Part shown: positions 1-64,000 of the stretch, one piece after another
How the letters are laid out: every line of letters starts with the position of its first letter
Numbering within the stretch: position 1 is the first letter of the stretch
Origin: Meghimatium bilineatum
Lineage: Eukaryota; Mollusca; Gastropoda; Stylommatophora; Philomycidae
Length of the DNA stretch: 64,000 nucleotides
Direction: 5' to 3'
NCBI GenBank assembly: GCA_034231615.1
Contig: CM067298.1
Coordinates: forward strand, 23,033,238-23,097,237
The notes under the pieces: generated by a model
Told to the model about the DNA's origin: nothing
Seen by the model: only the letters and a program-made list of their open reading frames with translations
The model's database searches: none
Translations under genes and position numbers: made by a program

Positions 1-139
1 GTTGTCGGAACATTTTAAATATCAACACTGCATGTGCATGATAGTATATAGGCTAAATGAAAAATCTATGAAGTTAGCCAAATCTGTATTCTGCAACAAA
101 CTCAGGTCATATGTGCAAGCTGCACACTTTGTAATAACC

Positions 140-395
140 CATCACCTGTGTGTTGCTGTGGTCCAAAAAGGGAGCAAAGACTAGCAACACTGTGACCTGT
201 AATGCATGTTGTAAAAGGCATCAAAAGAAGTTATGGGAGTAGCATTGGATGTCTCATATTACAGAAACTCAAAGCTACCCAGAGATTATGCTGAAATCAT
301 ATGTGACAGACTGAAAGGTTCAGAGATTGCTGCTCGGCTGTAAACCATGACACAATGCATTTTGTTCTCTGGAAGCTTTGTTTTCAACTACACTT
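140..395 (+). repeat. SINE-A copy, diverged
   Basis: It aligns by eye along its length with the better-preserved copies at 32847 and 55573: a head with gggagcaaagactagcaaca, a middle with gttatggga, and a tail with taaaccatgacacaatgcat then ttctctgga. Many substitutions and small gaps show an old insertion. Its 3' tail is cut short. Confidence 0.7.
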
Positions 396-404
396 TTGCC
401 GTTC

Positions 405-745
405 TTGTATAAAATAGATAACAGATAGTAACTACAGCAAAACTGAAATAAAACAGGTTAAACTAGAAAACAGAGCATTGATGTTTTGCTAATCACTGGA
501 TACACACATGATAACACAAGAAAATCAATATTTTGACCAAAAGACCATAACAAACACAACAAGACAAGTAAGAATGGAGCTGTCCACACCCACATGAAGG
601 AGCCAAATATGTCAGACATTTAGTAGTAGTGGGATTGATCAGGCTGATACCCTCATGTAAGACAGTGGTAAGGAAACCAGCAGACACAAAGTGTAATGGG
701 ATGTCCTTTTTTGTGGATGCTGTAGGTATTGCTTCTTCCATTTTT
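405..745 (-). mobile_element. Penelope-like terminal-repeat fragment (tentative)
   Basis: The same sequence recurs at 4235-4600 (aacagatagtaact-cagcaaaact, then tgttttgc-aatcactgg, then cacaa-aat-tt-gatattttgac). On the minus strand these copies, and one at 46140, carry a TTGATAA...stem...(C)AAAAT block resembling the CTGATGA...GAAAC core seen at 26021. Penelope-like elements are known to carry hammerhead ribozymes in their terminal repeats; assignment here is inference. An 82-codon minus frame inside it is probably accidental. Confidence 0.35.
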
Positions 746-746
746 A

Positions 747-845
747 GTGTCCTTTATTAGATAACTCGCCAGAATAGATATGATTTATCTCTGATGTGTC
801 CTTTATTAGATAACTCGCCAGAATAGATATGACTTGATCTCTGAT
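747..845. repeat. Two-copy direct repeat of about 49 bp
   Basis: The segment beginning gtgtcctttattagataact at 747 is repeated at 796 with a few changes near its end. It lies between the 405-745 repeat and a SINE-B. Confidence 0.9.
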
Positions 846-847
846 GT

Positions 848-1010
848 GTCCTTCCAGATGTTTTATTGGTTCTTTCTCAAACTCACACTAGATCTCTCTT
901 GTAGCTGGACAATGGTTCTACTAGATTTCTAGTAGGATGTAGTCCAGGAAACAAATGAGCTGTGTCAATTTTATTTGAGCCAATGGCCGAACACATCAAA
1001 GTATAGTGTG
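848..1010 (-). repeat. SINE-B copy
   Basis: It is the minus-strand copy of a family also found at 27640, 30655, 35025, 38425 and 63425. Read on the plus strand: ttctttctcaaactc, then tctctcttgtag, then gatgtagtccagg, then gccaatggccgaacacatc. The family shares its 3' tail with SINE-A but has an extra tagta...caagagaga block. Confidence 0.65.
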
Positions 1011-1440
1011 GTAACTAATACGCTCAGTGTTTTTTCACTTAAACTGGATGATGGACATTTCTAGTGATATCGATGATAAGCTAGCTGTATTTTAGAAATA
1101 GTCCTCACACTATACTGGACACAACCTAAATGCTAACCACAATGAAACGTGCTTGACCTTGTTCACAACTGTGGGTATCTTGTATTTGACATAGCCAGAG
1201 ATGCCAACCTTCTAGATATATTTATTGGTGTCTACACCTTTCAGTAATATTTTCAATGCAGCTCAGTATTCAGCAAGCTCCACCCAACCATTCAGACTGA
1301 TGTAAAAGTCTTTCGCTGAGAACTTAGGGACATATTTACATCACAGTTAAGGTAAATTCAGGAGCCTTCTACAATATGGGAGTTACCTAAATTAACCATT
1401 CTACGATATGTCTTATCCACTATTTTAGCATATTCCAGTG
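1010..1440. other. No identifiable feature
   Basis: Unique-looking AT-rich DNA between two SINEs. The only match is tgaaacrtgcttgacctt at 1143, seen again at 35293 beside another SINE-B, so part of it may be further SINE-associated repeat. Confidence 0.5.
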
Positions 1441-1715
1441 TGTGTGTGTTACAGGGTCTAAAAGGGGATCACAAACTAGTATCACTGTGATCTGCCATAC
1501 ATGATGTAACAAGTGACTAAAGAGGATTGGGAATGAAGTTAGCTATTCCAACCTACAGAACGTCTAAGCGATTCACAATGTCATTCTTAGTCTGTTGTGC
1601 CGGACTGTAAGACGCAGAAACTGCAGCCCAGTTGTAAACCATGACAACACATTTCATTTTCCAGAATGCATCCTACAACTGGCAGAAGTTTGAGAACAAA
1701 TGCATCAGACATGTC
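1440..1715 (+). repeat. SINE-A copy, diverged
   Basis: The head ttacagggtctaaaaggggat and the tail gtaaaccatgacaacacattt, then gcatcctac, then gcagaagtttgagaacaaa match the family consensus visible at 55573-55850. Confidence 0.65.
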
Positions 1716-1879
1716 CCAGCCATATTAGTCCTCATCTTCAGGGTTAGTCTGTAGTCTGGTGGTAAGAAATACTACCATGTTACTCATCTTTCACCTGTTT
1801 TCAGCAGCTAAATTCAACTTGGCATAAACCTCATCTCAATGCTCCTGTATAAATGTGTAAAGTAGTTGTTTCTTGTGCA

Positions 1880-1960
1880 TGATCTTCTACTTCTGCATTC
1901 ACTCTCAAACTCCTGCAGATTAGCAGTATGTAGTCCAGAGATGGAATAAGATGTATCTTC
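1880..1960 (-). repeat. SINE tail fragment
   Basis: The plus strand reads ttctgcattcactctcaaac, then tcctgcagattagcagtatg, then tagtccagag. This is the reverse complement of the SINE-A 3' tail; the head is missing. Confidence 0.6.
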
Positions 1961-1969
1961 TAGACTTCT

Positions 1970-2500
1970 AGTTTAGGATGCAAAGAATAGGGTCACTGTC
2001 TTCTTTTCAGGCATGTCAAAGGAGGCAACTAAGAAAAGTTAGGAATACATGTGAAAAATCATCACTACATGTCATGTTTCAATTTCTTACTTTTTGTCTT
2101 CTGTCACATAGCCCCAATGGATGGCGAGAAAATGCAGGCCAGTGGACATTGCACCATTGTACTTTTGTGGCAGACTCCTAGGTGGCGAAGAATGCTAGTT
2201 GAACCAATACACAGATGAATCAACAGATCTGACAGAAGAATAATGAACTAGATGACCCAGAAGTATATGCTACTCTCCTGGCAGGATGTAGTGATCCTGG
2301 GATACTACTGTACTGGAATGACTCCCTTTAGAGACTAAACCTGCATCCATGAATCCCCCCTAATATAACCATGCCATTGAGACAAATCTTATACACGTTC
2401 AGAAGTTGCCTTTGTTACTCAACTGAGATGTACCTTTGTCAGAAGGGTTATGGGCTGTCAAGAGCTACCTGCTCACAGTTAAAGGAATTTTTTTTCGTCA
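1970..2500 (+). repeat. Unclassified dispersed repeat, copy 1
   Basis: It aligns over about 430 bp with 8822-9250: gtgaaaaa-tcatcac, ttcttac-tttttgtcttctgtca, acctttgtg-cagac-cctaggt, and a shared end with tgtca-agctacct-ctcacag. No coding potential is recognised. Origin unknown. Confidence 0.65.
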
Positions 2501-3085
2501 TCATTCTTTGCTTCCCTTTTACAGGTTTGAATCCAGCTAATTTCGTCTATTTTACAAATTTATAATTTTTTTCTGAGATCCATGGGGATTATCATTTCAA
2601 ACATTTTTATAGATTGAAGTTTCAGAGTTACATGTTATGAGTGGTACTCTCGGCTGGCGGCATACAGCTTCGTTGAGAGAAATTGAGCACATATCGGGAA
2701 ACTCAAGGACAATGAAGTCAATCCTCTATCCCTTTTGAGTCTATATCTGAAGTATTGTCTTGTGTACAAATGAAATTTTTCCTCTATTTCTTGTTTTACA
2801 TCAGTCAGAGTTTAACATTGATTGGTGTATTGAGGCCAGTTTGTGTGCCTTAATAAATCATAATTTGCACATTCTTGAAGGGCATTCTCTGCATTTTATC
2901 ACTTGTGCACTTGACTGAGATAGATATGGATGGATGGACAGACAGACAGATTCTTAGCTGTTCAGTAATTTATAAAAAAATGACTATGAAACAAGTGACT
3001 ATTTTCTCATGTCTTGAATAAGCTGTTCATGCCTCTGATCCACATATTACATAATAACCACAGCAAGTTTTTATTATGGAAGACT
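2500..3085. other. No identifiable feature
   Basis: AT-rich sequence with only a short ggatggacagacagacagat run near 2930-2950. Nothing else is recognisable. Confidence 0.5.
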
Positions 3086-3400
3086 GATTGACAGTATATA
3101 GGATTGGAAGGAAACCAAATTTATCTTCAAAACTAAAAGTGTCCTGTGTCATAATATTCTCTGTCTTATTATATGCCAATAAGACTTGGATAGTATATAG
3201 CTGGCATTCCAGAAAGTTAAAATACTCCAACATACTTAATTCCAATCATTGCTCAAAATTAAGTGGCAGGATAAAATATTAGAAACAGTTTTTCACTAGA
3301 GACAAAATTCCAGGAACTCACTTCCAACCACAAAATATCTAAATGAGATAAACGGGACTTGTTCGCATCAATATAAGCTGACAGACCTGTCAAATTGCAA
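3085..3400 (+). mobile_element. LINE reverse-transcriptase C-terminal tail, decayed
   Basis: Interrupted plus frames read SSKLKVSCVIIFSVLLYANK, then TWIVYSWHSRKLKY. This matches the post-RT segment widely seen in animal non-LTR elements: K-L-K-V-Y, then a hydrophobic strand, LLYA-x-x-TW, and a basic stretch. A weak continuation (QDKIPGT-like) follows. Stops and frameshifts make it a fossil. Confidence 0.6.
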
Positions 3401-4235
3401 AGTTTTCCCCTCACAATGTAACCTTTTCAGCCACATTTAGCAGTGTAACCTTTACGCTATTGATGTAACCTTTTTGCACAATTTTAACATCATAGCCTTT
3501 CCTGACAATGTTGGTGTATTCTAAAGCAGGTTCTACAATTTTGTCAAGATTGCAATAATGATACAGTCGAATCTCACTGTAACAACTTGGTACAGATCGA
3601 CAAATAGCAATGAAATATTTGTGTAATAATAGAAAATTGCTATATATAGTATAAACAATAATTAATAAATACAACTGGAGATTTTGAAGTGTTATTAAAT
3701 AAGGAAATTAGTTATAAATATATGCTCTATATTGGGATTCTTCTGCATTATAGAGATGGCCTCAACATAATCTTAAAGAATATTTCACACCAAAAATAAA
3801 TTACAAGAATTTAGCAGAGATAATCAGTGATTCCTGTATTGAATGATTATTATCAATAAACATATTTATTTTCTCTTAAGGTGTTATGTTTTTGTACAAA
3901 TTTGTATGACTTTGAAAGGCTTTTGTACAAGAATTCATCTAAAACAGGTTGGCAGTTTCGTGTAAAGCCAAAATAGTTGATGTATAACAAGCTCACCACA
4001 AACAGATTGAAAATAGGAGAAATTCTTGATTCTCTCAGAAGTTTCAACATCAATATCTCTAATTATTGAATAGCAATGTCCTATACAGGATACGATTCAA
4101 TTATTTTATTATTATTAACTTGATTAAGAATCAACATTGCACTCTAAGCAAACCTTCTTCAGCAGAGGTCGAAGGGTATGTATGTTGATGGTTCTCATGA
4201 CTCACTGATTAAACACAAACACACTCTTTATTCCA
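3400..4235. other. No identifiable feature
   Basis: AT-rich intergenic sequence. No frame resembles a known protein and no repeat partner was noticed. Confidence 0.5.
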
Positions 4236-4600
4236 ATGATAATAGATAGTAACTGCAGCAAAACTGTACTCAAAAAACTTAAAAAGTGGTAATGAAGTTT
4301 TGCAAATCACTGGTAACACAAATATTGATATTTTGACACACAGGCTTTTATCAAGAATACAACAAATACAAAGTAAGAAAGGACGCTGTTCACATACTTG
4401 CTAGAGGAGAAGTCCAGAAGAGTATGAATGATGAAAAAATTAGCAGCATACAGATGAAACAAAACTAAACAGAAAGTTGACAGAATATCATGGGATATAA
4501 AAAAAACAAAAATAGAGAAATGACAGAACATAACACAGGATATCCACACATATAATGACAAATGTTAACACCACAATGTTATTACATGTTATCAGTGATT
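4235..4600 (-). mobile_element. Penelope-like terminal-repeat fragment (tentative), second copy
   Basis: Companion of 405-745. On the minus strand it reads TTGATAAAAGCCTGTGTGTC then AAAATATC, a degenerate version of a ribozyme-like CTGATGA-stem-GAAAC block. The 84-codon minus frame (hydrophobic, Phe/Ile-rich) is probably not a gene. Confidence 0.35.
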
Positions 4601-4789
4601 AGCAAAGCTTCATTACCTTTTCCAAGTGTTGTCCTTTTTCTAACCTGCATTATTAATGTTATTAATACAAATATGAATTTCTTGTCATAATCAGATACAT
4701 GTATTATTATAAGTATACAGCCTACACCTAAGGAAAACGTGTACCAGATCTTCTGGGAAAGTTAAGGCAGCAGGCTTGATGCTGAGCAC

Positions 4790-4885
4790 ATCATCTCTAG
4801 GGATGCCATTGGTTATGACACATACTGGTCTAACACTGTTATGACCAAGGAAACGGGTTCAAATCCTGCCACAGGCAATTGTGCA
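4790..4885 (+). repeat. tRNA-like SINE head fragment
   Basis: A pol III B-box-like gggttcaaatcctgcc lies at about 4855, roughly 50 bp after a ggttatgacacatactgg segment. The same ggttcaaatcctgtcac occurs at 59448. The clover-leaf does not close convincingly, so this is not called a tRNA gene. Confidence 0.3.
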
Positions 4886-5400
4886 AACGAACCATTTAGA
4901 AAGCATTGGCAAAATACTGAACATACTTATATCTCCTATAAAATCAACACAGCCAAAAATGGTGGGTTGATAGCTGTGTCCTGAATAAGATAAGCTACTG
5001 TCTTCAACCTGTATTCCCTGATACACCTCAATAGTGTGGAAAAGAAAAAACTTTGTACAGATCATACATGTCTCACAGATATATCTTCATCTGTAGTGTT
5101 AATGTTATGTTGTTCCCTGTTCCACTTGATATAGTATGCCAAATATAGTAGTCGCACCTTCTATTCATATATTGAACTCCTCATTAAAAGAAAGGATGTT
5201 TGTATGCCCATAGATCCATGGGGGTTAGTTCAAATTTGTCCCCTTTAGGAAAATATAAAGTTTAGCAGTGAAAAAACAAGTAAAATTAGGGAAGCCTATA
5301 CCCTGCTCTCTACCCCTTCCCCCCCCCCCCAGCAGTTTTCCCAAACAGATCACTTTACAAGGTAAAAGGTGCCTTTTCTAGATTCAGTGTGTACTCATAG
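4885..5400. other. No identifiable feature; short poly-C tract
   Basis: A C-rich run (tccccccccccccagc-like) near 5318-5330 is the only notable item. Confidence 0.5.
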
Positions 5401-6240
5401 GATCACCATATCTTAGCGGGATCTACCAATATCGGGACATTGACATCCCCTCCAATGTTTCTGCTTTTTGTGACTGACTGAGAGGGAATGCGCAGTTACC
5501 TTATGTTACTGTGTGCCGACAGTGAGGCTGGGTGTGTTGGTGTAGGTCTCGAAGATATTGTTTGTCTCTTTGCAGGCAATTATCATTCCATCTACAGCCT
5601 CCACATCCATGGGCCTAAAAGTGTTGGCCAGAAGGACAGCAGGAGTAGCTGTCTTTCTGTTTCCAGGGTGCACTATAGTGAGGTACTTTTAGGATTTTAG
5701 TTATCTGCTAATCCTGGGTCCGTCACGAGCAATGCGGTACCCTTTGCACCTCGTCACCACAGTAAAAAATACTGTTGCAGCACAAAGTATGACAGCGGCT
5801 GGTCTGAACAGCAGGGTTATCATGTTCCAAAAGCGAGACTAGTACGCAAATGGTAGGGGCCATCTATTGAATACAAGGTCAATGATGAAGGTAGCACAGT
5901 AATAGATGGGGAAAACTTTGTGCAATTGGTGGTGCACTCGAGAAAAGGAAATACAAAACCCAAATCACAGAAGTGCTTATGGTCAAGAATAACCCAGTTA
6001 TCTTTCAGTAGCATATGGTGTGAAAAAGCAAAAGGCAGGAAACCAAATCTTCCCAGTCTGGCGAAAGATGTGTGTAGAAGTTCACATTTAATACTTTAAC
6101 AAGATGTTTGCAATGTTGGAGAACGAAACCTCTGCTAAGATCTGCCAATCCTGGTCCAACTCTACTGTTGAGCACTCCTATACTGGAACCAGGTCCTCCA
6201 ATGAAAAATAGTTACTGTCTACAGGTACAAGAGGCAATGA
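5400..6240 (+). repeat. Unclassified repeat shared with the 15.1-16.1 kb block
   Basis: 5617-5765 (ttggccagaaggacagcagg, then tctgtttccagggtgcacta, then cctgggtccgtcacgag) is matched in reverse complement at 15165-15300. 6130-6210 (tcctggtccaactctactgt, then cctatactgga) is matched in direct orientation by the tandem units at 15690-16060. No protein is recognised, so it may be the untranslated part of a retroelement. Confidence 0.6.
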
Positions 6241-6244
6241 CAAT

Positions 6245-8390
6245 TAAATTACATGAGATGGGTTTTATTGTTTTTCCCCAGGTGGATTGTTATCCACTCT
6301 TACCGTTAGGTGTAGGGGTGATCCAAGGCTAGATGTGTGGCCTCGGTTGTGCTATGACTGTTAAGGATATCCCTGACGTTTTGTATCCATCTTTTTCGTG
6401 ATCTTCCTCTGGCTTTGTACCCTGATCTCATTTGGTTATATTCCTGTATGGGAAATTTGTCCTGATGCATTCTCATAATGTGGCATAACTACTTGATCTA
6501 CTGCCTTTCTGTGTATTCTGTGCAAAGTGTTATACCTACCGGTATTCTTTCCCTGATGTCTTCATTTTGTAATCTACCAAGCCTGGTGACCCCTGCAGCT
6601 TTCCTCAAGCATTTCATTTCACATGTCACTGTCTTTCTGTAATGTGAAGATGACAGAGAGACCAGGTTTAGCACTGGTAACACAGTGTGGGTAGGAATAT
6701 ACTGTAAATCATTTGTCTTTTAACTTCCATCTCAATATTGGTATGAAGAAGTAGTGGTGACAGTTGGTATGTTACTGCATTTGCCTTTTGACATCTTGTC
6801 TCAATCTCTCTATCAGTGCTTCAATTTTCTGTGAAAATACTACCAAGATATTTGTTTGAACTCCAATACTTATTTTATTCCTATGTTGTCTATCTGTATG
6901 TTTAGTGGGCTCTGTGTTCTGCATATTTTCATAGTTTCCATCTTTTGTGTATTGATCTTCATGTTGTATTTTCTACATGTTGCAGATAGTGAGTTAACAT
7001 GATTTTGTAGTTTTATTCATTTTCGTATATGAGGCTCTGGTCACCTGCAAAAAGCAGTTCATTGTTTAGCTGCTCTTAGTTATCTTGTTCTGAGCCTGTG
7101 GTGTCCCCTCTGCACTTTTTGTCTCTTTTATTATTCTGTCTATGTATATATTAAAAAGTAAGGGCGAGAGCACGCAACCCTGACTCACTGCCGTTTTTTA
7201 TCAAATGCATCTGTAATACCATCTGATGTTCTTACCACACATTGGCAGTTTTTATACAAAGCTCTTATACTTTCTAACAATTTTCCTTTGATACAATACA
7301 TTTCTTGAGTTTCCCATAGTACATCTTTGTTGATTATCAAACGCTTTCTCTTGATCTATAAATGTTTAGTTCTTTGTTATATTCTATTGCTCTCTTACTC
7401 ATTTGTCTCAGCAAGAACAAGGCATCTGTCCAGCTTACCCATCTTCTGAAGCCAAATTGAGAGGGGCTCAATTGTGGTTTGACGATGTATCTTGCACATT
7501 GTTCTACTATCTTTGCATAGATTTTCCCAGTGTGGCTTAATAGCGAGATACCTCTGTATGTTTCGCATTCTCTTGTATTGCCTTTTTTCCACAATGGCAA
7601 GATTGCTGACTTTTTCCAGTCCTCTGGAACTTCCCTTTCTTTCCACGCTGTTGTAAATATTCTTTGAAGCCATTTTACCCCAATATCTTTACATGCTTTA
7701 ATGGCTTTGTTGAGTATGCCATCTGTGCCAGGTGATTTCTTATTTGAACTGTTCTTGGTAGCCATATCTATTTCTTGGCTTAACATTTCTGGCTCTGCAA
7801 TGTCTTGGTCTTTTCCCTTATAAGTATATTGCGTCAGAATGTTAGGATTATACAGTTCTTGGAAGTATTCTTTCCACCTATTCTTTCTATCATTTCCATT
7901 AATAGAGGTATTCTACCTCTGCTGTTTATTATTGCAGTTGGGTTGTAGCTTTTATTTCTCATTTCATTGCGTTCATACATTTGAAGAAATCTCTAGGGTT
8001 ATTCTTGCATAGGCTGTTAGGTGTTCTCCATATTTGCGCCAAGAATTATCTTTGGCTTCTTTGACAATTCTTTTCATATTTCATCTAGCTAGTCTGTACT
8101 GCATATAATCATTTTGGTTTTTAGATTTCCACCACGTTCTAAAGCATTGTTTCCTTATTTGTGTAGCTTTTTGTAACTCTTCATTGCACCATGCTGTTTA
8201 CTGGTCTCCCTTTGTATGTTTTCTTACTCTGTATACACTTTGTAGATTATTTATCATGTAAGTTTTAAATAACTCTCATTCTATATTTATGCCATCGCTT
8301 TTGCTTGGTAGGGTAGTGAAGGCCATTTCTTGATATAGCATATCGCTTGTGTGTTCATCATCTAGCTTTATAAAATGAAAAGTCAACTGG
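6245..8390 (-). mobile_element. LINE family 1: RT-bearing remnant
   Basis: The minus strand carries a decayed reverse transcriptase. From 5' to 3': WWKS-type segment near 8110; SPGTDGILNKAIKACK (about 7730); W-K-x-A-ILPLWKKGNTRECETYRG (fingers); ISLLSHTGKIYAKIVE; a palm segment near 7340-7790; then a degenerate FADD (AGDQ) near 7050. The C-terminal segment MKCLRKAAGVTRLGRLQNED lies at 6600. The plus-strand end (ccccaggtggat, 6278) matches the 3' ends at 17440 and 34490, defining one family. Stops and frameshifts throughout; not active. Confidence 0.8.
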
Positions 8391-8640
8391 ATTGCTCCTT
8401 GAAATATGTTTGCGCACAAATATTTATATTTGCTCGCAAAACCAGTGGGTTTTATGACAGCTTAAAACCTCGCACTCAATAGACATTGTCAAAATTGAAT
8501 TCATTACTGCTGTTTCCACTCCAGAAACTATCACCCAAAGACATGTTTGGGCGTCAAAAGGCACAGTTGAGTGATAATTTGTCATGGCTAAGAGTTGATA
8601 CACATGTTCAACCAGAAACATATTCTAGATGGAAAATAGG
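8390..8640. other. No identifiable feature
   Basis: Short spacer between the LINE and the next repeat. Confidence 0.4.
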
Positions 8641-8790
8641 GATCCGACAGGAATAAAAGACATACCAAACATGGATGTGCTAGGCTTATATGGTGCAATA
8701 TAAATGATGGAACAACATACTTCATGATACCCAACAGAAACTCCCATATGGCTACCAGGGCCTGGATTTCTAGTTCAAGGTGCAAATAAT
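8640..8790 (+). repeat. Dispersed repeat shared with 16240-16350
   Basis: Both copies read cggatgtgctaggc(c)ta-a-ggcgca followed by a tggcacaac-like segment, and later a tatggctacc/tatccgtgctggtt end. The core ggatgtgytagg also resembles the middle of SINE-A, so this may be a related SINE. Confidence 0.45.
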
Positions 8791-8821
8791 AGGGCCGCAG
8801 ACTTCCTTTCCTTCCTGTCAT

Positions 8822-9250
8822 AGGAGGTGATTTAGGAAAGCTGGGGGATATGCTGACAATCTGTCACCTGTGAAAAAAGTCATCATCACATCTTGCCTTC
8901 ATTTCTTACTTTTGTCTTCTGTCACTGCACCTTTGTGACAGACTTCTAGGTTATACAGAATATTAAATGTGCCCTCACTGTAGATGGGTCAACAAATCTG
9001 ATAAAAGAATGAATAAATAGTTGGTCCAGATGTCTATGCTGTGCCTCTGACAGGACATGGTAATCCTGAGGTACTGGTGCACTGGAATGCCTCCCTTTGC
9101 TGATTAACAATGCATCTATAAACCCCCCTTACATCCATGGCTTTGAGACCTTAATCTGTCTTGGTGCTGCCTTAGTTGTTCAAATGAGAAGAATCTGTGC
9201 CTGAAAGGCTATGAGTTGTCAATAGCTACCTCCTCACAGCTAAAGTGATT
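8822..9250 (+). repeat. Unclassified dispersed repeat, copy 2
   Basis: Direct-orientation partner of 1970-2500, with a comparable order of blocks and a shorter 5' part. Confidence 0.65.
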
Positions 9251-10950
9251 ATTTAATCATCATCATTCCCAACAGAAAATATATGAAAATTTGTACTGGT
9301 TGACTATATGTTAGACTAACAAATAAATAAACAACTGTCACTATTATTACACTGCTTGCATTCTATAGTGTCTATGTCTTTGTTTTAATTAGTATTTTAA
9401 CCACTATAATACATTAGAACTAGGTCTATTTATTATGATACATTATTAAATCATATACTACTGATTACCCATGTAAACAAATGTTTAAAATAGTATAGCA
9501 GATAGGCCTAACTAGTCTCCTGAATTTAGATATAACAATATAGTAAGTATATTTTTAATGACTTTTGCCTACACATATAAAAATGAATAGGTCCTATAAT
9601 AAATAATACTGTTAAATATATATGGTGTTAAGTTTTTGTTTGTATTCTAGTGTTGAATGTTTGTTCATGTCATTCATCTCATGATAAACATTGTATTGTA
9701 ATTGTTATATCATTAACTGCATCCTAGTATACTCAACTTATGTCATTGCACTCATATGAGATAACAGATACTATCTCAGATAGCATCTATCTTTCTATAG
9801 TTATTATATAGCATAGCTTGTGGTTTTTTTCTTACTTCTAGTTTCCTTGAACTTTTCCTAGGGCCTACCTACAATAAAATATTAAAAAGTAAACTAACCT
9901 GTCATCTTATTTTGCACCAACCCAGTCTACTGTAGTCTACCTCACTCAGGCCTACTTATGATAATACACGCAACGAAATACCGATGTTCTTAGTAGTTAT
10001 GCATTTTTAAGGCTACTCATAGTATTATGTAAATAAATAAACTAGTATGCCAAATAAGCTTATCCCTATTTACTAGTGAGCTTCTCACAGTGAATCATCC
10101 TCGACCTCATTGAATTAGTTTAAGTTAGGGCCTAGATTTTACTACTAGATTTTACGTTGCTTCATTTTGTTTTAAATGTCGAATAATTATTATTTATTTA
10201 GCTGCTTAATAGATTCTTGAAAGAGTTTCCTGCTAAGCTAATGGGTCTTGTGTATATTTTAGACTCATTAGGGGCATAGGGCTAATCATTGTCAATGATA
10301 ACTAATTAATTACCAAGTGTGTCTGACTCTGTCTAAAAAAATAAAAAAAATTTTTCAATTCATTCCGGTACTAGTGAACAGTTTTTTTTAGTTTAGACGT
10401 TTGTGTTTCGTACTGTCAGTGGGATAAATCCAACTACGAGCCCGAAATAAGTGAACGTTAACAACAATATTTTGTTATTCACCTGCCCTATCGCATCCTC
10501 AAGATATCAATGCACATCTGATATTAGTGACTGCTGTATTTACTACTCTCCTACCACGATATCACATCAACCTGGCTCTGCCAGTCTGAACTATGCTAAT
10601 TAGGGGGAGGAAACTTCTTTCGAGTCAGAGCTAGCATACATAAATACAAATTTTCGTATTTAAATGCGTTATTATATCACTTATCTAATTTACGGCAAAT
10701 AGTATAGGCGTACCTAGTATACGATAATTAGCAGTTAAATAATATGTTAGAACATTTAAGTTAAATTACATTTTTGCGAAATCAAGTATTACTAACTGGT
10801 TTTCAAATTTAGTAACTGTAAATTAGCGGAACAATGCCACATTACGATAGTTTGTTCCTTTCGCGCCACACAGGGCATAGGTTTTTATTCTTCTTGCGTT
10901 ACGGTCCGCTGTCTGCAAATTTAGTTCTTGGTATTTTCTTGCAGTATCAG
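9250..10950. other. Long anonymous AT-rich stretch
   Basis: About 1.7 kb without a recognisable gene, repeat partner or domain. A ttacggtccg motif at 10900 recurs twice near 17218-17250. If any unique regulatory or intronic host sequence lies in the left third of the window, this is the likeliest place, but nothing specific supports it. Confidence 0.5.
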
Positions 10951-11718
10951 CAACAGTGAGAGAAGACATACACAACACTGACTACCACGCTTTAAACATA
11001 GGTGGATTCCTAATCCCGGAACTACGCTACGCAGACGACACAGTACTTCTTTCAAACGATATAAAGGGATTGGAACAACTAATCAAGAACACAAAGAAAT
11101 ATAGCGAAGCACAAAATTTGTATTTAAACACGCAGAAAACAAAAATCATGTCAACAGATATAACAACACAACAACCAAAAATCAGAATAGACAATACCGA
11201 GATAGAATGTGTTGGTAAATTTGAATACTTAGGATCAAACATCAATCAGAATAATAAAAGAGACAAAAAGTGCAGAGGGGACACCACAGGCTCAGAACAA
11301 GATAACTAAGAGCAACATGGAAACATGGACTCTAAGTAAAACAGCGGCAAAGAAGATCAATGACTTCGAGCTGAAATGCTACAGAAAGATACTTAGAATA
11401 TCATGGAAGGATAAAATCAGAAACTCAGATATTATAAACACACTGAATATTCCAGAGTGTTGGTTACTAAACACAATAACAAAAAGAAAGCTACGCCTGT
11501 TTGGTCATATAAAGAGACATAACTGTTTAGAAAGACAAATAATGGAGGGAAGAGTACCTGGGCAGAGGAGAAGGGGCAGACCAAGAAGACGATGGACTGA
11601 CGACATTAAACATAATATGAATACATCGCTAGAAAATGCAAGCCACATCGCCCAAGACAGAGAGAGGTTCAGAGAGTTCATTGGGAAGACAACGTTCTGG
11701 AAGGAATACTTCACATGA
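10950..11718 (+). mobile_element. LINE family 2: RT palm and C-terminal end, copy 1
   Basis: The plus frames encode an RT palm with the catalytic LRYADDTVLL (about 11022-11051) and the following NTKKYSEAQNLYLNTQKTKI helix. After a deletion/frameshift near 11300 comes the C-terminal domain ETWTLSKTAAKK...GRPRRRWTDD...TTFWKEY. 11317-11718 is nearly identical to 19643-20044. Compared with copy 2, the segment before METWTLSK is deleted. Homology to copy 2 ends at the stop codon (cacatga), so the 3' UTR is very short or each copy is truncated there. Confidence 0.85.
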
Positions 11719-11734
11719 CCAATCAGCAACAGTG

Positions 11735-11840
11735 AATTAGAAAGAGTCAGCAGTTTTTAGTACCTTGGTTCTCCTATCAACAGTAACGGTGACTGTTATG
11801 AAGAAAGAAGTTGGCTATCGCGTCAAAGAAGCTGATACAA
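11735..11840 (+). mobile_element. LINE fragment (YLGSPINSNGDC segment)
   Basis: The plus strand reads Y-L-G-S-P-I-N-S-N-G-D-C-Y-E, the conserved block after the RT thumb in many LINEs, in a frame with an adjacent stop. It is immediately downstream of the LINE 2 tail and is probably a separate small fragment. Confidence 0.5.
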
Positions 11841-11844
11841 ATGA

Positions 11845-13505
11845 AACATGACTATCATCATGGAATTTTCAGCATTCTTCTTAAAAATGTATCCCAGTTG
11901 CCTCCAGCTTATCTTGGACTCTTTTGTTTACCGTCCATGCTTCGCATCGATACAGAAGGATTGGCTCATTATAACATCCTAGCACTCGAACGCGCGTATG
12001 CATTGATATTACCCTATTGCATAGAATATTTATCTTTTTTTTTTAATGTTGATTTGGCTTGCGATATCCTGCTTTTGATCTCACTGGAGCACCGGTCATC
12101 TGAAGTTAAAATGGTGTCAAAATATTTGACTGTGTCGACTTGGTTTAATTTTGCATTGTTTATATTAATATGCTTAATGCATTTTGGCGGTGTGTATTTA
12201 TTTGAAACAACCATTACTTCTGTTTTCTTCTTGTATAAACTGATGCCTTTGTTTTCACTTTTTTGTACTACCATATCTAACAGGACTTGTGAAGCTCTTG
12301 TTCGCTCTTCACAATCAGAACTGTATCATTAACATATCTCAGATTATTCAGATTATAATATCCAACTTCTATTCATGGCATGATTTCTATGCTTCGCATC
12401 ATATCGTATGTATACAGTGAGAAAAGATCTGGTAACATTACACATCTTTTTCTTACGCCTGTTTCTATCTTCTGGAATTCTCCTACATTACTGTCAACCA
12501 ATATCGCAGCTGTTTGTTTCCAACACATATTTCGTATTATCTTTAGATCTTTCCAGTGGTTATTGATCCAGCCGTTCATGAGCCCAAGCCCCTGATCCAA
12601 TGCAATTTTACTGGTATTATAGTGCTTGGGAGTCTGTAGATTTTCGTCCCACCTACAACCAGATAATAACTATTCGGGAAAGTAGGATTCAACCTATGCA
12701 CTGCTCTGAGCAACTGCAGCCAAGATAGAGTCCACTGTGTTGATTCCCCTCAATCAATTGACTACTGGTTATGCCGAACTTCTCTATTGCTCCAGGCATG
12801 CAATCAAATGTTCAAGTCAAAAGGATTGTCACATCCTGAGTCACTGAGCATAGGAAAAAACAGTGTTTTCAGTTTTTCTCCTCTCCACTGCTGCGCAGTG
12901 CATCTCTGGCCCCCTCCCAACCACATAGAGTACATACATATATAAAAATAAAGCATAAAACACATTGCAACAATAAAATAAAAGCATGAAAATCATAAGT
13001 GTATAGATGACGTGCCATAAAGCTTCTGTAATAAGATAACCTCATTATAACAGCATGTCATCTACTAAGATTTTCTGTTGCATGGTAGTTTGTCTAGTGA
13101 GCAATTGATGAGACCCACAGATGCAAACCATGTGAAAGATCTTTTCCACCAACATTGAGTTTTCTAATATTTTTATAATTTCTGAATACTTCACCCTGTC
13201 AAATACTTTAATATAATCTATGAAGCACAAGTAGGTCTACATATTATTTCCATTGCCTTTTCCATTACTGTTTGTATTATATATATATAGGGTTTTTCCT
13301 TCCACAAATTCACAGCGCTCTTCTGCAATTTCTGGCTTTATTTTTTCATCTTATTCATCTCATGAATACTCGTAGCAGGATCTTGGTCATCTGATTCATA
13401 CGGCTGATTGTAGTGTGGTCTTCACATTCTACTGCACCAGGTTTCTTCGGTAAGGCAATAAATCAGATGGAATATCGCCACTGTTTTAGATGTCAGATAC
13501 CACTA
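11845..13505 (-). mobile_element. LINE family 3: decayed RT
   Basis: The minus strand contains, in order, TISRMNQMTKILLRV (about 13420), PEIAEERCEFVEGK (about 13320), CFIDYIKVFDRVKYSEIIKI (13230-13160), IIRNMCWKQTAAILVD...KIETGVRKRCVM (12600-12440), a mutated active site YVND instead of YADD (about 12320), and KKTEVMVVSNKYTPPKC...VDTVKYFDTILTSDDRCSSE (12270-12070). This is a nearly complete RT domain in correct order but broken by frameshifts, with the catalytic box lost. Confidence 0.8.
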
Positions 13506-13527
13506 TCTATAAAGTGACATATTCTTT

Positions 13528-13610
13528 CTAGAACGTTGTCTTCGTCGTGGATACTCTGAACGCCTCTCTGTCCTGGGCAAGCAGGTCGTCATTGACCGGG
13601 GATAATGATA
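13528..13610 (-). mobile_element. LINE C-terminal tail fragment
   Basis: The minus frame reads LLAQDREAFRVSTTKTTF, matching the IAQDRERFREFIGKTTFWKEY end of LINE family 2 at lower identity. It is therefore a diverged relative or older subfamily. Confidence 0.55.
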
Positions 13611-14025
13611 TATAGATAAGACAATTGATATATAGAGTAAGAGTGAGGGGATTAAGTAAATATTTATACAGCCGGGAAAGAGAAAAGTAATAGATAGGAC
13701 TATTCGAAAAACCTGGATAAATAAACACCCAACTGAAACTGTGAGAAGCTACATTCTGCAGATGTACTAAGAGGGAAATAAGAGCAAATATAAATGTATC
13801 TGGCGTTCGCTGTTTACATTCCCTCATAATTTATATAACGAATCCGTAAACTGTTGTCTCAGTATCACGACCGTGGATAATGGAGTTGAGGGAGGGAGGG
13901 GGTTAAACCCCCTTAGGAAATCAGAGCATGCTTTTTATTTATAATAGAAACTTCGTAAAATCAAATACTAATACACAAGAGCATCTGCACATAAAGACAA
14001 ACGTAGACAAAGAAAACGATTACTA
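13610..14025. other. No identifiable feature; short G-rich run
   Basis: It includes gagggagggagggggtta near 13887. No coding similarity is seen. Confidence 0.4.
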
Positions 14026-14185
14026 GAAAACATTAAGATAACCTTGAGCAAACATGGGCTCGCACAAACAAGGCGCCACATCAAGCCTTGGAACACAAAC
14101 TGAGGTTTCCACCCCTACGCTTAGCGGCAAGTGTGGATAATATAAACCACCATCCCCCTACTTACAGACAATAGACATTAACTTA
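14025..14185 (+). mobile_element. LINE family 1 3'-end fragment
   Basis: It reads aagataaccttgagcaaaca, then cctacgcttagcggcaagtg, then accatcccccta and cagacaatagac. This parallels the 3' end at 34370-34510 and, in reverse, 17410-17570 and 6250-6330. Confidence 0.65.
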
Positions 14186-14755
14186 GTACTATAAACTTCG
14201 CACCAAAACACCCCCCCCCCTTTTTAAAAAAACAACAAATAGTAAAACTAATGACAAGAGAAACAACAACAACAATACAGTGACATTCTACGATTCATTT
14301 GTCTTTTAGGCTACATTAATAAAACTGTTAGTTATATCAGTTACCAGTAACAATATTACATTACCATAGTATTTATCGCTTCTTGTTTTTATTACTCCGG
14401 CACTTGTCGGATAACCTTGTCGGGTATCCTCTGACAGTTCGTTTATTTATACTCTCAACAATGAAGAGATTACACTAGAAAGGGAGAAAATGACCGTTTT
14501 TTGTTTAGGTAAATCCCGCGACCATTCTTTACACCTAAAATCTAGCTACGGTAATGATCCATGGCGATCCACAAATGGCCATGACATATAGACATAACGG
14601 TTATAAAGCCTGAAAGAGACCATGTAAAAGATGGATCACAGAAATCAAAGAAGCCACAGGAACAAGCTTACAAACAGCACACAAGAAGGCCATCTCCAGA
14701 GAACTCTTCCACACCTGATGCCGCAAGGCAAACAAGTGCCACAGCGTATAGTTAG

Positions 14756-14756
<1 letters not shown>
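14185..14756. other. Anonymous sequence with a partial inverted match to 17040-17100
   Basis: 14400-14460 (cacttgtcgg, then gtatcctctgacagtt) is the reverse complement of a segment at 17037-17080 (aactgtcagaggatatgcga, then caagg). Poly-C at about 14212. Function unknown. Confidence 0.4.
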
Positions 14757-14970
<214 letters not shown>

Positions 14971-15109
14971 CACAAAAAATGTGTTCAAAAATTGATTGAC
15001 AGTCTCTATAAACCTATCCTTCATCCTTCAAGTCAATAGTTCGCAATTGTCTAGGCTAACTATATGATTGGTTCGGTTATCCAAACAAGATTGAAAATAA
15101 AGTTGGTGG

Positions 15110-16445
15110 TGGCACTGATAACGTAGTGTTCACTGTTCATAAACTTGGCGGGATGCAAAGGGAACGCATTGCTCTCGGTGGACCCAGGGTTAGCAGTTAA
15201 CCACGATCCTAAATGTACCTCCTCGCGGTGCACCCTGGAAACAGAAATACAGCAGCTTGAGCTGATTCTGGCCAAATCATTTGGGGATCGTGTCCGAGAA
15301 TGTGAAGGTAGCAGATGGAAAGAGATTTGAATGCATAAAAGGCAGACAATATCTCCGACACCACCAGCAACACCACATACAGCAATACTGTCGACATACA
15401 GTGAAGCTAGTTAGTCCAGTCCGAACATTGGAGGGGTGGCCAATGAAAAAAGCATGGAAAGGTGGATGCTTGGCGAAAGACATATAGATTTCATAATGAG
15501 TACAATGGAAAAAAAATGAAATGGCAGAACAGCGCTAGATGGCAGCGCAAACTGCAAATAGATAGTGGAAACGATTACGGAAATAGGAACTAAAAGCTCT
15601 GTCAGCTCGCGACGACCTTATAGTTACTTGATCTCTTTATAGGTAGAGACCCATACCCAATAATGGGCGTCTAGCAAAGCAAAAAGACCTGGCCTAACTC
15701 TAATGTCGAGTCTTCCTATACCGGAAACATGCTCGCAAAGAGAAAGGGTGCCGTAACCGATAGGCTCAGGCAAGAAAGGGACAAAGATGGCAGTCCTGGC
15801 CCAACTCTACTGTCAAGCTTTCCTATGCCGGAAATACACTTGCAGAGAGAAGGGTTCAGTTCATGATGGGCTCAGGCGCTATTGGGACAAGCTCGCTCAG
15901 CTCGAGAACGCCTTGCTCTCAAACGCGTGGTGTGAGATTCGAACTTGGGAAAGGGGTTCGCGATATCGGTGAATGACACCTCGGCTAAGAGGGCGAAAGA
16001 GTCAGGGTTCAACTCTTCTGTTGAGTTCTTCCTCTTAAGGAATCAGGCTCACAGATGAGAAACGGTTCAGTACCCGATAGGCACAGTACGTCCAATTACA
16101 CGAGGCAATTTCATAGACAGTGGAACACCTCGTGCGAGACAGACGTGAGCAAAAATCGTCTGGGCGAAGAGTCACCATACATGCGTGCCTGGCGACAGAT
16201 AGAGAGGCTGTCACATGTTAGGGTAGCCCGCCCGAATTGTCAAGGCATGCCGAAATCGGATGTGCTAGGCCTACAAGGCGCATAGCGGTGGCACAACTTC
16301 ATTACGCTCCCGGCGGAAATCACACGGATATCCGTGCTGGTTACAATGGAATGAACGGGAAAAAAATTGGCACATCCATTGGATAGTGAATTTACACAAT
16401 TTAACAAGGGGTGTGGCTGTGATAACGTAGTGTTCACAGTTTATT
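15110..16445. repeat. GC-richer repeat block with about 130-bp imperfect tandem units
   Basis: 15165-15300 is the reverse complement of 5617-5765. Three imperfect units (tggcctaactctaatgtcga, tggcccaactctactgtcaa, gggttcaactcttctgttga) begin near 15690, 15800 and 16005. Each is followed by a cttcctat-ccgga and a ggctcagg segment. The ends at 15115 and 16410 share gataacgtagtgttcac. Base composition is clearly higher in G+C than the surroundings. Open frames across it are not conserved. Likely an unclassified transposon. Confidence 0.5.
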
Positions 16446-17400
16446 TACTAAGCCATCCCATTGGCTTGAAGACGAACATCTTGCACTCCCTAAGACGATA
16501 GCTCCAGGCTGGGTTTTCAAGAAAAGACAGCAGGTTCATCCACATTTAAGGCCTCTGACTGGTTTGCATCCCGAAACTGATTCGAAAATTGAGTAACCCT
16601 TCACGCACGTTCACTTCGTAAATATGACTTCAAAATGTAGGAACTCTAGAACTCTGGTAAGATTTCATAAAAAATACGATACAGTTTCAAGAAAAGAAAC
16701 TGCAAATTATTCTTTTACGATGAAAAATAAGCTGGAAAGACAAGCAACCTTTCACACATGATCGCATATGATACGCCATTCGGCATGGCACTTGATTGAT
16801 TGATGTCACTAAACTTCATTTATCGATTACTAGAGATAAACTAGAAAACTCAACTATAAATAAACACAAACAATACAATAAATACATCGAGGAGCAGGTG
16901 GTGAGAGTTAGATGAAGTATGGTATTATAGTAAAATATACTTATCGAAAATGGAAAACAATACCAAGTAGACAACGAAAATAATGCTAGTTACCTAGGTA
17001 GCTGCTTAAAAAAAACATAAATAAATAACAACCAAACTGTCAGAGGATATGCGACAAGGTGGAGAGTGCCGCAGTAACAAAACTAAGAAGCAATAACACA
17101 TATGATAATGCATGAATGTCAATGATTACCAATATAACTAATAAATAGCAAAAATACAAAATGTAAAGTAATGCCAATGAGAAATAAAACAGAAGAACAA
17201 TTATTTTTTTTCTACGTTACGGTCCGATAAGGACTTATCACATTACGGTCCAATATCACACTTCATCTATTTCTTACAACATACTTCTTTGTATTTATCA
17301 TATTGTTCCTATCGTTTATCCTATATCTACGGCCCTGTCATGATCTGCAACAGGAAAACAAAAACGCGGAAGACCCAGGACAAATATACGAAGAACAATC
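16445..17400. other. Anonymous AT-rich sequence
   Basis: No protein similarity is visible. The only structure noticed is the inverted match of about 17037-17100 to 14400-14460, and two ttacggtcc motifs at 17217 and 17243. Confidence 0.45.
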
Positions 17401-17404
17401 AAGA

Positions 17405-18160
17405 ACGAAGCAATGACTATTGTCTATTGTCTATCCCCAGGTGGATGATATCTACACTTGCCGTTAAGCGCAGGGGTGGTGATTGGTAGCTTTAGTTATA
17501 TATCCAAGGCCAGATGTGTCGCCTTGGCTGTGTTAAATCTGTATTTGTTCAGTGTTATCTTTATGTTATCTATCCATCTTGTTCTAGGTCTTCTTCTGGC
17601 CTTGTATCCGAATCTTCGTATGTTATATGTTCCTGTTGGTAGTTGGTTATGGTTCATTATCATAAGGCGCGCAAGCCATTTTATTTGTTGTTTCTCGATA
17701 TATTCTGTGCATGGTCTTATACCGATTATTCTCCTGATTTCATAATTTTTCATTTTGTCTAGTTTGGTCACTCTTGCGGCTTTTCTCGGGCATTTCATAT
17801 TACACGTACGTTTTCTCTGCGGAATGCTGTCGGCGCCCATTGATATCAGAGTGTTGGCATAATATACTGTTTATCATCTGTCTCTTGACTTCCATCTTGA
17901 TCTTTGCGTTGAGCAGTAATGGTGATAGCCGTTATGTCACTATGTTTGCATTCCGACATGTTGTCTCTATCTCTCTGTCAATTTTCCATTGCTGTGAATA
18001 AACTTCCCATGTATTTAAATTCAGAAGTTTTTATTTCACTGTTTTTTGTTTATCGTTATTGTCATTGGATTTCGTGACATGTTGATTTTCATTATTTCTG
18101 TTTTGTGCGTATTTATTTTCATGTTATACTTGGTGCATGTTGTTGTGAGTAAAGTAAAAA
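17405..18160 (-). mobile_element. LINE family 1: C-terminal half (5' part continues after a SINE)
   Basis: The minus frame encodes CNMKCPRKAARVTKLDKMKN, then a EYIEKQQIKWLARLMIMNHN segment, then RRRPRTRWIDNIKITLNKY: the endonuclease-like/linker tail of LINE family 1, as at 6600 and 34200. The family continues on the far side of the inserted SINE (18425-18755). Confidence 0.75.
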
Positions 18161-18161
18161 G

Positions 18162-18425
18162 TAAAGTAACCCATGACATTTATTAATGTCGTAGGAGTGT
18201 GAGATGTTAGTGATCTCACATTTCAGAGGCTTTGCAAATGAGGGCTGTAGCCATCTTCTCTCCCTCGCAGACTTAACTTCCCGGATTAATCCGGTACAAA
18301 TTTAAGGCTGGGTTGACCCCGGAGCCGTTGCGATCTGAAAAACATTTCCACCTCAACTGGGGAATGAACCCAGGACCACTCATATGTCATATGCGAAGTC
18401 TGTGCTCTAACCACTGCGTTGTGAG
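18162..18425 (-). repeat. SINE-C (tRNA-derived), inserted in LINE family 1
   Basis: On the minus strand the element begins with a tRNA-like head: A-box-like gcagtggttagagcacagac and B-box-like tgggttcattcccc, about 45 bp apart. Then come the gaggtggaaatgtttttcag and gatcgcaacggctcc blocks, and it ends cccatgacattt-like with a poly-T/A tail (gggttactttacttttta on its own strand). A second copy lies at 42610-42869 on the plus strand. It is flanked by LINE sequence on both sides. Confidence 0.8.
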
Positions 18426-18755
18426 TGCACTAATATGATTTTATAACTGCTGTTCCTCTTCGTAAATAAGGCATTGTTTATCAACAAATAACAATTCCTC
18501 GATTGAGGTGTTAAATTTCTCATCAGATTCTACTCTTATTACTGTACTATTTATTTTCTTGCTGTGGGATTCTTTTGTTGTTATGTCCATGTATATCATA
18601 GAAATATAGGTGAGAGCACACATCCTTGTCTTACTACTGATTTTGTTTCGAAATATGAAGTCATTTCGTCGGTAGTTCTTACTGAGCTTTGGCAGTTCTG
18701 GTAAATGACTTTTGTATTTGAAGCAATCACAACGGGTACTAATACCATCCAAGAA
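18425..18755 (-). mobile_element. LINE family 1: 5' portion beyond the SINE
   Basis: The minus strand reads YQNCQSSVRTTDEMTSYFET, then SVVRQGCVLSPIFL, the RT palm entry with the conserved G-V-R-Q-G-C-V-L-S-P box (here SVVRQGC). Further on is VDKQCLIYEEEQQL, a degenerate FADD region. It belongs with 17405-18160. Confidence 0.7.
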
Positions 18756-19595
18756 CTACAACAACTTGTAGTGAAGCGCACGCCACGGAGGTACATAACT
18801 CCTGCCCCATGTGCCGCCCTTGGTACTAAAGGAACAAACCAACTAACTAACAGCTTAACTATCTACGGCCCAAATTTTATACATAATAAATAATATAGGC
18901 AGGGTTATCTGAAATGTTTTCCAGGGCGATCTAGGGTTATTTCTAAAACTTCAACGTTAACTGGGGTGAAGGTGTAGGTAACGAGTTACCATATTGGTCT
19001 TTAAATCTCAAATTCGACATATTTGGCTTTTTTAAAGTATGTATGGCTTCACGAAAATTGGTTTGATTTGTTGGCCCTTTTTTGGCCTTTTTTTCAAAAT
19101 TAGTAATTAGTAATGCAGAATTAACTTTGCAATCTATATTTCTATACGCTAAAATGAAATTCCGATGTTCCGATGTCGTTGTTAGAAAGTATAAATTTAA
19201 TATTGACATATTTCCAGATTAAATATTGACTTTGTGGGAGTCTGTTGCAAAAGACGATAGAGACACCGACAAGGCGAAAGATCAAGCAGTAAGTACATCG
19301 ATCCTGCTGAAATCTAGTGAGACCATTGTCCTACTTCAAGAGAGATCTGGTTGAGTATGAAAACGAACGCAAAAAACATTGAATGGGAAGTTTTCATAAC
19401 ACTTTCATAACATATTGAGCGGAAAGTATCATGAAAGCGAGCTAGTATGACAAAACAGAACACCATCACTGGAATGTCCAGAAAGTGCTAGTCATATAAG
19501 ACTACTATAAATTTAGATAAACATAAATTTTATCTGGCCACATTTTGTTATATACGGCTGAAAAACATATGAAAAAAACAACAAAATAGAAACGA
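18755..19595. other. No identifiable feature
   Basis: AT-rich, no similarity recognised in either strand. Confidence 0.45.
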
Positions 19596-19597
19596 AA

Positions 19598-20044
19598 GTG
19601 CTAATGTTACGAACTTTTATTTTTCCGGTTGCAACATACGGCTGTGAAACATGGACTCTAAGTAAAACAGCGGCAAAGAAGATCAACGCATTCGAGCTGA
19701 AATGCTACAGAAAGATACTTAGAATATCATGGAAGGATAAAATCAGAAACTCAGATATTATAAACACACTGAATATTCCAGAGTGTTGGTTACTAAACAC
19801 AATAACAAAAAGAAAACTACGCCTGTTTGGTCATATAAAGAGACATAACTGTTTAGAAAGACAAATAATGGAGGGAAGAGTACCTGGGCAGAGGAGAAGG
19901 GGCAGACCAAGAAGACGATGGACTGACGACATTAAACATAATATGAATACATCGCTAGAAAATGCAAGCCACATCGCCCAAGACAGAGAGAGGTTCAGAG
20001 AGTTCATTGGGAAGACAACGTTCTGGAAGGAATACGTCACATGA
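19598..20044 (+). mobile_element. LINE family 2: C-terminal end, copy 2
   Basis: An uninterrupted frame of 148 codons contains FPVATYGCETWTLSKTAAKK, RKILRISWKDKIRNSDI, FGHIKRHNCLERQIMEGRVP, GRPRRRWTDD and a TTFWKEY end. It matches 11317-11718 with only a handful of differences in 400 bp (for example aatgactt/aacgcatt and aaagctac/aaaactac). 5' truncated just upstream. The open frame and low divergence point to recent activity of the family. Confidence 0.88.
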
Positions 20045-20340
20045 CACACATTTTGTTATTTTGTAAATAAACATGATGCTATATTTAGAGATAAACATGA
20101 TGTGTGAAAGATTGAATGTCGGAAATTCGCTTAACAGTTGAGATAAAACAACGAGTGTTTGAAAATAAAACGGAAATGTTATCTTATTACTGTCATCAAT
20201 GGAAATGAATTTAAGATTCAGAGTGTAACTATTTTCGCCGTTCCCCCCGCTTTATACCACTTTATGCTTTGCATCATCAGGGGTAGAAGAGTTATCTGGT
20301 GATGGTCTTTATGTGTGCCTTATATATATATATATATATA
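20045..20340. other. Spacer with short TA microsatellite
   Basis: Contains a (TA) run of about 12 units at 20319-20342; otherwise nothing recognised. Confidence 0.6.
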
Positions 20341-20341
20341 T

Positions 20342-20705
20342 TTGTTTTCGTTGATTCTTTTATCCATTTCTGTAATATATCTTTTGTATAGTCTGATCCT
20401 GGCTTTATATCCATCGTGTCTGTAGACCCTTTAGTAATACTCTTTGAGGGGTACTATCCGATGGTAGTCTAGAAGCGTGTGAAAACCACTTATCTGCAAT
20501 TTTCTGATGTAATCGAGGATTGGCATTGTACTTGTTAGTCGTCTGAAATCTTCATTTTTTATTATGTCTCTTATTTTTACTCCAAGAATTCTACGTAGAC
20601 AGGTAATTTCGGTTGTAAAAAGCTTTATTTTGTCTTTTATTGTTCTGAGTCCACGTTTCAGAGCGTAATTAGAAGAAAGTTTGATTCTGAGGTTAAATGT
20701 TAATT
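20342..20705 (-). mobile_element. LINE C-terminal tail, decayed
   Basis: Minus strand reads LTTEITCLRRILGVKIRDII, then KNEDFRRLTSTMPILDYIRK, then LQISGFHTLLDYHRIVPLKE. This is the C-L-R-R-I-L-G-V ... R-N-E-D-x-R ... arrangement of LINE post-RT regions. It contains a stop in the distal part. Confidence 0.65.
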
Positions 20706-21085
20706 AAGTGGAAGAGAGCCCATGTTATTCAGCCCATATTTCTGAATTCTGAACCGATGACCAACAGAGGGTAGAGAAAACGTACTTATGTTCGTTCATT
20801 GTTACAAAAAACCAAATGGAAAGTCATAAATAAAAATTTTCGATCACAAATCGTTGTTTTAAAAGGGAAAGCAGACAAGTGTCAGTAATCGAAAAAGGAC
20901 TGGTAAAATACTTTGACATTTGTTGCACATGTTTAGCGCGTGCATGTTAGATGTTTTATTACGACAATCTAGTTGGGAGCACACTACCAACCAAGTCAAC
21001 TGGAATTCTAGCTTATTTTTGTGTTGGATGTAGTGCTATAACATCATACATTTATATAGGCATTTGAGTGGCTACGAACACAGAA
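20705..21085. other. No identifiable feature
   Basis: No coding or repeat similarity noticed. Confidence 0.4.
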
Positions 21086-21089
21086 GGTA

Positions 21090-21570
21090 ACGCAGGTCTG
21101 CATCTTGAGTGATTCTATGAGTATGATTAAGAAGGTACAAGTGGGTCTCGCTCGCGAACAGTGGATTGAGGCCTTGAGAAAGGCGAGCTTGAAAGTGGTT
21201 ACATTTATTTTCGTATCGGGACATGTGGGCGTTCGAGGCAATGAAAGAGCGGATCAACTGGCATCGTGCGCGATTGTGGCACAGGGCGATGGGGCAATGG
21301 ATCGCGCTGACATTTGAGCTCCTTAAGAGATATAACACGCGAGAGACTAATGTGGATGATGATTCCTTTTCAATGGCTAGGATTAAAGATCAGAGATTGA
21401 AATGCGGTGTTGCTAGAGGTGAACATTTTGGAGGGCGCAGAAGAATGATGGTTAACCAGCATAGGACCGGTACTGTCAGCAGAAGTGTTATGGCGGATAC
21501 ACTCAAGGAGAGATCGGAGCAACTATGGACGTGTCCGGATTGCAGTGATGATGATCCGACGACTAACTAA
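21090..21570 (+). mobile_element. LINE family 4: RNase H end plus C-terminal CPxC motif, copy 1
   Basis: The first frame ends with FVSGHVGVRGNERADQLASC, the last catalytic block (H...N-E-x-A-D) of an RNase H domain. After a +1 frameshift the protein continues with DDSFSMARIKDQRLKCGVAR, then VNQHRTGTVSRSVMADTLKE, then RSEQLWTCPDC. Copies with the same tail lie at 50105-50463 and about 58190-58360. Truncated at the 5' side. Confidence 0.8.
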
Positions 21571-21814
21571 CTAACTAACTAAATTTATATAGGAAGTGCA
21601 TTTTTACTTAGTTTTTGAGCGTTCCTTGTTTAGCTAGTGTACTGATACATGTGTTTCAACAGATAATTTATCATTTTCAGCAATGGCCACGTCATCAAAG
21701 AAATGGAAAGCTTCATGTGATAGCAGTCGTTAACTAGCAAAAAAACATACATGTTGCTGAAATAGGCATCTGATGGATCAGAGTTTTGTAAACGCAGTAT
21801 TAATCCAAAAAGTG

Positions 21815-22530
21815 GAATACAGCGGTGATTGTTCCCATCTTGAAGAAAAAACGCAGTGAGAAGGACTAAGTATAGAGGCATATCACTCGTATGCCACATA
21901 GGAAAAATCTTTGGCAATATAATAGAGAGAAGGTTGCACACATATAAGTAAGCATATAGAACCACGGCTCAACAACACACACATGGGCTTTCAAAAAATA
22001 AAAGCTGTACAGGTGCAATCTTCGGCCTCAAACAACTTAATAGAACATAACCAAGACTTACATTTGGCTTTCGTGGACCAAGAGAAAGCTTTTGACAGAT
22101 TGAATAGAGCACAACTATCGATAACACTACAGACATATGGAATTCCCCAACTTACCCAACATCTGATAAACCTATGTCAGAGCATGTAATCTAGGACAAT
22201 AGTCAATACTCAGTAAGAAAGACCACGGGTACATCTGATAATTTTCAAATTCACTCTGGTGTGAGACAGGGATGTGTAATATCCCCCCTATTGCTCACAA
22301 CATACATATATCACATCTGCAAAGTAGCAAAGACAACGAAAGGAAACAATCTAAAGGATAACTTAAGCAAACTACTATTTGCAGACGACCAAGCATTTGT
22401 GGAGTCATCAGAAGAGCAACTAAAAAGACAAATAGATAGATTACATCAAATATGTCATACCTTTAACATGAAGATAAGCATAGAAAAGACCGAAGTAATG
22501 AAGATAGGAAGAACAGAACGAATCTCCAAT
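21815..22530 (+). mobile_element. LINE family 5: reverse transcriptase fragment
   Basis: Plus frames read KYRGISLVCHIGKIFGNII (with frameshifts, 21865-21925), MGFQKIKAVQVQSS, LHLAFVDQEKAFDRLNRAQL (palm motif A), VRQGCVISPLLLTTYIY (motif B) and LLFADDQAFVESSEEQLKRQ (motif C, F-A-D-D). Motif order and spacing fit an RT. A gap with stops between motifs A and B shows decay. It ends at a short TA run next to the Penelope fragment. Confidence 0.82.
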
Positions 22531-22599
22531 ATATATATATATGCCTGTAAGCAACAAGAGGCGAGTCACAGAACACATATGCGTCTCGGAGTCAGACTG

Positions 22600-23060
<461 letters not shown>

Positions 23061-23074
23061 ATCTACCTGTAAAT

Positions 23075-24200
23075 TAATGTCATTATTTTCACCTCTTCCT
23101 TGTGAGATTTGGCGTTTCTTGGCCTCTTTCTGGTGCGATTTGACTTTTTTATCGAAATAAATCTGCAATTTAGAATGTTGTATTTTGGCAACACTGGTTC
23201 ATGATCGCGGGAAAACTTACTCCTATTTGTGTGAAGGAAAACGAAATTTTTGAAGATTTAAGAAGTGCTGGAAATATTAAATATAACTAGACCCAGCAGT
23301 AGGTTATGAGGTACGTGTACTTGGATATTATATAACAGTAAAGTATATACGTTAACAGGAACAACATTTAATTTATTAAATTTACACGTAGGTAGCAGAA
23401 GAAGTGTAGTCTAGATCACATTTCTGACTTCACGTTTAATACAAGATTTTCAAAATGGGGTTACAATAGTTACATTTACATCATTATAAATACCACAGTT
23501 AGATAGCCCTTGAAAATTGCAATCCAACGATACCTCAACTAAGTCTCTATGTCAATTCTGAAAAAAGTTACGATTTTTTTCTAATTAATTTTTCCTCATG
23601 ATAATTACATGGAACATATAATTACATTGCGGCCCTGCCTTAAAATTAAAACCGAGCCACTAATTTATGAATATTATTAAATGTAGGCCTAGGGTCCTAG
23701 TAGGCCTATAAGTATATGTAATATATTTAAATGGTAATATACTATGGTTGAAGTCTAAACTCAACTGTGTTACTGTTATAAGTAGCACACAATCACAATG
23801 TTTACATTTTAACTAGCGGACGTCATGGATTTCCGTAGTTTAACAACAGTTACACGGTAACTCTGGTAACACCCATGAAATTAATGAATACCGTGATGTC
23901 ACATCTACAGCACAAACATCAACCACTTTTAAAATAAAATTTTTTTATAACAAATTTATTTTTTAATTTATAACTGATCCTAACCCTTATTCCTAACCCT
24001 AATCTAAATACTAAATCCAAATGGTGAAAGTAAAGAATAGTTCTCTGCTGTGCTATAAATAGCACGCTGTTTACATTTTTAACTAGCTGACATCTTAGAT
24101 CTCCCTAACACATCAATTATCCAGAGGGTTGAGAAACTGTAACTATGTGAATAAAACCGGACACTTGTCTTAGTTAGCATTCTCTGCGGGATACATTTTT
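23075..24200. other. Anonymous sequence with an internal partial duplication
   Basis: 23785-23840 (gtagcacaca, tgtttacattttaactagcg) is echoed at 24055-24110 (atagcacgctgtttacattt, ttaactagct). Short taaccctta-like motifs near 23990 are scattered and are not a telomeric array. No gene seen. Confidence 0.45.
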
Positions 24201-24224
24201 TTAACCTTTAGGGCCCTGAATTAA
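24201..24224 (+). repeat. Solo piggyBac-like terminus
   Basis: TTAA then CCTTTAGGGCCCTGAATTAA; one mismatch from the perfect terminal inverted repeat of the element at 56399-57311. No partner end was found nearby. Confidence 0.45.
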
Positions 24225-24239
24225 AAATTACGGTAATGT

Positions 24240-24640
24240 GGCTATAAGTATTACTCGAACGAGGTGGTTTTCTTGGTTCCCCTTTTCCGGGGAGGAGGAG
24301 ACCATCCCCTACCGGTCTCATCCACAATTTGCGGATAGTGGAACGGCCTATACGAAGGGTAGCTACCCTCCATATCTGGTGGTTGGCTGCAATATAAGCT
24401 TGATCTATGGACGAATAAGCAGTCACAGACAAACTGCCGATGTTGCCCACCAATCTCAGCAAACGCAAAGAAGCTGATACAAAAGACACCAACTCTAGGG
24501 CAAGCGAAACCAAGGCCCATACAAGTCAGTACTATCCCCCCTTGGGCATACAGACTCCCATAACTAAAAGAATAAATAGAAGGTATAGAAAATAAAAGAA
24601 TAAAAGACAGACTTGGAGAGAAAACATATCATAGAACATC
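24240..24640. other. Unrecognised GC-richer segment
   Basis: 24245-24530 is relatively GC-rich and open in several frames on both strands, but none resembles a known protein. May be the 5' region of a retroelement whose 3' part follows. Confidence 0.35.
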
Positions 24641-25460
24641 ACAGTTAATTACCCACAGGATGCATGGATTCATGCCTATACAGATGACTCGGCCACAAAT
24701 GCAATTGAGAATGGAGAAGGCGTGATCCTCAGACTTGTGACTAAAACATGGGGAAGTTGTTACTCTAGCTGTTGCTACAGGCAAGCTCTCAACCAATTTT
24801 GAGGCAGAAATGGAAGCTCTTAAGAAAGCAGCAGAAATGATCTTACAACATAAAGAACATGTGCACAAGAATATTGTACTCCTAACAGATGCACTCTGTC
24901 ATAACAGCACTGAAGCTACACAGGAACACAGAACTGAATGAATTGAGGGAAGTTCTAGTCAGTTGCACAATAATTTCCAGAGAGTAGTGATCCAGTTGAT
25001 ATCATGACACTTAACATTGAAGGGAATGAAGTTGCAGATAGACTGGACAAAGAAGGAGGGAATTTACTTCAAGAAGACTTTATGGTCAGCTATGAAGAAG
25101 TGAAGACTATCATTAAAGGCAACTATAACAAAAATTGAAAGAACACACTCCAAATATAATGCAGAGGATGGGTATTACCAACGATCCAGAAGAGACCAGG
25201 TTATCCTGCTGTACCTGAGAATTGGTCACAACAAAATTAGACATCACCTGTACACCAAATTCAAAATAGGTACAACTGGCCTTTGCCATTGCAGCCTTGC
25301 GAATATGATAGAGCATATCTTACAAGAATGTCCCCAGTATGCAGACCTGAGGAACAAACATAGCTCATCCCAATCAACATCAAAGAGAAACTGTATGGCA
25401 CAACAGAAACTCTAAAACAGACAGCAGCCTATAGCACAGAATCCGGAGTCCCAACCTGAC
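24640..25460 (+). mobile_element. LINE family 6: RNase H domain and tail, heavily decayed
   Basis: Plus strand fragments: A-W-I-H-A-Y-T-D-D-S-A (first Asp block, about 24668), a FEAEMEAL segment (24800), an EGNEVADRL block (25020), then cysteine-rich tail remnants (about 25290) and EHILQECPQYADL (25311-25350). This matches the intact copy at 48400-49298. Many frameshifts. Confidence 0.7.
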
Positions 25461-25489
25461 TGAGTGATTGTCGCAGAAGTTACCCTTTT

Positions 25490-26110
25490 TTCTCTCAACC
25501 CCCTTTCACTCTTTCTATTTGTTATTATAGGCCACCTTGTTTTAGTCATGGTTGCTGATACCTGCCCACTCTGCTACTGCGTTCATGTCTTACGCTAGAT
25601 TCTTGTTTTCCTAACTCCTTGTTTCGTATCTCATTTTCTTTGATCCGACCTTCATCCGCTCGATTTTATTGCCACGGGATGGTCTTGCTCGCCTTTGTCT
25701 ACCTCATGCGTCCTTGAACGTATGGCCATTGTTTGCTATTTAACCTGACGTCTCTAGTTCATATTCCTATTTGACTGCCAACCAACATTGAGCTAAGTAT
25801 AGTTTTATTTTATCTGCATTACATCTTATTTCTTTCCACTTTTTCTGTGCTCTTTTCCCTCCTTATTTACCACTTTTGTCTTCCCCTCACACCTTCTATT
25901 CCCCTGTCATCTCTGCTTCCCACGACTTCCCCTCGCTACTGTCCTTCCTTCTTTTTTCTTTCTTATCACTACCATGTGGTCTCTATGTAACATCTGTTGA
26001 TTGTGGTCTTTTTTTTTGTTCTGATGAAGACTTTTTAGTTGAAACATCCACTGTCTCTTTGCTAGGTTGTTTTATCGACTTGTTTTGGTAACACTAATAC
26101 TTATTTTTGT
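25490..26110 (+). mobile_element. Penelope-like terminal-repeat candidate with hammerhead-like core
   Basis: Pyrimidine-rich sequence followed by CTGATGA (26021), a short imperfect stem AGACTTTTTAGTT, and GAAAC (26041). This is the arrangement of a hammerhead ribozyme core with a short stem II (GACU pairs with AGUU, with one unpaired base). Hammerheads in Penelope terminal repeats are established; that this one belongs to such an element, or folds, is inference. Open frames here are low-complexity. Confidence 0.4.
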
Positions 26111-26660
26111 TCATTTTGATATTTTCCACATGTTACCCCAGCCACCCATTTCCTATTTAGAGTTGTTACCCGACACCATAACTTTTAACCCTCAACTTTT
26201 TCCCATTTGGACAGCAAAACAATGGTACAAGATTGGCCATACCTTACAGGAAACTAAATTTCTTTGAACAACATTCACACTTAGTACTCAAGTTCTTTCA
26301 TCAAGTAGACTTCTTGATTTAGGTATAAATAAATTACTGTGTAGGCCCCACTGTGTAGGCCTACATCAAAAGTCATCTCTGTCGTAAAGTTGACAGTGAT
26401 GATGTCTTGAAAACTAACTCGTTCAATTAGCTTGTGGTTTAGAAGCTGGCCATTCATATTGTTCTTGCGATTCAACATTTGTTGAATAGTAATGTCCTGT
26501 ACAGAAAACACTTCAAATTTGTGTACATATGAAGTTTGTATGTGAGCAATCTGTTTTTGTAGATTTTAGTTGGTAAACTGCTGATATGTTCACTAGTTTT
26601 ATTACATATACAATAGAGATGCTATTGTAATTACATGTCTTAGTTGTATTCTCTGTACGC
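26110..26660. other. No identifiable feature
   Basis: AT-rich; nothing recognised. Confidence 0.4.
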
Positions 26661-26661
26661 A

Positions 26662-26992
26662 TGTCAAAATAAATAAGTAGAAGATTACTCTATCAAAATA
26701 AATAAGTAGAAGATTACTCTATCAAAATAAATTAGTAGAAGATTACTCTATCAAAATAAATTAGTAGAAGATTACTCTATCAAAATAAATTAGTAGAAGA
26801 TTACTCTATCAAAATAAATTAGTAGAAGATTACTCTATCAAAATAAATTAGTAGAAGATTACTCTATCAAAATAAATTAGTAGAAGATTACTCTATCAAA
26901 ATAAATTAGTAGAATATTACTCTATCAAAATAAATTAGTAGAAGATTACTCTATCAAAATAAATTAGTAGATTACTCTATCAAAATAACTTG
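26662..26992. repeat. Minisatellite, 29-bp unit, about 11 copies
   Basis: gattactct recurs at exact 29-bp steps (26712, 26741, 26770 and so on). Units are almost identical; the first two differ at one position (aataag versus aattag), one carries aatatt, and the last unit lacks five bases. Confidence 0.95.
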
Positions 26993-27369
26993 ATGCATTA
27001 TGTAGGACACGCCCCTTTCCAGTTCTGCTAAGCATAACATGATTTAATAGGACTACATCTACTGGAATTAGCTTGTCTGTGGTTTGATGGGGCCTGAAAG
27101 GGGAGCAAATAATTACATCAACTATTTGCTCTGACCAATTGTCCCGTAACCATTTGAATCCTGGCCATCTGATCCTTAAAAAAATTCCTGTTCCCTTATG
27201 CTCCTGAGCAATATATATGCCTACACTAAAAGGACACCCAAACCGATTATTATTTTAATAGAAATAAGACATAAAATTATGTTTTAATACATAGTATTGA
27301 CTGATCATGTGCTCTCCAGTGTTCTTGCTTTATGTGCCAGTCCTCCCATCATGTAAACCTTTCTTTTAG

Positions 27370-27425
27370 GCACAGATATGTGGTGCAATAACTGCACCAA
27401 AAGTTGGTCTTGACTTTTTTGAAAG
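27370..27425 (+). CDS. Candidate 5' coding exon of the RAP80-like gene (56 nt)
   Basis: A pyrimidine-rich acceptor (ttcttttag) precedes this exon and a strong donor (AG|gtatgt) follows it. Only one frame is open, reading AQICGAITAPKVGLDFFER across the junction (phase 0 in, phase 2 out). The outgoing phase fits the exon at 31015 exactly, which supplies the single G needed. I do not recognise the peptide; it does not resemble the N-terminus of vertebrate RAP80. It could be a lineage-specific N-terminus, or an exon of an unrelated upstream gene. An upstream partner exon with matching phase 0 was not found. Confidence 0.45.
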
Positions 27426-30400
27426 GTATGTTTAGTATTCTATGGTTGGAAAGACAATGACGAGTTCATTAAATTTAAAAGCACACACAGAACAAATGTT
27501 ATTGGCTGTAGAGCGTGGTGAAACATGGATGATACAACAACATTTTTTCACCCTCTGGTGCATCAATATGGTTCTAATGTTTTGTTGCCATTGTTCAATA
27601 ATTGCTAATGAGGGACAGATTTCACTCACTTACATACTTCTTCAGCGTTCATTCTCAAACTCCCGCTGGATCTCTCTTGTAGCAGGACAATGCTCCTACT
27701 AGATATCTAGCAGGGTGTAGTCCAGAGAATGGAAATGTGTTGTCGCCGTTTTATCCGCGCCAATGGTCCGACACATCCGTCTTTGGCGGTATTCACGAAC
27801 ACACAAAATGTTTTATAGCATCTTCCAGTTATTTTGTGTAGATTATATTTGTTTATTATTATATCTGAATTATTGCATGCCCACATGATAAACTTTATCA
27901 ACTCAGTGATAATGTCAACACATTTGGTCAAAGCATCTACACCTTTTGTTGATCAGGTCTCAACTTCATTGGACCTGTTACGTCATCTGTATACCAGATG
28001 AATGTCTTCCACAGAGACTCTTATATAAGAGAAATGTGTGTAGGTAAGTATTCTAGTGTAGACTAGGAACAAATATTTGAAGGACTACTTGAAGACATCT
28101 CTTCAGCGCTGCTTGACCCAAGATCTTGGGAAATCACAGCTCTTGACCAACCAGCCTGGTATGATCAGATATTAAAGCTTTGAACAGTAGAACACTGCAG
28201 GCATTTTGAAGACAAAAATAAATGGAGAGATCAGACTGTTTTCTCTCATCTCAAGACGTACTACATTAATGCAATAGGTTTTTCAGTTCAATACCGTTAG
28301 ATAGGACATTTTTTACCCCCAAAAAAACCGAAGCGAAATAAATGACAAAGGGTATGCAAATATTTGCTCTTCATTTTTAGCAATTATTTCCCTTGGCCAG
28401 TGGGTGGAGATATTTATTTAGGAGGGTTATTTGGGTTAGGGTTTTGGTTATGCAGGTGTCCAGTATCTGCTCATTTCCATGAGTATAGCGTAGAACAGGT
28501 TTACTTTGGTCTCTAGCCTAGATCGCCACATGAACTCAACCAGGTAGCTTTTTAGGTGGTGCCACGCTGTTCCGTTGTGCTTCTTGTATTGCCACTTGAC
28601 ACTTCTCCACATTTGTTTAATTGAGTGTGGGCCCCCCATATCTGGATCCACATAGCTGTGCCTGTGATTCACCATCAGATTTGCAAAACTGACTCTCTCA
28701 ATCTCTGTTGTTTGGTACCATCTCAAGCAGTTTGAGTATATGGTGGACTACACATTGTTAACTATTGTCCTCAGTAGGGTGTTAACACTTCTGTTTTCAT
28801 CCACAGGCAGCAGAAAGACCTCTCGTGTCTCACTACACAGACCTCAAAATATCCACTACTGAAGTAAAACTTGGCTCGCTTGGAGAATAGACTCTTATCC
28901 ACCTCCACAATTTTGCTCTCTCCTATGATGCAGCATCATGGCAACTGTGTTATGCTGTAAACTCACACTTGACACATAAAGGCATTCCACTCTACCACTA
29001 CATTCTTGTTCATCTGCAGTTATTGCAGGCACAACTTTACAGAAGTCATCTGAAAAGATCAGCCATTGCAGAATCAGCATATCATCACATCTAAGATTTT
29101 TGTGAAATGTAGGCATGTGTCGACCTTCAACTTTATCCGTTGTTGGCGCCACCTAACATTGCACTACCAGGGAATAGTTTCTCTATTGCAAGTAATATAA
29201 GGCCATAGGGTAACCCTCCGTGCACATCTTTGCATCCGGCAGCAGTCCTCGTGACTGTAACAGACGTACTACATCTTTATCAGTCGCAGGTAAGCTCAAC
29301 AAACTTACGATTATGTTAATCATTTTGTATCTATGACTCAGCAAGCAGTGGTTGCACAAAATTTCTGATTGGCATAGATTTTATAAAAAGTTAGATTGTA
29401 CAAAATTCCTGATTGGCATAGATTTTATAAAAAGTTAGATTGTACAAAATTTCTGATTGGCATAGATTTTATAAAAAGTTAGATTGTACAAAATTTCTGA
29501 TTGGCATAGATTTTATAAAATATTTAGATTGTACAAAATTTCTGATTGGCATAGATTTTATAAAAAGTTAGATTGTAATCCCATCTAATGATACTGCTGG
29601 TACTGTACCATTTTTCAGAGCCCAGTTTAGATTCATCAGTCATCTGAAGACTCACAAACAAACAAACATAATACGTTTTAAAATGTCATGTTCATCTTTG
29701 CTTGCGAATGAAGAACATCATCACTATGAACTGGCTAATTCAGACCACCGACCATCTCTACCTATGCAGGACTTCCTACATAAGCAAATGTTTGTTCCCT
29801 TTTTTTGTTTGCTGAAGGTCTAAGTGAATTGAGACCCCTGATAAACATATTTTGGAACTGTCTACTGACCTACACCTGCAGATCTGATTAGGAAATATAG
29901 AACTGAGACAGAAGCTATAGGTATGACCTCCTTGACTTAGAAAAGAGTGAACATTGCCATGGAAATAGGCAGCATGACCAGAAATCTTAAAACAGAAGAA
30001 CATTCTTATGTTCATGAGCTGCTCTTCCACTCTGTTGTGTGGCGGTATCTTGAACTTGTGTCATACAATTACCGGTATAACATCTCTCATCTGTATAAAG
30101 TTATAGTCCTAGGATTGATCCTTCATGGACTTCATGATCCTTCATGGACTTCATGATCCTTCAATGTAGGCCTCCCATTGTACTTTTTGGAAATCTAGAT
30201 CCCTGAATCATGTCCTTCCATGCTGAAATTGGTAATTGTTCTTTTCTAGTGTATTCAAGGTAGGTCATAATTCTGTCTGCCATAGCAACAGCTGTTTGAT
30301 AAGAGGTTATGTAGTATTCCAGAAATAAATGAGAGAGTGGAGAGACTTGTATCAAGAACATAGATGTCAGGACAGATGACAATTGACAAGGGGGAGATTG

Positions 30401-33400
30401 TGAATTCCATATATATATGTCTATTAGTCGGGGACACCATGGTAGACAAGACTGTTGTGAAGAGGTTGAAAGAATTTGGAATTGCTGGGGGAGATAGTAG
30501 AAAGCAATGATTGATGGGTAGGACGTAGAAAAATAACACAGGAACTTTCTTCATGTATACCCTTCGCTGTCTGCTGAAAGACAAAACTTCTTCCTTACTC
30601 CCGTGATGATGCTCAGAATGCACCACTATCAGTTCAGTATATTCTGTGTTTTGTTTCATTAATTCTCAAACTCCCACCAGGTCTTTCTTATGGCAAGACA
30701 ATGATCCTACTAGATTTCCAGCAGAATGTAGTTGAGAGAACGGAAATGCGTTGTGTCACTTTTATTTGTACCAAGTCTTGCATTACTATTGACATGCCTA
30801 CCTCAGATAATCACTATTTCCACAAGTAGTCTGGTTGTGTTTCCTATCAAGTGAAATATTTACAATAAACATTCTACCGGTATATCAGATTGAATATGCA
30901 GGTTTAAAGGATAGTATGTTTAGATTTTACTAGCATCCATCTACTGTTGATGTTTGCCATTTTATCTTTAAAAAAACTATCTTGACATTTAAAATGACTG
31001 ACTGGTAGTTTCAGGATGAAAAGAATTGGTCGCAGAGGTCGTGTGCTTGGAACAGTAGGATCAGAGCCAACTATATTGAATGATGTGACCAAAAAATACT
31101 TGCTTCAAGGTAGGAATTTGTTAGTGTCAATGTTCTTATCAATAGTCATATGAAAATACAATGGTGGAAAAAAACCCCAATAGTGTTAGAAGTAGCATGG
31201 GTAGACCAATAACATGATAGGATGATAGCTTTAGACAAATACTTTTTTCTGTTTCTTTTCAACATTCAACTACATATTTGTACACATAAGTTTTGTCCAA
31301 GTACCTACGCATATCATTAGTTTTGTGTTCATCTTATTTTTATATTTCCACTTGTTATTTGCAAAGCACATTTAAAAAAAGTCTCTTTCTGTTTAAAATA
31401 TAAAATCACCATCACTGTTGAAAGTGATTTATTTTTTCAGCAGTACTTATGTAAATCAACACACCACAGGGTAAAAACACAGGGTCAATCAACTTGATGA
31501 TAAATACACAAACTATCAGACTATTGGGTGTGGGTATAAAAAAATACAGATAACCTTATGCAAGACAGTTTCAACTTTAAGGTCTTATTAAAGAAAATAC
31601 AAGACAAACAGTGAACAATTGTCTGATAGTCTGATTCACTGTAAAACTGATCTTCCTTGTGTTTTACTGAAGTACTATTGTTATACAGTTTTAAGACTGA
31701 CGGGGATTGAACCAGGTCCATTCTAATGGAACCGAATCGCCTTTACAACTCAAATAAAGAGGTTTGCTCGTACCTGACCAACCACGGCACCTAAACTAGA
31801 GGAGAAACTTGTAGCTTAGAGTAAAGTTGACTTGAGTTGAATGTTTTGACAGGATCACATCACATTTAAGGGATATGGTACCTGACCAACCACATCCACA
31901 ATTATTGGAAATTTTTGTGAAAATGTAAAAAAATTTTTAAACCTGAGTTGAAAAGCAATTCGATGCCGCTAGAACAGACATGGTTCAATTCCCGCCAGTC
32001 TTGAGAATTTTTTCATTTATCATCATACTTCCTACTTGAATTCACTTACCGGTATACAGTTTTACAGTAGTCCCACTTATTATTTATTTTTCTGCCAAAT
32101 GTAATGTACACATATACATTATCCATCAATATAGTCACCACTGACTTCTGCGTTCGCTCTCTGATAAACAATACTGAAGTGCATGTGATTTCTACAGGGA
32201 GTGTGAAGTACTCTATGCTGTCAGTTTCACAGCGGAGCTGCATTATTTTTCATCCATCTTTTGGCTTACCTCTTAGAACTAAAGTACTAAATATGTTCAA
32301 TTTCCTAAAACGGGGTAGGGTGAACTTCTCTACCCTTTATCTATGGGTTTCGTGGTGCAAGATTTATAAATCCAGTGTCAAAGAAGTACATTTTTGGTGT
32401 CTTGAAATATTCACCAGTTCATCATTAGTTTCAAACATATTCACTTTAAATTTATTTATTGTTAGCTGCTGGGATAACGCAGGATGTTCAACAGGAGATG
32501 TCAAATGAAGAGATAAAGGAAACATTGGTAAGTCTGTGTTGGTATCTGTATAATTCATAAGTAAGTTTGTTTCTGTGTTTTATTGACTTCTACTTGTGTC
32601 AGCAACCATTAACCTCTACTGTGGTTTAATTCAAGCCCACTGATAACCTGCAGCTTTCTGAACACATCGCAGAAGTTCGTACAGCTGTCCATACTTCTTT
32701 TACTTTACATTCTCCTGCCAGGATGATGATGATTTTCTCAAACTGTGCTTGAGGAATGTGGGATTTTTCTGCCAATGCCACTATCTCTATTAATATTTGG
32801 GTATCAACTGATGTGAAGCTTTGCCCAAACATCAAAGAAACCATCCCGCCCATGTGTTGCAGGGTCCCAAAAGGGGAGCAAAGAATAGCAACACTGTTTA
32901 CCTTCCACGAATGTCGTAAAAGGCGACTAAGGAGGTTATGGGATGGAGTTGGCTGTCTATCTCATATAGGGTCAGTGACCCAAAGCCATGCTGAAGTCGG
33001 ATGTGTCAGGCCGAAAGGCGCAGATATTGAAGCAATGCTGTAAACCATGACACAACGCATTCCGTTCTCTGGACTACATCCTGCTAATCTGCAGGAGTTT
33101 GAGAACGAACGTAGAAGAAGAAGAAGAAACCATCCATGTCAAACGGCAGTATCTCACCCCCGTTCCTGTTTGTGGAATTTTCTCTGACATTATGGTTATT
33201 TTATTAGAGATTGACAAGGGAAGAGAAAACATCTGTTCTGATAACTGATGAGACAATTGAAAGATGCAAAAATGCAGCAGCACGCTGTAAAGTGTAGTAT
33301 AAAGTATCCAATTCCCTTCTTAATTATGTTGAAGGCAACAGAGAGGGCGACAACATGAGAAAATATTTGTTTGACAACCTGGCACGGAAGAGAAACAAGA

Positions 33401-36400
33401 CTGAGCTTGATACATAATACAGGAGACAGAGAGCTGTGGAGAGCCATGATCGCCTATGCCAGCCGGCATGGCACCTGATGATGAATCATGATCTGGCTAC
33501 TTTGTAGACTGGTGTTAAAGTTATTTATTCCTATCACACCAGTTTCCCTTATCAGCTTAGTATAACTCTAGTCTTATTACATGTCTGATGTAGTTGTATC
33601 ATCTGTGTCCTCTGCTTCTTTTTCCTTCAATCTTACTGTCCGTTTCTCTCAAACTAGATTTCCAGGTTTCACATTTGATCATGCCAAGGCAGCGTACTCA
33701 ATTGTATGTTCTTCAGCAGTTGTCTTTTTGCACCTAGTCTTTGGGAACCTGCTCATTTCATCATTTTTGTGTGCTCCAGCTTACCCATTATGTACATTGT
33801 CGCCAGTGTGTTGCTGGGGCGCGAAAGGGAAGCAAAGAATAGCAACAATGTTACCTACCAAGCATATCATAAGAAGCAACTAAGGGGGATTTGAGGTGGA
33901 GTTTACTCCAATGCAGCATCCTATATAGAGTCACAGTGACCCAGAAGCCATACTGAAGAAGTGGATGTGTTAGGCTCTATGGTGCAGATATCACAGCTAA
34001 GCTGTAAAGATACCACAAGCTGCTCTTCAGACTACATTCTGCTGATCTGCAGGAGTTTGATAATGAAAGCAGAAGAAGAAGACTGTTATTGTTAGCACTA
34101 CATTAAAAAAAACCAGTCAATGTCATTTCCTACTTTATATGTAGGGTCTGAAAAAGCTGCAATGGTTACTAAACTAGATAAAATTAAGAAATGGAAAAAT
34201 TAGGAAAAGATTTGAATTAATATCATGTATTAAACATATAAAAAGACAGCAAGTAAAATGGTTCGGTCACCTCATGAGAATGAATCCAAACCAAATACCA
34301 ATTAGAGCATATAACAAAAGAATATCCAGACATAAAACCAAAGGTAGACCATAAAACTGGATAGAAAAAGTCAAGATAACCTAGAACAAACATGGACTTA
34401 ATATAACCAATGAGACACATCTGACCTTGGAACGACAACTAAAATTCTCACCTTTACGCTTAACAGCATGTATGGATACTATCAACCATCATTCACCTGG
34501 GAATAGACAAAAGCACAGTGACAAAATGTGGATCATTTTCTAAAATGTTATTTTGGTGTTACGTTTCACATGTTTATATTGGAATATGGGGGACATCTGG
34601 TTAACATGGGGATAACTAGCACCTGGTAAACTACATTGCATCTATGTTTGGATTCCTATTTGCTGTTTATGTTGCATCGTAGGTAAGTGAAGACAAAAAT
34701 TATGACAATTTTAGGTAAGTGAAGACAAAAAAATGTGACCATTCTAAGTAAGTGAACTCTTTTGCTTGTTTAAGATGGTGATTGTAAAATATTGCCTAGA
34801 AAATCCCTGCAGCCAGCAATTACTGGGTTGATCACTATATGTCCTTATTAGGATATGCAACCAATTTATTAGATATTTTGTCATCATTCTATCAATCAGG
34901 AACCTATGTTGAACTGTTTCATTTTGTGTTTCAGGCAGCTATCTTAGAAAGCAGTCCTTTGCTGCATGTAAGTCTTCCAGTTTTTAATAAGTTCTTCAAT
35001 AATATTTTTTTGCCCTGTTCCATTTGTTCTCAAGCTCCCATTGGATATTTTTTGTAGCAGGACTGGTTTTACTAGATTTCCAGCAGGTTTTAGTCCAGAG
35101 AACAAAAGTGTATTGTCAGTTTTCTTTGCACCAATGACCTGACATATCAAACTTTGGTGGAGGTAACATACATTCAGTGTTTTTACAACTTCACTGAGCG
35201 GTGGATGTCTAACCATATCGCTAGTAGATGAGTCGTATTAGAGAACTGGTTCCAGTACTATAAGCTGGTTACCATCTCAAAGTTAGCCACAATGAAACAT
35301 GCTTGACCTTTCCAACATTTCCACAGATACCCACATTATTTTATTGAAATGAACAGAGCAGAACAAGTTGTCATTCTGCACCTCAGAACAGGACCAACTG
35401 ACTGTGCAGCTGTATGTATAAAAAGTTCAAGATTGGCGACACTGCCATGTGTACATGTGGACAAGCACCTCAGACAGCAAAACATATTCTTCAGGATTGC
35501 CCAGAATATGAAATGCTAAGGCATACACAATAGCCCAGAGAACCAGCAGTGGAAGAAAAACTTTACGGAGTTCTGTACAATCTACAAAACACTCACGTTC
35601 ATAGAAGAAACAACAGATATAGACATGTTTCAAGTGAACAAAAGAAGAAGAATAGAAGAGTCAAGACTTCAGATGTAGATACATTATAAGTGAACAAAAG
35701 AAGAAGAATCTTACTGAAAGGTGCTCATGTTATTTAGAAGACAACACTAGAAATGAGAGAATAGTGTTGAAAAATAGCCTGTCAGTGTATTACAGAGCCA
35801 AAAGACAGTGTTTGAAATTTGTTACAGCTAACCTTCATTGTAGAGATGTCATTTGGTCTGATCTGATCACTTAATAAGTTAATTTTCTAAGGAATAACTG
35901 CTCTCTCTTTTGGAAATTATAAAAATTATGTGCACAAAAGGAAAGTGTATTTATTTGTAAGTTCTGGTATTGATTTGTAAGTTTCCCATCGAGGAAGCAC
36001 CTTGAAATGGTGATGAGGTTTAGTTCAGCCATCAGGGGTTGGAAAATAAGACTGGCCGGGCAGTCACACTCGAGCAGAACCACAGTCCTGCCCAAGCAAG
36101 CAGGGTGCTGAAGACGGAAGCAACCAGCCAAAAGGCGCGCAATTAATCAGGATGCCACGTACAAAACACAATGGGAACATGTCTATATCCAATAATAGTT
36201 ATGCGCCTGCCCTGTGACGGACATTCATGCAGGGACGGTGCCAGACCCTATACCTTGAAAGGGCCAAATTCCAGTTACTGGGGGTCCTCAATTGCCCCAA
36301 GGATCCAGGAGGCACAGGAATAGAGCTACTGGCTAAACAAACGAATGACCAATAAAAATTAATGCACTAGAATGCTGATGGTGTCATCAGAAAAAGAGAT

Positions 36401-39400
36401 GGATACAGTAAAAAATTGGAGATTGAAAATATCCTATGTGAAGAACAAGTTCATGTATGATGTATTCAAGAAACACACTTCAGCAGTGATAGTACTTACA
36501 TAAAGTACTCAGCAGCGATATAGCCTTTAAAATCAAAGGCTACAAGTGCTACCGATCAGACCGAAAGAGTGGAATTCTGACACCTGTTGAAAACAATATC
36601 AGTGCATTTCAGCTGCAAGTGTATATGAAGGGGCAGAATACCGGATGCCCCACCTAAAAACAGACAATACAGAATTCCATCTCCTGAACTACTACTGCCC
36701 AAATGATAGACTATTGGCACTAAATACAATCCCAGAAAAAGAGAGACTTATGGTGTGTGGTGATTTTGGACAGAACTGACATCGCAGTTTCATGTAGACA
36801 AAATTCAAGATTGGCAACACAGCCATGTGGACAGCACAGTGTCGAACATATACTTCAAGAGTATACTGAGTATGAAACACTGAGGCAGACATATTGGCCA
36901 GAGGAATCAAAGCTCTATGGGCCACAGTGTGAAATGCAAAAGCAGTGAATTTTATTCAGGAGACAGAATTACAGATATAGACATGTTTCAAGTAAACGAA
37001 AGAAGAAGAAATTTGTAAGTTCTTGTTTCAGTAATGTTGCTTCTGGAAATGTAAAAGTTCTGAGCAGTTTTTTTTCTCTGTTGGTACCTCACCGTGTGTT
37101 TTTATGTAGCAGTTGTAAGTCTTCTTTTAGTTTCATTGAATAGTTAAAATAAATTCGTGTTTTGTGTAATATAATGTAATGAAAGAATTTCATTCCTGCT
37201 ATGAAAAAAACATTACTTTCTGTGCATTTAACTTTTCAGAAATCTTTACATCAAAGGTCACATGATAATGAAGGAAGTACAAGCACATATGGTAGTGTGA
37301 TTTCCTACTCTGAGATACTCGATCCAGAGAAGGAGATGGCAGATGTAAGGAGACTTGTTCTTTAAGAAATTTCTCATAATGCAATATTTTAAATTTTTGG
37401 AATAAGGATGGAAAGTATATTTTTTAATTAGATGTGTTGAAGAGTTTTGTTACTGGATGGGAAGTTATTTCTTTCATTGAATGTGGAGATTTCTTTCATT
37501 GGATGGGAAGATTTCTTTCATTGGATGGGAAGATTAAATTCTTTTATGAATGGGAAGACTGGTTTCTTTCATTGGGTAGGAAGGCTACTTCTATTGGATG
37601 GAAAGACAAGAGTTTGTAAGGAAATGTTAAACTATAGGTCATAGTTATAGAACATGAACACAAATAATTTCTTCTCATGTTCACAGTGTCTGTAGTTATT
37701 TAATTGTTGTCTTGCTAATTAATTTATAGAGAATTACTGAATAGTCTGGCTAAGGAGAAATTGGATCAGCAGTGCCTGCAGCAAGAGTATCTGTTCTAAT
37801 GTTGTCATTTCATTTGTATCTCTTGTGACCCTTTAACCTATTGCAATCCTGAAAAAGATGTCAACATTTTTTTAATGTTTACTCTTTCCATAGACACTCA
37901 ATATCAACATGTCACATTGAGGTAGCCATTTGTAGTCATGGACAACAATCTTCCATGTTAATTTCCCATCATGCTGTTATAATAACTATGCTAGAGTGAT
38001 CATCCTTAATCTTGCTGCTGTAATTGAAAGACCCATAGTGTATATTCGACTTTTCACATTTGAAAGCCCGTGTGAACGTTAAATTCAGTGACGCCATTGT
38101 TCAAGAATTCTTCATGAATGATGATTCGGATGAACACGATTTTTAAAGCTTAAGTGTTGCAGTTACTGTAGATCAACGTTTGGGGGTTGAGGGAGATGTT
38201 GATAATATTTAATAGTGATGTAAATGTTGTAATTTATGACGCTTAAATAGAGGAGCCGGGTTTTCTACAGATAGGTCTATGGATGACCTTGAAACTGTAA
38301 GTCATTTGTGTGTGTTTGTCCACACTATCTATGTTGGTTGTCCACAACATAACACTGACACATACAAGCAAACACCTCCAAACCATATCCACCATCCACT
38401 TATCTCTATTTTCTACACATTTTCTTCTTCTTCAGCGTTCATTCTCAAACTCCCGCTGGATTTCTCTTGTAACAAGACAATGGTCCTACAAGATTTCCAG
38501 TTGAATGTAGTCCAGAGAATGGAAATGCGTTGTGTTGCCGTTTTATTTGCGCCAGTGGCCCAACACATCCATCTTCGGTGGTTTCTACACATTTGAAATC
38601 AATAGCTCAATAAATAAAAACGGGTACATGTTAAGTAAATGTGGCCTTAGTGATAAGTCAAACTTTTTAATGTTGCGCGCAGTTTTGTTCAGATTTCGTG
38701 ACCTAGTTGACCTCAGATAAAAAGCCGCTAGGTATGCTTTGAACTGCGTGCTACACTGAGAGAGCACCCAGTCATGGGGGGGAGGGCACGGCCTCCTCTT
38801 TGTGTGTAGCGGGCCGACCAATGAATACATATGTAGACTTAGCTTCTGTGAAATGCATCTCTATTAATATTTTGTTTTGTTAAAAAAGAGGCCACATTCA
38901 GGCTCAACCTGTACCTAAAAACATGTTAAAAAAAACATATCCAGAAAAACAAGAAATTATAAAAAATAGCCAGGTTCCAGGGGAAATTGCATAATTTTTT
39001 GTATAGGTTGCTACAGGTTAAACTGAAAATATGAGTCCAGTTTAGTTATATCAGAGCTTATTCAGCATAACCCTGCAATGAATCCCTGGACATAGCGGTC
39101 CAGCAGGAAATGAAATAGCAGCAAAAAGAAGTATCTCAAAACAACAAGCAAATACCATGTTGAATGGGAACAGTCAAACAGATTCTCAGAAACACCAAGG
39201 AAATCTGGTTGAACAGATGGGTAATTGGGTTGACTGGGCAAAATGTATTTAGTGAAATGATACAAAGCAAATGATAACATAAACAAACTCTACAGGAGGA
39301 ACCAATCCCTTATCTTTCAGTTTAAAACAGGAAGTAAGTCAGTAGCCATTTAAACTAGACCAAACTCATATGTAGATACTGCTCTCATTCCAAAGAACAT

Positions 39401-42400
39401 TCAACACCTCTTTAATTACTGCTCTTTCCTCTAAACTGCCTGGAAAAAACTTTTAGACACCCTTTACAAACACTAGTAATAGCCATTTATCACAGGTGAT
39501 GATAACAGTTTCAGACTTGTATTGTTGCATCTCTCTGGTCTGTGCGGAGATGACTGAAAAATCCAATCTTAGCATATAATCTCCTGCTAAATTTGTATTA
39601 ACCTTTAGCGCGCTATGTTTACAATTACGCAATATTTCTTGTGCCGCTGGCTGCAGTGGAATTGGTTTTCGAAATGTTACGCAATCGTCGGTGGCTGTTT
39701 TGAAATCGCGATAACTTCTTTGTTGTTACAGATATTTAAATAATATTTGCACATATAAATAAAGAATTAAATTCTGCAAAAAATTGGTGTAAGTTTTGTT
39801 TGTGTGTGTGTGATACGAGGCGTGTGAGAAAGTGATAAAGTCAAATTTAGACATATCTCGATCTAGACCTACCGTATTTTTGATCGATTGTAAGCTTTGA
39901 AATCTGTTGTCTATTATATATTTTACATATGGAAACATCGTAGAATCACATATGAAAAACCTACCTGTCGACTTTTCCGCTGTTTAATCTGTTGAAATGA
40001 TAATTTCACTGAATATACTATTGATAAATAGTATCATAAACACGATTCACTGTCTTGTCGCTTCGCCACGATGCAGAAGACTACAAATTGCTGGAATTTC
40101 CATGTCAAAATCACTTCATATCGTTTTCCGCGCGAATCTGCTATCACAAACAAAATGGAGTCAAATTTTGTCCCAGTGTTGGCATAACATTCTGTAAAAA
40201 ATGCTACAGATCTAGATTTTTTCGTTCGGCATCGGGTTTTCCGAATCAGGCGGTTGATTTTGACTTCAGCAATCAATATATGCCAAATTCCGGCAGAATG
40301 CCTCTCCCAAATTGTATACACAGTGTGCTAAAGGTTAAAGCAATATTTTACAAAATGTATGTTATAGCGGGCAGATTGTACTGGCAGCTTCAATCTGGGA
40401 CAGAGATTAGTCATGCAAACAAACAGTTCAGTGAAAAAACATTACTTAGTGCTTGTACTTGATAAAAACATGCTCAGATTTGTTGTCTTATTGCATTATA
40501 TCCATGTAATTCTAGAAGTCTGATTTGTCTCAGTCACCTAATATGGACAATGAAGAGCATACCACTCATAAAGATCCCGGTGATATTAGTGATAGTGATT
40601 CATCACATGATGTTGACCTTTTGCCTATCACTAACAGCAGCACACGTTTGAAAGATGAATCACAGCTGAGCAGAGGAGTAAGACGTGAATTATACAATCA
40701 AAGTCAGGCTTTAATTTCCACACAGGCAAATATGGTTAGTAAGTTGACAGATCATTATCGCTGCACATCAAAAAATTGGTTCATATGTGCTCACATTTCC
40801 TGTTCAAGATAACCCTCAGCAAATAGTGGCTGACTATGTCCACTCTGTATCATTTGATTGCTAAATCAGGTAAAAAAATATTACATTGCCATATTTGAAT
40901 AATTAATGAAGGAATTCTTGAAACTGGCATTGGTTTAAATTATTCATTTTATGAAATTCATACACGAGTACCACAACAGGCATGATGTCGATGAAATTTA
41001 ACACTTTCCCAATAACACCTAAGTCTTCCTCGCTGCCACAACATTTTATAGGTATGAGTATAACAATCAACCAATATTGTTAGGGTGTTAAAACTTTCGT
41101 AAAATGTTCAGACAAGAATAAGCTTTCCAAAAACATTTATAATAATAAGTTTATTAAAGAGGTTTCATTCCCATTTATTTTTGAATTATTTTCTCTAGAA
41201 GGGCAGTGTCACTTTCCCGTTTTTGAGATGGGTGTCCATCACTTGCTCTTAGAACCACAGAACTATCCATCTATATGTATGAATCTATGACCATCATTAC
41301 TTGAATCATAGTACAATTTTTGTATCTGATTCTGAGTCAGTTTTTTTGCTGAAAAGGTTTGAATTAGTCATTTTGGATATTGATATCATCAGCTGCATTG
41401 TATTTTTTGAAGTATTCTTTAAAAACACTCAATAAAATGATTATGTCTTTGAATATCGGCAGTGAATCGATTTAATAACAGGCACCATCATTTTGGAATG
41501 ATATTTGTGATAAACTGGAAGACTTGTAATATGTTGCCATATATTTTGTCGATGAGCAATATATTGTAATGATGAGGTAAAAACATGACATCTTGGATTA
41601 AAATCTGCCATGAGTGATTTAATTTTGCCAAGCAGACCTAACTTCAGATTATAGCTGGTGATTCACAAGTTGTCATTTCACAATGTTTCTATCTATGATT
41701 TATTCCTAGATAAATCTGGTTGATAATGATGTTCCTCTTTCAAAGATGAGCATATCATAGAATACAAATCTATAGTGCGTTCATAAATAGTTGTCCACCG
41801 ATATTGTCTATTTTCTCAGTAATTACAGAACGTATAGGCTTCATATTTTGCATGAATGCATTATTTCTTAACCATGTTATAGAATTATGATTAATTATTA
41901 TCTACATTGAATGGATTATCGCAGCAGTTGCGACGAATGCCGTTTTTAAGGTAGTACTGATTTTATTGTATGTGGAAAATAAATTTTTCAGTAATTGCTG
42001 GTATAGGCGTATCGTTAATATGTCGTAGCATGGGTAAAAATGAAATACAATATTCCGAATGTAATATTTTTCTTTCGTTTCATTGAGATTATATGTAACG
42101 ATATATACATTTAAGAGTTAAACGTGTATGTAATTGTATAATTGTGGAAAGTCTTCGCTCTGTGTACATTCTTTACCATTAACAGTAACTCCGGTTTCAA
42201 GTGCATTTCAGTAAATGGAGTATGTTCTTTTCTAAGTCATATGTTAATATCTTCCTTAATAGATGAGGTTGTAAGAATCTTATCTTCGCATGCAATAACA
42301 TTATGGAAGGAAGCTTGTCCATAACTAGACAGGATGGTCTATCTAATGATGGAAGTACAGTCTTTTCTAACCAATTTCTAAAAATATTACCATTCATCTC

Positions 42401-45400
42401 ATCATGGTAGTATATATATCGGTAGATTTGTAAATGAAAATGAGTTCACCATTCTTCAAAAGAACATTTTGTCTGCTACCTGCATTTGCCATTATTAATC
42501 TTTACCTTTGCTCCTTATTACATATCTTTTAATAGTTCCATCTACAGATGTTCATTCCTTTTTCTAAGTGTGATGCGTTAATCCATGTTTCATCCGTATA
42601 TACAATATCGCAGGGAGCTGCTTAGCGCACTGGCTTCGCATATGAGTGGTCCTGTGTTCACTCCCCAGCTGAGGCGGAAATGTTTTTCAGATCGCAACGG
42701 CTTCCAGGTCGACTCAACCTTAAATGGGTACCGGATTAATCCGGGAAATAAAGATTGTGAGGAAGAGGAGATGGCTACCACCCTCATTGTAGAGCCTCTG
42801 AAATGTGAGATCGCTAACATCTCACACCCCTAAGGCATTAATAATTGTTATGGGTTACTTCACTTTTTTTACAATATCATAATTTTCTTGGAGCATCTCC
42901 TGATTTGTCTCAAATATTGACTTCTCATAGTTACTAAATGTGGTTTTCTCACAAGACGCTTCTGCTACATGTATGTAATTTAGTTTTATAAATGTGAATG
43001 TCTTTGATCTTGTCTGTATACATTTTCAATGTCGTTAATGTCAAAGCTTTTTTGCAATCCAAAAGTCTACGAATTGTTCTCTTAATTATTTTCTTCAACA
43101 AAATTATCTACAGCATTTTTTCGTCCTCTCGTTTCTTTTTTTTTAAAACTATGGTTATCTTCGTGTAACCACCATGACAGTGTGAACTACTATGAAATAG
43201 AGTTTTGTGTCACACCTTTTGTGAAAAATATTTGTACATTTTCAGTTATACTTTTTAGTGCAATGAATTTAGCTTTTAAAGACATGTTTGTAATATAGTT
43301 GTATATGCTGCTTTATGCAATTATTTACAAAACCATGATATGTTGAAGACATCACAATAAAAAAACGTCGAATATGAGATACACCTTTGAGGAAAATGAC
43401 ATTCTGCTATTATTTTAATATAATCAACTATGAAATCTCTAAACAAAGTGCTTACTTAATGTGTCACACGTGTAAATATTAATTGACGTTCTAAGATCGT
43501 GTTATTCAATGCATGAAGATGCTCACTAAAGACATTTCCAGGTAATATAATGTAATCAACGATGACGTCTTCTTATATAATCGTGCATATAATTGGCTAG
43601 TGCATTCACACTTTGCCTAACAGCCAATAAATAGCAAGAATGCAAAATACAACAATAAACAAATAATACGCAATTCTCTTCATCGACAAAAAAATAGTAA
43701 TTTTCAATGTAAACCAGTCTAATATTACGACTATCAAATGAAAAGTATTACTACCTTAAAAACTGCATACTTAGTGACTGCTGCGATAAATCCGTTCAAT
43801 GATGAAAATAATTAATCATAATTCTGTAATGTGGTTAATAAATAATGCACTCATGCAAAATATGAAGCCTATACGTTCAGTAGTTACGGAGAAAATAGAC
43901 AATATCGGTGGACAACTATTTATGAACGCACTATAGTTAAGTTTTATGAGTGTGCAGAAGTTCGATTGAGAACCGGAAAAACCTGTTGCTGTAGGAACAC
44001 ATCTTGAAAATTGGCCTGACTACTCCTTTGGTTTTTGTCACTTTTCTAATTGTCTGCAGTATTCTACTCTTTTCAAAGTTTTTTAATTCCTGCACTGATT
44101 TGACCAGGCCGAATGGTCAAGAGCTATGGCTTCCCAAAAGTTTTTTTTATCCATGCTGCAGTGCTTGAGTCTTCAGATAGTCTTTGAGTGATTTTCCAGA
44201 CCTTTACTTAACACTTGCCCACTCACAGCTCACCAAAGAATAGTTTCTTTTTAAGGTACTTGTCTGACATGTGGATAACATGACTTGACCAACAAGGCAT
44301 GGATGCTTTCTATCTGGAATTTTTGAAGTTTCCCTGTTTCAGGGCACAGTCCTGAGATTGTACACCGAGGAGCATTCTCAGGCACTAAAGGCAAAATCAG
44401 TTAATCTGTCTTGCACTTCTAGCATAAACATATAGCAATGAATGAAGAATAACTGCACAGTAGATCTTCAGTTTGGTTTCCCAGTGGAGACTATGCCTGA
44501 AACCAAACATTTTCATGAAGACTCCTAAAAGTTGCACTGGCATGTGCAAGGTAACATCCTCGTTAATTATTTTTGCCTGTGATAGAATATGTTTGTATTG
44601 CATATTTTTTGGATACAGTTAAGCATTATGAAAAAACTGTATTTTGAGCATAAAGGTAAGATTAGTTTTGATTGCATTATATCCTTGATTTATATCTTTT
44701 TCTTAATTTTCTCCAAGTCTGTTCCAATATTTTCTTCTATTTTAGGCAGCTAATAGTTGCTGTGAATACATTCTCAGGAATTGACCAAACCACTTGATTT
44801 TTTATTTCTCGATACATTCCATGACACAATTTTGTCTATCTAATTCCTGATATCTTAATTTCTAGATGATTTCATTACACATTGTTATATTTATCCTCTA
44901 AGTAGATAATTTCTCAAAGCATTGCATACCTTTGACAATTAGAATCTCTTGATGACCTACTACTAGCAGTATGATTACAGGAGTCCACCGTTCAGGAGAA
45001 GTGGTTAAAAACACTAAGTCTATTCGTTACCACAGTTGAAGTCTGAAATATCTGGCCATTAGAGCAAACTACATGGCGACACAGCATATTTATGTTCTTT
45101 GGACTAAAATCCTGCTGGAAATGTCTAGTAGAAACGTCATGCTACAAGCAAGATTTGGTGGAAGTTTGAGAACGAACTTTGGACGAAAATCCTGCTGGAA
45201 ATCTCTAGTAGAAACATCATGCTACAAGCAAGATTTGGTGGAAGTTTGAGAACAACTTTGGACTGGAAATCTCTAGTTAGGATCACCATGCTACAAGCAA
45301 GATTTGATGGAAGTTTAAGAACAACAAAAAAATGTCTTGGGTATGAAAGCTCTGAACACCACCCCCAGTCCCCATTTGCACATATGAGCCAATGCTTCAT

Positions 45401-46804
45401 CACTCATATTTCCTGATAATTTTATAGAGACTACAAAAATAGTAATTCTTTCTTGATGATCAATTGTCAGACATCAAGAACACCAGTCATGGGGATCATT
45501 AGAGAATCTTCCGCATCCAGTTCACAAGATGGATCTGCCCAACTGGTTTCTGACAGCGATGAGGATGAAACACAGAGATATGACATTGAGAACTCTGATT
45601 TGGTCATGAAAAACACTAAGTATGCATGTTTGGCTATTTTAGTAGCTATAACAGGGGAAAGATTTTGTGAAACAGGGAGATGTGTTTATTGTGATAAAGT
45701 AGGTGAGAGTTGTGTGAAACAGAGAGATGTGTTTATTGTGATAAAGTAGGTGGAAGTTGTGTCAGAGATGTGTTTAGTGTAATAAAGAAGTGGCAAGCTG
45801 CACTAAATAAAAATATGTGATTTTGCTAAATAGGAATTCATTTGAACTCATTTGCTACAGTATTTTTAGTGTTTGGACAGAATTAGTTTTATTTTGCAAA
45901 TCCACAACGGGAACAAGATACAGTAGTTCTATACAATATATTTAAATTATAATGATATATATATATACAGAAATGGACAGAGAATGTGATTATCACAAGT
46001 TAATTTTGAAAATAATTACTGTTATTATTTAACAATTAATTTTAAAAATAAAATATAATATATAAAATAAAATAATTTCTGACATGAAATGTGAACGTAC
46101 CAAACTTTAAAATAACTTAAGTATACAGGTTACTGTAGATAACTGTCAATATAAAATGATAAGAAATAACAACAAAACATAGAAAAAAGACAATGATCGA
46201 TGTGTCTGTCCTATTGGGACCTTTATCAAGAAACAAAAACCAACTAAGACAACACAACCATAAAAAAAAACAGCCATGAAGACATAGGCAATGTCTTCCC
46301 TACAACAAGAGACCATTGCCAAAATGGTGGTTCTAGTGCATCTTTCATATGAGGTGCACAATGATGCTTTCAATATGTGCAAAACTAATGCAATATTGAC
46401 AGACAGAAATGGGCATGGCAAAAATTATGAAACAGAAACCCTAAGCACAAGTTGAAAAATGCAAAAACAAAGAAAGGGAACACCAATTCATGATTCCAAG
46501 AAGGGGGAGGGTTAGGGGCGGGAGATAAAAGGGGAAAGGATAGAGAAAGAAATTAGTAAGCAGGAGGGGAGGGGGGAGGCCTACAAATAGATACGAGAAC
46601 ACAAAAATGTGCAAGAAAAAATAGCAATCAACAGCACATGGGATAGATCCATATCAAAATACACACACACAACTAAACATATATATATATATATATATAT
46701 ATACATTTCATTTCTATCCCATGTGCTGTTGATTTAAAACACAGTGTCCTGGTGGATATAAGTGAGTTGAGAGTGTGTACTGGTGGATATACATATATAG
46801 TGGG

Positions 46805-46844
<40 letters not shown>

Positions 46845-49800
46845 CTTTTGAAATAGACTACGATACATGTGAAGAACTTGCTCAAAATAGATCTACATGG
46901 AGTTCTACAATAAAAAAGAATGCATCATCTTGTGAAAAGAGGAAAAATGCAGCAGCTCAACAGTGGAGAGCAGCTAGAAAGTCACGGATAGACCAAGATC
47001 AGTCTACAGAGGTCATTCCATGTCCGAACTGTCCAAGGACATTTACAGCTCGAATAGGGCTCAATAGCCGCCTGTGAACCCATAATAAAGGACATAACTC
47101 TAATTGAATTTTCAAAAGTGGATGTAACAAATGGTCATCATGACTTGTGATGGACGAACGAACAACATAGTGGGCGGGTTAGGATTGAAAGGGTTAAATA
47201 AAAATTGATGGGTGAAATAGTGAAAGGGTGGAGGTGTAATAGTGGGAAAGTATATTAAATAAGAAATATGGGGAACCTGAGTACAGTTGAAGTAAATCCT
47301 GTATGCAGTTAATCTTGTTACTAGAGCTGCTAAGCTTAATATGTATACTGTTACATAGTAGAGGACTAGATGGTGTAAACAAATTAGTGCAGGCAGAATT
47401 ACCTCTTAGTACAGTGGAATCCGTTATAACAACTTTATTCGGGCCAATGAAATATCTATGTAATAACAGATATTTGCTATATACAATGTGCCATATGACA
47501 TAAACAGCAAAAATAATTGAGGATTATGAAATTGCTGTAAAATAGACAAATTTGTTATAAACGTATGCACTATAATATGATTCCATTGTATCAATTATAC
47601 CTGTAATTATTTTTATATATTTTGTATGTGTTAGATCTCCTGACAATGTGCAACAAAAGCTGACACCTTTAGACATCATTCCTGAAACCCAAACTGCTGA
47701 CAGCACAAAAGAATGCATAACTGAAGAAGATGAAGTGGATTTATCCAGAACAAATGATTGCAAAGTAACTGACAATGTAAGAGAATCTGCGAGTCACAAT
47801 CGTAAATTAGCAGTTTCTATCATGCTTCAGCCACCGACGGTTTGTTACTTTGCTAGCATATTTTCTTATGTTGTTACGTTTCATGCTTCAGCCACCCACG
47901 GTTTGTTAATTTACTAGCATATTTTTTTATGTTGTTACATTTAGACAAATTTAATGTAATAAGATCATAACCTGCCAGGTTGCCTATCGACAAAGACTTA
48001 GAAGGCAAAGTTTTAAGGGCCCATATTGGGCTGAAAGTACATCAAGAATGGTAACTGGTAAACAACCAGAACTGGCTCAGAAAGCAATGGCATACTACTG
48101 AGACCGTATACAATGCCAAGAAGCTCATGATGACCCCACTTAGATCAACCATCAACAGCAAAGGAGATTGCTTAACAAAGATCAGAAAGAGATTAGCAAT
48201 GGCCCTACAAAAAAACACCACAGATGAAAAATCTATGGCAAGGGGCAAATAGAAAAACCAGTTTATTACAGTTATTAAGAAGCTATATGTATCCAGTGGC
48301 AATATATGGTTGTGAGACATGGGCAATGACATCCACAATTGAAAAGAAAATATCGGTATTCAAAATTAAGTCTTATAGTTAATAACACAGGTTCCAGGAA
48401 TAATTAATAAGGAATACCAAACTCCACCTCAACTAAAAGCATTGACACTGGAGATAATAGAAATAAAATACAATCCCAAGGATTGGACACATGTCTACAC
48501 AGATGGATCGGCAGAAGGAGCAGTAAGGAATGGAGGAGGTGGAATTTTTATAAGACTCAAAGATGGGAAGATAATATCAAAAGCTTTTCCAACCGGGAAA
48601 TACTCCTCTAATTTTAGAGCAGAAGCAGTTGCACTCCATCTAGCACTGAAAGCCTTCACCGAACCAGGACTGCCAAGACCAAAGAAGATAGACATATTCA
48701 CAGATTGCAGATCCCTACTGGAATTAATCCAGAGCAACAGAAACCTTCTGCACATTAGACATGAGCTAAGACAGATACAAAAATCAACAGCTATTGCCCT
48801 TCAGTGGATACCATCACACTGTGGAATCATGGGAAATGAGAAAGCGGATGCTCTGTCAAAGGCAGGAAGCGAAATGGAGCAACACAGACACCCACTGTCT
48901 TATGGAGAAGCAAAAACAATAATCCGCAACACATACACAGCAAAGTGGAAGAAACAAATGGAAGGGGAATACGAACATGATGCAATGCATCTCCTCCAAA
49001 GATATCAACAGACCACAATATTTCGCCTTAGAACAGGCCACTGTAGACTGTTGGGTCACCTTTACCTATTCAGGATCTCATACACAGATGAATGTCCATG
49101 TGGATCCAGAACCCAGACTCTGGAACACATACTTCAGGACTGCCCAACATACAAAGAGCAGAGACAGCAGACCTGGCCAGAGGATACAGACTTGAGGCAA
49201 AAGCTATGGGGCAGCCGCTCTGACCTTGAGAAGACGGTGGACTTCGTCTTGACGACAGGTCTGACGGTATAGCATGACCACAGATGCTGAACGCAGAAGA
49301 AGAAGAAATGTTATAGAAAAGTCTTAAGAATATTGTGGACGGAAAGATGAACAAACAGATGTCCACAAAGACCTAAATATAGTAGAATATAGGCCATGGA
49401 ATTTATGATTTGTTCATTTTTATGTTTTTGGTCTTTTTTGTTTTAAAAAATATATACTTTCACAGATATTATTTAAATTAGCGGCAGGGTCTTGTGTAGA
49501 TAATAATTAAATATAAACATTGCATATCAAGCTCATAAATGTGTGTGTGGGGTTCAAACCCACCCCATCTTAAGAAAACAGTATTTTTTAAAGGAATCTC
49601 TCCTTCTTTCTTCTTCCCCCCCCCCTTCATCCTTTAGAAAACCATGGTTGAGATATGTCTACAAAATGTTCCTAAATTTTCCAGTCCTTTGACTATATGC
49701 CATATTTTCTAGATCTGATAACACAGTGAAGATCTGTATATAAGGTTATACTGCTATATATCTTCACAAGTTACGGTGGTTACATTGTTACAGATTTCAC

Positions 49801-52800
49801 AATTTACTGGGCTTACACTGTTACAGAACTTCACAAGTTACTGAGCTTACACTGCTACAGATTGAAACAAGTTGCTGAGGTCAAACTTTTATAGATCTTC
49901 ACAAGTTCCTGAAGTTAAACTGTTACAGGTCTTTACAAGTTGTTTACACAGGTCTTCACAGGTTACTATTACATTGTTACTAATCTTTACAAGTTACTGA
50001 TGTCATACTGTTACAAATCATCACAAGTTACTGAGGTGATACTGTTACAGATCTTCACAAACTACTGAGGTTACATTGCTGCAGATCCTTATAAGATGTT
50101 GTCCAGAGCATTACATGGATATACTGCCCTGGTCATGCTGGGGTCAGAGGAAACGAGAGAGCCGACTTACTGGCAGGCAATGCGGCGATAGACGGCACAT
50201 TGCTGAGAAGAGATAAGGCAGTAATAAATTCATTTCACGATGCAGATGATGTCAATGAGGTTGAGAACGTACACATACAGAGAATGTTAGAAATTGGAGT
50301 ATTCAGAGGTGAGGGGAGGAAAAGTAAATTTTTTGGAAAGTCCCGAAGATCACACAATCAACACCTGACCGGAACTATGAGTCTACATACACTGGGATGG
50401 CTGCTGGAGCGGAGGGTGGAGCACTTATGGGAATGTCCCGCGTGCTGTGAAGCCAGTTTCTAATCAAGAATCCTTATAAGATAAAGTGTTCACATTGCCA
50501 CATGTTCTGCAACATTACTGATGAAGTATAGGTACACTATAATAATATTTGATTAACAATTGCATTTTTTATTTCAGAACAAGCAAGATACTTTATTAAC
50601 TAGCATCTACAGGTAAGCTTGATAGATGTGTAGGTATACAATTTGTATAACGATATAACTGAAATAAGCAACAACGTGTTTTCATATTCTGTTTAACCTT
50701 TTGCACTACGGCTTAAAATATAAAAATGCAATAACTTTTTTGTTTTTATAAATTTTAAAATAATTTTTGTACATGTAAATAAAGAAGTGAATAATACATA
50801 TAATTGTGTTTTTATTGTTATTGTATGTGTGATTATGAAAGGTGTGAGAAAGTTGTGATGTTGAAAATTGGGGGAAAAATCACATTAACAATCTAATAAA
50901 AGATTTTTTTTAAAATTTCTTGATGCACCTATACTTGAGTAATGTGTGGCAACTGATAAATCCTCAATACCTGTGCCACCTGTTGCATTTATGTTCCTAA
51001 TATGGACTGAACAAACAAAAAACTGTAGATTTCGTTTATGATGTCAGTCATTCTATATTAGGTCTAAGCTGACATACAAGCTAATTATATTCTATGCCGA
51101 TCTCTGGCACCCATGATAATTTTTTCTACTTATCTAGACCCATTGTAATTATTATATTATATAAATAAACTAACAAAATAGCACCTATTAAAACAAAGAA
51201 AACACCTAGTTACTTACCTTTTCTGACCATTTTTTCTAGATCTAGTGTCGGTATTTCATGAAGTCTATATTCAGCCTATAGGCTTTCAGTTCATTCATGA
51301 CGAAAATACATGTCACTACTGTCACTTATATCTACTTTGAAAAACATCTTAATTCTCAAGAACTTATCACAATCCATAATGAGGTTACCAATGCCTTCAA
51401 TCACAACTGGAATCGTGATGATCTCGTGTCGGTCAGGACAGATGACTAGATTAAAATTATTTGTCCTATATTATCCTTTCTTCTAAACCAAATCTAGGAA
51501 AAGGAAGTCAAATGTGATATATAGCTATTGATTCGCTGGTTCAGGTCATGTGAACCCAACATTTTGTGGTTCCTTAACGATGAATCAGTGCACAGCAAAA
51601 GGGACTAGCAGTCGCCCAATGCATCCTATTGAAAGATATTCATTGGAGTCAACCATGGGGGTCCTAACTGCTAAAAATTAAAACATAAATCCTTTTCATT
51701 AAGGCCGTTCAATATTGCTTGCAATTTTAATTCAATGTCTTCTAGGATGCCGAAATAATTCCCCTTTAAATATCAGTCATTTAAAAAAAAAAAAACCCAA
51801 GATAACTATAAGGGGTCAAGTCAAGTGCATAGGGGAGCAAGTGAGACAAGTATCATGTTGTATTCTATTAAAAAAACTTTCTGATTTGTTGGATTTATGG
51901 ATAGGTGCAGTGTCATGTTGCAAAAACTAGTTCTGATTGTATGGCAATTGTTCTTGAAATGGTTAATGTATGGATAATTCTGATTGTATGGCAATTGTTC
52001 TTGAAATGGTTAATGTATGGATGATAGTTCTGATTGTATGGCAATTGTTCTTGAAATGGTTAATGTATGGATAGTTCTGATTGTATGGCAATTGTTCTTA
52101 AAATGGTTAATGTATGGATAGTTCTGATTGTATGGCAATTGTTCTTGAAATGGTTAATGTATGGATAGTTCTGATTGTATGGCAATTGTTCTTGAAATGG
52201 TTAATGTATGGATAGTTCTGATTGTATGGCAATTGTTCTTGAAATGGTTAATGTATGGATAGTTCTGATTGAGGATGGGTTCAGTATCATGATGGACATG
52301 TGATAAGTGCAATGTCATGTTGCAAAAACTACCTGTAAGTTCGAATTGTACCAGAATTCTAGTCTTTTTCATCAAACATTTTCTCTTAGACATCTCTATG
52401 ATTGTTGTTTTGTCTATGCATCATACTCATAAACTCAACTTTGTGGGCATGATTGTTGTGTATGAGAAATAGTTTGTGGGCATGATTGTTGTGTATGAGA
52501 AATAGTTTGTAAGCATGATTGTTGTGTATGAGAAATAGTTTGTGGGCATGATTGTTGTGTATGAGAAATAGTTTGTAGGCATGATTGTTGTGTATGAGAA
52601 ATAGTTTGTAGGCATGATTGTTGTGTATGAGAAATAGTTTGTAGGCATGATTGTTGTGTATGAGAAATAGTTTGTAGGCATGATTGTTGTGTATGAGAAA
52701 TAGTTTGTAGGCATGATTGTTGTGTATGAGAAATAGTTTGTGGGCATGATTGTTGTGTATGAGAAATAGTTTGTAGGCATGATTGTTGTGTATGAGAAAT

Positions 52801-55800
52801 AGTTTGTGGGCATGATTGTTGTGTATGAGAAATAGTTTGTGGGCATGATTGTTGTGTATGAGAAATAGTTTGTAGGCATGATTGTTGTGTATGAGAAATA
52901 GTTTGTAAGCATGATTGTTGTGTATGAGAAATAGTTTGTAGGCATGATTGTTGTGTATGAGAAATAGTTTGTGGGCATGATTGTTGTGTATGAGAAATAG
53001 TTTGTGGGCATGATTGTTGTGTATGAGAAATAGTTTGTAGGCATGATTGTTGTGTATGAGAAATAGTTTGTAGGCATGATTGTTGTGTATGAGAAATAGT
53101 TTGTAGGCATGATTGTTGTGTATGAGAAATAGTTTGTGGGCATGATTGTTGTGTATGAGAAATAGTTTGTAGGCATGATTGTTGTGTATGAGAAATAGTT
53201 TGTGGGCATGATTGTTGTGTATGAGAAATAGTTTGTGGGCATGATTGTTGTGTATGAGAAATAGTTTGTAGGCATGATTGTTGTGTATGAGAAATAGTTT
53301 GTAAGCATGATTGTTGTGTATGAGAAATAGTTTGTAGGCATGATTGTTGTGTATGAGAAATAGTTTGTGGGCATGATTGTTGTGTATGAGAAATAGTTTG
53401 TGGGCATGATTGTTGTGTATGAGAAATAGTTTGTAGGCATGATTGTTGTGTATGAGAAATAGTTTGTAGGCATGATTGTTGTGTATGAGAAATAGTTTGT
53501 GGGCATGATTGTTGTGTATGAGAAATAGTTTGTAAGCATGATTGTTGTGTATGAGAAATAGTTTGTAGGCATGATTGTTGTGTATGAGAAATAGTTTGTA
53601 GGCATGATTGTTGTGTATGAGAAATAGTTTGTAGGCATGATTGTTGTGTATGAGAAATAGTTTGTGGGCATGATTGTTGTGTATGAGAAATAGTTTGTGG
53701 GCGTGATTGTTGTGTATGAGAAATAGTTTGTGGTATGATTGTTGTATATTATTAGGAAGGTCAGATGTTTTGTGACATGATTGTTCTATCTGAGGAAGGT
53801 CAGATGTTTTGTGACACAATTGTTGTATATGAGGAAGGTCAGATGTTTTGTGACATGATTGTTGAATATGAGAAAGATCAGATTTTTGTGACACAATTGC
53901 TATATATATATTGTGAGGCAGGTCAAATGTTTTATGACATGATTGTTGTATATGCTATGTAAACTAGTGAATGTTATATTTTCTATCACTTAGCTCATTT
54001 AACTCCCCAGAAAACACTTGATACAGAACAAGGTAATGTATCATTCATTAATTTTGTGAAGATTTCAGTTTTCTTCTTCTGCATTTGTTCTCATACTCCT
54101 TGTGGTTTGCAAGATGTAGTCCAGATTGTGTCCCCTGTTAGTTTGGCAGAGTTATCTACATCTACTTCTTGATAACTTGAAACATTTGACTTCAACATGA
54201 CTTTTGGGTCACATTGACCCATAGGATGGGGCAGCCAACTCCATCTCAAATCTTAGATTTATGACATGCATGGAAAGTCACAGTGTTGCTATTCTATGCA
54301 TCCCTATTGGGCCCAAGAAATGTGAGTCTGATACATGTAGAGCATGTTGCTTTATTAATGTGAAACATGGGCTCGTAACTAGTGAAATGTTATTCTTGTT
54401 TGGACAGCATTATCTTTCTTTGAACTTCAAACCACTGAGTGTCAATAAGTTAAAGCCATTGAATGTTGAGAAGTTAAAGCACTGAATGGTAATAAATTAA
54501 AACTACTGTATGCCAATAAGTTAAACCACTGAATGGAAATAAATTAAGACCACTGTATGCCAATAAGTTCAACAACTGAATCTCAATCAATTAAAACCAC
54601 TAAATGTCATCATCAGGTGATATATTCTTTCCAGAATGTAGTCTGCTCTATGGATCTTTTGAATTCTCAGAGTTTTGAACAAGCTGTTGTGCCTCTTCTA
54701 GTGACATGCGCAGAGGTTCTTGGATGTCTTTTGTCCAATGGCATCTTGGGCGGCCTTTGCTCCAATTTCCTTCTATCATCCCCTCCAGTAATACTCTCCA
54801 TGCCAGCGTGTCTCTTAATGTGACTGATTAAAAACTTTAATATGGTGTTCAGAAGCCAGCCTTCCAGGGCGTTAATTGTTCACCTCATGGTTTTTTTTCC
54901 TTGCTGTCCATTCTCAGAACTCTTTTATAGCACTTTAATTCAAATGATGTTATTCTCTTGACCACTGTTTTATTTAGTGTCCAGGCTTCACATCTATATG
55001 TCGCCACAGGAAACACACATGTTCGTAGTAAACACAACTTGGTTCTTATGTTAGTACCCTGCCATAGTTTCTTTAGCTGTTTTAATTTTGCAGCGCCTTG
55101 CTGTTCTTCTCTTAATCTCTTCTTTCTTCTGCGTTTGTTCTCAAACTCCTGCAGATTAGCAGGATGTATTCCGGAGAATGGAATGCCTTGTGTTATGGTT
55201 TACAGCATTGCTGCAATATCTGCGCCTTTTGGCCTGACACATCCGACTTTTGCATGGCTTTGGGTCAACTGACTATATTGAATGGGACAGCCAACTCCAT
55301 CCCATAACCTTCTTAGTTGCCTCTTATGATATGCATGGAAGGTAAGCAGTGTTGCTATTCTTTAGACCCTGGCAACACACAGGTAAAATCTTAATCTCAA
55401 CTACGCAGTCACCTGCATTGTTTATATTAGTTCCTAAATAATTAAAATGTGTCATTTCTTCTAAATTGCAGTTCTCAATATTAATTTTGTGTTTTTTTTT
55501 AAATTTAGTTTTGTCAGTTGGAATTATTTTTGTCTTTTTCATATTTAACTCTAAACAGATCATTAAAAATTTCGCCCGTGTGTTGCCGGGGCCCGAAAGG
55601 GGAGCAAAGAATAGCAACACTGTTTACCTTCCACGCATGTCGTAAAAGGCGACTAAGGAGGTTATGGGATGGAGTTGGCTGTCCCATCCCATATAGGGTC
55701 AGTGACCCAAAGCCATGCTGAAGTCGGATGTGTCAGGCCGAAAGGTGCAGATATCGCAGCAATGCTGTAAACCATGACACAACGCATTCCGTTCTCTGGA

Positions 55801-58800
55801 CTACATCCTGCTAATCTGCAGGAGTTTGAGAACAAACGAAGAAGAAGAAGATTAAAAATTTTACTGATCATTAAAAATATTCTGGGGTAATTTTAGTAAA
55901 AACAAAAAAAATGTTAAAAATGTAAATTAAATGATACAGTAATGTATCATACATCTATTTGTTCAGAATACAATGCTCTATGTATCCTTATCACATATGT
56001 GATCTTTCAATGAAGGGTTAGAATACTTTAAAATTAAATGTGTAATTTTTAATACAAAATTTTGCTTAAATTATATAAATCACATAATGACAAAGAAAAA
56101 AAATGCATATGAAATGGACATCATATACAAATCAGTTTTTATTCCACCTAATGCATTTATGTAAAGCATAGCTGCAAATTACACCAATAGAGCAAGAAAT
56201 TAATTACAACACACATATAAATAATTATATGTGTGATGGGATTTTTTAATATATTTTTTAAATGGTGATTTTATTTATTCATTCATTTTTAAACAGTAGG
56301 GGTCTACATAGGTTTAATATTATTTAACCTTTATGACTCTGCTGTCGCAATGTTGCGCCTATGAGCACAGGCCCAAGGGGATGTTTCTTAATTTTTAACC
56401 TTTAGGGCTCTGACTTAAAAATTAAGAAACATCCCCTGGGTCCTGACTTATTTTTTGGAAATTTTGCGTTATTGATGGTGGGTGTTTTGAAAACATGATA
56501 ACTTTTTTGTTTTAAAAGATATCAAAATAATTTTTGCATGTCTAAATAAAGGAGTGAATAGTGAATATAATCGTGTTTTTGTTGTTGTTGTTGTATGTGT
56601 GATATGACAGTTGTGAAGTTGAAAATTCGGGCGCAAAACGCCATTTTCAAAATTGCAAATATATCTTCGTTACGACCCTAATATATGAGCAATGTGTGGC
56701 AACATTGATAAAAATCCTCATAAATACCTATACTTAATGTATATATATTGTTTTATATCCAAACTAATATAATATGGACTAAAAAAGTAATAAAATGTGA
56801 AGAAATCGCATATAACGTCTGTCCGGTCAACACTAGGTCTAGCCCGACACAACGTAATTATTGTCCATGCACACCCTGATACATATTATTTTTGTGTTTT
56901 TGAGTGACTACACAAAATTCTTATCAAATAACAACATATTAAACACAAAAAACAACAATTAGAACATGTAGTCACAATCACTTACCCATGCCACGCAGTA
57001 CTTAATTTGATAGTAAAATACGGCCGAAAATGGCTAAAGTTGCTCTAGAAATGCGTTGACAAATTCAACTGGCTTTCTCTCTCTTACAATCATAATGAGT
57101 AAAGGAATTTGACCTTTAAACTGTGACGTATTCCTAGCTTCGTGTAGCAGGAATTCTACGTCATATAAGCTTTAACTTCGTGAAGTTCCGTACTCGGGAA
57201 TGGAGCGATATCGTTTGGCGTATGATTGCGACCACAGGCAAGGTGGGACGCACACGCAAGGCGCAATGTTGCGACCATAGGGGCCGGAAGGTTAATTCAG
57301 AGCCCTAAAGGTTAAGGATCAATTAAAATACTGGTGAGTATATTCCTATTACTTTTACAATTATGTTATTATGTTTTTATTTTATTTCAACTCTGATGAA
57401 GGAAATAAATTAGTTCAGTATACATAATGGTTTCAAATTTTTAGTCCCCTGAAATGCAGTTTCTCTTATTATTGAAATATTAATATGTATCACAGACTTT
57501 ACATCTAACTCTACTCTTTCTTTTAATTTTTATATTAACAAAATTTTAAAATTTTCTTTACATTTGTAAATTCTGGGTCCATTGCATGATGTGAGAAAGT
57601 AGCCGGCTTTCCTGCAACTGGAACATCATAATATATTTCCTAATTCCCAAAATAATTCCTCTGTAAAATTTAAATGATTATATCTATTTGGTGCTTTTAA
57701 CTTTTCGCACGCTGTGTTTACAATTACGTAATTTCTCTCCTGCCGCGGAATTAGTTTCTGGAAATGTTATGCAATTGTTGGTGGCTGTTTTGAAATTGCA
57801 ATAACTTTTTTGATGTTAAGATATTTAAATAATATTTTTACATATAAATAAAGAATTAAATTCTGCATATATTGGTGTAAGTTTTGTGTGTGTGTGTGTG
57901 ATACGAGACGTGTGAGGAAGTGATAAAGACAGATCTAAACCTATCTAGATCTAGGCCTACGGTATTTTTGATCGATCGAAAGCTGTGAAATTTGATGAAT
58001 ATTATATGTTTTACATATTGGAAACCTCGTGGTATATTTTAAATAATGTATTTGAAGAACTTACCTCTCAAGTTTTTTACTTTCCAATCAGAATAAATAA
58101 TGATTTCACTGAATATATGATGAACGAAAATACAGAGCATACTCATTGCTCTTTGTGAATCCTCATCATCAGAGGATTTTGAGATGAATGAGCATGAGTC
58201 AATATCGAGAACGTGCGAATTGGGGGTGAGGATGGGCGTGGCCCGTAGAGAACCCCTGACAAAGATTCAGCCGTTATACCCTGAGAGATCTACTGAAGCG
58301 GAGATCTGAGCACCTATGGACATGTCCTGTGTGCAAAGTGGATAATCAACATACCTAATACCATTAATATTATGCAATTTCTCCCCTACACCGCATTTTT
58401 TGTGTGAAAAGTTTTTGTTATTGTTGGTGGGTGTTTGGAAAACGCAGTAACATTTGTTTTTATAGATTTTTAAATAACTGTTCTACATGTAAATAAAGAA
58501 TTGAATACAGTCTAGTGATTTGATTATTGTTGGTATATGTATGGTATGTGAGAACCTGGTGAAAATAGAACATTTAAAAAAAAAAGGTGAATTTTTGTTT
58601 ACTGACTATACTTTTCTGATGTGTGGCAATCCCTGATAAAATTCTTCTACATACCTGGGCCTATTGTATTCATGTTATATTATACCCAAACTAACATTGT
58701 TTGTGAAAACAAATAAAACATATAGTTGTCACTAACTTTGTTGGTCCATTCTTAATTAGGCCTAAGAATATTTGCCAGCACACAATGTGAACATACTTTT

Positions 58801-61800
58801 TCCGATGTGTGGCACACCTGATAAAAATTCTTCTATTAATATGCCTATTGTAATTTTATAATGTTATTTCATAACCAAACTCACATTCATATATCATCTG
58901 CAAAAACAAAACACGTAGATGTCACTTACCTTTTCGGTCCATTCAACACTAGGCATAGAAATATTTCAGTCAGACACACAGTCTTATAATATAATGCAAG
59001 GAAATGTCTGGGTCTATTCTCCGAAACTTAACGTTTTAATAATATTTTCTTTGAAAACAAATGTAAATCCCAAGAATTAATTATCATCAGTATCAGAATC
59101 CACAAAAATTTCATGAAAGATGGCATCCATTTCAACAGAAAATCTTTCTTGCAAACTGAGTAGAAATTAAACACAACCATTCTGTCTTACTTGGGAAAGG
59201 ATTGAGCACGAAGGACAAGATGTAGTCCTAGCTTAGAAGGGTGCAAATTATTGGTCATGTGAGCCTAACATCTTGTTGTTCCTTACCAATAAATAAGTGC
59301 ATAGCAATGGGCGACTGGCATCGCCTACCATTGTATACTGGAAGATACACCTCACAGATTACAGTCATCAACCACATGCTAAAGGTTAATGAAGTAGGGA
59401 CAGACAGTACTATTCGAGGCAGATAGGTGCCATCTGAATTAATCTGGTTCAAATCCTGTCACTGCCTTCTAATGACAGTACTGATCTGGTTTGACAGAGT
59501 GACTGGAAAAATAAGCAGTAAATGTAATCATATGCTGAAAAGACAAGTTATTTGAAATAAACTTCAGATAATGTCTACTTGATAAATAAGAATTGGTTGG
59601 GTAATTCTTCTTAGAAAACATTTTAGAAGAATTGGTTGGGTAAGCTTATTTCTAATATAACTTCTGGTACAAACATTTGTTGACAGGTCATGTTGTGGTC
59701 AAGTCTCTATACACCTCAAGACATCAAGAATCCTGACTGCTATACACAAGTTATTCAGTTGCTTTTTGACATTTATATAGGCCGGGTTCGGAGAGCTCAC
59801 AAGCAAATGAATGGGATAGTCAAAGCCTGGGGACATCCTGTGATTGCTGGGCCTCATATTCCTGAATGTTTCGTAGCAAAGCCCTCAGATATAAAAGTCA
59901 GACTAGTGGAGGATGGAAAAAGTAGGGATGAATGGAGAGGAGTGTCAAGAACTAGATTGCAGAAGATAAAGGAAGTCCAGATGGATGCAGAAAAAATCCA
60001 AACAGAAGCTTATAAAGATGTTGATGAATTTGATCTTGAGTTTGCCAGAACTTGTAGACAGCCACAAGGCAATCAAAACAGTGTGTTATACTTGAGAAAT
60101 AAGTGTCAAGAACCAAATGAAAAGAGGGATACATTGACACAGAGAGGCTGTCAACAGCGTACACAGTATGTGGATGATGATTCAAATGATATGATTGAGG
60201 ATGCAGTGGAGAGTGAAAGTGATGAATGGCTTCCTGGAAAAAATAAACAAGTAAATTTGTCTAAAAGAAAACTAAAAACAAGAGGTGATAATACACAAAA
60301 ACAGGTCAGACAGAACAGAGATTGTAAGAAGGTCAACAAGGGAAAGAGGTTGAAAGACAACAGGGAGACTATGTTTAGCGAATTTGATGCAGAGCTCTCA
60401 GTTGAGGCCAATACAGAAAATCAAACACATGAAGGGAAAAAAGAAACAGACAAGACAACTTGGATCGGAATTGAACGTGAAACTGGACTGAAAGCAGATA
60501 GATTGTCAGAACAGGAAACGTCTTTATTACCAGGATGGAAGAGTAGGAGTTCTCTGCCCAATGTTTCACCATGTCTCACTTTAAGAGATGCATATTCATA
60601 TAAACAGAATGATTCCATGATTGAAGATAAGTTGGCTGAGCAAAGTCTGCACTTGCATCTGGAAGTTGATGATAGTCATGAACAAGTAGAAGTTTTGCTG
60701 TCTGATGATGAGGACAATCCTTGGAGTACAAAGTGTTACATGACTCCTCCTTTTGTGTCAGAAGATAATAATAAAGTTGGGTATAATAACAATCACAGTG
60801 AAATCAAATCAGCGGTTGCTAGAAATATTATTTCCAGCAGCAGTCAGAGCTCTGAGTCCTTGTTAGATATTCATGGTAATCTTTATAGCACACAAATGTC
60901 TCGATCAGGAAATCATCTCAGCCAAGACAATAAGTCTTCTTCTAGTTTGTCTCAACAAGATGTCATGCAAGACTTGAGGTGCGCTGAAGTAGGTAGCAGA
61001 AGTACAGTTGAACAGTCACTAAGAAACATGAACAGAGCAGAAGTTAAAGTACAGATAACTAAAGATAAGGATGAAACTGACCTAGTCGGGACTAAGCTCA
61101 AAAGTCAAGAATCCTCAAAACTAGAATTAAATAGAGGCTCAGGAAACCTGGACAATAATTCTAATGATGATAATAGAGATGAAAGCAATAAAATAGATCA
61201 TCATGATGTGATGATAGAGGGGGTAGAAGACATGGTTTGTCCAGTAAAAACCTTGTCCAATACGAGTACGTTCACAGACAATAGAAGGAAGAGGAACTTG
61301 TTGACATCAGCAAAGGCAGACCAAAACTTTTACAACCTCAAAGAAAGTGTTGAAGGTCAGTCAGTGGAGAAAAGACAAAAGGTTACGTCTGAGCAAGATT
61401 CTGTCAGAACTAGGACTATGAGAAGGAACCGTAAGTTGATAACTGGGGAGACATCCAAGAAAGGTACGATGGAAGAAGTAGATGTTTTAGTGATTAGTGG
61501 TGCTGATTTTTCTGCTGACTACCAAATGGACTCTTCTGTAGAGATGCAGACTTCAATCAAACAGGATGGAGCAATTGTCTTAGATGTGAGTATGTTATCT
61601 GGTTATATCTACATCAGCCGTGTATATGAGTTACTTGCATTGGCATTTTATTTGCTGTATTACAGTTTTATTATGTGTATTAGTTTAATTATTTGGTCAA
61701 ATTAGCTGTGTTGATATTTTTGGTGATGCTAGTAGCTGTTTACAAAAGTTGGTTGTCTCAACAGTTTGATTTGTTTAGTTGTCTTGACATTTCAGTTAGT

Positions 61801-63038
61801 CAAGTTAGTTCTTTTCATATTTTAGTTGATTTGTATAAATAATAATAAGACTCATCGCTTGCCTTAGTTGTAGGGTGCTACATTGAAGACATTAACACAA
61901 AAAGTCCTCCAAACACCTCTATCCTCATTCATTTGGACAAGTGTAGAAAAATCATGCCCAGATCATTCCTTGATGATTGCAATCCAGTATTTTCTTTGTT
62001 TGCCTCCTCTCTTCCACCCTTGACCGTTCCTTACAAAATAGTATTAGAAAGTGAGTCGTGTCTGTCTCGTTACATGTTCAAACTAAACTAGGTTACACCA
62101 TTTTAGCACTGCCAAAAGTAGTTCTTGATAATCTACAAGTTTGTTTATTTGCTGCCGGGTGAATATATTTGTCTTGTGTTCTATATAATTAATTCTTAAC
62201 AAACATCTGTAGCACTTGTATTCAAAAGCCTCAATCCATGTCTGCATTAAATGTCCAGCTTTCACATTTGTATAGAAGTACAGTATGCTTAACACTAGCA
62301 ATTTGAATAGATTAAGCTTTACTTAATACATTGGAATCCCTTTACAGCACATTCTTTTATGACAAATTTCCCTATATAACAACAATTTTCTAATTTCTCA
62401 ATATTTATTCTATTTTGTTTATACTGTATATAGCAAATGTCTGTTATTACATACATATTTGTCAGTCCAGAACAAGTTGTAATTGAATTCCATTGCACTG
62501 ATCTTACTTTTGCAAATCATATTCAACCTTGCCATGACAGTTATCTCGAGTCTTAACTTAATCTCATTTCCTGAGTTGCCATCATCACATATTTGAGACC
62601 TGGGATATTTAAAAGTGGTAACTTCTTCAAGTTTGTGACTGTTTAACCAGATGTTCATGGATCAGTAATTTGTATAAATATAATTAGTTGTCTTGGAATT
62701 GTAGTTGATGTGTGTAGTTTGTTGTCTTGATATTTTAGTTGATGTGTATAGAGTCAGTTGTATTGATATTTTAGTTGTTGTTTGTAGTTAGTTTTGATAT
62801 TTTAGATGTGTATTGAGTCAGTTGTCTTGATATTTTATTTGATATGTGTAGTTTGTTGTGATAATTGTTTAGTTGTTGTACTTTGTGGAATTTAAAAAAA
62901 AGTCTTGTTCAGCTTTCACATTTGTGTTATTTTTAAGTGATATACATTTACCCTTCTTCCCACAGAATATGTGTCCTATTTGTGGCAAGAGTTTTCCTGC
63001 TAACAAGCTTGAAGCACATGCATCATCCTGTGGTGAAG
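27370..63038 (+). CDS. UIMC1: RAP80/UIMC1 ortholog, multi-exon gene model (3' partial, 5' uncertain)
   Basis: RAP80 reads K63-linked ubiquitin (and SUMO) at DNA double-strand breaks and brings the BRCA1-A complex (Abraxas, BRCC36, BRE, MERIT40) to chromatin; it acts in the nucleus. Seen here: an AIR-like region at the start of the exon 59687-61585 and a UBZ4 finger in the exon 62966-63038, in the same order as in vertebrate RAP80. Ten smaller upstream exons have AG acceptors, GT donors and phases that chain without conflict (2,1,0,0,0,0,2,0,2,0, then 0 and 1). The summed exons come to about 2.87 kb, or about 957 codons, longer than the roughly 719-residue human protein even though the 3' end is missing. 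The middle is low-complexity, acidic and Ser/Asn-rich, as in other RAP80 proteins. Introns hold SINEs, LINEs, a mariner element and satellites. The AIR and UBZ exons are firm; upstream exons rest on splice signals, open frame and phase only. Confidence 0.75.
27640..27795 (-). repeat. SINE-B copy, well preserved
   Basis: Plus-strand reading: cttcttcagcgttcattctc, aaactcccgctggatctctc, gtagtccagagaatggaaat, ccaatggtccgacacatccg. Best-preserved member of the family, directly downstream of the candidate exon 27370-27425. Confidence 0.75.
27795..28445. other. Intronic or intergenic sequence, no feature recognised
   Basis: No protein or repeat similarity noticed. Confidence 0.4.
28445..29160 (-). 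mobile_element. Merlin/ISXO2-type transposase remnant
   Basis: Minus strand: KIVEVDKSLFSKRAKF (about 28910-28863), which matches the E-V-D-x-S-x-F-x-K-R first catalytic block. Then after frameshifts come VNHRHSYVDPDMGG (28670), HSIKQMWRSVKWQYKKHNG (28620) and a YLVEFMWRSRL end (28530). The last three are hallmarks of ISXO2-like transposases (Merlin superfamily): N-H-x-x-x-x-V-D-P, then I-E-x-x-W (here I-K-Q-M-W, the catalytic Glu changed to Lys), then Y-L-x-E-F-x-W-R. Terminal repeats were not identified. Inactive. Confidence 0.8.
29356..29578. repeat. Minisatellite, 44-bp unit, five copies
   Basis: gattggcatagattttataa recurs at 29367, 29411, 29455, 29499 and 29544 (steps 44, 44, 44, 45). 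The one longer step is due to aaatattt in place of aaaagtt. Confidence 0.95.
29580..30655. other. Intron sequence without recognised genes
   Basis: Only a 21-bp direct repeat (tccttcatggacttcatga, about 30118-30160) stands out. The 134-codon minus frame at 30255-30659 is not similar to anything I know. Confidence 0.45.
30655..30775 (-). repeat. SINE-B copy, 3' portion
   Basis: Plus-strand reading: ttaattctcaaactcccacc, ggtctttcttatggcaagac, gaatgtagttgagagaacgg, aaatgcgttgtg. Head missing. Confidence 0.65.
31015..31109 (+). CDS. UIMC1: RAP80-like gene, basic N-terminal exon
   Basis: The acceptor tagtttcag is followed by G and then ATG at 31016; the donor is CAAG|gtagga. The frame reads MKRIGRRGRVLG and ends in phase 1. 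The ATG could be the true start, with the preceding G belonging to a 5' UTR, or an internal Met if 27370-27425 is coding. The basic Arg/Lys-rich start is compatible with a nuclear protein; vertebrate RAP80 also begins with a basic stretch, but I see no residue-level alignment. The outgoing phase matches the exon at 32466. Confidence 0.55.
31110..31690. other. Intron sequence without recognised features
   Basis: AT-rich; no repeat partner noticed. Confidence 0.4.
31690..32010. repeat. Two tRNA-like B boxes in opposite orientation
   Basis: 31697-31722 in reverse complement reads GGACCTGGTTCAATCCCCGT; 31980-32005 on the plus strand reads acatggttcaattcccgcca. Both are strong B-box matches followed by cagtctt. 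acctgaccaaccac occurs beside each (31774 and 31880). Suggests two facing fragments of one tRNA-derived SINE. Confidence 0.4.
32466..32527 (+). CDS. UIMC1: RAP80-like gene exon, first half of a UIM-like helix
   Basis: The exon lies between acceptor tttattgttag and donor TTG|gtaagt, 62 nt, phase 1 in and phase 0 out. It encodes an acidic helix ending MSNEEIKETL. Joined to the next exon it gives ETLAAILESS, which fits the core of a ubiquitin-interacting motif: an acidic patch, then A-x-x-x-S. Vertebrate RAP80 has two UIMs in its N-terminal region (the second contains KAIAESL). The upstream acidic residues are fewer than usual, so the UIM call is tentative. The exon call is firmer. Confidence 0.6.
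32847..33123 (+). repeat. SINE-A copy with intact target-site duplication
   Basis: Full-length element from ccgcccatgtgttgcagggt to a tail gaacgaacgtagaagaagaa. The 12-bp duplication aagaaaccatcc flanks it (32835-32846 and 33124-33135, partly merging with the A/G tail). Very similar to 55573-55850. Sits in the RAP80 intron after exon 32466-32527. Confidence 0.85.
33124..33800. other. Intron sequence without recognised features
   Basis: No similarity noticed on either strand. Confidence 0.4.
33800..34083 (+). repeat. SINE-A copy, diverged
   Basis: Head tgctggggcgcgaaagggaa, middle gtcacagtgacccagaagcc, tail ctgcaggagtttgataatga then aagcagaagaagaag. Confidence 0.8.
34195..34510 (+). mobile_element. 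LINE family 1: C-terminal and 3' end fragment
   Basis: Plus frames read IKHIKRQQVKWFGHLMRMNP, then NQIPIRAYNKRISRHKTKGR, then WIEKVKIT, followed by the 3' end cctttacgcttaacagcatg, accatcattcacctgggaat, agacaaaag. It matches 17405-17745 and 6250-6330 in reverse. Confidence 0.75.
34676..34758. repeat. Three-copy direct repeat of about 34 bp
   Basis: taggtaagtgaagacaaaa at 34680 and 34713, then a shorter taagtaagtgaac at 34746. Confidence 0.85.
34935..34967 (+). CDS. UIMC1: RAP80-like gene, 33-nt micro-exon completing the UIM-like helix
   Basis: The acceptor gtgtttcag and donor CAT|gtaagt bound an 11-codon exon (AAILESSPLLH), phase 0 on both sides. It supplies the Ala and Ser of the A-x-x-x-S core of the putative UIM, so inclusion or skipping would switch the motif without shifting the frame. 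The intron on its right contains a SINE-B and two retroelement fragments. Confidence 0.6.
35025..35170 (-). repeat. SINE-B copy, diverged
   Basis: Plus-strand reading: ttgttctcaagctcccattg, ttttactagatttccagcag, gttttagtccagagaacaaa, ccaatgacctgacatatca. Just downstream of the micro-exon 34935-34967. Confidence 0.65.
35335..35700 (+). mobile_element. LINE family 6: C-terminal tail fragment
   Basis: Plus strand: EQVVILHLRTGPTDCA, a short frameshift, FKIGDTAMCTCG-like (35427), then KHILQDCPEYEMLRHTQ. This is the H-L-R-T-G-H ... C-x-C-G ... H-I-L-Q-x-C-P tail of the 48.4-kb copy. Ends in atgtttcaagtgaac then an aaaagaagaagaa tail, which is duplicated (35620 and 35678). Confidence 0.75.
35870..37015 (+). 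mobile_element. LINE family 6: 5' end and endonuclease fused to C-terminal tail (internal deletion)
   Basis: 36000-36340 is a non-coding 5' region (cgaggaagcaccttgaaatg, tgtgacggacattcatgcag). It is followed by an endonuclease with frameshifts: LQWNADGVIRKRDG-like (36362), EEQVHVCIQETHFSSDS-like (36436), then EFHLLNYYCPNDRLLALNTI-like (36670), then a VCGDFGQN-like end (36757). Directly at about 36775 this joins FKIGNTAMWTAQ and EHILQEYTEYETLRQTYWPE, the extreme C-terminus. The whole RT and RNase H are missing. Tail ends aacgaaagaagaagaa. Confidence 0.75.
37240..37344 (+). CDS. UIMC1: RAP80-like gene exon (105 nt)
   Basis: The acceptor atttaacttttcag and donor GAT|gtaagg bound 35 codons, phase 0 on both sides. 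The peptide is Ser/Thr- and Glu/Asp-rich and ends ILDPEKEMAD; no domain is recognised. Only this frame connects to both neighbours. Confidence 0.6.
37440..37612. repeat. Degenerate minisatellite, about 22-25-bp unit
   Basis: Repeated ttctttcattggatgggaag with shifts; five to six imperfect units. Directly downstream of exon 37240-37344. Confidence 0.85.
37612..38425. other. Intron sequence; cryptic 26-nt exon-like segment only
   Basis: ttttctacag|...|gtaagt at 38274-38300 looks like an exon, but its length (26 nt) breaks the otherwise consistent phases. No other feature recognised. Confidence 0.4.
38425..38590 (-). repeat. SINE-B copy, well preserved
   Basis: Plus-strand reading: cttcttcagcgttcattctc, aaactcccgctggatttctc, tgtagtccagagaatggaaa, gccagtggcccaacacatcc. 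Confidence 0.75.
38590..39050. other. No identifiable feature
   Basis: Contains a short G-rich run (catggggggga) at about 38774; nothing else recognised. Confidence 0.4.
39050..39430 (+). mobile_element. RNase H fragment of a LINE, decayed
   Basis: Plus strand reads I-P-G-H-S-G-P-A-G-N-E-I-A-A-K, the last RNase H block (G-H-x-G ... G-N-E-x-A-D with the Asp replaced by Ala). It then reads NTHVEW-like and RLDQTH-like pieces after frameshifts. Related to, but more diverged than, LINE family 6. Confidence 0.5.
39602..40334. mobile_element. piggyBac-like non-autonomous element (733 bp)
   Basis: TTAA flanks at 39598-39601 and 40335-40338. Terminal inverted repeats CCTTTAGCGCGCTATG (left) and CCTTTAGCACACTGTG (right, reverse complement), 13 of 16 identical. 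TTAA duplication and CCYTT ends are the hallmark of piggyBac. The left part (tgttttgaaatcgcgataac, aaataaagaattaaattctg) is shared with 57701-57990 and, more weakly, 50697, 56450 and 58380. No transposase frame. Confidence 0.7.
40534..40734 (+). CDS. UIMC1: RAP80-like gene exon, acidic with SIM-like core
   Basis: The acceptor gatttgtctcag is followed by an open frame beginning SPNMDNEEH. It contains ISDSDSSHDVDLLPIT, where an acidic/Ser run abuts a hydrophobic V-D-L-L-P-I core. That arrangement resembles SUMO-interaction motifs; human RAP80 has a SIM near FIVISDSD. Two donors are possible: ATG|gttagt at 40735 (phase 0, fits the next exon) and a better-consensus gtaagt at 40739 (phase 1, does not fit). 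I chose 40734 on phase. The exon begins about 200 bp right of a piggyBac-like element. Confidence 0.6.
40740..41770. other. Intron sequence without recognised features
   Basis: AT-rich; nothing recognised between the exon and the mariner element. Confidence 0.4.
41773..41962 (+). repeat. Left terminal inverted repeat of the mariner element
   Basis: Pairs with 43743-43933; internal landmarks: gttgtccaccgatattgtct, attatgattaattatt, tcgcagcagttgcga. Confidence 0.88.
42130..43200 (-). pseudogene. Mariner-type transposase, broken by a SINE and frameshifts
   Basis: Minus strand, in order: KKRNERTK and VDNF-like DNA-binding end (about 43120); a RKPHLVTMRSQYLRQIRR-like segment (about 42930); QENYDIV, the SINE, then YTDETWINASH (first catalytic Asp in DETW, 42583-42594). 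After frameshifts come NIFRNWLEKTVLPSL and SCLVMDK (second Asp, codon 42317-42319), then SSIKEDINIWLKKEHTPFT-like and a LKPELLLMVK-like helix. The third catalytic residue's region was not found. This DETW/VMD(N)A arrangement is typical of a mariner-related family common in invertebrates. Confidence 0.8.
42610..42869 (+). repeat. SINE-C (tRNA-derived) inside the transposase, with 9-bp target-site duplication
   Basis: Starts gcagggagctgcttagcgca, with B-box-like gtcctgtgttcactcccc, the gaggcggaaatgtttttcag and gatcgcaacggcttcc blocks, and a T-rich 3' end. The duplication tacaatatc is perfect (42601-42609 and 42870-42878). It interrupts the transposase one codon before Y-T-D-E-T-W; removing it restores the local reading. 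Confidence 0.92.
43743..43933 (-). repeat. Right terminal inverted repeat of the mariner element
   Basis: Reverse complement of 41773-41962, with differences such as tgctgcgataaatccgttca in place of the left arm's matching block. Confidence 0.88.
43936..44640 (-). mobile_element. LINE C-terminal region, decayed
   Basis: Minus strand: SHVIHMSDKYLKKKLFFGEL (about 44280), then a S-V-G-K-C and V-W-K-I segment, then DHSAWSNQCRN-like (44110). This follows the G-H-V-x-R-M ... L-P-K-x-L-F-Y-G-E-L ... D-R-x-x-W-R pattern of LINE tails. It abuts the right end of the mariner element. Confidence 0.6.
44640..44905 (-). mobile_element. LINE C-terminal fragment
   Basis: Minus strand reads I-E-K-x-K-I-K-W-F-G-Q-F-L-R-M-Y-S-Q-Q-L, the same block as the EKQQIKWLARLMIMNHNQLP segment in LINE family 1. 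Confidence 0.55.
45090..45335 (+). repeat. Three tandem copies of a SINE-B 3' tail (about 80 bp each)
   Basis: ctttggactaaaatcctgct then gctacaagcaagatttggtg then gaagtttgagaac, starting near 45098, 45177 and 45254 (last one shorter). Upstream SINE parts are absent, so these are duplicated tails, ending about 135 bp before the exon 45471-45619. Confidence 0.85.
45471..45619 (+). CDS. UIMC1: RAP80-like gene exon with acidic SDSDEDE motif
   Basis: The acceptor gatcaattgtcag and donor AA|gtatgc bound 149 nt, phase 0 in and phase 2 out. The peptide starts TSRTPVMGIIRESS and contains QLVSDSDEDETQ, a hydrophobic step followed by an acidic/Ser run typical of phospho-dependent SIMs. The split Lys codon is completed by the A that begins the exon at 47635. 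The donor is weaker than the others. Confidence 0.6.
45655..45780. repeat. Short direct duplication next to exon 45471-45619
   Basis: gagatgtgtttattgtgata occurs at 45679 and 45724, each followed by aagtaggtg. Two full copies and one decayed one. Confidence 0.8.
46140..46760 (-). mobile_element. Penelope-like terminal-repeat candidate, with purine-rich tract and inverted repeat
   Basis: Minus strand carries TTGATAA, AGGTCCCAATAGGAC and AGACA at 46230-46204 (GTCC pairs with GGAC), comparable to the block at 26021. A long purine-rich stretch (46495-46590) is the complement of the pyrimidine-rich stretch at 25490-25980. A 21-bp perfect inverted repeat (46626-46646 and 46714-46734) encloses a TA run. 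Confidence 0.4.
46626..46734. repeat. Perfect 21-bp inverted repeat around a TA microsatellite
   Basis: The left arm aatcaacagcacatgggata(g) is exactly complementary to the right arm ending tgtgctgttgatt. The 67-bp loop contains acacacacaac and an AT run of about 12 units (46678-46702). Confidence 0.95.
46808..46842. repeat. (TA)n microsatellite
   Basis: About 17 TA units immediately before a LINE tail. Confidence 0.95.
46845..47108 (+). mobile_element. LINE C-terminal end with CCHH-type finger
   Basis: Plus strand after the TA run: AQNRSTWSSTIKKNASSCEK, then RKNAAAQQWRAARKSR, then STEVIPCPNCPRTFTARIGL, a stop in place of an H-L codon region, and THNKGHN. The C-P-x-C-x-R-x-F-x-A-R-I-G-L ... 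H...H end is the standard C-terminus of one LINE group. Confidence 0.75.
47108..47634. other. Intron sequence without recognised features
   Basis: AT-rich; nothing recognised. Confidence 0.4.
47635..47776 (+). CDS. UIMC1: RAP80-like gene exon (142 nt)
   Basis: The acceptor tttgtatgtgttag and donor AAT|gtaaga bound the exon, phase 2 in and phase 0 out. The frame reads SPDNVQQKLTPLDIIPETQT and then an acidic EEDEVDL stretch. No folded domain is recognised. Only this frame is open and phase-compatible with both neighbours. Confidence 0.6.
47820..47945. repeat. Two-copy direct repeat of about 60 bp
   Basis: catgcttcagccaccgacgg at 47820 and catgcttcagccacccacgg at 47881, each followed by tttgtta and ctagcatattttt. 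Confidence 0.85.
48045..48378 (+). mobile_element. LINE fragment (left half of a host element split by LINE family 6)
   Basis: Plus strand: W-Q-G-A-N-R-K-T-S-L, then SYMYPVAIYGCETWAMTSTI, then EKKISVFKIKSY. This is the post-RT region of a LINE. The next expected residues (CYRKVLRILW) appear only at 49304, after the inserted element. Confidence 0.72.
48379..49310 (+). mobile_element. LINE family 6: intact RNase H domain and C-terminus, 5' truncated
   Basis: An open frame of 276 codons (48442-49272) holds a full RNase H: VYTDGSAEGA (first Asp), NFRAEAVAL (Glu), IDIFTDCRSLLEL (second Asp), WIPSHCGIMGNEKADAL (final Asp). The C-terminal tail FRLRTGHCRLLGHLYLFR, then DECPCGSRTQTLEHILQDCP follows, with a stop at 49270-49272. 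The 3' end is gaacgcagaagaagaagaa. A short imperfect duplication around ttatag (48373-48378 and 49311-49316) marks insertion into another LINE. The best-preserved coding segment of any transposon in the window. Confidence 0.88.
49311..49400 (+). mobile_element. LINE fragment (right half of the split host element)
   Basis: Reads K-C-Y-R-K-V-L-R-I-L-W-T with one frameshift, continuing the element interrupted at 48378. Confidence 0.6.
49720..50095. repeat. Degenerate minisatellite, about 34-bp unit, roughly ten copies
   Basis: Repeated cttcacaagttactgaggtt then acactgttacagat with many substitutions and indels. Borders the RNase H fragment at 50105. Confidence 0.85.
50105..50463 (+). mobile_element. 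LINE family 4: RNase H end plus C-terminal motif, copy 2
   Basis: Uninterrupted frame: TWIYCPGHAGVRGNERADLL, then AGNAAIDGTLLRRDKAVINS, then a MLEIGVFRGEGRKSKF segment, then LLERRVEHLWECPAC and stop. Collinear with 21200-21570 without its frameshift. 5' truncated inside RNase H. Ends about 115 bp before the micro-exon 50578-50612. Confidence 0.85.
50578..50612 (+). CDS. UIMC1: RAP80-like gene, 35-nt micro-exon
   Basis: A strong polypyrimidine acceptor (ttttttatttcag) and a strong donor (CAG|gtaagc) flank 35 nt reading NKQDTLLTSIY plus a split codon (phase 0 in, phase 2 out). The other two frames contain stops. It requires a downstream exon of length 1 mod 3 before the phase-0 exon at 59687; the 22-nt candidate at 54011 meets that. 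Confidence 0.5.
50697..51660. mobile_element. piggyBac-like element, left end recognisable
   Basis: TTAA at 50693-50696 followed by CCTTTTGCACTACGGC. The interior (aaaatgcaataacttttttg, tgtaaataaagaa) matches 56480-56590, 57790-57860 and 58440-58500. The region 51530-51640 (gtcatgtgaacccaacattt, tgcacagcaaaaggg) matches 59253-59320. The right terminus is not identified. Confidence 0.5.
51931..52275. repeat. Minisatellite, 47-bp unit, seven to eight copies
   Basis: ctgattgtatggcaattgtt at 51933, 51980, 52030, 52077, 52124, 52171 and 52218, with a broken unit at 52265. All steps are 47 except one of 50. The array is bracketed by near-identical tgtcatgttgcaaaaacta segments (51912 and 52313). 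Confidence 0.95.
52436..53745. repeat. Minisatellite, 33-bp unit, about 39 copies with higher-order structure
   Basis: catgattgttgtgtatgaga recurs at exact 33-bp steps. Units differ almost only at one spot: tgggcat (G type), taggcat (A type) or taagcat (B type). Because 33 is divisible by 3 and the unit has no stop in two minus frames, there are long artificial frames (502 and 414 codons; repeat peptides HKLFLIHNNHA and MPTNYFSYTTI). These should not be annotated as proteins. Confidence 0.97.
53750..53962. repeat. Degenerate flank of the 33-bp array, about 36-40-bp units
   Basis: Four to five imperfect repeats of gaggaaggtcagatgttttg then tgacatgattgttgtatat. The end of each unit resembles the 33-bp satellite, so this looks like its older or ancestral flank. 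Confidence 0.85.
54011..54032 (+). CDS. UIMC1: Candidate 22-nt micro-exon of the RAP80-like gene
   Basis: The acceptor ctccccag is followed by 22 nt and the donor AAG|gtaatg. With incoming phase 2 it reads R-KHLIQNK and leaves phase 0, as the AIR exon needs. A second acceptor (atcacttag, 53993) would give a 39-nt exon reading HLTPQKTLDTEQ, but only in phase 1, and it does not fit the neighbours. The sequence context looks exonic; the exact borders are uncertain. Confidence 0.35.
54065..54330 (-). repeat. SINE-A copy, diverged
   Basis: Plus-strand reading: cttcttctgcatttgttctc, gcaagatgtagtccagattg, tcacattgacccataggatg, cagtgttgctattctatgca. About 30 bp downstream of the candidate micro-exon. 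Confidence 0.7.
54420..54610. repeat. Degenerate minisatellite, about 22-24-bp unit
   Basis: Roughly eight copies of a-cactgaatg-caataa-ttaaa, drifting in length. Confidence 0.85.
54590..55565 (-). mobile_element. LINE related to family 2, split by a SINE-A
   Basis: Minus strand, right to left: M-K-K-T-K-I-I-P-T-D-K-T-K then IENCNLEEMTHFNYLGTNIN then NAGDCVVEIK (55560-55390). After the SINE (55125-55375) come a degraded middle and the C-terminus GGDDRRKLEQRPPK-like (54780) ending IEQTTFWKEYIT (54650-54620). The T-T-F-W-K-E-Y end matches LINE family 2, but overall similarity is low. Confidence 0.7.
55125..55375 (-). repeat. SINE-A copy inserted in the LINE
   Basis: Plus-strand reading: cttctttcttctgcgtttgt, tctcaaactcctgcagatta, ggtttacagcattgctgcaa, gccaactccatcccataacc, and a head near gcagtgttgctattcttta. 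Confidence 0.82.
55573..55850 (+). repeat. SINE-A copy, youngest-looking, with 11-bp target-site duplication
   Basis: From gcccgtgtgttgccggggcc to aacgaagaagaagaag, flanked by attaaaaattt (55562-55572 and 55851-55861). Closely matches 32847-33123. Lies 3' of and partly within the LINE remnant on the opposite strand. Confidence 0.9.
56338..57311. mobile_element. piggyBac-like elements, two nested TTAA-bounded termini
   Basis: Inner pair: CCTTTAGGGCTCTGA at 56399-56413 and its perfect inverse at 57297-57311, flanked by TTAA at 56395 and 57312. A second TTAA-CCTTTATGACTCTG terminus starts at 56334, and a GGAAGG-TTAA terminus ends at 57295. cgcaatgttgcg occurs near both outer ends (56347 and 57262). 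The interior shares blocks with the other copies of this family. No transposase frame. Confidence 0.65.
56377..56436. repeat. Perfect 20-bp hairpin at the left end of the piggyBac-like element
   Basis: GGGGATGTTTCTTAATTTTT (56377-56396) is exactly complementary to 56417-56436; the 20-nt loop is the piggyBac terminus aacctttagggctctgactt. Confidence 0.97.
57701..58140. mobile_element. piggyBac-like element, left part
   Basis: TTAA (57697-57700) then CTTTTCGCACGCTGTG. The next about 280 bp parallel 39602-39900 (ggtggctgttttgaaattgc, aaataaagaattaaattctg, tgtgtgtgtgatacgag). Cut off by the retroelement fragment that follows. Confidence 0.6.
58140..58365 (+). mobile_element. LINE family 4: C-terminal tail, copy 3
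   Basis: Plus strand reads Y-T-L-R-D-L-L-K-R-R-S-E-H-L-W-T-C-P-V-C and then a stop (58275-58350), equivalent to the R-S-E-Q-L-W-T-C-P-D-C and R-V-E-H-L-W-E-C-P-A-C ends of the other copies. Upstream homology is frameshifted. Confidence 0.7.
58375..59389. mobile_element. piggyBac-like element, right end and interior
   Basis: Interior blocks (gttggtgggtgtttggaaaa, acatgtaaataaagaattga; then gtcatgtgagcctaacatct near 59256) match 50697-51640. The right end ATGCTAAAGG-TTAA at 59376-59389 is the inverse of the family terminus. A short minus frame MDAIFHEIFVDSDTDDN (59130-59080) could be the acidic start of a lost transposase; that is speculative. Confidence 0.5.
59440..59470 (+). repeat. tRNA-like B-box fragment
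   Basis: ctggttcaaatcctgtcact resembles the segment at 4853-4875; no full SINE body is seen. Confidence 0.3.
59590..59645. repeat. Short direct repeat before the AIR exon
   Basis: agaattggttgggtaa occurs at 59589 and 59628, about 40 bp apart, upstream of the acceptor at 59686. Confidence 0.85.
59687..61585 (+). CDS. UIMC1: RAP80 main exon: AIR region plus long acidic/Ser-rich linker
   Basis: The acceptor ttgttgacag is followed by 633 open codons and the donor GAT|gtgagt (phase 0 on both sides). The first 50 residues match the Abraxas-interacting region of RAP80: a Trp, then NPDCYTQVI (human DPNQYTKVI, 59729-59755), a basic helix GRVRRAHKQM, and a G-x-P-V-x-x-x-P tail. AIR docks RAP80 onto Abraxas and so onto the whole BRCA1-A complex. 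The remaining sequence is disordered, rich in Lys/Glu/Ser/Asn. Two SIM-like cores are visible: VEVLLSDDED (from 60686) and VDVLVIS (61478-61498). The open frame runs on to 61705 as intron read-through, and the hydrophobic tail after 61585 should not be taken as a membrane segment. The frame also contains an ATG at 59690, but homology places this as an internal exon. Confidence 0.85.
61706..62080. other. Intron sequence, T-rich, no feature recognised
   Basis: Loose repeats of ttagttg and ttgtcttgaca begin here and become denser at 62660-62880. Confidence 0.45.
62083..62660 (-). mobile_element. LINE family 8: post-RT segment, decayed
   Basis: Minus strand: N-I-W-L-N-S-H-K-L-E-E-V-T-T-F-K-Y, then a N-E-I-K-L-R-L block and MARLNMICKSKIS (62640-62480). 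Then the frame LQTWIEAFEYKCYRCLLRIN-like, YIEHKTNIFTRQQINKLVDY and a QELLLAVLKWCNLV end (62240-62083). These match the L-E-E-V-x-x-F-K-Y-L ... A-x-A-R-L-x-x-I-W ... A-F-E-x-K-C-x-R-x-L-L-R-I-x-Y-x-E-H-K-T-N order of a LINE group widespread in molluscs and other invertebrates. Stops and a gap between halves. Confidence 0.75.
62660..62880. repeat. Degenerate minisatellite, about 35-40-bp unit
   Basis: Five to six imperfect copies of gttgtcttgatattttagtt then gatgtgtatagagtcagtt. Confidence 0.8.
62966..63038 (+). CDS. UIMC1: RAP80 exon encoding UBZ4 zinc finger
   Basis: The acceptor ccttcttcccacag and donor GAAG|gtgaat bound the exon, phase 0 in and phase 1 out. The peptide contains CPICGKSFPANKLEAHASSC, with ligands C-x2-C-x11-H-x3-C, the exact UBZ4 spacing. 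Vertebrate RAP80 has CPLCDQCFPPTKIERHAMYC at the same place, downstream of the AIR. The second zinc-finger exon expected next is not seen before the window ends. Confidence 0.88.
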
Positions 63039-63425
63039 GTGAATATGTCTAATAGTCTGTGTAAGATAAGACAGACTGATATTCTCTGTAAAACTGATCA
63101 TATTTGCAAGCTATTCTGATGGTCACTGTAAGACACTGATGGACTTTGTATGCTGGTCTGCTCCACAAATGCCAGCTCCTTGTCATGGCAATGAGGCTTA
63201 AGAATGTCACCAATTGTTGAAAAACGACCTGACTTGGTCCATTCACATCTAAGCAAGTTGACTGTCTACCTTAGCAAATTAAGTTTAGTCTAAAGAGGAC
63301 TTAGATTTTCCAATTGTTACAAGAGACAGGAATTGAACAATGTTAATGGTTATGTATTTTCTGACCAGGTTTCAGTCTCAATTTCAGCTCATCAGGGATT
63401 GTCCAGTTGTTCCTTTTATCTGTTT
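63039..63425. other. Intron sequence after the UBZ exon
   Basis: No second zinc-finger exon or other feature is visible. Confidence 0.45.
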
Positions 63426-63580
63426 ATTTCATTCATTCTTAAGCTCTCACCTGATATCTCTCTTACAGCAGACAACGAACATACAATATTTCTAGCGGGA
63501 TATAGTCCAGAGAGAGGAAATGTGCTGTCGTCATTTTATTTGCAACAATGACCCAACACATCAGACTTCGATGATTTTTC
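63425..63580 (-). repeat. SINE-B copy, diverged
   Basis: Plus-strand reading: cattcattcttaagctctca, cctgatatctctcttacagc, gatatagtccagagagagga, gcaacaatgacccaacacat. Confidence 0.65.
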
Positions 63581-64000
63581 TAGAATAAAATTTTAACCCA
63601 CATTGATAGGTTATATTTCATTAGTGCAGCCATTTTTAATTGATGTACTATCCCAAATGAGCTATTATTTGTAATACTACATATACCGTTGCGATATTTC
63701 TGAAGTATAAATGTTTTGATGGTCACCAAGGGTAAATAACATACATTCAGAAACTGGCACTGTAGAATTTGGTCAGTAAAGAGTCATTCATGGAAACAAA
63801 GGTTCTAAGAAAGTGAAAGCGTCAGCCCAAGGTGTTGATGGAATCAGGATATCAAAGACCTTTTTAATAGAACGCTAGAAGAATCAGATCAACTTTCACT
63901 ATCAGAAAATATTGCAGAATAGCAGTGAGGTCAACATTCTGTAAAGGACACAGCACATAGAAGAAGGTTCATCTAATTGTCTGTTTATCTTTAAAGTTTA
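63580..64000. other. No identifiable feature
   Basis: Window end; nothing recognised. Confidence 0.4.

What the first reader, a model, noticed from the sequence alone, without database searches (positions are those of the whole stretch)
59687..63038. Invertebrate RAP80 with both AIR and UBZ4 recognisable
The exon 59687-61585 starts with an AIR-like block (NPDCYTQVI against human DPNQYTKVI, with the basic helix and G-x-P-V tail conserved), and the next exon carries a canonical UBZ4 finger. RAP80 is best known from vertebrates; this is evidence for the docking and ubiquitin-reading modules of BRCA1-A in an invertebrate. The linker between them is long and almost unconserved.
Basis: partly seen in the sequence, partly recalled or inferred. 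Interest (0 to 1): 0.7.

Follow-up and report, generated by a model that had tools for sequence, protein, structure and literature searches.

The report
Divergent RAP80 DNA-repair adaptor gene
A large animal genome carries a divergent gene for RAP80, the adaptor that in mammals plugs a ubiquitin-cutting complex of BRCA1 onto damaged DNA; its docking segment and zinc fingers are recognisable, but its usual ubiquitin-binding helices were not found.

Summary
Exon 59687-61585 opens with a segment that aligns along the RAP80 AIR (15 of 51 residues identical; 0 of 5000 shuffles as good; best of 2805 window reading-frame stretches; RAP80 chains first and second of 177,635 PDB sequences, but only at E 0.48 and 0.69). 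Exon 62966-63038 carries a CCHC finger closest to RAP80 finger 1 in a four-finger panel, though not in a PDB-wide search. AIR, finger, finger is the human order. No convincing ubiquitin-interacting motif was found in 140 kb upstream of the AIR. I read the gene as a divergent RAP80/UIMC1 orthologue that docks on BRE-MERIT40 through the AIR and reads ubiquitin through its C-terminal fingers (inferred). New member of a known kind.

The parts
32466..32527 (+). candidate upstream mini-exon (AGITQDVQQEMSNEEIKETL), phase 1 to 0; uncertain
   Evidence: tttattgttag acceptor and TTG|GTAAGT donor; codon score 6.5-7.1, close to the minus-strand maximum of 6.3 in the window; not a UIM by profile
40516..40734 (+). 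exon A, N-terminal region before the AIR (both ends tentative)
   Evidence: best interval of the window after exon D in a scan trained on D alone (16.6); phase 0 to 0. The better-looking donor 4 nt downstream (GTAAGT at 40739) would be out of phase with exon B. No Pfam family
45471..45619 (+). exon B, acidic stretch SAQLVSDSDEDET
   Evidence: lies inside the scan interval 45428-45698, score 11.0; the exon ends were chosen by hand to fit phase 0 to 2; no Pfam family
47635..47776 (+). exon C, acidic region before the AIR exon; donor GTAAGA
   Evidence: score 8.7, next interval (retroelement RNase H) 8.4; phase 2 to 0, in phase with exon D; no Pfam family
59687..61585 (+). exon D, 633 codons: AIR followed by a long linker
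   Evidence: open frame and splice sites
59696..59854 (+). AIR-like docking segment (residues 4-56 of exon D)
   Evidence: PDB-wide phmmer ranks RAP80 1st and 2nd of 3 hits; 0 of 5000 shuffles reach the score, 1st of 2805 stretches
62966..63038 (+). exon E, first CCHC zinc finger, phase 0 to 1
   Evidence: splice sites and phase
62972..63031 (+). UBZ4-like finger CPICGKSFPANKLEAHASSC
   Evidence: 10 of 20 identical to human RAP80 finger 1, best of a four-finger panel; PDB RAP80 match 16.0 bits, RAD18 17.4 bits

Best explanation
This is a divergent orthologue of RAP80 (UIMC1). Shown by sequence: an AIR-type segment, a long linker, a UBZ4-like finger and a second CCHC finger, in the human order, in a phase-consistent multi-exon gene model that runs past the end of the window. 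Inferred: the AIR fills the channel of BRE (BRCC45) next to MERIT40 and is clamped by the Abraxas-type scaffold, as in mammals. The C-terminal finger(s) hold the BRCC36 deubiquitinase on ubiquitylated chromatin at DNA breaks. Because no convincing tandem UIM was found, ubiquitin reading in this lineage may rest on the fingers, or on diverged or split UIMs.
For: AIR: score 62 against shuffle maxima of 54 and 51, extrapolated p about 1.7e-6, next best stretch 41; RAP80 is 1st and 2nd of 177,635 PDB sequences with a collinear alignment from W to the last P. RAP80 is the only molecule name met both by the AIR piece (all 3 hits) and by the finger (60 of 64 hits shown), though through different chains: the AIR constructs 9smn and 6gvw, and full-length 9sqy. 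Finger 1 to human finger 1 scores 67, against RAD18 60, WRNIP1 52, RAP80 finger 2 40. A second finger, CISCGHRVPHGMLRLHQESC, lies 3.7 kb downstream of exon E in L009; it scores 36 with human finger 2 and 22 with human finger 1. A 37-nt exon with strong splice sites joins them in phase and a last exon ends in a stop. In a codon scan trained on exon D alone, the three best other plus-strand intervals hold exons A, B and C (16.6, 11.0, 8.7); the best minus-strand interval of the window scores 6.3.
Against: AIR identity is only 15 of 51 and no search E-value is below 0.48; the full exon found nothing at E<=10. Finger 1 by itself is not RAP80-specific; after shuffling its non-metal residues RAD18 is as significant as RAP80 (0 of 5000 each) and WRNIP1 nearly so (1 of 5000). 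Finger 2 is weak: human finger 2 is matched slightly better by the new finger 1 (40) than by the new finger 2 (36), and the new finger 2 is closer to the new finger 1 (43) than to any human finger; it finds no RAP80 among the 60 of 92 PDB hits shown, the best being FGF receptor kinases at E 0.25, and Pfam gives XAF1_C at 0.0089, under cut-off. Exon C (8.7) is barely above a retroelement interval (8.4), and with looser settings a minus-strand interval in the window reaches 8.1. No convincing UIM. SIM-like motifs are at chance (2 found, 0.89 expected, 23% of 2000 shuffles). No transcript and no partner gene was seen.
Confidence: 0.85

Rival explanations
1. It is another UBZ4 DNA-repair protein (RAD18-, WRNIP1- or SLX4-like) and the AIR resemblance is chance.
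For: Finger 1 matches RAD18 slightly better than RAP80 in the PDB-wide search (17.4 against 16.0 bits).
Against: No RING, SAP, AAA or nuclease domain in exons A, B, C or D (0 Pfam families each). The AIR is unlikely by chance. A second CCHC finger follows, as in human RAP80, though its own similarity is weak.
Confidence: 0.08
2. Exon D and exon E belong to two different genes that happen to be adjacent.
For: No transcript evidence. An alternative terminal exon at 63469-63551 with AATAAA at 63584 also splices in phase after exon E, so the 3' structure is not unique.
Against: Same strand, 1.4 kb apart, phase 0 to 0 with good donor and acceptor, and human domain order. No search for a polyadenylation signal was made between D and E.
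Confidence: 0.05
3. It is an orthologue that keeps the AIR but has really lost the UIMs, so it docks the complex without UIM-based K63-chain selectivity, or reads ubiquitin only by its fingers. In the extreme form translation starts at ATG 59690 and the protein begins with the AIR.
For: No plus-strand stretch from 80 kb upstream of the window to the AIR reaches a good UIM profile score (best 5.5 bits there, against 28-29 for the human UIMs, which are in the profile). None of the 19 rows printed from 2417 enumerated spliceable intervals carries the motif. A strongly coding minus-strand stretch just upstream (L003:8468-9718) suggests that the 5' end lies within the window.
Against: UIMs are about 20 residues and could be split by an intron or have diverged. 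Loose patterns did match on the plus strand (5 places; 8 upstream of the AIR); I set these aside by eye as hydrophobic, non-acidic or retroelement. The junction of the candidate mini-exon with exon A reads NEEIKETLKSDLSQS, resembling human UIM2 at a shuffle frequency of 0.04 (0.24 against the UIM1+2 region). The minus-strand gene could also be nested: plus-strand coding intervals lie further upstream. The true 5' end is unknown.
Confidence: 0.3

Closest known systems
RAP80 / UIMC1 of mammals (PDB 9smn, 9sqy, whose AIR equals the recalled human letters; 6gvw, recalled to be mouse)
   Same: AIR collinear over 53 columns; UBZ4-like finger 10 of 20 identical with the same C-x2-C-x11-H-x3-C spacing; second CCHC finger after it; order AIR, finger 1, finger 2
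   Different: AIR only 15 of 51 identical; 579 residues from AIR to finger 1 against about 173-176; 15 residues between the fingers against 38 (9sqy numbering); no convincing tandem UIM
BRISC/ARISC core of insects (BRCC36-KIAA0157-BRE-MERIT40; PMC4579573 and PMC7692841, passages seen)
   Same: This is the pre-vertebrate form of the complex on which an AIR outside vertebrates would dock
   Different: No passage seen mentions RAP80 outside vertebrates; partner genes were not searched here
RAD18 UBZ4
   Same: Same finger spacing; 8 of 20 identical (RAD18 letters recalled)
   Different: Finger of a RING E3 ligase (recalled); no RING in the exons tested

Membership tests
RAP80/UIMC1 | AIR segment docking on BRE-MERIT40 | tested here: met
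   Sequence only: score 62, 0 of 5000 shuffles, best PDB match RAP80. Docking itself not tested.
RAP80/UIMC1 | UBZ4-type finger C-terminal to the AIR | tested here: met
   10 of 20 identical, best of a panel of four fingers; not RAP80-specific in PDB or Pfam searches
RAP80/UIMC1 | second CCHC finger after the first | tested here: met
   A C-x2-C-x11-H-x3-C finger in L009 exon 2692-2798, in phase through a 37-nt exon. Presence met; similarity to human finger 2 weak and not mutual best
RAP80/UIMC1 | tandem UIMs N-terminal to the AIR | tested here: inconclusive
   None convincing in 140 kb upstream of the AIR; split or diverged UIMs cannot be excluded; 5' end unknown
RAP80/UIMC1 | SIM near the N-terminus | tested here: inconclusive
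   Two SIM-like motifs by pattern, both C-terminal to the AIR, no more than chance; the N-terminus is incomplete
RAP80/UIMC1 | partners BRE, MERIT40, BRCC36 and an Abraxas-type scaffold in the same genome | not tested
   Searches of G000 with PF06113, PF18282 and PF18110 did not complete (and repeats)
RAP80/UIMC1 | binding to BRE-MERIT40 and to K63-linked ubiquitin | not testable with these tools
RAD18 or WRNIP1 | RING/SAP or AAA domain in the same protein | tested here: not met
   0 Pfam families in exons A, B, C, D; the 5' end beyond exon A is not covered

The most novel reading that the evidence does not exclude
In a non-vertebrate animal RAP80 keeps its docking AIR and both C-terminal fingers but has no tandem UIMs. 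Docking on the BRCC36 core would then be older than the vertebrate Abraxas/ABRO1 duplication, and ubiquitin would be read through the fingers; selective K63-chain reading by UIMs would be lost here or a vertebrate addition.
Probability: 0.25. Interest if true: 0.6.

Novelty: new member of a known kind. Interest (0 to 1): 0.38.

Why it matters
[quoted passage not shown] A RAP80 with AIR and both fingers outside vertebrates would mean that the adaptor and its docking mode came first, on the ancestral single-scaffold complex, and that short, fast-evolving motifs hid it from ordinary ortholog searches. It also asks which ubiquitin-binding module of RAP80 is ancestral. The gene itself is an expected kind, so interest is moderate. 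I recall, unchecked, that automated annotation already labels some invertebrate proteins RAP80-like.

Tried and rejected
First 3' model: exon E spliced to 63469-63551 with AATAAA at 63584, giving a RAP80 without a second finger. It was dropped as the main model after the downstream flank showed a second finger with a phase-consistent path. It remains possible as an alternative end. SIM counts were made on that first model (854 aa).

UIM searches: patterns, a small UIM profile and spliceable-interval enumeration (one search printed nothing; one search covered 2417 intervals from 2 kb upstream of the window to exon D and printed 19 rows, none with the motif). Loose matches, such as the reverse-transcriptase stretch at 22384, were set aside by eye. 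The junction 32527/40516 was considered as a diverged UIM2 and not accepted. In one search the mini-exon was ended one base short, so its joined translation there is out of frame and was not used.

The codon scans were trained on exons A-C as well as D and so do not test A-C independently; one search does.

SIM-like motifs: no excess over shuffles. Relatives in viral contigs: none of 2 candidate stretches. In GTDB genomes: 1 of 23 candidates, a 26-residue match outside the AIR in Moraxella, judged chance. Rfam at gathering scores and ARAGORN: nothing in the window.

Literature: in the listings I saw no title or abstract start reporting an invertebrate RAP80 with AIR and finger. This covers the open-access library only; most subscription papers are not in it, and searches listed 20 of 81, 1,948 and 658 papers.

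Full report
What is there. Exon D (59687-61585) is a 1899-nt interval, open in one frame, bounded by gttgacag|GTC and GAT|gtgagt. It sits in a 673-codon open frame, with a chance near 2.5e-19 per starting codon at the window's stop frequency. Its acceptor is pyrimidine-poor, and a scan asking for 55% pyrimidines recovered the exon only from 59877; an ATG stands at 59690. Exon E (62966-63038) has a strong pyrimidine-rich acceptor and GAAG|gtgaat, and is in phase with exon D.

AIR. Residues 4-56 of exon D align with human AIR from the tryptophan to the G-x-P-V-x-x-x-P tail with two one-residue gaps. The count is 15 of 51 identical, score 62; human and mouse AIR differ at 5 of 51 positions (counted on the strings). 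Shuffling the whole exon 5000 times gave a maximum of 54; shuffling its first 71 residues 5000 times gave a maximum of 51 and an extrapolated p of 1.7e-6. Among 2805 six-frame stretches of the window (15 residues or more) the next score was 41. In a phmmer search of 177,635 PDB sequences with the 71-aa piece, RAP80 chains came first and second out of 3 hits at E<=10, at E 0.48 and 0.69; the third, RPAP3, had 1.3. Weak points: the full exon finds nothing at E<=10, and a two-sequence AIR profile ranks exon D first in the window but at E 0.57. The case rests on rank, collinearity and the rest of the gene, not on one E-value.

Finger 1. CPICGKSFPANKLEAHASSC is the only C..C.{11}H.{3,4}C among the 2805 stretches. 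Its best Pfam match is zf-C2HC_2 at 1.6e-4, under the curated cut-off. In the PDB search, generic C2H2 arrays lead, RAD18 has 17.4 bits and full-length RAP80 16.0 bits. In a small panel RAP80 finger 1 is best: 67, then RAD18 60 (letters recalled), WRNIP1 52, RAP80 finger 2 40; shuffling does not separate RAP80 from RAD18 (0 of 5000 each). The finger supports RAP80 but would not prove it alone.

The gene is larger than reported. A codon model trained on exon D alone gave as its best other plus-strand intervals 40516-40734 (16.6), 45428-45698 (11.0), which contains exon B, and 47635-47776 (8.7). The next is an RNase H retroelement ORF at 8.4, close to exon C; the best minus-strand interval of the window scores 6.3. 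With a model that also includes A-C and looser limits, one minus-strand interval of the window reaches 8.1. With ends chosen by hand, the phases chain A-B-C-D-E without conflict; the better-looking GTAAGT donor of exon A, 4 nt downstream, would not be in phase. A to C are therefore likely but their exact ends are tentative.

Downstream of the window. The own-genome search answered once: the window lies in an unnamed assembly of 1.61 Gb in 32 contigs, at C1:23033238-23097237. I fetched 80 kb upstream and 30 kb downstream. In L009, 2.7 kb past the window end, an open frame encodes CISCGHRVPHGMLRLHQESC behind an acttgtctag acceptor. Four stretches in the 174 kb fit the broader pattern C..C.{10,13}H.{3,5}C, two of them these fingers, so by my rough estimate a chance hit within 4 kb on the right strand is about 2%. 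A 37-nt exon at window-relative 64805-64841, the best of 6 candidates, connects exon E (phase 1) to this exon (phase 2), and a last exon 66891-66973 ends in a stop with AATAAA at 67436. Finger scores: new 1 to human 1, 67; new 1 to human 2, 40; new 2 to human 2, 36; new 2 to human 1, 22; new 1 to new 2, 43; human 1 to human 2, 29. Each new finger prefers its human counterpart, but human finger 2 does not prefer the new finger 2. Finger 2 alone finds no RAP80 in the 60 of 92 PDB hits shown and only a sub-threshold Pfam zinc finger. The modelled protein, without its unknown N-terminus, is 902 residues with AIR at 174-226 and fingers from 806 and 841.

What is missing. No convincing UIM was found upstream of the AIR. 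Patterns gave loose matches only: 5 plus-strand places, and 8 upstream of the AIR, set aside by eye. A small profile built from recalled UIMs scores the human RAP80 UIMs at 28-29 bits (not independent, since they are in the profile) and no plus-strand stretch upstream of the AIR above 5.5 bits. Enumeration of 2417 spliceable intervals printed 19 rows, none with the motif. A 416-aa open frame with strong coding signal on the minus strand lies just upstream of the window (L003:8468-9718; no Pfam family above cut-off and no PDB hit at E<=1). This suggests, without proof, that the 5' end of the RAP80 gene is inside the window. A possible mini-exon at 32466-32527 would create NEEIKETLKSDLSQS at the junction with exon A, vaguely like UIM2 but not significant. 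SIM-like motifs are at chance level.

Function. [quoted passage not shown] The residues kept here (W, P, YT-VI, Y, A--Q, G-PV) make the same docking the most likely role; this is inference, and I did not check which of them are contacts. The C-terminal fingers would read ubiquitin; in this gene they are the only ubiquitin-reader candidates recognised. Recruitment of a BRCC36 complex to DNA damage is inferred from the family.

Novelty. One 47-species survey dates UIMC1 to "before vertebrates" (PMC3969565, passages seen). Insects have the BRCC36-KIAA0157-BRE-MERIT40 core (PMC7692841 and PMC4579573, passages seen). The listings of my ten paper searches showed no paper describing an invertebrate RAP80 AIR. 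Whether this host is an invertebrate was not tested. The gene is best filed as a new, divergent member of a known family, with the UIM question open.

Noticed in passing
window 52440-53749: A 33-bp tandem array of about 40 copies, 97% alike, lies in the intron between exons C and D; it is open in all three minus-strand frames, as a period divisible by three allows.
   Followed up: partly
window 48379-49269 +, 50095-50460 +, 22195-22500 +, 7340-7912 -: Retroelement remnants: RNase H and reverse transcriptase domains; the first two lie in the intron between exons C and D. The RNase H match at 50095 (25.2 bits, cut-off 25.8) and the RVT_1 match at 7340 (21.6, cut-off 29.6) are below cut-off.
   Followed up: partly
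L003:8468-9718 (minus), just upstream of the window: A 416-aa open frame with strong coding signal (score 38.3), no Pfam family above cut-off and no PDB hit at E<=1; probably an exon of a divergent neighbouring gene.
   Followed up: partly
window 63469-63551 with AATAAA at 63584: An in-phase alternative terminal exon after exon E with a strong acceptor; it would give an isoform with one finger only.
   Followed up: partly
window-relative -51103 to -50554 and -58480 to -58349 (both in L008): Two coding-like plus-strand intervals far upstream (scores 17.9 and 12.2), probably exons of another gene.
   Followed up: no
window about 22800-22990; L009 about 7750-7900: Long TA dinucleotide runs, seen as YIYI repeats in translations.
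   Followed up: no
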